From contig CACZGD010000010.1 in the NCBI GenBank assembly GCA_902780565.1, forward strand, positions 1 through 34,143: a stretch of DNA of 34,143 nucleotides, given 5' to 3'. Below, piece by piece: positions 1 through 34,143 of the stretch. Origin of the DNA: Oscillospiraceae bacterium (GTDB taxonomy: Bacteria > Bacillota > Clostridia > Oscillospirales > Acutalibacteraceae). The notes beneath the pieces are model-generated. The model worked only from the letters and a program-made list of their open reading frames with translations, was not told the DNA's origin and searched no databases. A program made the position numbers and the translations under genes. Position 1 is the first letter of the stretch, and each line of letters begins with the position of its first letter.

Positions 1-173
1 AGCCGGACCCCGCGCCGGAGCCCCTGCCGACAGAGCCCGACCTGCCCGCCGAAACGCAGGCGAAGCTATCGCTCCTGCGCGAGCTCTATGCAAGCGGGAC
101 CCTGACGCGGGAGGACTTCGACCGCACCTATGAGATCCTGCTGCGGGAAGCCGGGCGATGGGATCAACCATAA
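1..173 (+). CDS. C-terminal end of a SHOCT-domain-like protein (5' partial)
   Basis: The reading frame is open from the window edge to a TAA at 171-173. It encodes about 56 residues: a Pro/Glu-rich linker (PDPAPEPLPTEPDLPAE) followed by a short helical segment containing LLRELYASGTLTREDFDR. That segment has the shape of a SHOCT module: a helix, then a 'G-x-[IL]-T-x-x-[ED]-F' turn, then a helix. SHOCT modules usually sit at the C-terminus of small bacterial proteins, often behind a PH-like or membrane domain. The rest of the gene is outside the window, so its function cannot be given. It converges on the minus-strand gene at 225-998 and shares a terminator with it. Confidence 0.7.
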   Translation, partial: PDPAPEPLPTEPDLPAETQAKLSLLRELYASGTLTREDFDRTYEILLREAGRWDQP

Positions 174-176
174 CGG

Positions 177-208
177 AAAAGGCTGCCTCGCGTGAGACAG
201 CCTTTTTG
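177..208. terminator. Bidirectional intrinsic terminator between convergent genes
   Basis: The stem GGCTG (181-185) pairs with CAGCC (198-202), with an inner CTC/GAG pairing around a GCGT loop. The arms are flanked by AAAA on the left and TTTTT on the right, so both strands read a GC hairpin followed by a T-run. It lies 3 bases after the stop of the plus-strand gene and 16 bases from the stop of the minus-strand gene. Confidence 0.85.
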
Positions 209-224
209 ATTTTGCGGGAAAGCG

Positions 225-998
225 TCAGCGCAGCAGCCCGAACTGCCGCATTTTCATGACGAAAAGCTCGTTCATGCGGCCGCGCAGATTCAGCGTGATC
301 TTGCGGTTATCGCGCAGCATGATGAACCATTGCCCGGCGGTAGGGCCCTCGTAGCCGAGCTGCACGATCTCCTGCAGCGAAAACCGCGCGCGCTCCTTTG
401 CGGCGGGCAGGGCGGGGGAGAACATGGGCTGCGGGCCGGGTCCCACGGTGCCCACGACGAGGAAGGGATCTTCAAAGCGGATCACGCCGTTGCAGGGATT
501 GATCTGCGGCTTAAAGCGCCCCACGCGCGGGTCCAGAAGCTGAACGCTGAAGGTGCCGGTCGCTTCGATCGGCATCGGCTGCCCGTAGCCCGGCGCCCAG
601 CCGTAGCCCTGCTGCGGGTAATAGCCCTGCTGCGGGGCCGTCGGCGCGTAGCCCTGCTGCGGGGGATAAGGCTGCCCGTAGACCGGCGGCTGCCCATAGA
701 CCGGCGGCTGCTGCCCGTAAACCGGCGGCTGCCCATAGGGCTGCTGTGCGGGCTGACCGTACCCCTGCCCCCCATAGGGCTGCGCAGCGGGCGCGGGGGC
801 GGGCGCTTCCGGTTCCTGTGCGGCAGGCGCAGGGGCGGGACCGAGGTCCGGCAGGCGGAAGCCGGACTGCGCCGGCGCGTGCGGGTCGTCCGCCGACTCC
901 TTCGCGGCGTCGGCAAAGCCGTCCGCGCCCGAGGCGAGCATTTCGGGGTCGTTCGCGGGGTCGTAGGGTTCGCGTGCGGGAAGATCGTTGTAGTCCAT
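225..998 (-). CDS. Hypothetical protein: Pro/Gln/Tyr-Gly-rich repeat linker plus C-terminal PH-like domain
   Basis: 257 residues from ATG 998. I prefer this start because AGAGGTG lies 6 bases upstream of it; a GTG at 1005-1007 would fall inside that ribosome site. Residues 1-45 are acidic. Residues ~45-145 are low-complexity, with three PPVYGQ units and several QQGY units, and are presumably disordered. The last ~110 residues look folded: alternating strands, a phrase resembling [13 protein letters not shown] followed by a strand and RKITLNL, then a final helix. This pattern resembles bacterial PH-like (GRAM-type) domains, but that is inference. There is no signal peptide or membrane segment, so it is probably cytoplasmic. 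A consensus promoter precedes it. The product is unknown. Confidence 0.75.
671..740. repeat. Degenerate tandem repeat coding PPVYGQ units
   Basis: A 9-base core, ACCGGCGGC, recurs at 682, 700 and 721, each followed by a TGCCCATA or TGCCCGTA-like stretch. These units encode the PPVYGQ repeats of the minus-strand protein. Unit number is likely to vary between strains by slippage. Confidence 0.75.
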
Positions 999-1033
999 AT
1001 TCTGCACCTCTGCCTTTGTACGTCTTTTTTACC

Positions 1034-1062
1034 ATTATACGCCCTTGTTTTTGCGCTGTCAA
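1034..1062 (-). promoter_or_regulatory. Consensus sigma-A promoter for the minus-strand gene ending at 225
   Basis: On the minus strand, TTGACA (1057-1062) and TATAAT (1034-1039) are separated by exactly 17 bases. Both hexamers match consensus perfectly. The expected start of transcription is near 1027, giving a leader of about 29 bases before ATG 998. Confidence 0.88.
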
Positions 1063-1155
1063 TCCCGTTTGACGGAATTTGCGACGAAAACCCGCCGCGC
1101 CCGGCGGTTTTTCCGACTGCCGCCGCCCCGGCTTTTGTTGAAAAAATGTAATCAA

Positions 1156-1194
1156 CGTCCGAAAATTCGTCATTTCTGACGGTTGAATCGGACG
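1156..1194. promoter_or_regulatory. Nested inverted repeat overlapping a -35 box (possible operator)
   Basis: Outer arms CGTCCGA (1156-1162) and TCGGACG (1188-1194) enclose inner arms CGTCA (1168-1172) and TGACG (1177-1181), all centred near 1175. The right side covers the TTGAAT -35 box at 1183-1188. The geometry fits a dimeric repressor site, but no regulator gene is next to it and no known operator was recognised. Confidence 0.4.
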
Positions 1195-1211
1195 CGTTTC
1201 TGTGATATGAT
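1183..1211 (+). promoter_or_regulatory. Sigma-A-type promoter for the YjdF-like gene
   Basis: TTGAAT (1183-1188), a 17-base spacer, then TATGAT (1206-1211). It is 46 bases upstream of ATG 1257 and overlaps the inverted repeat centred at 1175. Confidence 0.75.
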
Positions 1212-1256
1212 TAAATGTACGAAAAAACCACCGGAAATAAAGGATGACCCTGTTTC

Positions 1257-1973
1257 ATGAAAAAAAAGCTCAACCGACTCAACAAAGTCCCCATGCCGCA
1301 GCTCGTGCTGTGGTGGTGCTGCCGTCTGGCGCTGCTGATCTTCGGGATCTACGGTCTGCTGCACGGCTCCACGACCAAGTTCCTGATGGGGATCTTCGCC
1401 ATCGCCTTTACGCACATGTGGGATATGTGGCAGCTTTTCGGCGGCAAAAGCTTCATCACCCGCATCGGCTATTTCCCGCAGACGCTGCTGAATCTCTTCA
1501 TCACCTTCGGCGTGGTGGTCGGCTACGTGTTGAACACCAAAACCAACTTCGCCTACGTGGACGTGCTGGAGCACTTCATGGCGGGCGTGGTCGCGGCGTA
1601 TTTCGCCTATGACTTCGCCGTGGTGTTCCAGGGCAAGAGCCGTCACCTGAGCCCGGCGCTCGCCTCCATGTTCAGTTTGCTGTTCTCGGTCTTCATCTCG
1701 GTCGCGTGGGAGTTCTATGAGTTCACCATGGACCGGCTTTACGGCTATACCCTGCAGCAGTCCTTTATTCTGGACGAGGGCGGCCTGATGGATACCATGA
1801 TGGACCTGATCCTTGCCGGGGCGGGGGCGCTGGTCGGGATGTTCTTCGTTGCCTTCAGCAAAAACGGCATCATCGGCAAGAACCGCAAGGCGGTCCGCGC
1901 CGCCGTGAAAGCGCAGAGCAAGGCGGATAAGGAAGCCGAAACGAAATACCTCGCCGAGCACGGGGAGCTTTGA
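1257..1973 (+). CDS. YjdF/DUF2238-like integral membrane protein
   Basis: 238 residues. About six membrane segments can be read: ~16-35, 42-58, 74-92, 104-123, 136-154 and 181-200, followed by a charged Lys/Glu tail. Conserved features of the DUF2238 (YjdF-type) family are visible: LEHFMAG in segment 4, WEFYEFTMDRLYG after segment 5, and DTMMDL at the head of segment 6. The biochemical role of the family is not established; the conserved His, Trp-Glu and Asp residues suggest metal or small-molecule handling at the membrane, which is inference. AAAGGA at 1239-1244 is 12 bases from the ATG, slightly long. A promoter lies just upstream; no terminator is seen before the next gene. Confidence 0.82.
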   Translation: MKKKLNRLNKVPMPQLVLWWCCRLALLIFGIYGLLHGSTTKFLMGIFAIAFTHMWDMWQLFGGKSFITRIGYFPQTLLNLFITFGVVVGYVLNTKTNFAYVDVLEHFMAGVVAAYFAYDFAVVFQGKSRHLSPALASMFSLLFSVFISVAWEFYEFTMDRLYGYTLQQSFILDEGGLMDTMMDLILAGAGALVGMFFVAFSKNGIIGKNRKAVRAAVKAQSKADKEAETKYLAEHGEL

Positions 1974-2141
1974 GGAAGCCGCGTAACGCGCGGAAGCGTG
2001 AGAAATATATAAAAATGTCTCGGGATCTGCGGGCGGCGGTTAAAAAGGCAAGGGCGCGGCTCTTCCGGCATTTCGCCGCGGGATTCCGCATCCCGGATTT
2101 CACAAGCGACAAAGCCGCCGAAGGAGGCGGAAGGAGGAACT

Positions 2142-3032
2142 ATGAGCAAAACCGTTCAACGCAAATATCTGATCATCAACGCGGACGATTTCGGCATGTG
2201 CCATTCCGCGAACCTTGCCGTGTTCGACCTGTTCGAGAGCGGCTGCCTGAAGTCCTCCACGATCATGACGCCCTGTCCCGGCGCCGAGGAGGCGGTCGCG
2301 TTTGCCGCGGCGCACCCGGAATACGCCATCGGCGTACACCTGACCCACACGAACGAGTGGCGGGAGCGCTGGCCCTGGGGCTCCCTGACCGGCGGAAAGT
2401 CGCTGGAAACGCCGGAGGGACGCATGTGGCCCGAAAGCGAGGATTTCGAGGCGCACTGCGACGAGGACGAGGCGCTGGCGGAGTCGCTGGCGCAGATCGA
2501 GTTCTGCGAAAACCGGGGCATGAAGCCCTCCCACGTCGATTCGCACATGGGCGCGGTCTACGGGCTCAACGGCCGCTATCTCATGCTGCCGAAGACCATT
2601 AAGCTCTGCGGCAGAAAGGGCTATCCCTTCCGCATGTTCTCCAAGCCCCTCAGAAGCCAGTGCCCGCCGGAGGCGCCGATGGGCCTGTTCCTCGCCATGT
2701 GCCGGATCTGCGCGGCGCTGAGCCGGATCTATAAGGTCCCGATGCCGGATTTCCTGATTTTCCCGGAGCAGATCGAGACCGGCGAGACGTATGAGGAATT
2801 CAAACGCAATTTCATTGAATACCTGATCCGCATTCCGTACGGGATCAGCGAGACCTATATCCACCCCGCGCTCGATACCGAGGAGCTCAGGGGCATCACC
2901 GGCTCCTGGCGCCGCCGGAGTTGGGAATACCGGGTCATGAAGGACCCCGAGACCCACGCCGCCTTCAAGACCCACGGGATCCATCTGATCTCATACCGGG
3001 ATCTGGTGAAGCTGCGCAGCGCGGGCGTTTAA
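2142..3032 (+). CDS. YdjC/ChbG-family carbohydrate deacetylase
   Basis: 296 residues. The family (PF04794, YdjC/HpnK/ChbG) removes acetyl groups from N-acetylated sugars or lipid-linked sugars using a divalent metal. The diagnostic motifs are present: NADDFG (13-18, metal ligand D16), GVHLTHTNEW (64-73) and HVDSHMG (131-137, metal ligands H131 and H135). Length is normal for the family. The start is set by AAGGAGG at 2131-2137, only 4 bases from ATG; a second AAGGAGG lies 10 bases further upstream. The substrate cannot be told from sequence. There is no signal peptide, so the enzyme is probably cytoplasmic. Neighbours (a membrane protein and an exported phosphoesterase) do not define a pathway. 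Confidence 0.9.
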   Translation: MSKTVQRKYLIINADDFGMCHSANLAVFDLFESGCLKSSTIMTPCPGAEEAVAFAAAHPEYAIGVHLTHTNEWRERWPWGSLTGGKSLETPEGRMWPESEDFEAHCDEDEALAESLAQIEFCENRGMKPSHVDSHMGAVYGLNGRYLMLPKTIKLCGRKGYPFRMFSKPLRSQCPPEAPMGLFLAMCRICAALSRIYKVPMPDFLIFPEQIETGETYEEFKRNFIEYLIRIPYGISETYIHPALDTEELRGITGSWRRRSWEYRVMKDPETHAAFKTHGIHLISYRDLVKLRSAGV

Positions 3033-3113
3033 GCCGCGGTTCCTTATAACCGAGAATAAAAGCATTTCCGCTACCCGGCATCGTTCAAGGAAATCGTTTA
3101 AGGAGGTTCTGTT

Positions 3114-4559
3114 ATGAAACGCCGTTTTCTTCGCATTCTTTCGCTCACGCTGGCGCTCTTGCTGGCGTTTTCCGCCGCGGCGTTCGCCGCCGGGAAGAAC
3201 GAGGTCAAGCGCGTGAACGTCTCCGTTTACGGGGACGGCGCCACGGGCAGGGGCTTCTGCTGGTTCACCGAAGGCAGGGCCGGTACGGATCTGGATCTGA
3301 TCGAGACCGCGCGCTTCAACGGCTCCTTTGACGGGGCGAAGGCCTATACGGGCGGGCAGACGCTTTATCGCGGGCAGTATTCCCATCAGGTCGCCGTCAC
3401 GGATCTGACCCCCGGCACCGCCTATACCTACCGGGTGGGCGACCGCGCCGCGGGCGTGTGGTCCGCGCCGTGCGCCTTCGTCACGGACGACCGGGACGCC
3501 GCCTTTTCCTTCATCACCGTCGCGGACGTGCAGGCGAGCAGTCAGGAGGACTTCCTGCACGCCGCCGAGACCCTGCAGGGCGCGGTGGAAACGCTGCCGG
3601 ACGCGGAATTCATCGTGAACCTCGGCGACTACGTCAACGACAACACGAACGAGGAGTGGGACGCGTATTTCCGGGCCTTCGCGCCCTATAACAACGCGTT
3701 CACGGGCGTGCCGGTCGCGGGCAATCACGACGGCAACATCACGAACAAGCTCAACACCTTCTGCTTCCGCAATACCTTCTGCCTCGATAAAACGGATAAC
3801 CGCTCCATCGAGGGCGTGTATTATTCCTTCGACTACGGCAACGCGCATTTCGCGGTGCTGAACACGAACGATATGTACCCCATGAGCCAGGCGCAGAAAA
3901 ACTGGCTGCGCAACGACATGAACGGCTCCGACGCCACGTGGAAGATCCTGCTCATGCACCGCTCGCTGTATTCCGCGGGCAAGAACATCAACAAGCCCGA
4001 CACCATCGTGATGCGCGACGTGCTGCTGCCGATCATCGATGAGCTGGGCATCGACGTGGTGCTCTCCGGCCACGACCATATGTATATGCGCACCGACTTC
4101 GTCAAGGGCGAAAAGCGCGTCGGCGGCGTGACCTACGTCACCGAGACCTTCGGCGGCGAGCAGACCACTTTTGCCGTGGACCCCGCCGGGACCGTCTATG
4201 CCATCCCCTCCACCGCGGGCACAAAGCGCTACGTGGTGAACGAAAACGCCATCGACCCCATCCATGCGGTCGCCGAAAAGACCCTCTCCACGCGCGGCGT
4301 CGGCGGGTGCTTCGCCACCGTCGAGATCGAGGACGGCAGACTGGTCTATAAGGCCTACACCGTGGACGACGAGACCCGCGAGGTCAGCGAGATCGACCGC
4401 TTCGCGATCAAAAAGACCGCAACGGGCGGGTCCGACGCCTGCCGCCGGGACCAGAGCTTTTTCTCCACGGTCTATGCCTCGGGCTTCAATTTCGTCGTCG
4501 CCATGGTCAAAATGCTGGTCAGCTACGTGAAGCTCCTGGCGCAGGTCATTGCGAAATAA
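3114..4559 (+). CDS. Exported metallophosphoesterase with purple-acid-phosphatase-like layout
   Basis: 481 residues. Residues 1-26 are a signal peptide (KRR, a Leu/Ala-rich core, then AFAA). An N-terminal beta domain (~30-125) containing LTPGTAYTYRVGD resembles the fibronectin-like domain of purple acid phosphatases. The calcineurin-like core follows, with metal ligands D138 (VADVQ), D172 (NLGDYVND), N204/H205 (AGNHDG), H282 (LMHRSLYS) and H320/H322 (SGHDHMYMR). It should hydrolyse phosphate esters outside the cell; the substrate is unknown. The last ~30 residues form an amphipathic, Val/Leu-rich tail of unclear role. AGGAGG at 3101-3106 sets the start. A strong terminator follows. Confidence 0.9.
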   Translation: MKRRFLRILSLTLALLLAFSAAAFAAGKNEVKRVNVSVYGDGATGRGFCWFTEGRAGTDLDLIETARFNGSFDGAKAYTGGQTLYRGQYSHQVAVTDLTPGTAYTYRVGDRAAGVWSAPCAFVTDDRDAAFSFITVADVQASSQEDFLHAAETLQGAVETLPDAEFIVNLGDYVNDNTNEEWDAYFRAFAPYNNAFTGVPVAGNHDGNITNKLNTFCFRNTFCLDKTDNRSIEGVYYSFDYGNAHFAVLNTNDMYPMSQAQKNWLRNDMNGSDATWKILLMHRSLYSAGKNINKPDTIVMRDVLLPIIDELGIDVVLSGHDHMYMRTDFVKGEKRVGGVTYVTETFGGEQTTFAVDPAGTVYAIPSTAGTKRYVVNENAIDPIHAVAEKTLSTRGVGGCFATVEIEDGRLVYKAYTVDDETREVSEIDRFAIKKTATGGSDACRRDQSFFSTVYASGFNFVVAMVKMLVSYVKLLAQVIAK

Positions 4560-4590
4560 CCGCTTGCGGGCGTTTTTCCCTGTGGGCACT

Positions 4591-4631
4591 GCGCCGCCGC
4601 GCCGTTCACCGGACGCGGCGGCGCGTTTGTT
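4591..4631 (+). terminator. Intrinsic terminator after the metallophosphoesterase gene
   Basis: A perfect 11-bp stem, GCGCCGCCGCG (4591-4601) with CGCGGCGGCGC (4614-4624), followed by GTTTGTTT. It closes the transcript ending at 4559. Confidence 0.82.
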
Positions 4632-4705
4632 TCCGCCGGGCGGGGGGCGATCGCAAACAACGGGAGAAACCGGAAAACCCTTTAAAACATTGTATAAAAT
4701 TAAAT

Positions 4706-4734
4706 TTGACATGAACCGAATTTTGTGCTACACT
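4706..4734 (+). promoter_or_regulatory. Sigma-A-type promoter of the DUF3737-patB operon
   Basis: TTGACA (4706-4711), a 17-base spacer and TACACT (4729-4734). Transcription should start near 4741, leaving a leader of about 60 bases before ATG 4803. Confidence 0.8.
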
Positions 4735-4748
4735 GTATCTGTCAGAGT

Positions 4749-4766
4749 TTGCGGTCTTTTCCGCAA
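4749..4766 (+). promoter_or_regulatory. Small hairpin in the 5' leader of the DUF3737 gene
   Basis: TTGCGG (4749-4754) pairs with CCGCAA (4761-4766) around a TCTTTT loop, a few bases after the predicted transcript start. It may only stabilise the 5' end; no known riboswitch is recognised. Confidence 0.35.
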
Positions 4767-4802
4767 GGCAACCTATTTCAAAGCAAGGACGATGTCAGCC
4801 CT

Positions 4803-5642
4803 ATGAAAACCTATTCCCAACAAAAACTGACCGGCGAGCGGGCCGCCTTCGGCACCGTGGACGCCGTATTTACCGACTGTATTTTCGAGGACGGCGAATC
4901 TCCGCTCAAGGAGAGCGCCGACCTGACGCTGGAGGGCTGCGCCTTCCGCTGGAAATATCCGCTGTGGTACTGCAAAAACGTCGTCACGGACCGCACGCAC
5001 TGGTTTGAGCACGCCAGAGCCGGGGTGTGGTACACCCGGAACGTCACGGTGAAAAACGCGCTGATCCAGGCGCCCAAGAATTTCCGCCGCTGTAAGGACG
5101 TCACGCTCGAAAACGTGGACCTCACGAACGCGGAGGAGACCCTTTGGTCGTGCGACGGCGTGCGCCTGACGAACGTGAGCGCCAAGGGCCCGTATTTTTG
5201 CATGAACTGCGAAAACGTGACCGTGGAAAACCTGCGGCTGGACGGCAACTATTCCTTCGACGGCGCGAAGAACGTGACCGTGAAAAACAGCGTGCTGCTC
5301 TCGAAGGACGCGTTCTGGAACACCGAAAACGTCACGGTGGAAAATTCCTATCTCTGCGGCGAGTACCTCGGCTGGAACGCCGAAAACCTCACGCTCGTGA
5401 ACTGTACGATCGAATCCCTGCAGGGCATGTGCTACATCAAAAATCTGAAGCTCGTCAACTGCAAGCTGATCAACACCACCCTCGCGTTCGAGTATTCGGA
5501 CGTGGAGGCCGAGATCGCCTCCGGCGTGGACTCGGTGCTCAACCCGAGAAGCGGCTTCATTACCGCCGATTCCATCGGGGAGCTGATCCTTGAGGCGGAT
5601 AAGATCGACCCCGCGAAGACGAAGATCACGGTGAGGAACTGA
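4803..5642 (+). CDS. DUF3737-family beta-helix protein
   Basis: 279 residues. The opening MKTYSQQKLTGERA and the repeated 'N-V-T-[LV]-[EK]-N' strands (NVTVKN, NVTVEN and LTLVN, roughly every 20 residues) are typical of DUF3737, a single right-handed parallel beta-helix. No catalytic function is established for the family. There is no signal peptide or membrane segment. The start at 4803 matches the family N-terminus, although the nearest purine-rich stretch (AAGGA, ending near 4789) is far from it, so initiation may be weak. It is separated from the patB-like gene by only 2 bases, so the two are co-transcribed. This pairing suggests a role in sulfur amino acid metabolism, but that is inference from context only. 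Confidence 0.88.
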   Translation: MKTYSQQKLTGERAAFGTVDAVFTDCIFEDGESPLKESADLTLEGCAFRWKYPLWYCKNVVTDRTHWFEHARAGVWYTRNVTVKNALIQAPKNFRRCKDVTLENVDLTNAEETLWSCDGVRLTNVSAKGPYFCMNCENVTVENLRLDGNYSFDGAKNVTVKNSVLLSKDAFWNTENVTVENSYLCGEYLGWNAENLTLVNCTIESLQGMCYIKNLKLVNCKLINTTLAFEYSDVEAEIASGVDSVLNPRSGFITADSIGELILEADKIDPAKTKITVRN

Positions 5643-5644
5643 AC

Positions 5645-6799
5645 ATGCGCGAATGGTTTGATCAGATCCCGGACCGCCGCCGCATCGGCGCGGTCAAGTG
5701 GGACGTGAAGGAAAACGAGCTGCCCATGTGGGTGGCGGATATGGACTTTGCCGCCGCGCCCGCGATCCGCGCCGCGCTGGAAAACCGGGTGGCGCACGGC
5801 GTGTTCGGCTATTCGGACCTGCCCGCCGCGTGGAACGATGCCTACGTCGCTTGGTGGCGCCGCCGCCACGGGCTGGAAATGGACCCCGACGCGCTGATTT
5901 TCACCACCGGCGTCATTCCCGCCATCTCCACCGCAGTGCGCAAGCTCACCACACCCGCCGAAAAGGCGGTCGTGCTCACGCCCGTGTATAACATTTTCTT
6001 CAACTCCATCGTCAACAACGGGCGCGTGCCCGTGGAGGTCCCGCTGCTGTACGCAAACGGGCGCTATGAGATCGATTTCCCTGCGCTCGAGGCGGCGCTC
6101 GCCGACCCGCAGGTCAGCCTGCTGATCTTCTGCAACCCGCACAACCCCGTGGGGCGCATCTGGACGCGGGCGGAGCTGGCTGCCGTGGGCGAGCTGTGCA
6201 AAAAGCACGGCGTGACCGTCATTTCGGACGAGATCCATTGCGATATCACGCTGCCAGGGACCGGCTACGTCCCCTTCGCCGCCGCGGGCGAGACCTGCGC
6301 CGCGATCAGCGTGACCTGCCTTTCCCCCGGCAAGTGCTTTAACCTTGCGGGGCTGGGCTCCGCCGCCGTCTATGTGCCGGACCCCTTTCTGCGCCATAAA
6401 ATGTGGCGCGCGCTCAACACGGACGAGGTCGCGGAGCCGAACGCCTTTGCGGTGGAGGCGACGCTCGCCGCGTTCAACGAGAGCGAGGACTGGGTCAATG
6501 AAATGAACGCCTACGTCGCCGAAAGCCGCCGGTTCGCGGAGGATTATATCCGCGAAAAGATCCCTGCGCTCGTTCCCGTGCATGGGGAGGCGACCTATCT
6601 GATGTGGATCGACTGCGCCGCCGTGACCGACGACGCCGCGGACTTCTGCCGCCGCCTGCGCGAAGAGACCGGCCTGTTCCTGAACGCCGGAAACGTCTAC
6701 GGCAAAACGGGCGAGACCTTCGTGCGCCTGAACCTCGCAACCTCCCGCAAAAACGTGGAGGACGGCATGGACCGGCTGCGCCGGTTCGTGAACGCCTGA
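5645..6799 (+). CDS. patB: PatB/MalY-type pyridoxal-phosphate C-S lyase (cystathionine beta-lyase-like)
   Basis: 384 residues, fold-type I PLP enzyme. MalY/PatB proteins cleave cystathionine or cysteine conjugates to a thiol, pyruvate and ammonia. Visible motifs are the N-terminal KWD...LPMWVADMDF, GYSD, the substrate-binding NPHNPVGR, SDEIHCD (Asp that binds the PLP ring nitrogen), and the Schiff-base lysine K230 in SPGKCFNLAGL. The C-terminal ETFVRLNLA carries the Arg that binds the substrate carboxylate. Length is normal for the family. Start ATG 5645 follows the DUF3737 stop by 2 bases, with AGGAAC as a modest ribosome site. The gene name is by family; the true substrate could be cystathionine or another beta-thioether. 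Confidence 0.9.
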   Translation: MREWFDQIPDRRRIGAVKWDVKENELPMWVADMDFAAAPAIRAALENRVAHGVFGYSDLPAAWNDAYVAWWRRRHGLEMDPDALIFTTGVIPAISTAVRKLTTPAEKAVVLTPVYNIFFNSIVNNGRVPVEVPLLYANGRYEIDFPALEAALADPQVSLLIFCNPHNPVGRIWTRAELAAVGELCKKHGVTVISDEIHCDITLPGTGYVPFAAAGETCAAISVTCLSPGKCFNLAGLGSAAVYVPDPFLRHKMWRALNTDEVAEPNAFAVEATLAAFNESEDWVNEMNAYVAESRRFAEDYIREKIPALVPVHGEATYLMWIDCAAVTDDAADFCRRLREETGLFLNAGNVYGKTGETFVRLNLATSRKNVEDGMDRLRRFVNA

Positions 6800-6830
6800 C
6801 GCGGCTGCTCAGACGCAAAGTGCATATAAA

Positions 6831-6846
6831 ATGCAGGATTCTGCAT
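6831..6846. other. Short inverted repeat upstream of the first M6 protease gene
   Basis: ATGCAG (6831-6836) and CTGCAT (6841-6846) are perfect inverted copies with a 4-base loop. The 92-base gap also holds two ATATAAAAT stretches (6824 and 6870), but neither has a matching -35 box, so the promoter of the downstream gene is not clear. Confidence 0.35.
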
Positions 6847-6891
6847 CTGCTCCTGCCGTTTCCCGGCAAATATAAAATCTGGAGACTCCCT

Positions 6892-9096
6892 ATGAAGCAA
6901 TCCCTGAAACTGTTTCTCATCGTGCTGACCCTTGCGCTGCTGGCGTTGTGCCTCGGCGTCACAGCCGGCGCGGTGCCGCCCGCACCCGGCTCCGGCTGGC
7001 AGGCGGGCCATGCCTGTCCCTCCCACGCGGGGGAGACGTATATCACCCTGTCTGAGCTGTCCGGGACGCGTCCCGGCGGCGCTATGGCGGCCCCGTCTCT
7101 GGAGCCTGCCAAACGCGATATCCCGCTTGTGATGGTCGTCATCGGGTTCCGCGACCTGCCGTATGAGCCGACCTTCAACTGGGCGGATACCATCTTTTCC
7201 GGTCCCAAGTCCCTGCGGCAGTATTATACCGATATGTCCTACGGGCAGTTCACCTTCGACCCGGCGCAGGAGACCAGCGCCTTCGGCGTGAACGGCAACC
7301 GCAACGCCGCGGACAAGGCCGGGGACGGCGTGATCCACGTCACGCTGGACCGCCTGCACGAGGACTGGACCCTCGATTACCGGAACGCGGACGAGGAGCT
7401 GCGCCGGAGCCGCTCGCTGCTGTCCGCCTTTTCCGAGGCGATCGTGAAGGCCGGGGAATATATCGACTTTCAGGCCTATGACCGCGACGGCGACGGCGTG
7501 ATCGCCCGCACCGAGCTGGCGCTCGGCTTCGTGGTCGCCGGGTACGAGGCCTCTTACGACGAGGAATGCCCCCTCGGCCGCTCGAAATATCTCTGGGCGC
7601 ACGCCTGGAACATCCCGCAGGCGTTTGAGGAGCTCGGCATCAACGATATGTCCGCGCCGGTCGTGGACGGCGTGCAGGTGGCGGATTACATCGCCATCGC
7701 CGAGCACGTCACCAAGGATACGCAGGAGCCCATCAGCGTGCTGGCGCACGAGCTCGGGCATTACCTCGGGCTGCCGGACCTGTACGATACCGAATACAAC
7801 GCCTACGGCGCCTGGGCCGGCTATGACGTCGGTCTGCTCAGCGTCATGTGCGCGGGGAGCTGGGGCGTGGACCCCGACGGCGGCCCCGACGCCTGCATCC
7901 CCTATTCCTTCGATATGTGGAGCCGCTATGTGCTCGGCTGGGTCACGCCGCGGCAGGGGACGCAGAACGGCGAATATACGCTGTCCGCGACCGACCGGAA
8001 TCAGGCGGCGCTGCTGATCCCCACCTCCAACCCCTCCGAATATTATCTGCTCGAAAACCGCAGCTTCATCGGCTGGGACGCCGGCATGGCGTCCGATTAC
8101 CCGGACAGCCGCGGCGGCGTGATCCTGTGGCATATCGACGATTCCGTGTATGACGCCTACGCCGAAATGAACGCCGTGAACAATTCCGATCACCGCCCCG
8201 CCGTGATGCCCCTGTTCCCGGAGCAGAAGACGAAGCTGTTCGGCAGGGTCGAGACCGATTACGTCGGCAATACCCGCACGGTCCTGCTCACCGAGCCCTT
8301 CCATTCCTATTCCATGTGGCAGTCCGTGGCGGCTTCGGACCTCGGCGAAAGCCTGAACCTGCCGCTTTACGGCAGCGGCATCCTTGCGAACAGCCGCGGC
8401 TCCCGCAAGAGCTCCGGGATCAGGATCACCTTTACCTCCAACGCGCGCGAGACCATGCGCCTGTGGATCGGTCCCGGCGTGCATAAGCACGATATGCGGC
8501 ACGTGCTCGAAACGCCCGCCACCTGCGTCTCCTCCGGCACCGCCGCCTATTGGGTCTGCGATAGCTGCGGCGGGATCTTTCTGGACGTGAACGGCGCGGA
8601 CGAAACGACGATGTCCGCCCTGGTGCTGCCCCAGAACGAGAATCACAGTCTGGTCCTTGAGGGCGAGCCGGTCGCCGCCACCTGCACCGAAGGCGGTTAC
8701 GAGGTTTACGTCTGTACCCTCTGCGGCGAGCATAAGCTGCTCCATGAGACCCCGCCCGCCGGGCACGTTCCGGGCGCGCCGCGGAAGGAAAACGAGACCG
8801 AAGCCGGCTATGAGCTGGTCGTTGCCTGCGCCGTGTGCGGGCAGGAGCTCTCCCGCAGGTTCGTGCTCGGCGAGGATACCGAGCCCTTCCTGCCCGGCGA
8901 CGTGGACGACGACGGCAAGGTGACTGCCGCCGACGCGCGCCTTGCCCTGCGCGCCGCCGTTTCGCTGGAGGCCTACGCGCCCGGCAGCCGCGCCTTCCTG
9001 GCCGCCGACGTGGATTTCGACGGTCTGCTTACCGCCGGCGACGCCCGCGCCATCCTGCGCGCCGCCGTGGGGCTCGAGCTGCTGAAATGGCGCTGA
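6892..9096 (+). CDS. Exported M6-family metalloprotease with Cys-rich repeats and a C-terminal dockerin
   Basis: 734 residues from ATG 6892 (GGAG at 6881-6884). A longer open frame upstream exists but lies over patB, and the signal peptide begins at this ATG. Residues 1-25 are the signal peptide. The M6 (immune inhibitor A-like) catalytic domain shows an EF-hand-like loop D197-E208 (DRDGDGVIARTE), the zinc site HELGHYLGLPD (H286, E287, H290, D296) and a SVMCAGSWG Met-turn-like stretch. Beyond ~525 come two to three modules with paired CxxC motifs. Residues ~667-731 form a type I dockerin with two Ca-binding repeats (DVDDDGKVTAADARLALR and DVDFDGLLTAGDARAILR). It should be a secreted protease tethered by a cohesin partner that is not in this window. 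It is a paralogue of the protein at 11229. Confidence 0.9.
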   Translation: MKQSLKLFLIVLTLALLALCLGVTAGAVPPAPGSGWQAGHACPSHAGETYITLSELSGTRPGGAMAAPSLEPAKRDIPLVMVVIGFRDLPYEPTFNWADTIFSGPKSLRQYYTDMSYGQFTFDPAQETSAFGVNGNRNAADKAGDGVIHVTLDRLHEDWTLDYRNADEELRRSRSLLSAFSEAIVKAGEYIDFQAYDRDGDGVIARTELALGFVVAGYEASYDEECPLGRSKYLWAHAWNIPQAFEELGINDMSAPVVDGVQVADYIAIAEHVTKDTQEPISVLAHELGHYLGLPDLYDTEYNAYGAWAGYDVGLLSVMCAGSWGVDPDGGPDACIPYSFDMWSRYVLGWVTPRQGTQNGEYTLSATDRNQAALLIPTSNPSEYYLLENRSFIGWDAGMASDYPDSRGGVILWHIDDSVYDAYAEMNAVNNSDHRPAVMPLFPEQKTKLFGRVETDYVGNTRTVLLTEPFHSYSMWQSVAASDLGESLNLPLYGSGILANSRGSRKSSGIRITFTSNARETMRLWIGPGVHKHDMRHVLETPATCVSSGTAAYWVCDSCGGIFLDVNGADETTMSALVLPQNENHSLVLEGEPVAATCTEGGYEVYVCTLCGEHKLLHETPPAGHVPGAPRKENETEAGYELVVACAVCGQELSRRFVLGEDTEPFLPGDVDDDGKVTAADARLALRAAVSLEAYAPGSRAFLAADVDFDGLLTAGDARAILRAAVGLELLKWR

Positions 9097-9116
9097 GCCG
9101 CGTTTTTTTCGCGACC

Positions 9117-9188
9117 AAAACCGCGTTTCGCGGCGCGGATAAGGGAATGACGCCCTTGTCCGCGCCGTCCTGAGACGCGGTCTTTTTT
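9117..9188 (+). terminator. Long two-part terminator hairpin before glgB
   Basis: An inner stem, GGCGCGGA (9132-9139) with TCCGCGCC (9159-9166), continues inward with AAGGG/CCCTT. An outer stem pairs ACCGCGTTTC with GAGACGCGGT. The structure ends in CTTTTTT. It separates the first protease gene from the glycogen operon. Confidence 0.85.
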
Positions 9189-9274
9189 ATGCATTTGAAC
9201 GAAAAACCGTCACTTTGCACAAAAACTGTGAAAATCCCACAAAGAGGCTTCTAACAAAATAGTCAAATTTACAC

Positions 9275-9303
9275 TTGAAAAAATATGAATAATTTGTTAA
9301 ACT
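9275..9303 (+). promoter_or_regulatory. Sigma-A-type promoter of the glycogen operon
   Basis: TTGAAA (9275-9280), 17 bases, then TAAACT (9298-9303), in an AT-rich island (9225-9305) unlike the surrounding GC-rich DNA. Transcription would start near 9310, directly before the ribosome site at 9311-9316, so the leader would be only about 15 bases. Confidence 0.68.
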
Positions 9304-9324
9304 AAAATGCGGAGGGATATCTAT

Positions 9325-11232
9325 ATGAAAAAGAAGAACACAAAAGCGTCCGAGGTACCCCTTTACCTCTTCCATCAGGGACGCAACGCCTGCGCGTACG
9401 ACTATTTCGGCGCGCATGAAAGCGAGGGCGGCGTCACCTTCCGGGTCTACGCGCCCGGCGCGAAGGAGGTCTCGGTCGTCGGCGACTTCAATGGTTGGGC
9501 CGATCCCGGCGCGGCGATGACGCGTCTGGAAGACGGCACGTGGGAGGTCGAGGTGCCGGACGTCAAGGTCTACGACGCGTATAAATACCGCCTGATCGGG
9601 GCGGACGGCGAACTGCGCATGAAGGCGGATCCCTATGCCTTCCATTCGGAAACGCGGCCCGCGAACGCCTCGAAATACTATAAGCTCGAGGGCTACGAAT
9701 GGGGCGACGGCGACTATCTCGCCGCGCTGTATGCGCGCAACGTCTACGAAAGCCCCGTCAATATCTACGAAATGCACCTCGGCTCGTGGCGCACCCACGG
9801 CGAGGACGCCCCGTACTCCTACCGCGACCTTGCCGAGAGCCTGCCGGAGTACGTTTCGGAAATGGGCTACACGCACGTGGAGTTCCTGCCCGTGATGGAG
9901 CATCCGTTCGACGGCTCGTGGGGCTATCAGGTCACGGGCTATTTCGCCGCCACGTCGCGCTACGGTACGCCGCACGACTTCATGTATCTCGTGGACCGGC
10001 TGCATCAGAAGGGGATCGGCGTGATCCTCGACTGGGTGCCCGCCCACTTCCCGAAGGACGCGCACGGTCTGTATGAGTTCGACGGCACGCGGCTCTATGA
10101 ATATACGGACGATCTCAAGTGCGAGCACGCCGACTGGGGCACGCGCATCTTCGACTACGGCAAGGGCGAGGTCGTCAGCTTCCTGACCAGCTCCGCGCAT
10201 TTCTGGTTCCGGCAGTATCACGTCGACGGCATCCGGGTGGACGCGGTCGCCAGCATGCTGTATCTCGATTACGGCAGGCAAAACGGCGGCTGGCGCCCGA
10301 ATATCTACGGCGGCCGGGAGAATCTGGAGGCGGTCGCGTTCCTGCGCACCCTGAACGAGAGCATCTTCCGCGACTTCCCGTACGCGCTGATGATCGCGGA
10401 GGAGTCCACCGCCTGGCCCATGGTCTCGCGCCCCGCGTCGGACGGCGGCCTCGGCTTCAACTTCAAGTGGAACATGGGCTGGATGAACGACATCCTGCGC
10501 TATTCGCAGCTTGACGGCCTGTCCAGAAAATATAACCACGATCTCATCACCTTCTCCCTGTTCTACGCGTTTTCCGAAAACTTCATCCTGCCCATCTCGC
10601 ACGACGAGGTGGTGCACGGCAAAAAGAGCCTGCTGGACAAAATGCCCGGCAGCTATGAGGAGAAATTCAAGGGGCTCAAGGCGTTCCTCGGCTATATGTA
10701 CGCGCATCCCGGCAAAAAGCTGCTGTTCATGGGGCAGGAGTTCGGGCAGTTCATCGAGTGGGACGAAAAGCGTCAGCTCGACTGGTTCCTGCTCGATTAC
10801 CCCGCGCATCACGACCTGCAGGCCTTTGTGAAGGCGCTCAACGCCGTCTACCGCAGTCAGTCCCCGCTGTGGGAGGTCGACTATTCGTGGGACGGCTTCC
10901 GCTGGTTGGTGCCGGACGACAACGAAAATTCCGTGATCGCCTTCGCGCGGCAGAATAAAAACGAGGAGACCGTGATCTGCCTGTGCAACTTCACGCCCGT
11001 GGAGCGCAAGGACTACCGCGTCGGCGTGGAGCGCCGCGGCGTGCTCACCGAACTGCTGCATTCCGAAGACGCCGCGTTCGGCGGGCAGCACGCGGCAAGG
11101 AAACGCATTTATACCAATAAGCTCCCGATGCACGGCAAGGACCATTCCTTCGCCGTGGATCTGCCGGGCTTCTCCTGCGTATACTATAAATACACGCCAT
11201 ACGGAACAAAAAAGGAAAAGAAAAAAACATGA
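9325..11232 (+). CDS. glgB: 1,4-alpha-glucan branching enzyme (GlgB, GH13)
   Basis: 635 residues. It introduces alpha-1,6 branches into glycogen by cutting an alpha-1,4 chain and transferring it. The start is ATG 9325 because GGAGGG lies 9 bases upstream; an in-frame ATG at 9307 has no ribosome site. Residues ~25-110 are a CBM48 domain (FRVYAPGAKEVSVVGDFNGW). The GH13 barrel shows DWVPAHFP, the nucleophile D306 (GIRVDAVASM), the acid/base E359 (MIAEES) and D427 (SHDEVVHGK). A beta-sandwich C-domain follows. Its TGA overlaps the ATG of the next gene (ATGA at 11229-11232), so the two are translationally coupled. It is the first gene of the glycogen operon. Confidence 0.96.
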   Translation: MKKKNTKASEVPLYLFHQGRNACAYDYFGAHESEGGVTFRVYAPGAKEVSVVGDFNGWADPGAAMTRLEDGTWEVEVPDVKVYDAYKYRLIGADGELRMKADPYAFHSETRPANASKYYKLEGYEWGDGDYLAALYARNVYESPVNIYEMHLGSWRTHGEDAPYSYRDLAESLPEYVSEMGYTHVEFLPVMEHPFDGSWGYQVTGYFAATSRYGTPHDFMYLVDRLHQKGIGVILDWVPAHFPKDAHGLYEFDGTRLYEYTDDLKCEHADWGTRIFDYGKGEVVSFLTSSAHFWFRQYHVDGIRVDAVASMLYLDYGRQNGGWRPNIYGGRENLEAVAFLRTLNESIFRDFPYALMIAEESTAWPMVSRPASDGGLGFNFKWNMGWMNDILRYSQLDGLSRKYNHDLITFSLFYAFSENFILPISHDEVVHGKKSLLDKMPGSYEEKFKGLKAFLGYMYAHPGKKLLFMGQEFGQFIEWDEKRQLDWFLLDYPAHHDLQAFVKALNAVYRSQSPLWEVDYSWDGFRWLVPDDNENSVIAFARQNKNEETVICLCNFTPVERKDYRVGVERRGVLTELLHSEDAAFGGQHAARKRIYTNKLPMHGKDHSFAVDLPGFSCVYYKYTPYGTKKEKKKT

Positions 11233-13670
11233 GGAAAAGCGTTTTGCGTCTCCTGCTGCCGGTCCTGACGGCGCTGCTGCTTTACGTGCTGCTTGTTGCC
11301 ACGGCTGCGGCGGTTCCGCCGGCGCCCGGCGTCGGCGGCGAAACGGGCGGCTGTCCCTCGCACCCCGGCGCCGCCGTCAGCCTGAACGCCCTTCCCGCCA
11401 AGCGCGGGGGCGGCATTCCGGTGTGCGCGGTCGACCCCGCTGCGCCGGAAAAGGAGCTGCCGCTCGCCGTGATCGTCGTGGAGTTCCCGAACGAGCCGTA
11501 CCGGGAGGACTTCGACTGGAGCGGCAGGATCTTCACCGGCGCCGACTCCCTGCGGCAGTATTATCAGGATCAGTCCTACGGGCAGTTTACCTTCGCGCCT
11601 GTGGCCGAGACCTCGGTTTATGACGGCGAAACGAACCGCAACAGGGCGGACGCCCCCAACGACGGCGTGATCCACGTTTCGGTTTCCGTCCCGCACGACG
11701 ACTGGTCTTTTCTCGCCGCGGAATTCAGCCCGGAGGATTACGCGCACACGCGTTCCCTTTCGATCGCCCTTATCGAGGCGATCGAAAAGGCGGGGGCGTA
11801 TCTGGATTTCTCCGCCTATGACGTGAACGGCGACGGGCAGATCGCCAATAACGAGCTTGCCGTCGGCTTTGTGGTCGCCGGGCTCGAGGGCTCCTTTTCC
11901 TCCGAATCGGAGCTTGCGGAAAACGGCGCCGAGCGGTATCTCTGGTCGCACGCCTGGGATCTCTCGTCCATTCTTTATCTTTACGGGTTTTCGGATCTTT
12001 CCGTCCCCGCTCCCGGCGGCGTTGCCGTGAGCGCCTATATTTCCATCGCGGAGCAGCTTCGCGCGGAGCAGCAGGAGCCGATCAGCGTGCTGGCGCATGA
12101 GCTCGGCCACTATCTCGGCCTGCCGGATCTTTACGACACCGAGCCCTTTGCGGTCGGGGATTGGAGCGGCTATGACGTCGGCGCGCTGAGCGTCATGTCC
12201 GACGGCTCGTGGGGCGTCGATCCCGAGACCGGGGCCTTCCGTCCCTATTCCTTCGACGTCTGGAGCAAGATCTTCCTCGGCTGGGTCGCCCCGATGGAAG
12301 CGGAAAACAATACGGCCTATACCCTGCGCGGGATCGGCGAACATCCCGAGGCGCTGCGCATCCGCACGTCCCGGGAGCACGAGACCTATCTCGTTGAAAA
12401 CCGCCGCTTCACCGGCTGGGACGCGGGTCTTGCCGGTACCTACGGGCCGGACGGCGGCCTGATCCTTTGGCATATCGACCGGCAGACGTACGACGACCAT
12501 GCAGGGGATAACAGCGTCAACAACGGCGACCATCACCCCGCGGTCATGCCGCTGTTTCCCGAAACGGATGAGACCGGCGCGGTCTCCTTTATCGGCGACG
12601 CGGGCAAGCCGAAGCATGGCGGCGCCGCCTTTTCCGCCGCGTCGTGGGCGGAGCTGTGCGCGCCCTCCCTCGGCGCGTCGCTTGAGCTGCCGCTTTACGG
12701 CGCCGAGGGCGAAGAGGACCTGCGGAGCGCCCGTCGGCTTTCCGGCATTCATGTCAGGTTTACGTCCGATCCCGCGGACGAAATGACGCTGGAGCTCGGC
12801 GATCCGCCTCATGAACACGACTTGACGTTCGTGCCGGAGACCGCGCCCACCTGCGGCGCTTCCGGCGTGAAGGCGCATTATCACTGCGAAATCTGCGGCC
12901 GCAATTACCTCGATGAAACCGCCGAAACGGAGGTCACGGCCGAATCGCTCGTCCTGCCGCCCGTCGGCGAGCATAGCTGGAACGAAGGCGCGGTCACGAC
13001 CGCGCCCACCTGCGTGGACGCGGGCGTCAGGACCTTTACCTGTACGGTCTGCGGTCAGACCTATACCGAAAAAATGCCTGCCGACGGCGAACACACGTGG
13101 GACGGGGGCGTTATGACGAAGGCGCCCACCTGCGGCGCCGCCGGACTGATGATCTATACATGTACGGTCTGCGGCGTAACGCGTCCGGAGGCGCTCCCCG
13201 CTGCCGGCGAACATACCTGGGACGGGGGCGTCCGTTCCCCCGCGCCGACCTGCGTGGACGCGGGCGTTATGACTTATACCTGTACCGTCTGCGGCGAAAG
13301 CTATACCGAAACGCTCGACGCGCTCGGGCATAGCTGGAGCGAATGGACCGTCGATTACCCTGCTGCCGCGACCGAACCGGGGCAGGAGAGCCGGATGTGC
13401 GCCCGCTGCCTGACGGTCGAGACCCGGGAGATCCCGCCGACGGGCGGTCCGGAAACTCTTCCCGGCGACGTGGACCTTGACGGCAGTGTGACCGCCGCCG
13501 ACGCGCGGCTCGCGCTCAGAAGGGCGGTCCTGCTCGAGACCTTCGCCGAGGATTCCCTGGAATTCCTTGCCGCCGACGTGGACGGTGACGGCGCCGTCAC
13601 CGCAGGCGACGCCAGAGCCATCCTGCGCTGCGCCGTGGGGCTCGAGGCGCTTCGCCGCAGGGAAGCCTGA
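11229..13670 (+). CDS. Second exported M6 metalloprotease with three 40-residue CxxC repeats and a dockerin, inside the glycogen operon
   Basis: 813 residues. Signal peptide ~1-28. The catalytic domain aligns by eye with the protease at 6892 throughout: an AVPPAPG start to the mature chain, EF-hand-like loop D198-E209 (DVNGDGQIANNE), zinc site HELGHYLGLPD (H290, E291, H294, D300) and SVMSDGSWG. It then carries one diverged Cys module (HEHDL..., ~550) and three near-identical 40-residue repeats from residue 580, each with APTC and TCTVCG. A type I dockerin is at ~744-808 (DVDLDGSVTAADARLALR and DVDGDGAVTAGDARAILR). The ATG overlaps the glgB stop by 4 bases, and the gene is followed by glgC after 112 bases with no clear terminator. 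The presence of a secreted protease here is unexpected. Confidence 0.9.
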   Translation: MRKSVLRLLLPVLTALLLYVLLVATAAAVPPAPGVGGETGGCPSHPGAAVSLNALPAKRGGGIPVCAVDPAAPEKELPLAVIVVEFPNEPYREDFDWSGRIFTGADSLRQYYQDQSYGQFTFAPVAETSVYDGETNRNRADAPNDGVIHVSVSVPHDDWSFLAAEFSPEDYAHTRSLSIALIEAIEKAGAYLDFSAYDVNGDGQIANNELAVGFVVAGLEGSFSSESELAENGAERYLWSHAWDLSSILYLYGFSDLSVPAPGGVAVSAYISIAEQLRAEQQEPISVLAHELGHYLGLPDLYDTEPFAVGDWSGYDVGALSVMSDGSWGVDPETGAFRPYSFDVWSKIFLGWVAPMEAENNTAYTLRGIGEHPEALRIRTSREHETYLVENRRFTGWDAGLAGTYGPDGGLILWHIDRQTYDDHAGDNSVNNGDHHPAVMPLFPETDETGAVSFIGDAGKPKHGGAAFSAASWAELCAPSLGASLELPLYGAEGEEDLRSARRLSGIHVRFTSDPADEMTLELGDPPHEHDLTFVPETAPTCGASGVKAHYHCEICGRNYLDETAETEVTAESLVLPPVGEHSWNEGAVTTAPTCVDAGVRTFTCTVCGQTYTEKMPADGEHTWDGGVMTKAPTCGAAGLMIYTCTVCGVTRPEALPAAGEHTWDGGVRSPAPTCVDAGVMTYTCTVCGESYTETLDALGHSWSEWTVDYPAAATEPGQESRMCARCLTVETREIPPTGGPETLPGDVDLDGSVTAADARLALRRAVLLETFAEDSLEFLAADVDGDGAVTAGDARAILRCAVGLEALRRREA
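12966..13325 (+). repeat. Three tandem 120-bp in-frame repeats
   Basis: Units begin at 12966, 13086 and 13206, each opening with GGCGA(A/G)CA. Each encodes 40 residues (GEHTWDGG..., APTC, TCTVCG). The second and third are the most alike at DNA level, indicating recent duplication or ongoing homogenisation. Confidence 0.88.
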
Positions 13671-13715
13671 CCCGCGCGCTGACGCTTGTGTATTATTAAA
13701 TTCCACCATAAAGCT

Positions 13716-13755
13716 GCGCCTTTCCGGCGCGCATCCACTCAGCCGCTGAAAGCGG
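13716..13755 (+). other. Two short hairpins between the protease gene and glgC
   Basis: GCGCC/GGCGC (13716-13730, TTTCC loop) and CCGCT/AGCGG (13743-13755, GAA loop). Neither is followed by a T-run, so they are unlikely to be full terminators. They may mark an mRNA processing or stability boundary before glgC. Confidence 0.4.
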
Positions 13756-13782
13756 TAATCAAACAAGAAAGGAAGAATTTCA

Positions 13783-15003
13783 ATGGCGAGAAAAACCGAA
13801 ACGCTTGCCATGCTCCTTGCCGGCGGGCAGGGAAGCAGACTCGGCATCCTGACGAAAAACATCGCGAAGCCCGCGGTGCCCTACGGCGGTAAATACCGCA
13901 TCATCGACTTTCCGCTGTCGAACTGCGTGAACTCCGGCATCTACACGGTCGGCGTGCTGACGCAGTATCAGCCGCTGGAGCTCAACGACTACATCGGCAA
14001 CGGCGCGGCGTGGGACCTGGACCGCAACGACGGCGGCGTCCACGTGCTGTCCCCCTATCAGCAGATCAAGGGGACCGAGTGGTACAAGGGCACGGCCAAC
14101 GCGATCTATCAGAACATCAACTTCATCGACCGTTACGATCCCGAATACGTGGCGGTGCTCTCCGGCGACCATATCTATAAGATGGACTACAACAAGATGC
14201 TGCAGTACCACAAGGAAAAGAACGCCGCCTGCACCATCGCCATGCTGGAGGTCCCGTGGGAGGAGGCCTCCCGCTTCGGTCTGATGTTCACGGACGAGGA
14301 CGGCGCGATCACCGCGTTTGAGGAAAAGCCCAAGAACCCGAAGTCCAACAAGGCGAGCATGGGCGTGTATATGTTCACGTGGAAGAAGCTGCGCGAGTAT
14401 CTGATCGCGGACGAGGCGGACCCGAACTCCTCCAACGACTTCGGCAAGAACGTGATTCCCGCCATGCACGGCGCGGGCGAGCGGATGTACGCCTACCGCT
14501 TCGACGGCTACTGGAAGGACGTCGGCACCATCGACAGCCTGTGGGAGGCGAATCTGGACCTGCTCAATCCCAAGGTCAACATCGACCTGACCGAAACCTC
14601 GTGGCGCATCTACTGCAAGAACGCGTCCCTGCCGCCGCACTACGTCAGCCCCGACGCGAAGGTCGAGAATTCGCTGGTCTCCGGCGGGTCCAAGATCTCC
14701 GGCAACATCGATTATTCCGTCCTGTTCTCCAACGTGACCGTGGAGGACGGCGCGAACGTGAAATATTCCATCGTCATGCCCGGCGCGACCGTCAAGGCGG
14801 GCGCCACGGTCCAGTACGCCATGGTCGCCGAAAACGCGGTCATCGAGTCCGGCGCGGTCGTCGGCGAGGATCCGCAGCAGTGCGAGAATCTGGAAAACTG
14901 GGGCGTCGCCGTCATCGGCGAGGGCGTCGTCATCGGCAAAAACGCGGTGATCAAGGGCAAGAACATGATCGCCGAAAACGTGGGAGAGGGGGAAGTCAAA
15001 TGA
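13783..15003 (+). CDS. glgC: Glucose-1-phosphate adenylyltransferase catalytic subunit (GlgC)
   Basis: 406 residues. It forms ADP-glucose from glucose-1-phosphate and ATP, the committed step of glycogen synthesis. The N-terminal nucleotidyltransferase motif [20 protein letters not shown] is intact, followed by [20 protein letters not shown], the metal-binding SGDHIYKMD, and the glucose-phosphate-binding [11 protein letters not shown] left-handed beta-helix with hexapeptide-like repeats occupies the C-terminal third. Length is typical. AAAGGAAG precedes ATG 13783. Its stop overlaps the glgD start (ATGA, 15000-15003), consistent with the GlgC-GlgD hetero-oligomer known in Firmicutes. Confidence 0.96.
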
Positions 15004-16118
15004 GAGGCAACAACGTACTCGGTCTGATTTTTGCGAACGTCCACGACGAGGAGGTCCCGGAGCTGACCGGCATCCGCTCCATGGCGTCCGTCCCCTTCGG
15101 CGGCGGCTACCGTCTGGTGGATTTCGCGCTGTCGAACCTTGTGAACGCAGGCGTCACCAAGGTGGGCGTTCTGACCAACAATAACTATCAGTCCCTGATG
15201 GACCATATCGGGTCCGGCAAGCCGTGGGACCTTGCCAGAAAGAACGACGGTCTTTATTTCCTGCCGCCGTTCAACGCCACTGCCGTGCGCAACTATAACG
15301 CGGGCGAGGTCGGCGCGCTGCACAACATCCTCAACTTCCTCGAGCGCAGCGAGCAGGAATACGTTTTCATGACCTCCTGCTCCTACGTGGCGAATATCGA
15401 TCTCGAGGCGGTCTTCTCGGCGCACGAGCTCAGCGGCGCGGATATCACCATGGTCTCGCACGTGGGCGTCGCCCCGGCTTTTGAAAACCAGCCGATCGTG
15501 GAAAGCAAATTCGGCGATCTGATCACCTCCCTGCGCCTCGGCGAGCCCACCGGCGGCGAGGAGGAATATCTGCTCACGAACTGCCTGCTGAAGAAGAGCC
15601 TGGTCGAGCGTCTGGTGCGCGAGGCGTTCTCCCGCGGGGAATACTCCCTGTTCAAGGACGTGCTGCGCCGCGCGGTCGGCAGAGTCAAGATCCACACCTA
15701 TGAGCACAAGGGGTTTGTGGCGAACGTGAATTCGCTGGCCGCCTATTTCAAGGGCAACTTCGACCTGCTGCGCCGCGAGAATTACGAAAGCCTGTTCCGC
15801 ACGGACCGCCCCGTCATGACGAAGGTGTATGAGGATATGCCGGCGGTTTACGGCATCGGCTCCAACGCGCGCGCGTCTCTGGTCGCCGACGGCTGCATCA
15901 TCGACGGCACGGTCGAAAACTGCATCCTGTTCCGCGGCTGCCGCGTCGAAAAGGGCGCCGAGGTGAAGAATTCCATCCTCATGCCCATGGCGTTCGTGGG
16001 CGAGGGTGCGAAGCTCAATTACGTGCTGGCGGATAAGTCCGTCTCCGTGCGCTCCGGCAAAACGCTGTCCGGCGCGGAAACCTATCCCGTTTATATCGGC
16101 AAGGGGATCCAGATCTAA
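15000..16118 (+). CDS. glgD: GlgD, regulatory/non-catalytic partner of GlgC
   Basis: 372 residues from ATG 15000, which overlaps the glgC stop. An upstream extension of this frame lies over glgC and is rejected. It is a GlgC paralogue with the same fold, but the GGxGxRL nucleotide loop is replaced by [18 protein letters not shown] and the SGDH metal site by TSCSYV. It is therefore expected to be catalytically dead and to modulate GlgC, as known for Firmicutes GlgD. Retained landmarks are [16 protein letters not shown] and the C-terminal beta-helix ([20 protein letters not shown]). The stop codon TAA is directly joined to the AGGAGG of glgA. Confidence 0.95.
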
Positions 16119-16129
16119 GGAGGAATACA

Positions 16130-17554
16130 ATGAAAGTTTTATACGCAGTCAGCGAAGCGAAGCCCTTTATTGCCAGCGGCGGACTCGGCGACGTAGCGGG
16201 CAGCCTGCCCGCGGCGCTCCGGCGGCGGCTCATCGGCTGCCGCGTGGTGCTGCCTCTGTATGAGGGCATCGACCAGAAATACAAGGACGACATGAGGTTC
16301 ATCACCCACATCACCGTGCCGGTCTCGTGGCGGCGGCAGTATTGCGGCATCTTCGAGTACAAGCGCGACGGTGTGATCTATTACTTCCTCGATAACCAGT
16401 ATTACTTCAAGCGTCAGGGCATCTACGGGCATTATGACGACGCGGAGCGCTTCGCGTTCTTCTCCCGCGCCGTGCTGGAGATCCTGCCCCACATCGACTT
16501 CAAGCCCGACATCATCAACTGCAACGACTGGCAGACCTCCCTTGTGCCGGTGTATTACTCGCTGTATTACGCCCAGCGGGAGGGCTATGAGAACATCAAG
16601 ACCGTGCTGACCATCCATAACATCCAGTATCAGGGGCAGTATGGGCACGAGGTCCTCGGCGACGTGGTCGGCCTTTCCGAAGAGAACGCCAGCCTGATGG
16701 AAAACGACGGCTGCATCAACTTCATGAAGGGCGGCATCGAGTGCGCCAACGCCGTCACCACCGTCTCCCCGACCTACGCGCAGGAGATTTTGGACCCGTG
16801 GTACGCCTACGGCCTCGATTCCATCCTGAAGGCACGCCAGTGGAAGCTGCACGGCATCCTGAACGGCATCGATACCGTCGCCAACGACCCGGCGACGGAC
16901 CCCGCCCTGCCCGCGCATTACAGCGTGGACGACATGGCGGGCAAGGCCGTGTGCAAGGAGGCGCTGCAGAAGGAGATGGGCCTGCCCGTGAAGCCGGAAA
17001 CGCCCGTCATCGGCATCGTCTCGCGTCTGGTCGGGCATAAGGGCTTCGATCTTGTCCGTCACGTGCTCGAGGAGCTTGTCACCACCGAGGATGTGCAGGT
17101 CGTGGTCGTCGGCTCCGGCGAATGGCAGTACGAGACCTTCTTCTCCGAAATGGCGTCGAAGTATCCCGACAAGGTCGCGGTCAAGCTCGGCTTCATCCCG
17201 GCGCTCGCCTCCCGCATCTACGGCGGCAGCGATATCTTCCTCATGCCCAGTAAGTCTGAGCCCTGCGGGCTGTCGCAGATGTTCGCCCTGCGCTACGGCA
17301 GCGTGCCCGTGGTGCGCGCCACCGGCGGCCTGAAGGATACGGTGCAGGATTCCGGCCTGAACGAGGGCAACGGCTTCGTGTTCGAGGACTATAACGCGCA
17401 CGATATGCTGCACGCCATCCGCCGCGCTGTGCACGGCTATGCGGACCATGAGGGCTGGGCGATCCTCAGAAAGCGCGCCATGGAGTGCGACAACTCCTGG
17501 GGCAAGAGCGCGAACGAATACATCCGGCTGTATAAGCAGCTCATCAAGGAATAA
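16130..17554 (+). CDS. glgA: Glycogen synthase (GlgA, GT5)
   Basis: 474 residues. It transfers glucose from ADP-glucose to the growing alpha-1,4 chain. GT-B fold landmarks are the N-terminal SEAKPFIASGGLGDVAGSLP, NDWQTSLVPVYY, LTIHNIQYQGQ, a GIDT turn, the IGIVSRLVGHKGFDL hinge, and the C-terminal SEPCGLSQMFALRYGSVPVV plus RATGGLKDTV nucleotide site. The usual KTGGL near position 15 is ASGGL here: the Lys that contacts ADP-glucose in E. coli GlgA is Ala. This may be a clade variant. AGGAGG overlaps the end of glgD. The next gene starts 14 bases later. Confidence 0.95.
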   Translation: MKVLYAVSEAKPFIASGGLGDVAGSLPAALRRRLIGCRVVLPLYEGIDQKYKDDMRFITHITVPVSWRRQYCGIFEYKRDGVIYYFLDNQYYFKRQGIYGHYDDAERFAFFSRAVLEILPHIDFKPDIINCNDWQTSLVPVYYSLYYAQREGYENIKTVLTIHNIQYQGQYGHEVLGDVVGLSEENASLMENDGCINFMKGGIECANAVTTVSPTYAQEILDPWYAYGLDSILKARQWKLHGILNGIDTVANDPATDPALPAHYSVDDMAGKAVCKEALQKEMGLPVKPETPVIGIVSRLVGHKGFDLVRHVLEELVTTEDVQVVVVGSGEWQYETFFSEMASKYPDKVAVKLGFIPALASRIYGGSDIFLMPSKSEPCGLSQMFALRYGSVPVVRATGGLKDTVQDSGLNEGNGFVFEDYNAHDMLHAIRRAVHGYADHEGWAILRKRAMECDNSWGKSANEYIRLYKQLIKE

Positions 17555-17568
17555 ACACGGGGGCGCAT

Positions 17569-18423
17569 ATGGCGAAATTTGTGTTTTCCGCGTTTGCGGA
17601 TGAGGCGGGCAAAACGCTCGCCGAACAGATCGAGGCGCTGCGCGCCAACGGCATGACGCTCCTCGAGCCCCGCGGGCTGGACGAGGGCAACATTTCGGAT
17701 TATACCCCCGCCATGGCGCGGGAGCTGCGCGCGAGACTTGACGACGCCGGGATCGGGATCTCCGCCATCGGCTCCGGCTACGGCAAGATCCGCATCACGG
17801 ACGATTTCGAGCCGCATTTCGAGAAATTCCGGCAGACCGTGGAGGTCGCGAACGTCCTCGGCGCGAAGCGCATCCGCATGTTCTCGTTCTATATGCCGGC
17901 AGGGGAGGACCCCGCCGTTTATAAGGACGAGGTCTTCAGGCGGCTCGAACGCTTTGCGGACTACGCGCGCGAAAACGGCGTGTGGTGCTGCCACGAAAAC
18001 GAAAAGGGGATCTACGGCGACGTCACCGAGCGCTGCCTCGAGATCCTGTCCGCGTTCCGGGGACGCATCCTCGGCGTGTTCGACCCCGCGAACTTCATCC
18101 AGTGCGGCGTAAAGCCGCTGGAGGCGTGGGAGGTCCTTGCGCCCTATATCGACTATATGCACGTCAAGGACGCCCGCTTTGCGGACGGCGGCGTGGTGCC
18201 GCCGGGCAAGGGCGACGGAAACGTCGCCGAGATCCTGCGCCGTTTCGGCGAAAAGGACGGCGAAAAGATCCTCACGCTGGAGCCGCACCTCAAGGTCTTC
18301 AGCGGGCTTGACGCGCTCGAGACCGTCAGCGGCAGCGTGTTCTCCGTCACGGAGGAATATGCCTATCCCTCTAACCGCGCGGCCTTTGACGCGGCCGCCG
18401 CGGCGCTCCGGGAGATCCTGTAA
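17569..18423 (+). CDS. Sugar phosphate isomerase/epimerase-like TIM-barrel protein
   Basis: 284 residues of the xylose-isomerase-like TIM-barrel superfamily (AP-endonuclease 2 fold). Probable metal ligands are visible at strand ends: E143 (CHENEKG), D172 (GVFDPANF), H198 (DYMHVKD) and E238 (LTLEPHL). Members isomerise, epimerise or dehydrate sugars and inositols; the substrate here is unknown. GGGGGCG before ATG 17569 is a weak ribosome site, but the gene starts only 14 bases after glgA and is very probably its operon partner. The stop codon lies within a 20-base tandem repeat that re-copies the last five codons. Confidence 0.85.
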   Translation: MAKFVFSAFADEAGKTLAEQIEALRANGMTLLEPRGLDEGNISDYTPAMARELRARLDDAGIGISAIGSGYGKIRITDDFEPHFEKFRQTVEVANVLGAKRIRMFSFYMPAGEDPAVYKDEVFRRLERFADYARENGVWCCHENEKGIYGDVTERCLEILSAFRGRILGVFDPANFIQCGVKPLEAWEVLAPYIDYMHVKDARFADGGVVPPGKGDGNVAEILRRFGEKDGEKILTLEPHLKVFSGLDALETVSGSVFSVTEEYAYPSNRAAFDAAAAALREIL

Positions 18424-18465
18424 TACTCCGGGGGATCCTATAATACTCCGGGAGATCCTATAAGA
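18406..18465 (+). repeat. Three tandem 20-base repeats across a gene's stop codon
   Basis: Units at 18406-18425, 18426-18445 and 18446-18465. They differ at only a few positions; the core is CTCCGGG(A/G)GATCCT(G/A)TAA. The first unit contains the last codons (Leu-Arg-Glu-Ile-Leu-stop) of the TIM-barrel gene. Units 2 and 3 are non-coding copies. The pattern fits replication slippage. Confidence 0.9.
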
Positions 18466-18469
18466 GCAG

Positions 18470-18502
18470 AAACCGGTCTTTCGTCTTGACAAGGCCGGTT
18501 TT
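18470..18502 (+). terminator. Terminator of the glycogen operon, overlapping the next promoter
   Basis: AAACCGGTCTT (18470-18480) pairs with AAGGCCGGTTT (18491-18501) as an 11-bp stem with one G-T pair and a 10-base loop, then ends in TTTT. The loop and right arm contain the TTGACA -35 box (18486-18491) of the downstream promoter. Confidence 0.72.
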
Positions 18503-18514
18503 CCGTGTTATGAT
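18486..18514 (+). promoter_or_regulatory. Sigma-A-type promoter of the CMD-SDR operon
   Basis: TTGACA (18486-18491), 17 bases, TATGAT (18509-18514). The -35 box is perfect and sits inside the upstream terminator hairpin. The start of transcription should be near 18521, and ATG 18564 follows. Confidence 0.82.
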
Positions 18515-18563
18515 ACTTTCAGCCTACCTTGCAGGTGGGTTTTATGAGAAAGGAGCCGTCAAT

Positions 18564-19112
18564 ATGCCTTACGTCCCGATGACCGAATATGAGACCGCGT
18601 CCGAGGAGGTCCGCCGCGAATACGACGACCAGATCGACAAGCACGGCCGCATCACGAATATGAAGCGCACGCTCCTGCACAACGTCCCGTCCTTCAAGGC
18701 GTATATGGAGTGGTACACGCTCTACGACGAACTGCAGCCGGTACTCGGCGACCGGGCGCTTTCCATTCTGTCCTACGCCGTCTCCTCCGGCAACGACTGT
18801 CTGATCTGCGGGTCCTTCTTCAAGAAGATCCTGGAAGACGGCGGCGACGACCCGGAAAACCTGACCATGAACGAGACCGAGGCGCTGCTGCACACGCTCG
18901 GCACCTGCGTGTCGCTGGACCCGCATAACATCCCCGACTACGTCTACGACGGACTCAAGGAGCGCTTTTCGGACGAGGTGATCGTCACCATCGTCGCGTT
19001 CTGCGGGCTTATGGTCGCCACGAACCTGTTCAACACCGTGATGAAGGTGGATCTCGACGAGGTCCTTTATAACCATAAACTGCTGACGAAGGAGGAACGC
19101 CGCAATGGCTGA
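18564..19112 (+). CDS. Carboxymuconolactone decarboxylase (CMD/AhpD-like) family protein
   Basis: 182 residues from ATG 18564, set by AAAGGAG at 18549-18555. The TTG-initiated extension upstream runs into the promoter and is rejected. The sequence is largely helical, with SGNDCLICGSFFKKIL carrying C79-x-x-C82 as in AhpD-like proteins of the CMD superfamily (PF02627). The His expected four residues after the second Cys is Phe86, so the full redox triad is not present. Members range from decarboxylases to alkylhydroperoxidase partners, so function is open. It overlaps the SDR gene by 8 bases, implying a shared substrate or redox partnership; that is inference. Confidence 0.75.
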   Translation: MPYVPMTEYETASEEVRREYDDQIDKHGRITNMKRTLLHNVPSFKAYMEWYTLYDELQPVLGDRALSILSYAVSSGNDCLICGSFFKKILEDGGDDPENLTMNETEALLHTLGTCVSLDPHNIPDYVYDGLKERFSDEVIVTIVAFCGLMVATNLFNTVMKVDLDEVLYNHKLLTKEERRNG

Positions 19113-19908
19113 TTTTGAAAACAAGGTTGCGTTTATCACCGGCGCCGCCCACGGGCAGGGTCGCGCCACCGCGCTGGCGCTTGCAAAGGAGGGCGCCGCG
19201 ATCGCTGCGTTCGACGTGGCGAAGCAGATCGAATACCCGAAGTATGAATTCGGCACGTCCGCGGAGCTCAAAAGCCTGAAGGACGAGATCGAGGCGTTCG
19301 GCGGCAGATGCGAGATCTTTGCCGGGGACGTGCGGGACGACAAGGCCGTCACCGCCGCCGTGGAGGGGACCGTCGCCGCGTTCGGCAAGATCGATATCCT
19401 GTTCAACAACGCGGGCATCTGCGCCTATGCGCGCCTGCACGAAATGACGGACGAAGAGTGGGACGCGATGATCGATATCAACCTCAAGGGGCCGTTCATT
19501 GTCACGCGCCGCGTTGCGCCCTATATGATGGCGGCGAAAAGCGGCGTCATCATCAACAATTCCTCCGTCATGGGGCTGCGCGGCGGCAACCGCCTGTCGC
19601 ACTACACCGCCTCCAAGTGGGGCCTCACGGGGCTGACGAAGGCGTGGGCGATCGAGCTTGCGCCCTATAACATCCGCGTGGTGTCCATCCATCCCACCGG
19701 CGTGAACACGCCCATGAACGACGGCCTTGCCGCCATGGAGGGCAAAACGCCGGAGGAGATCGCCGAGGCGTCCGCCGGGAACCTGCTGCCCGTACCGTGG
19801 ATCGAGCCGGAGGATACCGCGAACCTCGTGCTGTATCTGGCCAGCGACAAGGCGCGCTACGCCACCGGCAGCCAGTTCGTGCTGGACGCGGGCCTTTTAA
19901 GCGTATAA
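19105..19908 (+). CDS. Short-chain dehydrogenase/reductase of the mycofactocin-coupled (carveol-dehydrogenase-like) type
   Basis: 267 residues. A classical SDR fold is clear: cofactor loop TGAAHGQGR (12-20), NNAG (101-104), active Ser near 154, and Y167-x3-K171 (HYTASKWG). Three features match the mycofactocin-coupled SDR subfamily rather than ordinary SDRs: the GAAxGQGR loop, an insertion after strand 2 (~40-62, QIEYPKYEFGTSAELKSL), and the C-terminal phrases HPTGVNTPMND and LPVPWIEPEDTANLVLYLAS. That subfamily typically holds NAD(H) tightly and needs an external electron acceptor. AAGGAGG at 19089-19095 sets the start. It overlaps the CMD-like gene. The substrate, probably an alcohol or ketone, is unknown. 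Confidence 0.88.
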   Translation: MADFENKVAFITGAAHGQGRATALALAKEGAAIAAFDVAKQIEYPKYEFGTSAELKSLKDEIEAFGGRCEIFAGDVRDDKAVTAAVEGTVAAFGKIDILFNNAGICAYARLHEMTDEEWDAMIDINLKGPFIVTRRVAPYMMAAKSGVIINNSSVMGLRGGNRLSHYTASKWGLTGLTKAWAIELAPYNIRVVSIHPTGVNTPMNDGLAAMEGKTPEEIAEASAGNLLPVPWIEPEDTANLVLYLASDKARYATGSQFVLDAGLLSV

Positions 19909-19940
19909 TTATTTGCGCCGTCCGTAAAAAGAAACGGAAG

Positions 19941-19968
19941 GGTCTCCGCTTGTCCGGAGGCCTTTTTT
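19941..19968 (+). terminator. Intrinsic terminator after the SDR gene
   Basis: GGTCTCCG (19941-19948) pairs with CGGAGGCC (19955-19962), including one G-T pair, followed immediately by TTTTTT (19963-19968). Confidence 0.92.
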
Positions 19969-20045
19969 GCGGGTTTTTCGGCAAATTGCCCAAATTCGGG
20001 AGGCACGATTCGGCAGTTCCGTTGACGAAAATCGGGGAAATGTTC

Positions 20046-20074
20046 TTGCATTTCGGGGAGCTTTATAGTATAAT
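20046..20074 (+). promoter_or_regulatory. Sigma-A-type promoter of the lipoprotein gene
   Basis: TTGCAT (20046-20051), 17 bases, TATAAT (20069-20074). The leader before ATG 20139 is about 58 bases, AT-rich, with no obvious structure. Confidence 0.82.
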
Positions 20075-20138
20075 TCATTCAGATAATGATACGGTTTATT
20101 TAAAGTAATCCGAGTGCATTCGGGAAAGGGAAGTGCTT

Positions 20139-20666
20139 ATGAAAAAAGGAATCGTTTGTCTTTTGGTGTTTACGCTGCTGTTCTCGTTTGCCGCCTGCGG
20201 ATCGGGTCAAAGCTCCGAAAACGGAGACCAAACCAATGTGACCGACGCGGCGAAAAGCGAGACGAGTACGCCGCAGGCTGTTGTGAAGCTTTTTTTGGAG
20301 GCCTGCGCCAAAGGAGATCACGAGGCGTATAAAGCCGTCTTATCTGAAAAAGGCGACCTGGTGGATGACGAAACGTTTTATGATTTTTCGGGAGAACTGA
20401 AAAACCTGCTGAATAAAGACGGCGGAGCGGGTTCGGAAGCGGTAAATGTGGAGCTCCGGATCAAGGAAACCCGGACTCTGCAGGGAGACTCGCTGGCGGC
20501 GTATATGCAGGAGAATTACGAAGCAACGCCGGGCGATTACAACGTCACGCAGGGGACGGTGCTCTTGTTTGAGTCGTATCTCAACGGTCAGGAGATCGAC
20601 GACGACTGCTTCGCCTTTGTGACTCTGGAAAACGGCGCGTGGAAGCTGATGGACTTCGCCTGCTGA
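20139..20666 (+). CDS. Lipoprotein with NTF2/DUF4878-like domain
   Basis: 175 residues from ATG 20139 (AAAGGG upstream; a GTG two codons earlier is less likely). A type II signal peptide ends in the lipobox FAAC-G, so Cys20 should be lipidated and the protein anchored outside the membrane. A Ser/Thr/Asp-rich linker follows, then TPQAVVKLFLEACAKGDHEA, which resembles the opening helix of DUF4878 or SnoaL/NTF2-like lipoprotein domains. The function of such domains is unknown. The gene is visibly less GC-rich and uses more A/T-ending codons than its neighbours, which may point to a different origin. Confidence 0.8.
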   Translation: MKKGIVCLLVFTLLFSFAACGSGQSSENGDQTNVTDAAKSETSTPQAVVKLFLEACAKGDHEAYKAVLSEKGDLVDDETFYDFSGELKNLLNKDGGAGSEAVNVELRIKETRTLQGDSLAAYMQENYEATPGDYNVTQGTVLLFESYLNGQEIDDDCFAFVTLENGAWKLMDFAC

Positions 20667-20748
20667 CCCCGGCGCTTTATCACAGCCAAACGTGTTCTTT
20701 GAAAAATCTGTTGTCAAATATCTGAAAATGAGACAGGAGGAATCTTAC

Positions 20749-22029
20749 ATGAAAAAAACAATCAGCGTTCTGCTCTCCGTTCTGATGCTGGCGCTTCTCA
20801 TGGTGCCTGCCGTGTCCGCAGCGGGCGCGCACACCGTAACCTTTACGCCGCCCACGGGCACGCTCAACAATTACGGCGTGACCGATCCGCTGTTCACCTT
20901 TGTGAAGAGCAATAACGGCAGAATGGAGTTCGTGGAGGACCCGAACGGCATCTATTATCTTGCCAACGACGGGTATTATTACACGGCCGACCGCATTATG
21001 TTCGACCCGAACGATCCCTCTCCCAGAACCACCTACTCGCCGAAGGCCTATGAGGGCACGATCAGCGTGGAGGACGGCGAGACCGTCTCCTTCAAGGTCA
21101 TCACCAACAAGGTCTATAACGGCGCAACGGTGTCCCTGTCCGTCAACGGCAGCGCGATCTATCCGGACGACATGGGCGAGTATAAGATCCTTGCGGACCG
21201 CGACCTCACCATTACCGTGAACGAAAGCGCTCTGATGCGCAATCACTTCTCCGTGAAGCTGACCTCGGGCGAGGGCTATTCCGTCAAGAACATCAAGGGC
21301 GAAAGCGCCCACTTCGCCCTGTACGGGGACGATTTCAAGTTCCGTGTGCGCATCGGCTCCGGCTATTCGGACGCTGACCTCAAGGTCGTGCTGATCCGCG
21401 GCGGCAACGAGCTTGCCGAGTTCATCGACGGCGAGGATCTGGATTCCGCCCGCGCCTTCATCGGCTACGGCACCGAGACCCTGGTCTCCGACGGCGTCGA
21501 TTCCGACGGCTGCCGCACCTATACCATCAAGAACGTGACCACCGACTGCAAGATCGTCGTGTCCGGCGTGCGCACGCAGAAGAAGGCCGATATCCTGACC
21601 TATCTCAAGCGCATTCTGAAGATGATCCTCGACGCGCTGCACATCGATTCGTCCTTCCTCGGCATCGTGGACATGGTCGCCTATCGTGACGTGCATTTCG
21701 ACGATACCGCCTTTAACGATATCGACGCGGACTATATGCTGCTGTCCGGCGTGTTCGATGAGTTCAAGCCTACCATGAACGACGACGCGGGCCGCGGCTA
21801 CTTCACCGTCATGAACGGCGAAAGCGTCACGATCCGCATCTCCACCAAGGATAAGTCCCTCACCTCGCACCTCGGCGCGAAGTGGAAGGTCGGCGACCGC
21901 GATGAGGTCACGGTCTACGGCAACACCTGGACCGCCTCCTACGACGTCTCCACCGGTTACGTCTATTATTCCACCACCATCTCGGTGGATAACATCAACG
22001 GCGAGACCTTCATCACGCTGGTCAAATAA
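20749..22029 (+). CDS. Exported protein of unknown function
   Basis: 426 residues. The start is ATG 20749, with AGGAGG at 20735-20740; the in-frame ATG at 20692 is rejected because the signal peptide begins at 20749. Residues 1-24 are a signal peptide (KK, a Leu/Val core, VSAAG). The mature chain is beta-rich, with repeated Ig-like phrases (ISVEDGETVSFKVITN and a later MNGESVTIRIST) and no cysteine-rich or catalytic motif that I recognise. Near residue 290 is an amphipathic helix (ILTYLKRILKMILDALHI), similar in character to the tail of the metallophosphoesterase at 3114. It follows the lipoprotein gene by 82 bases without a visible terminator, so the two may be co-transcribed. Confidence 0.72.
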   Translation: MKKTISVLLSVLMLALLMVPAVSAAGAHTVTFTPPTGTLNNYGVTDPLFTFVKSNNGRMEFVEDPNGIYYLANDGYYYTADRIMFDPNDPSPRTTYSPKAYEGTISVEDGETVSFKVITNKVYNGATVSLSVNGSAIYPDDMGEYKILADRDLTITVNESALMRNHFSVKLTSGEGYSVKNIKGESAHFALYGDDFKFRVRIGSGYSDADLKVVLIRGGNELAEFIDGEDLDSARAFIGYGTETLVSDGVDSDGCRTYTIKNVTTDCKIVVSGVRTQKKADILTYLKRILKMILDALHIDSSFLGIVDMVAYRDVHFDDTAFNDIDADYMLLSGVFDEFKPTMNDDAGRGYFTVMNGESVTIRISTKDKSLTSHLGAKWKVGDRDEVTVYGNTWTASYDVSTGYVYYSTTISVDNINGETFITLVK

Positions 22030-22047
22030 GCCGAAACCGCAATACGA

Positions 22048-22078
22048 AAGCCCGCCGGTCGGCGGGCTTGATTTTTTT
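22048..22078 (+). terminator. Intrinsic terminator after the exported-protein gene
   Basis: AAGCCCGCC (22048-22056) pairs with GGCGGGCTT (22061-22069) across a GGTC loop, followed by GATTTTTTT. The minus-strand gene ending at 22112 has no separate clear hairpin and may also stop here. Confidence 0.92.
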
Positions 22079-22111
22079 GCTTTTTGCGGAGAAACGGGAA
22101 GTTTATTTTTA

Positions 22112-23305
22112 TTATCGCAGGCGCTCGCCGCAGAAATCGCAGAAGCGCGCGCCGGTCTCCACGGGCTTGCCGCAGCAGGGGCAGCGATCGCCGCCGTCCG
22201 GCTCCGGCTCTTCCTCCGCGCCGGGCACGGGAATGATCACCGGCGGCACCCCGCCGAACCGCGGGCCGTTCGCGCCGAAGCCTGTGCCGATAAAGACCGG
22301 CGGCACGGGCGCGGGCCCCTGCAGCGGTCCGTAGCCGGGCGTCGGGCCCGGTTTTTTCGCGTGGGAGGGCGCCGGGGGATCCACGTAGCGGACCTCCGGC
22401 ATCGGCATATAGGGCAGCTCGCCCGAATGCGCGGGGGCCTCGGCCTCGGCTTTCGCGGGGAACGGGGTGTCGGTCAGCTCGCCCGAATGCGTCGGCTCCT
22501 CGGGCTGCCGCGGGGCGGAAAGCTCGCCCGAATGCGCGGGCTCCGGGACTGCCTGCGAGACCGGAACGGACGTGCCGTCCGGCATGGGAATAAACTGTTG
22601 CGCCGGGACGAACGAGCCGTCGGGCATGGGGATATTCTGCCGCGCGGGGGCCGGCTGCGGTTCGGCGTCCGGCTGCGGCGCGGGGGGAATCGGTTCCTGC
22701 GTCCCGCCGGTCAGCAGCGGTGTGAAATACTGCTCCTTCCCCGGCGTCACAAAGCCCTTGGCGGACTCGGCGATGCGCTGGTGAAAGCTGTCCTTCGTCA
22801 AAAAGGGCGACAGGCAGTACTGCTCGCCCGCGTCGTGCATCTGCCCGTTCTCGCAGGGGATCCCGAGTGAAGAGAGGCGTTCCGCCAAGGCCTGCGTGAC
22901 GTCCTTTGGGAACAGCAGCACAAAATCGCCGCCGTTCTGCATCACGACGCGCAGCGCGACCGGTTTTTTCGCCCACTTATTGATAAAGGGATAAACGATC
23001 CTGCTGATCTCGCGCAGATCGAAATAGCCGTAGATCCGTTTCGCGGCGGCGCTCATCGCCGAGGACGCCAGACTGCCCGCGATGCCGAAGTTCGCGTCCA
23101 CCGTTGCGGCGCCGTAGTTCAGCGCCTTGGAGAGCTTTCGCAGCAGCAGGAATTTTTCCGTCAGCACGACCTCAACGTCTGCCTGCTCCCGCCGTGTTTT
23201 TCCGAAAAAGATCGCGCCCTCCGGGTTGCTCAGCACCTTGCCGCAGTTGGGGCAGTCGCTTTTTTTTTCGGCAAGCTCCTGCTTGCAATAGGGACATTTC
23301 GCCAT
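22112..23305 (-). CDS. Double zinc-ribbon protein with PH-like domain and Pro-rich repeat linker
   Basis: 397 residues from ATG 23305; GGAGGG is 6 bases upstream, whereas a further upstream in-frame start has none. An N-terminal zinc ribbon has C4, C7, C18 and C21 (CPYC...CPNC). Residues ~30-170 look like a PH-like domain (VVLTEKFLLLRK, then FDLREISRIVYP, then FVLLFPKDV). A long Pro/Ala linker follows, with three HSGEL units and two IPMPDG units. A second zinc ribbon closes the chain, with C375, C378, C389 and C392. There is no signal or membrane segment. The family is not recognised beyond these parts; a scaffold or regulatory role is only a guess. It is transcribed divergently from the glucan-synthase gene. 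Confidence 0.78.
   Translation of the reverse strand: MAKCPYCKQELAEKKSDCPNCGKVLSNPEGAIFFGKTRREQADVEVVLTEKFLLLRKLSKALNYGAATVDANFGIAGSLASSAMSAAAKRIYGYFDLREISRIVYPFINKWAKKPVALRVVMQNGGDFVLLFPKDVTQALAERLSSLGIPCENGQMHDAGEQYCLSPFLTKDSFHQRIAESAKGFVTPGKEQYFTPLLTGGTQEPIPPAPQPDAEPQPAPARQNIPMPDGSFVPAQQFIPMPDGTSVPVSQAVPEPAHSGELSAPRQPEEPTHSGELTDTPFPAKAEAEAPAHSGELPYMPMPEVRYVDPPAPSHAKKPGPTPGYGPLQGPAPVPPVFIGTGFGANGPRFGGVPPVIIPVPGAEEEPEPDGGDRCPCCGKPVETGARFCDFCGERLR
22416..22536. repeat. Three 16-base direct repeats coding HSGEL units
   Basis: AGCTCGCCCGAATGCG occurs exactly at 22416-22431, 22476-22491 and 22521-22536. On the minus strand it encodes the (A/T)HSGEL repeats of the zinc-ribbon protein. Spacings of 60 and 45 bases are whole codons. 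Confidence 0.85.
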
Positions 23306-23337
23306 AACGGACCCTCCGTTTGTTGTTTCTGTCAAAT

Positions 23338-23366
23338 AGTATAATCCCGTTTTTCGGTTTTGTCAA
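23338..23366 (-). promoter_or_regulatory. Sigma-A-type promoter for the zinc-ribbon gene
   Basis: On the minus strand, TTGACA (23361-23366), 17 bases, TATACT (23338-23343). No matching plus-strand promoter was found for the divergent gene at 23442. Confidence 0.85.
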
Positions 23367-23441
23367 CCGCCGTTCTGCGTATGCGCGTATGATTTCGGCG
23401 CGGCGGCGCACACTATGGGTATCAATAAAACGGAGGCGCGT

Positions 23442-26400
23442 ATGAAACAGGCGACGCGGGAACTCAACGGGGCGAAGCGCGCCCTTGCACATTATCTGAA
23501 AAGCGTCGGCGAGGCGCAGGGCGACGCGGACGTCTGGCTTGTCGAAAACGCCGACATGCTGCGCGCGGCTCTGACCGCCGCGCTTCGTTGGGTGCGCCGC
23601 GGCGCGCGCTTTCCGTTCGCCTGCGCAAAGGCGTTTGCCGAAACGTTCACGTCGCTGCTCTCATCCGGCGGCGACGTGGGGGCGGCGGAGCTGTCTTCGC
23701 TCCTGGCGCGCGCCTTTGCCGGGACGCCCCTGACCCTCCGGCAGCTCGAAGCGCTGCCGGTCATGCTGTTTGCCGCGTTGTCCCTCACAGCCGTCGCCGC
23801 CCGGGGGACGGACCGCGCCGCACACGCCGTGCGGGCGTTTTATCTGCTCCGGCGGGCGGATCTGACCGCGTGGGAAGCGCTGCTCTGCCCCGGAGAACGG
23901 CTTCTGGAGGCGGACCCCGCCGGGGTCTATCCCCGCATGGACCGGGCCACAAAGCTCTGGTACCGCCGCGCCTTCGCCAAAGCGGCGAAAAAGGCGGGCG
24001 TTACGGAGGAAGCGTATCTCGCGCCGCTGCTTGCCGCCGCGAAGCAGACCGGCGGGCATATCGGCGAAACGCTGCGCGTTCCCACCCATAAGGTCCTCGG
24101 CACGCTTCTGCTGCTTTTGCAGGCGGGCGCGGCGCGGGCGGGAAGCCTGCTGCTGGGGTTTTACGCCGTCCGTGTCACCGGCGTGTTCGGCGGGTGGACC
24201 TATTACGCCGCCGGGGCGCTGGCGGCAGCTTTGCTGTTCTTCCCGTGCTATACGCTGCTGCAGCCGCTGATCTATAAGCTCGGCGCGTGGCTTTTTCCCC
24301 CGCGCGTGCTGCCGTCGCTGGAGCCCGACCGGGCGGATTTCTCGCCGCCGCCGTCGCTGATCGTCGTCTCCGCCATTCTGCCCGCCGCGTCGAAAATGGA
24401 CGCGTGGGAGCAGGCCCTCAGCGATCTGTATTTCGGCGCGGGGGTCCCCGATACGGGCGTGCTGCTCCTGCTGGATAAAAAGAGCGCCGAAGCGCCGTTT
24501 TTGCCGTCGGACGAGGCGGACCTTGCCGCCCTGCGGCGGCTGGTGCGGCGGCTGAACGCCGTGGGCGGGCGCTTCGCCTTTGCCGTGCGCCCGCGTGTGA
24601 AAAACGAATCGGAAACGGACTACTGCGGCTATGAGCGCAAGCGCGGCGCGCTGACGGCGCTCTCGGTCCTGCTGACGGCGGGGGACGCGTCCGCGTTCGA
24701 GACGGTCGGGGGCGACACGGCGCTGCTGCAAAACCGGCGCTATCTGCTGGCGCTGGATCAGGATACCGCCGCGCCGCCGGGGGCGCTGGCCTCTCTGCTT
24801 GCCGCCGCCATGCATCCCCTGAACCGGGGCTATGGCTGCTTCGCGCCGCGCTGCGAGCCCGCGCTCCCCGCCGGGACCACGCTGTTCCGGCGGCTGTTCG
24901 CGGGCGGCGGGCTGACGGCCTACGCCCCCGCGATCTCGGAATTCTATACGGACGCGTTCGGGGAGGGGATCTTCTGCGGCAAGGGGCTGATCGACGTCGC
25001 CCGCTACCGGGAGACCTGCGCCGACGCGTTCGAGCCGGGGCGCGTGCTGAGTCACGACGTGCCGGAGGGGGCTTTGCTGCGCACGGCCTTTGTCTCCCGC
25101 GTCCGCCTCGGAGAGGGCTTCCCGTGCTCGCCCGCTTCCTATCTCAGCCGGGCGCACCGCTGGATGCGCGGGGACGCGCAGAACCTGCGCCTGATCGTGC
25201 GGCAGCCGAAAAAGGGGAGACTCACCGCCCTGCACCGCTTCTGGCTCACGGATAACCTCCGGCGGGCGCTCACGCCGCCCTGCGCCCTCCTGCTGATCCT
25301 GATGTCGGCGGCGTCTCCGGTGCATACCGCGCTGCCGCTGCTGCTGATCGGGGTGTTCTCCACCGTTGGCGGCAGCCTCGTCTCCGCGGCGGCGCTCCTG
25401 CGGCGCGAGGGGCTGTCCGTCCCGTTTTCGCTGCCGCTCTCATCCCCGGCGCGGGAATGCCTGCGCGCGCTCGCGGAGCTTGCTCTGCTCCCGGCGTCGG
25501 CGTATAACGCGCTGGACGCCGTCGCGCGCGGGGTGTGGCGGCAGCTCGTCCGCCGCCGGACGCTGGAATGGACCACCGCAGCCGCGGCGGAGCACGGCGG
25601 CAAAAAACCGGCGCGGCTCGTCCTTCCGGCGCTTATTGCGGGCGCGATCCTGCTATCCGGCGCGGCGGCGCAGCAGGTCGTGGGACTGTTCTTCCTGCTG
25701 GCGATCCCCTTCGCGCTGTCGAACGGGATCACGCTGCCGGAGCGCCGCGGGAAGCTCCGCTTCCGGGACCGGGAGCAGCTTGCGGACTGGGCGGCGGCGA
25801 CCTGGCGGTATTACGAGACCTACGTGGGGGCGGAGGACCACTTTCTGCCGCCGGATAACGCGCAGGAGCTGCCGCGCCGCATGACGGCGCACCGGACCTC
25901 GCCCACGAATATCGGGCTGTATCTCACAAGCGTGCTGGCCGCGGCGGACCTCGGGCTCATCGGGGAGCGGGAGCTTGAAACGCGGCTGGGCGCGGCGTTC
26001 GACGCGCTGGAATCCCTGCCGCTGTGGCGCGGTCTGCCGTATAACTGGTACGATACGCGCACCCTCCGCCCGCTGTCGCCCGCCTTTGTGTCCACGGTGG
26101 ACTGCGGCAACCTTCTGGTCTGCCTCACGGCGCTGACCGAGGGGCTGCGGGAGCGGCGGCTGACCTATCTTGCCGCGCGGGCGGCGCGCCTTATGAAGGA
26201 CGCGGATCTTTCCGCGCTGTATGATCCGGTCCGTCGGCTGTTTTACGTCGGCTACGACGCGTCCGCGGGGCGTTTCACCGACGCGGCGTATGAATGCTGC
26301 CTGTCCGAAACGCTGCTCACTTCCGTCTACGCCGTTGCGAAACGTCAGGTCCCGCCGTCTCATTTCGCCGCGCTCACGCGGCCCGTGCGCAAAAAGGGGC

Positions 26401-28847
26401 TGCGCCTGCTGCCGCTGTCCTATTCCGGCACCGCGTTCGAGGTCCTCATGCCGTCCCTGTTCCTGCCGGAGCTGCCCGGCTCCTACCGGGCGGAGGCCGC
26501 CGCGGCGACCGTGTGGGCGCAAAAGCGGGCGGTGCGCCGCACGCCCTACCCCTGGGGACGCAGCGAAAGCGGACGCTACGTGCTCGGCGGGGCGCTGGAA
26601 TACGGCTACCGCGCAAACGGCCTGCGAATGCTCGCTCTGCAGCCGGATGCGAACGAGGAGCGCGTCTTTTCGCCCTACGCGGCGTTTCTGGCGCTCGGCG
26701 CGGACCCCGCCGGCGCCATGCGGGACCTGCGCCGTTTCCTGCAGCTCGGGGCCTACGGCGCCTGCGGCTTTTACGAGGCGCTGGATTTCGAGGATCGCGG
26801 TCTCGGCGAGGATTATATGCCGGTCAAAAGCTATATGGCGCATCACGTGGGCATGAGCCTGCTGGCGGCGGCGAACCTGCTGCGCGGGGACGCGTTCGTG
26901 CGCCGCTTCACCGCGGATCGGGAGATCCACGCCGTCCTCGGTCTGCTGGGCGAAAAGCTGCCGTCCCCGAACGTGCCGCGCCGTTCGCGGAAAACGCCGC
27001 GAAAAAAGACCGGGCAGGCGCGCCAAGCCGGGCCCGTCGCCCCGGGAAGGGCGGCGTTCTTCCGCGCGGGGGAGGGGGCGCTGCTGTGTCTGCCGGACGG
27101 CACGGACCGCCTGCTCTTCGGCGGCGTTTCGCTGCTGCGCGACGGGCTGCGCCTGTCGCTGTATGATGAAAAAAACGAGGCGCTGCCGCTCGCTTCGTCC
27201 CTGACCGCGACCGCGCGCCGCTTTTTCGCCGAAACGGAGGGGCGCGGCGTTTCGGCTGCGCTGGGGGTGTTCGGGGACCCGCCGGTGTTCGCCCTGCCCG
27301 TGAAGACCCGGGGCGCGCAGGGCGCGCTGCGTTTGCGTGTGACCGGCGTACCGTATTTTGAGCCGCTGTTCGCGCAGGACCCGCACGCCGCGTTCCGGGA
27401 GCTTTCGGTCTCGGTGACGAAGCACGAGGCGCACGCCGCCGCCGTGTGCCGTGCGGGGGCAGGCAAACCGGCGCTGGCCGTCGGGTTCTGGGACGCCTCT
27501 CCCTTCACGCTGTGGACGGACCGCGAGACCCTGCCGCCGGAATCCGCGCCCCTGCCCTCTGCCGTGCTGCGGCGGGGCAATTTGCCGGTGCTGGCGCTGG
27601 AGACCTTGCTCCCCGTGCGCAGGGGCCGCGCTGCCGAAACGGTGCTGCTGTTCGTCCCGGGCGTCACGGCGGATGAGGCGCTCACGCGGCTTGCCGCCAT
27701 CCGGCGCACCCGGCTGCCGCCGCTGGGGTCGCTGCGCCCGAACGTGCTGCCGCCGGAGGCCGGGGCAGCCGTCGCCTCGCTGTTCGACGGCAGCCGTCCC
27801 GCCGCCGTCAGTGAAAACTTCGCGCCGCTTTCCGCGTTGTGGGAGCAGGGGATCAGCGGGGACGTGCCGCTGCTGCGGGTGGACGCGGACCGCCTGCCGG
27901 AGACCCGCGTCGCGGCTGCCGCGCGCCTGCACCGCGCCCTGCTGCTGGGCGGCGTGGCGACCGACCTTGTCCTGTTTACGGAAAAACGCCCCGCCTACGG
28001 CAGCGCGCCGGACGAAACGCTCACTCGCATCCTGCCGAAGGGGAGCCTCTCCCTGCTCGGGCGCAGCCCCGGCGTGCACGTCGTCGCCCGCTCGCTGTCC
28101 TCCCCGGTATTCCTGTCTGCGGTCGCGGCGGCGCCGGGCGTGTCCCTGCCGCCGGAGCAGCGTCTTCGCCCCGCGCCTGTACAGCCCTGTCTGCCCGTGC
28201 AGCCGGACGGTCCCGCCGAAAACGTCTTCGTCCCCGGCGGGTATTATATCGGTCTGCCCACGCCCCGCCCCTGGGGCAACGTGCTGGCGAATCCCGTATT
28301 CGGGACCCTGCTTACGAACCGCTCCCTCGGCTTTACGTGGGCGCTCAACAGCCGCCTGAACCCCCTCACCCCGGGCACGACGGATATCACGCGGGAGCCC
28401 TGCGGCGAACGGCTGACGCTTACGGTCGGCTCGGTCTGTTGGGATCTGATCGCGGGCGCGGCGGTCTATTTCTACCCGGACCGCGCCCTGTATCTCGCCA
28501 AAGCGGGGGACGTACACGCGCGCGTCACGGTCCGCGTCCCCGCAAAGGGGATGCGCAAAACGGTGGAGGTCGTGCTCTCCGCGCCGGGTACGCTGTCCTG
28601 CCGCGTGATCCCCGCGCTCGCCGACGGGCCTGGCGCGTTCCTTGTCCGTTGTCATGCGGCGGGGGAAACGCTGTGCTTCGAGAATCCGTCAAACGTCGAT
28701 TTCCCGGGCGTGATGACCCTGTCCTGCCCCGGCGGCGAAGCCGTCTCGGACGGCGTCGGCGGCGAGATCTCCGTTTCCGCCGCGGCGGGGGAGGCGGTCA
28801 CGTTTACGATGGCGTTTTCGCGCCGCGGCGCGCGGGACCGGAAATGA
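23442..28847 (+). CDS. Cyclic beta-1,2-glucan synthase-like membrane protein (GT84 + glycoamylase + GH94 N-domain), lacking its GH94 catalytic barrel
   Basis: 1801 residues from ATG 23442 (GGAGG 5 bases upstream; an ATG at 23415 has no ribosome site). Membrane segments lie near 220-290, 605-650 and 720-760. The GT84 glycosyltransferase core is at ~300-600: a DQDT metal site (D439, D441), YERKRG, LSHDV (H538/D539) and HRWMRGDAQ (572-580). A glycoamylase (PF10091-like) domain follows (~800-1150; NIGLYLTSVLAAADLG, YNWYDTRTL and MAHHVGMSL). Two beta-sandwich regions of the GH94-associated type come next, the last near 1590-1800 (GGYYIGLPTPRPWGNVLANP). The protein stops exactly where full-length NdvB/Cgs enzymes continue into the GH94 barrel; that barrel is the next gene. 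It probably builds and exports a beta-1,2-glucan. Confidence 0.88.
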   Translation: MKQATRELNGAKRALAHYLKSVGEAQGDADVWLVENADMLRAALTAALRWVRRGARFPFACAKAFAETFTSLLSSGGDVGAAELSSLLARAFAGTPLTLRQLEALPVMLFAALSLTAVAARGTDRAAHAVRAFYLLRRADLTAWEALLCPGERLLEADPAGVYPRMDRATKLWYRRAFAKAAKKAGVTEEAYLAPLLAAAKQTGGHIGETLRVPTHKVLGTLLLLLQAGAARAGSLLLGFYAVRVTGVFGGWTYYAAGALAAALLFFPCYTLLQPLIYKLGAWLFPPRVLPSLEPDRADFSPPPSLIVVSAILPAASKMDAWEQALSDLYFGAGVPDTGVLLLLDKKSAEAPFLPSDEADLAALRRLVRRLNAVGGRFAFAVRPRVKNESETDYCGYERKRGALTALSVLLTAGDASAFETVGGDTALLQNRRYLLALDQDTAAPPGALASLLAAAMHPLNRGYGCFAPRCEPALPAGTTLFRRLFAGGGLTAYAPAISEFYTDAFGEGIFCGKGLIDVARYRETCADAFEPGRVLSHDVPEGALLRTAFVSRVRLGEGFPCSPASYLSRAHRWMRGDAQNLRLIVRQPKKGRLTALHRFWLTDNLRRALTPPCALLLILMSAASPVHTALPLLLIGVFSTVGGSLVSAAALLRREGLSVPFSLPLSSPARECLRALAELALLPASAYNALDAVARGVWRQLVRRRTLEWTTAAAAEHGGKKPARLVLPALIAGAILLSGAAAQQVVGLFFLLAIPFALSNGITLPERRGKLRFRDREQLADWAAATWRYYETYVGAEDHFLPPDNAQELPRRMTAHRTSPTNIGLYLTSVLAAADLGLIGERELETRLGAAFDALESLPLWRGLPYNWYDTRTLRPLSPAFVSTVDCGNLLVCLTALTEGLRERRLTYLAARAARLMKDADLSALYDPVRRLFYVGYDASAGRFTDAAYECCLSETLLTSVYAVAKRQVPPSHFAALTRPVRKKGLRLLPLSYSGTAFEVLMPSLFLPELPGSYRAEAAAATVWAQKRAVRRTPYPWGRSESGRYVLGGALEYGYRANGLRMLALQPDANEERVFSPYAAFLALGADPAGAMRDLRRFLQLGAYGACGFYEALDFEDRGLGEDYMPVKSYMAHHVGMSLLAAANLLRGDAFVRRFTADREIHAVLGLLGEKLPSPNVPRRSRKTPRKKTGQARQAGPVAPGRAAFFRAGEGALLCLPDGTDRLLFGGVSLLRDGLRLSLYDEKNEALPLASSLTATARRFFAETEGRGVSAALGVFGDPPVFALPVKTRGAQGALRLRVTGVPYFEPLFAQDPHAAFRELSVSVTKHEAHAAAVCRAGAGKPALAVGFWDASPFTLWTDRETLPPESAPLPSAVLRRGNLPVLALETLLPVRRGRAAETVLLFVPGVTADEALTRLAAIRRTRLPPLGSLRPNVLPPEAGAAVASLFDGSRPAAVSENFAPLSALWEQGISGDVPLLRVDADRLPETRVAAAARLHRALLLGGVATDLVLFTEKRPAYGSAPDETLTRILPKGSLSLLGRSPGVHVVARSLSSPVFLSAVAAAPGVSLPPEQRLRPAPVQPCLPVQPDGPAENVFVPGGYYIGLPTPRPWGNVLANPVFGTLLTNRSLGFTWALNSRLNPLTPGTTDITREPCGERLTLTVGSVCWDLIAGAAVYFYPDRALYLAKAGDVHARVTVRVPAKGMRKTVEVVLSAPGTLSCRVIPALADGPGAFLVRCHAAGETLCFENPSNVDFPGVMTLSCPGGEAVSDGVGGEISVSAAAGEAVTFTMAFSRRGARDRK

Positions 28848-28903
28848 AAAAGAATAAGGAACACGCCGAAATAGCCGGAACCGGCGGAAAGGAGACCCTC
28901 ACA

Positions 28904-30133
28904 ATGCTGACCGAGCCGCAAAAAACCATGCTCACGCATCAGACGCTGGCAGCGCGCGTATACGCGCGGGCGTATTTGTATCAGATCGGCGGGGCGTACG
29001 GCTTCCGCGACCAATTGCAGGACTGCATGAACCTGGTCGACGTTGATCCGAAGCTGCTCCGGCGGCAGATCTATCGCTGCGCGGCGGCGCAGTTCCCGCA
29101 GGGGGACGCGCTGCACTGGTTCCATCCCATCCCCGCGCCGACCCCGCATGTGCGCGGCGTGCGCACGCGCTGTGCGGACGATCTGCTCTGGCTGCCGCTG
29201 GCGGCGGCAGCGCTGTTCCGGGCGGGGAAGCGGGATTTCCTGCAAAAACGCATCCGCTATCTTGCCGGGGAGCCGCTTGCCGCGACCGAACGCGAGCGCT
29301 GCGCGGATTTCTATCCCGGGGAGACTGCTGCATCCGTGTACGCCCACTGCCTCGCCGCCGTGAAGGCCGCCGAGCGTTTGGGACCGCACGGGCTGCCGCT
29401 GTTCGGCTCCGGGGACTGGAACGACGCGTTCAGCGGGCTTTCGACCGGCGAAAGCGTGTGGATGGGCGAATTCCTTGCGCTCGTCTGCGACCGCTTCCTG
29501 CCGGTGGCGGCGGCCTGTGGGACGGGGCAGGACACGGCGTTCCTGTCGTCCCTGTCCGAACGCATGAAGCGGGCGGTCCTCACGGCAGGCTATAACGGAA
29601 CGTGGTTTCTGCGCGGGTATTATCCGGACGGCGCTCCCCTCGGGGACGGGGACGGCGCCGCGTGCGCGATCGACCTGCTGCCGCAGGCGTTTGCGGTCTT
29701 TGCCGGGATCGGGTCCTCCGCGCAGCGGCGGCGCGCGCTGGAGGCGGCCTTCCGGCGGCTTTACGCGCCCGAAACGCAGACCTTGCGCCTCTTCACGCCG
29801 CCCTTCGGTCCCTCAACGCCCCACGCGGGCTATATCAACGAGTACCCGCCCGGCGTGCGCGAAAACGGCGGGCAGTACACCCACGCCGCCGTCTGGTTCT
29901 ATCTCGCTGCCCTCGAGGAGGGCCTCACGGACCTGGCGTCGCAGATCCTGCCGTGCATCGTCCCGTGGGAGCGGGCGCGGGACCCGGCCTATCCCGGGGA
30001 GCCCTATTTCGTCGCCGCCGACGTGGGGGACGTGCCGGACTGCCCCGGGCTTCTCGGCTGGACCGGCTACACCGGCGCCGCCGGGTGGCTGCTGCGCGCC
30101 GCGCCTGCGCATCCCTCTGCCCCCGGTCCCTGA
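28904..30133 (+). CDS. GH94 (alpha/alpha)6 catalytic domain, the detached C-terminal part of a cyclic beta-glucan synthase
   Basis: 409 residues from ATG 28904 (AAAGGAG 9 bases upstream). An alternative start, ATG 28844, overlaps the previous stop as ATGA and would add 20 residues. The protein matches only the C-terminal helical barrel of GH94 phosphorylases: TLAARVYARAYLYQIGGAYG then FRDQLQD, HWFHP, RTRCADDLLWLP, GLPLFGSGDWND (171-174, which includes the family's catalytic Asp), GESVWMGEF, PGVRENGGQYTHAAVW and GYTGAAGWLLRA. In intact cyclic glucan synthases this domain phosphorolyses the linear chain to set ring size. The GH94 beta-sandwich needed for a complete enzyme is on the upstream protein, so the two products probably assemble. 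Confidence 0.88.
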   Translation: MLTEPQKTMLTHQTLAARVYARAYLYQIGGAYGFRDQLQDCMNLVDVDPKLLRRQIYRCAAAQFPQGDALHWFHPIPAPTPHVRGVRTRCADDLLWLPLAAAALFRAGKRDFLQKRIRYLAGEPLAATERERCADFYPGETAASVYAHCLAAVKAAERLGPHGLPLFGSGDWNDAFSGLSTGESVWMGEFLALVCDRFLPVAAACGTGQDTAFLSSLSERMKRAVLTAGYNGTWFLRGYYPDGAPLGDGDGAACAIDLLPQAFAVFAGIGSSAQRRRALEAAFRRLYAPETQTLRLFTPPFGPSTPHAGYINEYPPGVRENGGQYTHAAVWFYLAALEEGLTDLASQILPCIVPWERARDPAYPGEPYFVAADVGDVPDCPGLLGWTGYTGAAGWLLRAAPAHPSAPGP

Positions 30134-30213
30134 CCGTTCCTCTCCCCGTGAGCGTCGCGACGGCTTGCGCCGCGTTTTGCCGCCTCAGGCGGCGAAAAAT
30201 CATGAAAAAGCTC

Positions 30214-30242
30214 TTGCAAAACAGCCGCTTGCATGGTATGAT
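30214..30242 (+). promoter_or_regulatory. Sigma-A-type promoter of the hydrolase-like/ABC operon
   Basis: TTGCAA (30214-30219), 17 bases, TATGAT (30237-30242). Predicted transcription starts about 26 bases before ATG 30275. Confidence 0.75.
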
Positions 30243-30274
30243 ACAATAAACGAATTATGGAAAGAAGTAATGAT

Positions 30275-31207
30275 ATGGCGGATACGTTGATCGTGATCCC
30301 GGGATTCGGGCAGAGCGCCCTCAGGGGAGCTGAGACCGGTGGGCGACAGTTTTGGCCGCCCGAGGTGGACAGTGAGACCGTGATCGGTAAGATGAAGGGC
30401 CCGTTCATGAAGCTGCTGTTTTTCCGGCGGGACGCGGGGTTCACGGACGCCGCGGTGAAGCTGATGCGCGAATTCAGCGCGCCCCTCGCCTTCGGGGACG
30501 ACGGCAGGCCCAAAAACGAAACGCGCGCCGCGTCCAACGTGCATATGCTCGGCAGCGCCTGCCCCGTGGACGCACTGAAGGCGCGCTACGGCGATAAGCT
30601 CTTCGTGTTCGGCTATCATTTCCTGCAGTCCCCGCGTGAGAACGCCGCGCGGCTTGCCGCGTTCATGGATGAAAAGGACGTTTCCCGGGCGGATTTTCTC
30701 ACGCTGAACTTCGGCGCGAACGTGCTGCTCGCGTTTCTGGACGCGTTCGGCGCGGCGCGCACGGACCGCACGGTCGCCGTGGCCCCCTGCTTCGACGGGC
30801 TCTCCGCGGTCGCGGACGCGTATGAAGGCAGGCTCGACGGCGCTTCCGTGAAGGGCATGCTGGAGAAGATCGAGCATAAAACGGTCGCGAGCCTGCGCGA
30901 GATCCTGAAAATGATGCCGTCCGAGATCTTCGACACGCTGGTCAAAAAGCTCGTCGCCGTCGCGATGGAGGACGTGATGCTCCGCGCGCCCGGCGTGTGG
31001 GCAACTGCCGAAGCCGCAAGAGTGCCTGCCCTCATCGAACAGAAGCTCTCCTCCTCCGTGCTGTCCGCGGTGTGTGAGGAGGTCAAAGCCTTCGCCGCGA
31101 TCCGGGACCGGCGTGAAACGCTGCTGTCCGGCTGCGCGGTGCTGGAAGGCGATCTGATGAAGGTCGCGCCCGAAACGTGGGACAAGGCGCTCGCGCTGCT
31201 GCAGTAA
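30275..31207 (+). CDS. LCAT/lipase-like alpha/beta-hydrolase homologue without the nucleophile serine
   Basis: 310 residues from ATG 30275 (GGAAAG upstream; the in-frame ATG at 30257 has no ribosome site and would sit close to the promoter). The opening LIVIPGFGQS plus FWPP, then LFVFGYHFLQSPRENAARLAAF, follow the layout of clostridial lecithin:cholesterol-acyltransferase-like hydrolases (typical text: YDWR...NA..L..F). The nucleophile elbow, normally GHSxGG, reads LTLNFGANV, with N145 where Ser is expected. The expected C-terminal His region is also not evident, and the protein is shorter than usual. It is therefore likely a non-hydrolytic homologue. It may share a transcript with the ABC genes 44 bases downstream. 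Confidence 0.6.
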   Translation: MADTLIVIPGFGQSALRGAETGGRQFWPPEVDSETVIGKMKGPFMKLLFFRRDAGFTDAAVKLMREFSAPLAFGDDGRPKNETRAASNVHMLGSACPVDALKARYGDKLFVFGYHFLQSPRENAARLAAFMDEKDVSRADFLTLNFGANVLLAFLDAFGAARTDRTVAVAPCFDGLSAVADAYEGRLDGASVKGMLEKIEHKTVASLREILKMMPSEIFDTLVKKLVAVAMEDVMLRAPGVWATAEAARVPALIEQKLSSSVLSAVCEEVKAFAAIRDRRETLLSGCAVLEGDLMKVAPETWDKALALLQ

Positions 31208-31251
31208 GCCAAACTGAGATTGGTTCCCTCAAAGAAAGGACATACATACAT

Positions 31252-31965
31252 ATGGATGAATTTGCCTTTAAGGTCAGAAAACTGGTCAAGGATTACGACC
31301 GGCACGTGGTGCTGGACAATATCTCCTTCGATATCCCCGCGGGGAAGATCGTGGGCCTGCTGGGGCCGAACGGCTGCGGCAAAACCACGCTTATGAAGAT
31401 TCTCGCCGGACTGATCCACGACTATCAGGGCGTGGTGCGCGTCGGCGGCAAGGATATCGGCGTGGAGAGCAAGGCGTCGCTCGCCTATCTGCCGGATACC
31501 GGGTTCTTCCCGGCGCGCTTCCGCACGATCGACTGCATCAAGTATTTCGCGGACTTTTTCCGCGATTTCGACCGGATGAAGGCGGTGCAGTTCGCGGAGG
31601 AGTTCGGGCTGGATCTGAACCAGCGCATCAAGACCATGTCCAAGGGTATGCAGGAAAAGCTCCAGCTCCTGCTGGTCATGTCCCGCAAGGCGGATATCTA
31701 TCTGCTGGACGAACCGCTCGGCGGCGTGGACCCCGCGGCCCGCGACGTGATCCTCGATATCATTATGAACAACTACAAGGAGCACGCCACCGTCGTGATC
31801 TCGACGCATCTGGTCAACGACCTGGAGCACAGCTTCGATCACGTCATGATGCTCGGCAAGGGCACGGTCCTTGTCAACACCTCCATCGAAAACATCCGTC
31901 TGACCGGAAAGAGCGTGGAGGAAGTCTTTAAGGAGGTCATCGGCGATGCTTGGGAAGTTGATTAA
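31252..31965 (+). CDS. ABC transporter ATP-binding protein
   Basis: 237 residues from ATG 31252 (AAAGGA 11 bases upstream). Walker A GPNGCGKTT (38-46), signature MSKGMQEKL (129-137), Walker B IYLLDEP (149-155) and switch H186 are all present. The Q-loop position reads AYLPD, as in the YtrB-like exporter ATPases, and MSKGMQ replaces LSGGQ as is usual for that group. The C-terminus includes the KSVEEVFKE segment. It overlaps the downstream permease by 20 bases. The pair should form an ABC-2-type exporter; substrate unknown. No GntR-type regulator is next to it, unlike many YtrB-type operons. Confidence 0.92.
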   Translation: MDEFAFKVRKLVKDYDRHVVLDNISFDIPAGKIVGLLGPNGCGKTTLMKILAGLIHDYQGVVRVGGKDIGVESKASLAYLPDTGFFPARFRTIDCIKYFADFFRDFDRMKAVQFAEEFGLDLNQRIKTMSKGMQEKLQLLLVMSRKADIYLLDEPLGGVDPAARDVILDIIMNNYKEHATVVISTHLVNDLEHSFDHVMMLGKGTVLVNTSIENIRLTGKSVEEVFKEVIGDAWEVD

Positions 31966-32839
31966 ACACGCCTTCAAGGCGCACGCCCGCGCCGTTTACG
32001 GGTTTTATGTCGCCATTGCCGGCGTCGGCGCGCTCATGGCGATCCTGATGCTGATCAATTGGGAGAATTTCGGGGAAAACGGCTTCGGCACGGGTCTCGT
32101 CATCAAGGGGATCGCGGCGCTGCTGCTGTGCCTGACCGCCTTCGCGGGGGTGATCCTCACCTTTGTCGCCGTCACGCGCGAGTTCCACCTCTCCATGTAC
32201 GGCAAGGAAGGGGAGCTCACCATGGCGCTGCCGGTGCGTCCCTCCTCCATCCTGTTCGCGAAATGGCTGTCCGGCGCCTGCTGGGTGCTGCTCAGCTACG
32301 CCGTGCTGTGCTTCTGCCTGTTCGGTTCGTTCCTGTATATCCTGCGCCACTCCCTCGGGCAGATCCAGGGGGACGTGAACCTGACCGCCCTGCTCGGGCA
32401 GTTCTCCACGCTCCTCGTCAACACCTTCGGGCTGCGCGTGACGGATATCGGCGTGATCCTGAACATCCTCACCATGTACGCGATCTACGGGGGCGTTGTG
32501 CTCGCCGCGGTGGTCATGCTGTTCTTCTTCTCCATCACGCTCGGGCACTGCGTGCCCTTCCACAAGCTCGGCGTGTTCGGGCGCATCCTGTATCTCTTCG
32601 GCGCGGTGGCGCTCGGCTTCGGCTTTGCGGCGCTCCTCAACGCCCTTGTGCCGATTTTCATCGTCGTCACGCCGGAATATTACACCCTGACCATGAGCGC
32701 GCAGGACGCCGCCATGGCGGTGGTCTATAAGGGCTACGGCGTGTTCTCCATGACCGGCGCCTATTGCTGGGGCATTTACGCCGTGATCGTGTTCCTCGTC
32801 ACCGCCATGCTGGCGGAACGCAAGGTCAACGTCGACTGA
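31946..32839 (+). CDS. ABC-2-type transporter membrane subunit
   Basis: 297 residues. Six or so hydrophobic segments are readable (near 20-40, 55-75, 105-130, 170-200, 215-240 and 265-290), with a polar cytoplasmic stretch containing REFHLSMYGKEGELTMALPV between segments 2 and 3; that pattern is typical of ABC-2 permeases. AAGGAGG lies inside the end of the ATPase gene 9 bases before ATG 31946, so translation is coupled. It is the partner of the ATPase at 31252. The substrate cannot be told. Confidence 0.88.
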   Translation: MLGKLIKHAFKAHARAVYGFYVAIAGVGALMAILMLINWENFGENGFGTGLVIKGIAALLLCLTAFAGVILTFVAVTREFHLSMYGKEGELTMALPVRPSSILFAKWLSGACWVLLSYAVLCFCLFGSFLYILRHSLGQIQGDVNLTALLGQFSTLLVNTFGLRVTDIGVILNILTMYAIYGGVVLAAVVMLFFFSITLGHCVPFHKLGVFGRILYLFGAVALGFGFAALLNALVPIFIVVTPEYYTLTMSAQDAAMAVVYKGYGVFSMTGAYCWGIYAVIVFLVTAMLAERKVNVD

Positions 32840-32862
32840 GCATAAAAAAGCGCGCAAATATA

Positions 32863-32891
32863 TTGACAAATAATTAACGATATTATAAAAT
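32863..32891 (+). promoter_or_regulatory. pgk: Sigma-A-type promoter of pgk
   Basis: TTGACA (32863-32868), 17 bases, TAAAAT (32886-32891), in a strongly AT-rich island. No terminator is seen between the ABC permease stop and this promoter. Confidence 0.78.
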
Positions 32892-32956
32892 ATGATGAAG
32901 CCCGCAAAGGGCGCAAAACCTGTCAAAAAAATTACTTAATAAAGGAGTTACCCAAC

Positions 32957-34143
32957 ATGAGCACGCTCAACAAGAAAACCGTCGAAGATATCGACGTGCA
33001 GGGCAAGAAGGTCCTTGTACGCTGCGACTTCAACGTCAAGATGGAAGACGGCGTCATCACGTCCGACAAGCGGATCGTGGAGTCCCTGCCCACCATCAAC
33101 TACCTGCTGGACCACGGCGCAAAGCTGATCCTTTGCTCCCACCTCGGCCGCCCGAAGGGCGAATTCGACCCGCAGTTCTCCATGGCGCCCGTCGCGAAGC
33201 GTCTGTCCGAGCTTCTCGGCAAAGACGTGATCCTTGCGAACGACGTCGTCGGTGAGGACGCCGTCGCCAAGGCTGCCGCCCTGAAGGAGGGCGAGGTCCT
33301 GCTGCTCGAAAACGTCCGCTTTGAAAAGGGCGAGACCAAGAACGATCCCGAGCTTTCCAAGAAGTTCGCTTCTCTTGCCGACGTCTACGTCAACGACGCG
33401 TTCGGCTCCGCGCACAGAGCGCACTCCTCCACCACTGGCGTGGCGGACTACCTGCCCTCCGCGGTCGGCTTCCTGATCCAGAAGGAGATCGAGTTCATCG
33501 GCGGCGCGCTGGAAAATCCGAAGCGTCCCCTTGTCGCCATCCTCGGCGGCGCGAAGGTCTCCGATAAGATCGGCGTCATCAACAACCTCATCGACAAGTG
33601 CGATACCGTCATCATCGGCGGCGGCATGGCGTATACCTTCTTCAAGGCCATGGGCAACGAGGTCGGCACCTCCCTGCTCGATAAGGACAACATCGAGAAC
33701 GCCAAGGGCATGATCGAGAAGGCCAGAGCCAAGGGCGTGAATTTCATGCTGCCCGTGGATAACATCATCGCGACCGAGTACGCGCCGGACGCGACGCACA
33801 TGCGCATTTACTCCGATTCCATCCCGGACGGCTGGATGGGTCTGGATATCGGCCCCGTCACCGCGGAGCTGTACGCGAAGACCGTCAAGAGCGCCGGCAC
33901 CGTGATCTGGAACGGTCCCATGGGCGTTTCCGAGTGGGAGAATTTCGCACAGGGCACCATCGCCGTGGCGAAGGGCATTGCGGAATCGAACGCGATCTCC
34001 ATCATCGGCGGCGGCGACTCCGCTGCCGCGATCAAGAAGCTGGGCTTCGCCGATAAGATGAGCCACATCTCCACCGGCGGCGGCGCGTCCCTTGAGTTCC
34101 TCGAGGGCAAGGAGCTGCCCGGCATCGCCTGCATCGACGAGAA
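32957..34143 (+). CDS. pgk: Phosphoglycerate kinase (3' end cut by the window)
   Basis: 395 codons are present, so only a few residues are missing. It converts 1,3-bisphosphoglycerate and ADP to 3-phosphoglycerate and ATP in glycolysis. Motifs are clear: [11 protein letters not shown], the substrate loop [47 protein letters not shown], the nucleotide-binding [20 protein letters not shown] and the C-terminal [21 protein letters not shown] at 32941-32947 sets the start. It has its own promoter, so it is not merely read through from the ABC genes. gap, tpi or other glycolytic genes are not in the window and may follow. Confidence 0.97.

Follow-up and report, generated by a model that had tools for sequence, protein, structure and literature searches.

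Parts of two reports describe the glycogen genes of Firmicutes as clustered glgBCDA(P) operons (PMC10395257, PMC11423593), with the order in lactobacilli given as glgBCDAP (PMC10395257). The window analyzed here, the whole 34,143-nucleotide stretch of DNA from an Oscillospiraceae bacterium, has the same glgB-C-D-A order but differs in that a protease gene lies between glgB and glgC. Dockerin-linked proteases are already known in Ruminococcus flavefaciens, a gut Clostridia relative, for whose strain FD-1 the relevant part of the published work reports a relatively high number of dockerin-bearing putative peptidases, with one metalloprotease in the table (PMC2930009). Dockerin-bearing peptidases occur here too but, unlike R. 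flavefaciens with its full cellulosome as described in that part (PMC2930009), this genome has cohesin matches at one per open frame. A paper on ANME archaea, in the portion that touches on these domains, describes M6-like and dockerin domains for different proteins and cautions that finding dockerin or cohesin domains is not enough to say what they do (PMC9012536). We found no earlier report of an M6-dockerin protein in the open-licence literature.

The source genome comprises 3.29 Mb in 240 contigs, is estimated to be 97% complete with 3.4% contamination, and contributes the window as its contig C10. On the plus strand between 9325 and 17554 the order is glgB, a gene for an M6-family metalloprotease that we call M6B, glgC, glgD and glgA, all at the coordinates and on the single strand given in an earlier note on this DNA. 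All four glg genes scored above curated NCBIfam equivalog cut-offs: glgB, for glycogen branching enzyme, at 9325-11232 (NF008967, 877 against 577 bits), glgC, for ADP-glucose pyrophosphorylase, at 13783-15003 (NF003670, 596 against 470 bits), glgD at 15000-16118 (TIGR02092, 339 against 237 bits), and glgA, for glycogen synthase, at 16130-17554 (NF001898, 645 against 603 bits). The ATGA overlap between glgB and M6B (11229-13670) that had been noted is real and lies at 11229-11232; glgC and glgD overlap in the same manner at 15000-15003. Among named records, the closest GlgC proteins (80-66% identity; best 80 of 591) came from Clostridia, Candidatus Fimenecus, Candidatus Avimonas, Anaeromassilibacillus and Acutalibacter, from which we place the source in the Oscillospirales, probably within the Acutalibacteraceae.

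The M6B protein begins with a signal-like N-terminus and continues with the zinc motif HELGHYLGLPD, Cys repeats and a dockerin. Both catalytic profiles were above cut-off (PF05547, 43.6 against 22 bits; TIGR03296, 130.5 against 110.8 bits). These are profiles of InhA-type M6 metallopeptidases (immune inhibitor A, 4yu5/4yu6), with which M6B shares HExxHxxGxxD, SxMSxGSW and the DxNxDG calcium loop, and in the alignment to 4yu5 its HELGHYLGLPD, SVMSDGSWG and DVNGDG loop all found their counterparts. Compared with InhA, M6B adds CxxC repeats and the C-terminal dockerin. The CxxC units are encoded by tandem DNA repeats on the plus strand at 12999-13316, with a 120-base period and 2.7 copies, and the repeat region matches the solved IgA protease chain 9qa6. 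The dockerin, at 13461-13616 on the plus strand, matched the two-repeat calcium-loop profile PF00404 (type I dockerin) at 31.7 against 22.9 bits. The gene is intact; we predict a secreted product that cleaves proteins by means of the zinc site. An AlphaFold2 model of M6B, made with its paralog as the only other row, had a mean pLDDT of 31 and was set aside. A recent foreign origin was also considered and rejected, since the GC3 of M6B, 0.80, is only slightly below the 0.82-0.89 of the other 14 genes measured.

Directly upstream of glgB and outside the glg operon is a second M6-family gene, M6A (6892-9096, plus strand), which the earlier note did not mention. Its product has a signal-like N-terminus, Cys repeats and a C-terminal dockerin (PF05547, 45.4 bits; TIGR03296, 132 bits; PF00404, 29.0 bits against a cut-off of 22.9) and is 51% identical to M6B. 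The VEG model PF20774 further sets the window proteins apart from InhA: of the two only M6A gave a match, and at 17 bits it stayed below the cut-off of 27.6. At E 0.001, M6A and M6B are the sole Peptidase_M6 matches in their own genome. With M6A upstream and M6B downstream, glgB thus has a protease gene on either side, the two being paralogs.

We compared the interval between glgB and glgC in relatives, where G numbers denote genus or family genomes and L numbers named loci. Twenty-six genus genomes were searched, of which G021, G023 and G025 could not be scored. In all 22 other genus genomes with both genes on one contig, the match ends of glgB and glgC were 2-40 bases apart, versus 2553 in the window, and none of the 22 carried an M6 gene between them. 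No M6 match was obtained by tblastn in any of the 80 named loci (best 80 of 591 GlgC relatives). An M6B search of named genomes, from which the window's own or very near records may be left out, returned 7 pattern matches and no relative. The M6 gene inside glgB-glgC was thus found in the window's assembly alone, which comes close to the outcome that the earlier note had named as refuting. The result is less severe than it might be, since two related M6 genes adjoin the operon, upstream of glgB, in the closest relative, G014.

Unrelated genes that split glgB from glgC are rare yet not unheard of, and a few percent of the other genomes have one. We sampled 150 genomes of the family; 100 of them (the window's included) had the two genes together, as counted by eye, and genes interrupted the pair in 3 of the other 99. 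We read the 10 widest other gaps; the rest were below 400 bases, too small for an M6 gene. By eye, the family inserts were glycosyltransferase-like in G172, esterase-like in G091 and two membrane proteins in G136, and in the remaining seven wide gaps there was either no clear gene or low-complexity sequence whose frames carry on from glgB. Among the named loci (best 80 of 591), 63 had glgB 39-1324 bases from glgC, and 17 had no glgB in the stretch examined. Three of the five widest gaps read hold a gene (3 of the 63 loci with the pair). The inserts of L141 and L142 are alike and esterase-like by eye, and L142 and G091 are probably one genome. The insert of L182 encodes a small protein with a signal-like start; it looked dockerin-like by eye but was rejected as a dockerin protein, having no Pfam match at E 0.001.

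G014 shares 97% identity with the window in GlgC and 81% in GlgB. Its flanking DNA is collinear with the window, but M6 genes stand at both 6794-9194 and 11202-13765 in the window and only upstream of glgB in G014, which has two in tandem there and none between glgB and glgC. The G014 contig is an apparent assembly palindrome, and its four listed M6 matches were counted as two genes. The four M6 proteins beside glg genes in the two genomes all have the zinc motif and, by eye, a hydrophobic N-terminus followed by TAxAVPP. They form one clade with support of 99/97 (97/98 with two distant rows added). The G014 pair is 71% identical to each other, versus 51% for the window pair. Placement of the window pair as sisters was not rejected (p-AU 0.257), and tests within this four-protein clade could not tell apart which window copy is closer to G014, or older.

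Between the window and G014, the M6 proteins are 44-54% identical, against 76-97% for the nearest flanking proteins. Genomes G009 and G022 of the genus show the same gap, with 98% identity in GlgC and only 59% in the best M6 pair; this suggests that rapid evolution or frequent replacement is general for the M6 protein, and that the window is not special in this respect. Across the family, 18 of 398 genomes had an M6 match, the window's included. G014 aside, none of 30 other M6 places (10 genus, 20 family) had glg genes beside it in the stretches examined, although some of the places lie on contigs of just 4-8 kb, where neighbors could be missed. G007 has an open frame with a dockerin and Cys repeats upstream of glgB. 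M6 proteins of the genus and family share the same N-terminal half, mostly at about 40-54% identity, with three family proteins at 26-32%. Among the 27 M6 frames that we compared, a motif search placed a dockerin at the end of 5, including M6A, M6B and one G014 copy, and 17 close, by eye, with a CxxC hydrophobic tail. Because some frames end one way and some the other, the C-terminal attachment part of these proteases seems to be exchangeable.

We also scanned the locus for transcription signals. A terminator-like hairpin with a T run follows M6A at 9120-9189 on the plus strand and is followed by CTTTTTTA; the surrounding 9090-9200 folds at -55.6 kcal/mol (z -5.5), and 0 of 200 shuffles were equally stable. 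Between this hairpin and glgB lies a 19-base box, TTCTAACAAAATAGTCAAA, at 9249-9267 (plus strand), that is kept across the genus. All 22 genus loci that we examined, the window included and the partial G011 locus not counted, have it ahead of glgB, with 18 exact copies, 3 with one mismatch and 1 with two. At up to 2 mismatches the box has one site in the entire genome and occurs in 1 of the 80 named loci (L126; best 80 of 591), with none in the control. Downstream of it, at 9275-9303 on the plus strand, is a promoter-like site for glgB, TTGAAA-17-TAAACT, which matches 9 of 12 positions (shuffle mean 0.1) and in which a TG precedes the second hexamer. In 13 of 22 genus loci, the window included, TTGAAA-17-TAAA(C/A)T ranked first among the sites; the other nine had none or a different site.

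M6B and glgC are separated by 112 bases. The scan of 13640-13790 revealed no terminator-like site, and the fold of 13655-13790 was not unusual (z = -0.01). The 151-base stretch 13640-13790 contains a weak, putative promoter-like site on the plus strand ahead of glgC, CTGACC-18-TATTAT at 13667-13696 (9 of 12; shuffle mean 0.1). M6A appears insulated from the operon by its hairpin and M6B, as far as the scans show, does not. Given that no terminator follows M6B and that the promoter-like site ahead of glgC is weak, read-through from M6B into glgCDA is plausible. We also compared 13671-13783 with four intergenic stretches from G014 and the window for remains of a move of M6B, and the matches were too weak to claim. 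The stretch that follows the second M6 gene of G014 gave an 11-base match (6 of 500 shuffles as good) and the window's M6A-glgB stretch a weaker one (21 of 500), and a decayed terminator might have left these two; the other two stretches gave 55 of 500 each.

The earlier note had suggested a search for cohesins, and the genome does hold them. Eight cohesin matches were obtained at E up to 1, 6 of them above cut-off, comprising 4 clear (37-50 against 24.1 bits) and 2 borderline; as a control, 2 of 14 well-known genomes were matched, 1 above cut-off. By eye, the cohesin loci include a lipoprotein-like protein and two neighboring cohesin-plus-dockerin proteins on contig C14. Each cohesin open frame had one PF00963 match, in a genome of 240 contigs, and, by eye, a further cohesin-like stretch may be present in the frame of 1127 aa. 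Dockerins gave 63 matches, 59 above cut-off, and the dockerin control matched in 2 of 14 well-known genomes. Of 30 taken, 28 were read, and 26 of these carry, as counted by eye, the DAR-type repeat that M6B has; the M6B dockerin class is the common one of this genome. Judged from these domains, tethering of M6B to a cohesin-bearing protein, or to a surface or secreted complex, is possible.

We favor, with a probability of about two in three, the reading that a lineage-specific M6 pair sits beside the glg genes, that one copy was displaced into the operon, and that co-expression is a by-product. An M6 cassette with exchangeable C-terminal tails would adjoin the glycogen operon in this lineage, with M6A upstream of glgB and presumably shut off by its terminator, and a second copy, M6B, would have reached the glgB-glgC gap by local duplication or movement. 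There M6B would be a secreted, zinc-dependent, protein-cutting enzyme whose dockerin would bind a cohesin-bearing protein. It would probably be made from the glycogen mRNA together with glgCDA, because the conserved promoter region of glgB precedes it and the scans showed no terminator downstream. As far as the comparisons of sequence go, protease and glycogen synthesis are linked by position and in this lineage, and do not form a functional partnership that is conserved. Several points weigh against this reading. The insert is known from one genome of the species, the tree leaves both the older copy and a recent duplication of the window pair undecided, the low M6 identity to G014 beside well-kept flanks suggests that fast evolution or replacement was also involved, and the weak promoter-like site ahead of glgC could uncouple the two halves of the operon.

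That last site is the basis of a different division of the locus, in which M6B is carried on the glgB mRNA and glgCDA has its own promoter in 13667-13696, so that the protease is uncoupled from most of the pathway. The 112-base gap before glgC, versus at most 40 bases between match ends in the genus, fits such a split as well, but the site has a poor -35-like hexamer (4 of 6) and lacks a TG extension, and no terminator-like site lies between M6B and glgC; we regard the split as improbable, if not remote. It is also unlikely that co-regulation was selected, with the protease recruited so that extracellular digestion accompanies carbon storage in nitrogen-limited, carbon-rich conditions and yields amino acids while glucose goes to glycogen. 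The intact M6B gene stands behind the glg promoter-like site and conserved box, its ATGA overlap with glgB fits translational coupling, and G007 and G014 have their dockerin/Cys-repeat frame and two M6 genes upstream of glgB. Against these stand the lack of conservation among the genus genomes and named loci examined, the 30 other M6 places outside G014, none of which adjoins glg genes in the stretches examined, and the neighboring M6A, which a terminator-like hairpin would cut off from glgB. About as unlikely is the idea that a conserved glycogen promoter with its 19-base box captured a surface-tethered protease, placing carbon storage and extracellular digestion under one regulator, and that M6 or dockerin genes were repeatedly drawn to the glgB flank (in the window, in G014 and possibly in G007). 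Of the two possibilities raised by the earlier note, the comparisons therefore favor an accident of insertion; co-expression remains plausible, but the comparisons lend no support to its selection. A wrong joining of glgB, M6B and glgC is very unlikely, because the longest exact direct repeats in the window (20 bases) do not link M6A with M6B. The assembly is fragmented and carries some estimated contamination, and the insert is in this assembly only, but the junctions fall exactly at gene ends, with the ATGA overlap, the dockerin class of M6B is common in the genome, and its GC3 is close to that of the other genes.

If the coupling were true, nutrient storage and surface proteolysis would be linked through one promoter in uncultured gut-type Clostridia, and there would be a regulatory clue for the abundant dockerin proteins of this genome. 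On present evidence the locus mainly exemplifies how a conserved operon can take in a neighboring cassette. Of more use are two by-products of the analysis, namely the promoter box conserved ahead of the glg genes and the exchange between dockerin and hydrophobic tail on M6 proteases.

At the far end of the operon, the next gene after glgA encodes a xylose-isomerase-like TIM barrel protein (17569-18423, plus strand; PF01261). It lies 3' of glgA in 9 of 11 relatives' loci examined, whereas the other 2 loci break off within glgA or where it ends, and is followed in the window by a promoter-like site, TTGACA-17-TATGAT, at 18486. This gene is likely the last of the glg unit.

We compared the C-terminal ends of 27 M6 proteases from loci of the genus and the family. 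Five ended in a dockerin and 17 ended, as judged by eye, in a hydrophobic tail with CxxC. From the sequences, it is as if the surface-attachment part of the M6 proteases in this group were exchangeable.

In G007, another genome of the genus, an open frame encoding both Cys repeats and a dockerin (L108, 1-555) lay at the contig edge, approximately 1.4 kb upstream of glgB. Possibly, this frame is the end of a further protease or surface protein located at that site. In a named Oscillospiraceae MAG (isolate Nt197P1bin1), glgB and glgC were separated by the gene of a small protein (L182, 9131-9934). By eye, its product has a signal-like N-terminus and dockerin-like repeats, and a Pfam search of this protein at E 0.001 returned no match.

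Upstream of the glgB promoter, at 9249-9267 of the window, lies a 19-base box that was kept at all 22 genus loci examined, the window counted among them. When up to 2 mismatches were allowed, the window's own genome harbored a single site for it. The box looks like a candidate regulator site for the glycogen genes within the genus.

Directly after glgA, the window carries a gene for a xylose-isomerase-like TIM-barrel protein (17569-18423), which also came after glgA in 9 of the 11 relatives' loci examined, the remaining 2 loci being cut. The end of this gene is overlapped by a 20-base tandem repeat of 2.9 copies (18406-18463) containing TATAAT-like units, and a promoter-like site is located just downstream of the repeat, at 18486.

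Farther along the window, a gene at 23415-28847 encodes a protein of 1810 aa that gave matches to GH94 supersandwich, glucoamylase-like and DUF3131 and that resembles cyclic beta-glucan synthases. In G014, the closest relative, matches on contig C59 (144,220 bases) occurred in mirror-image pairs whose paired coordinates summed to the total number of bases + 1. C59 looks like an inverted palindrome, which is probably an artefact of assembly.
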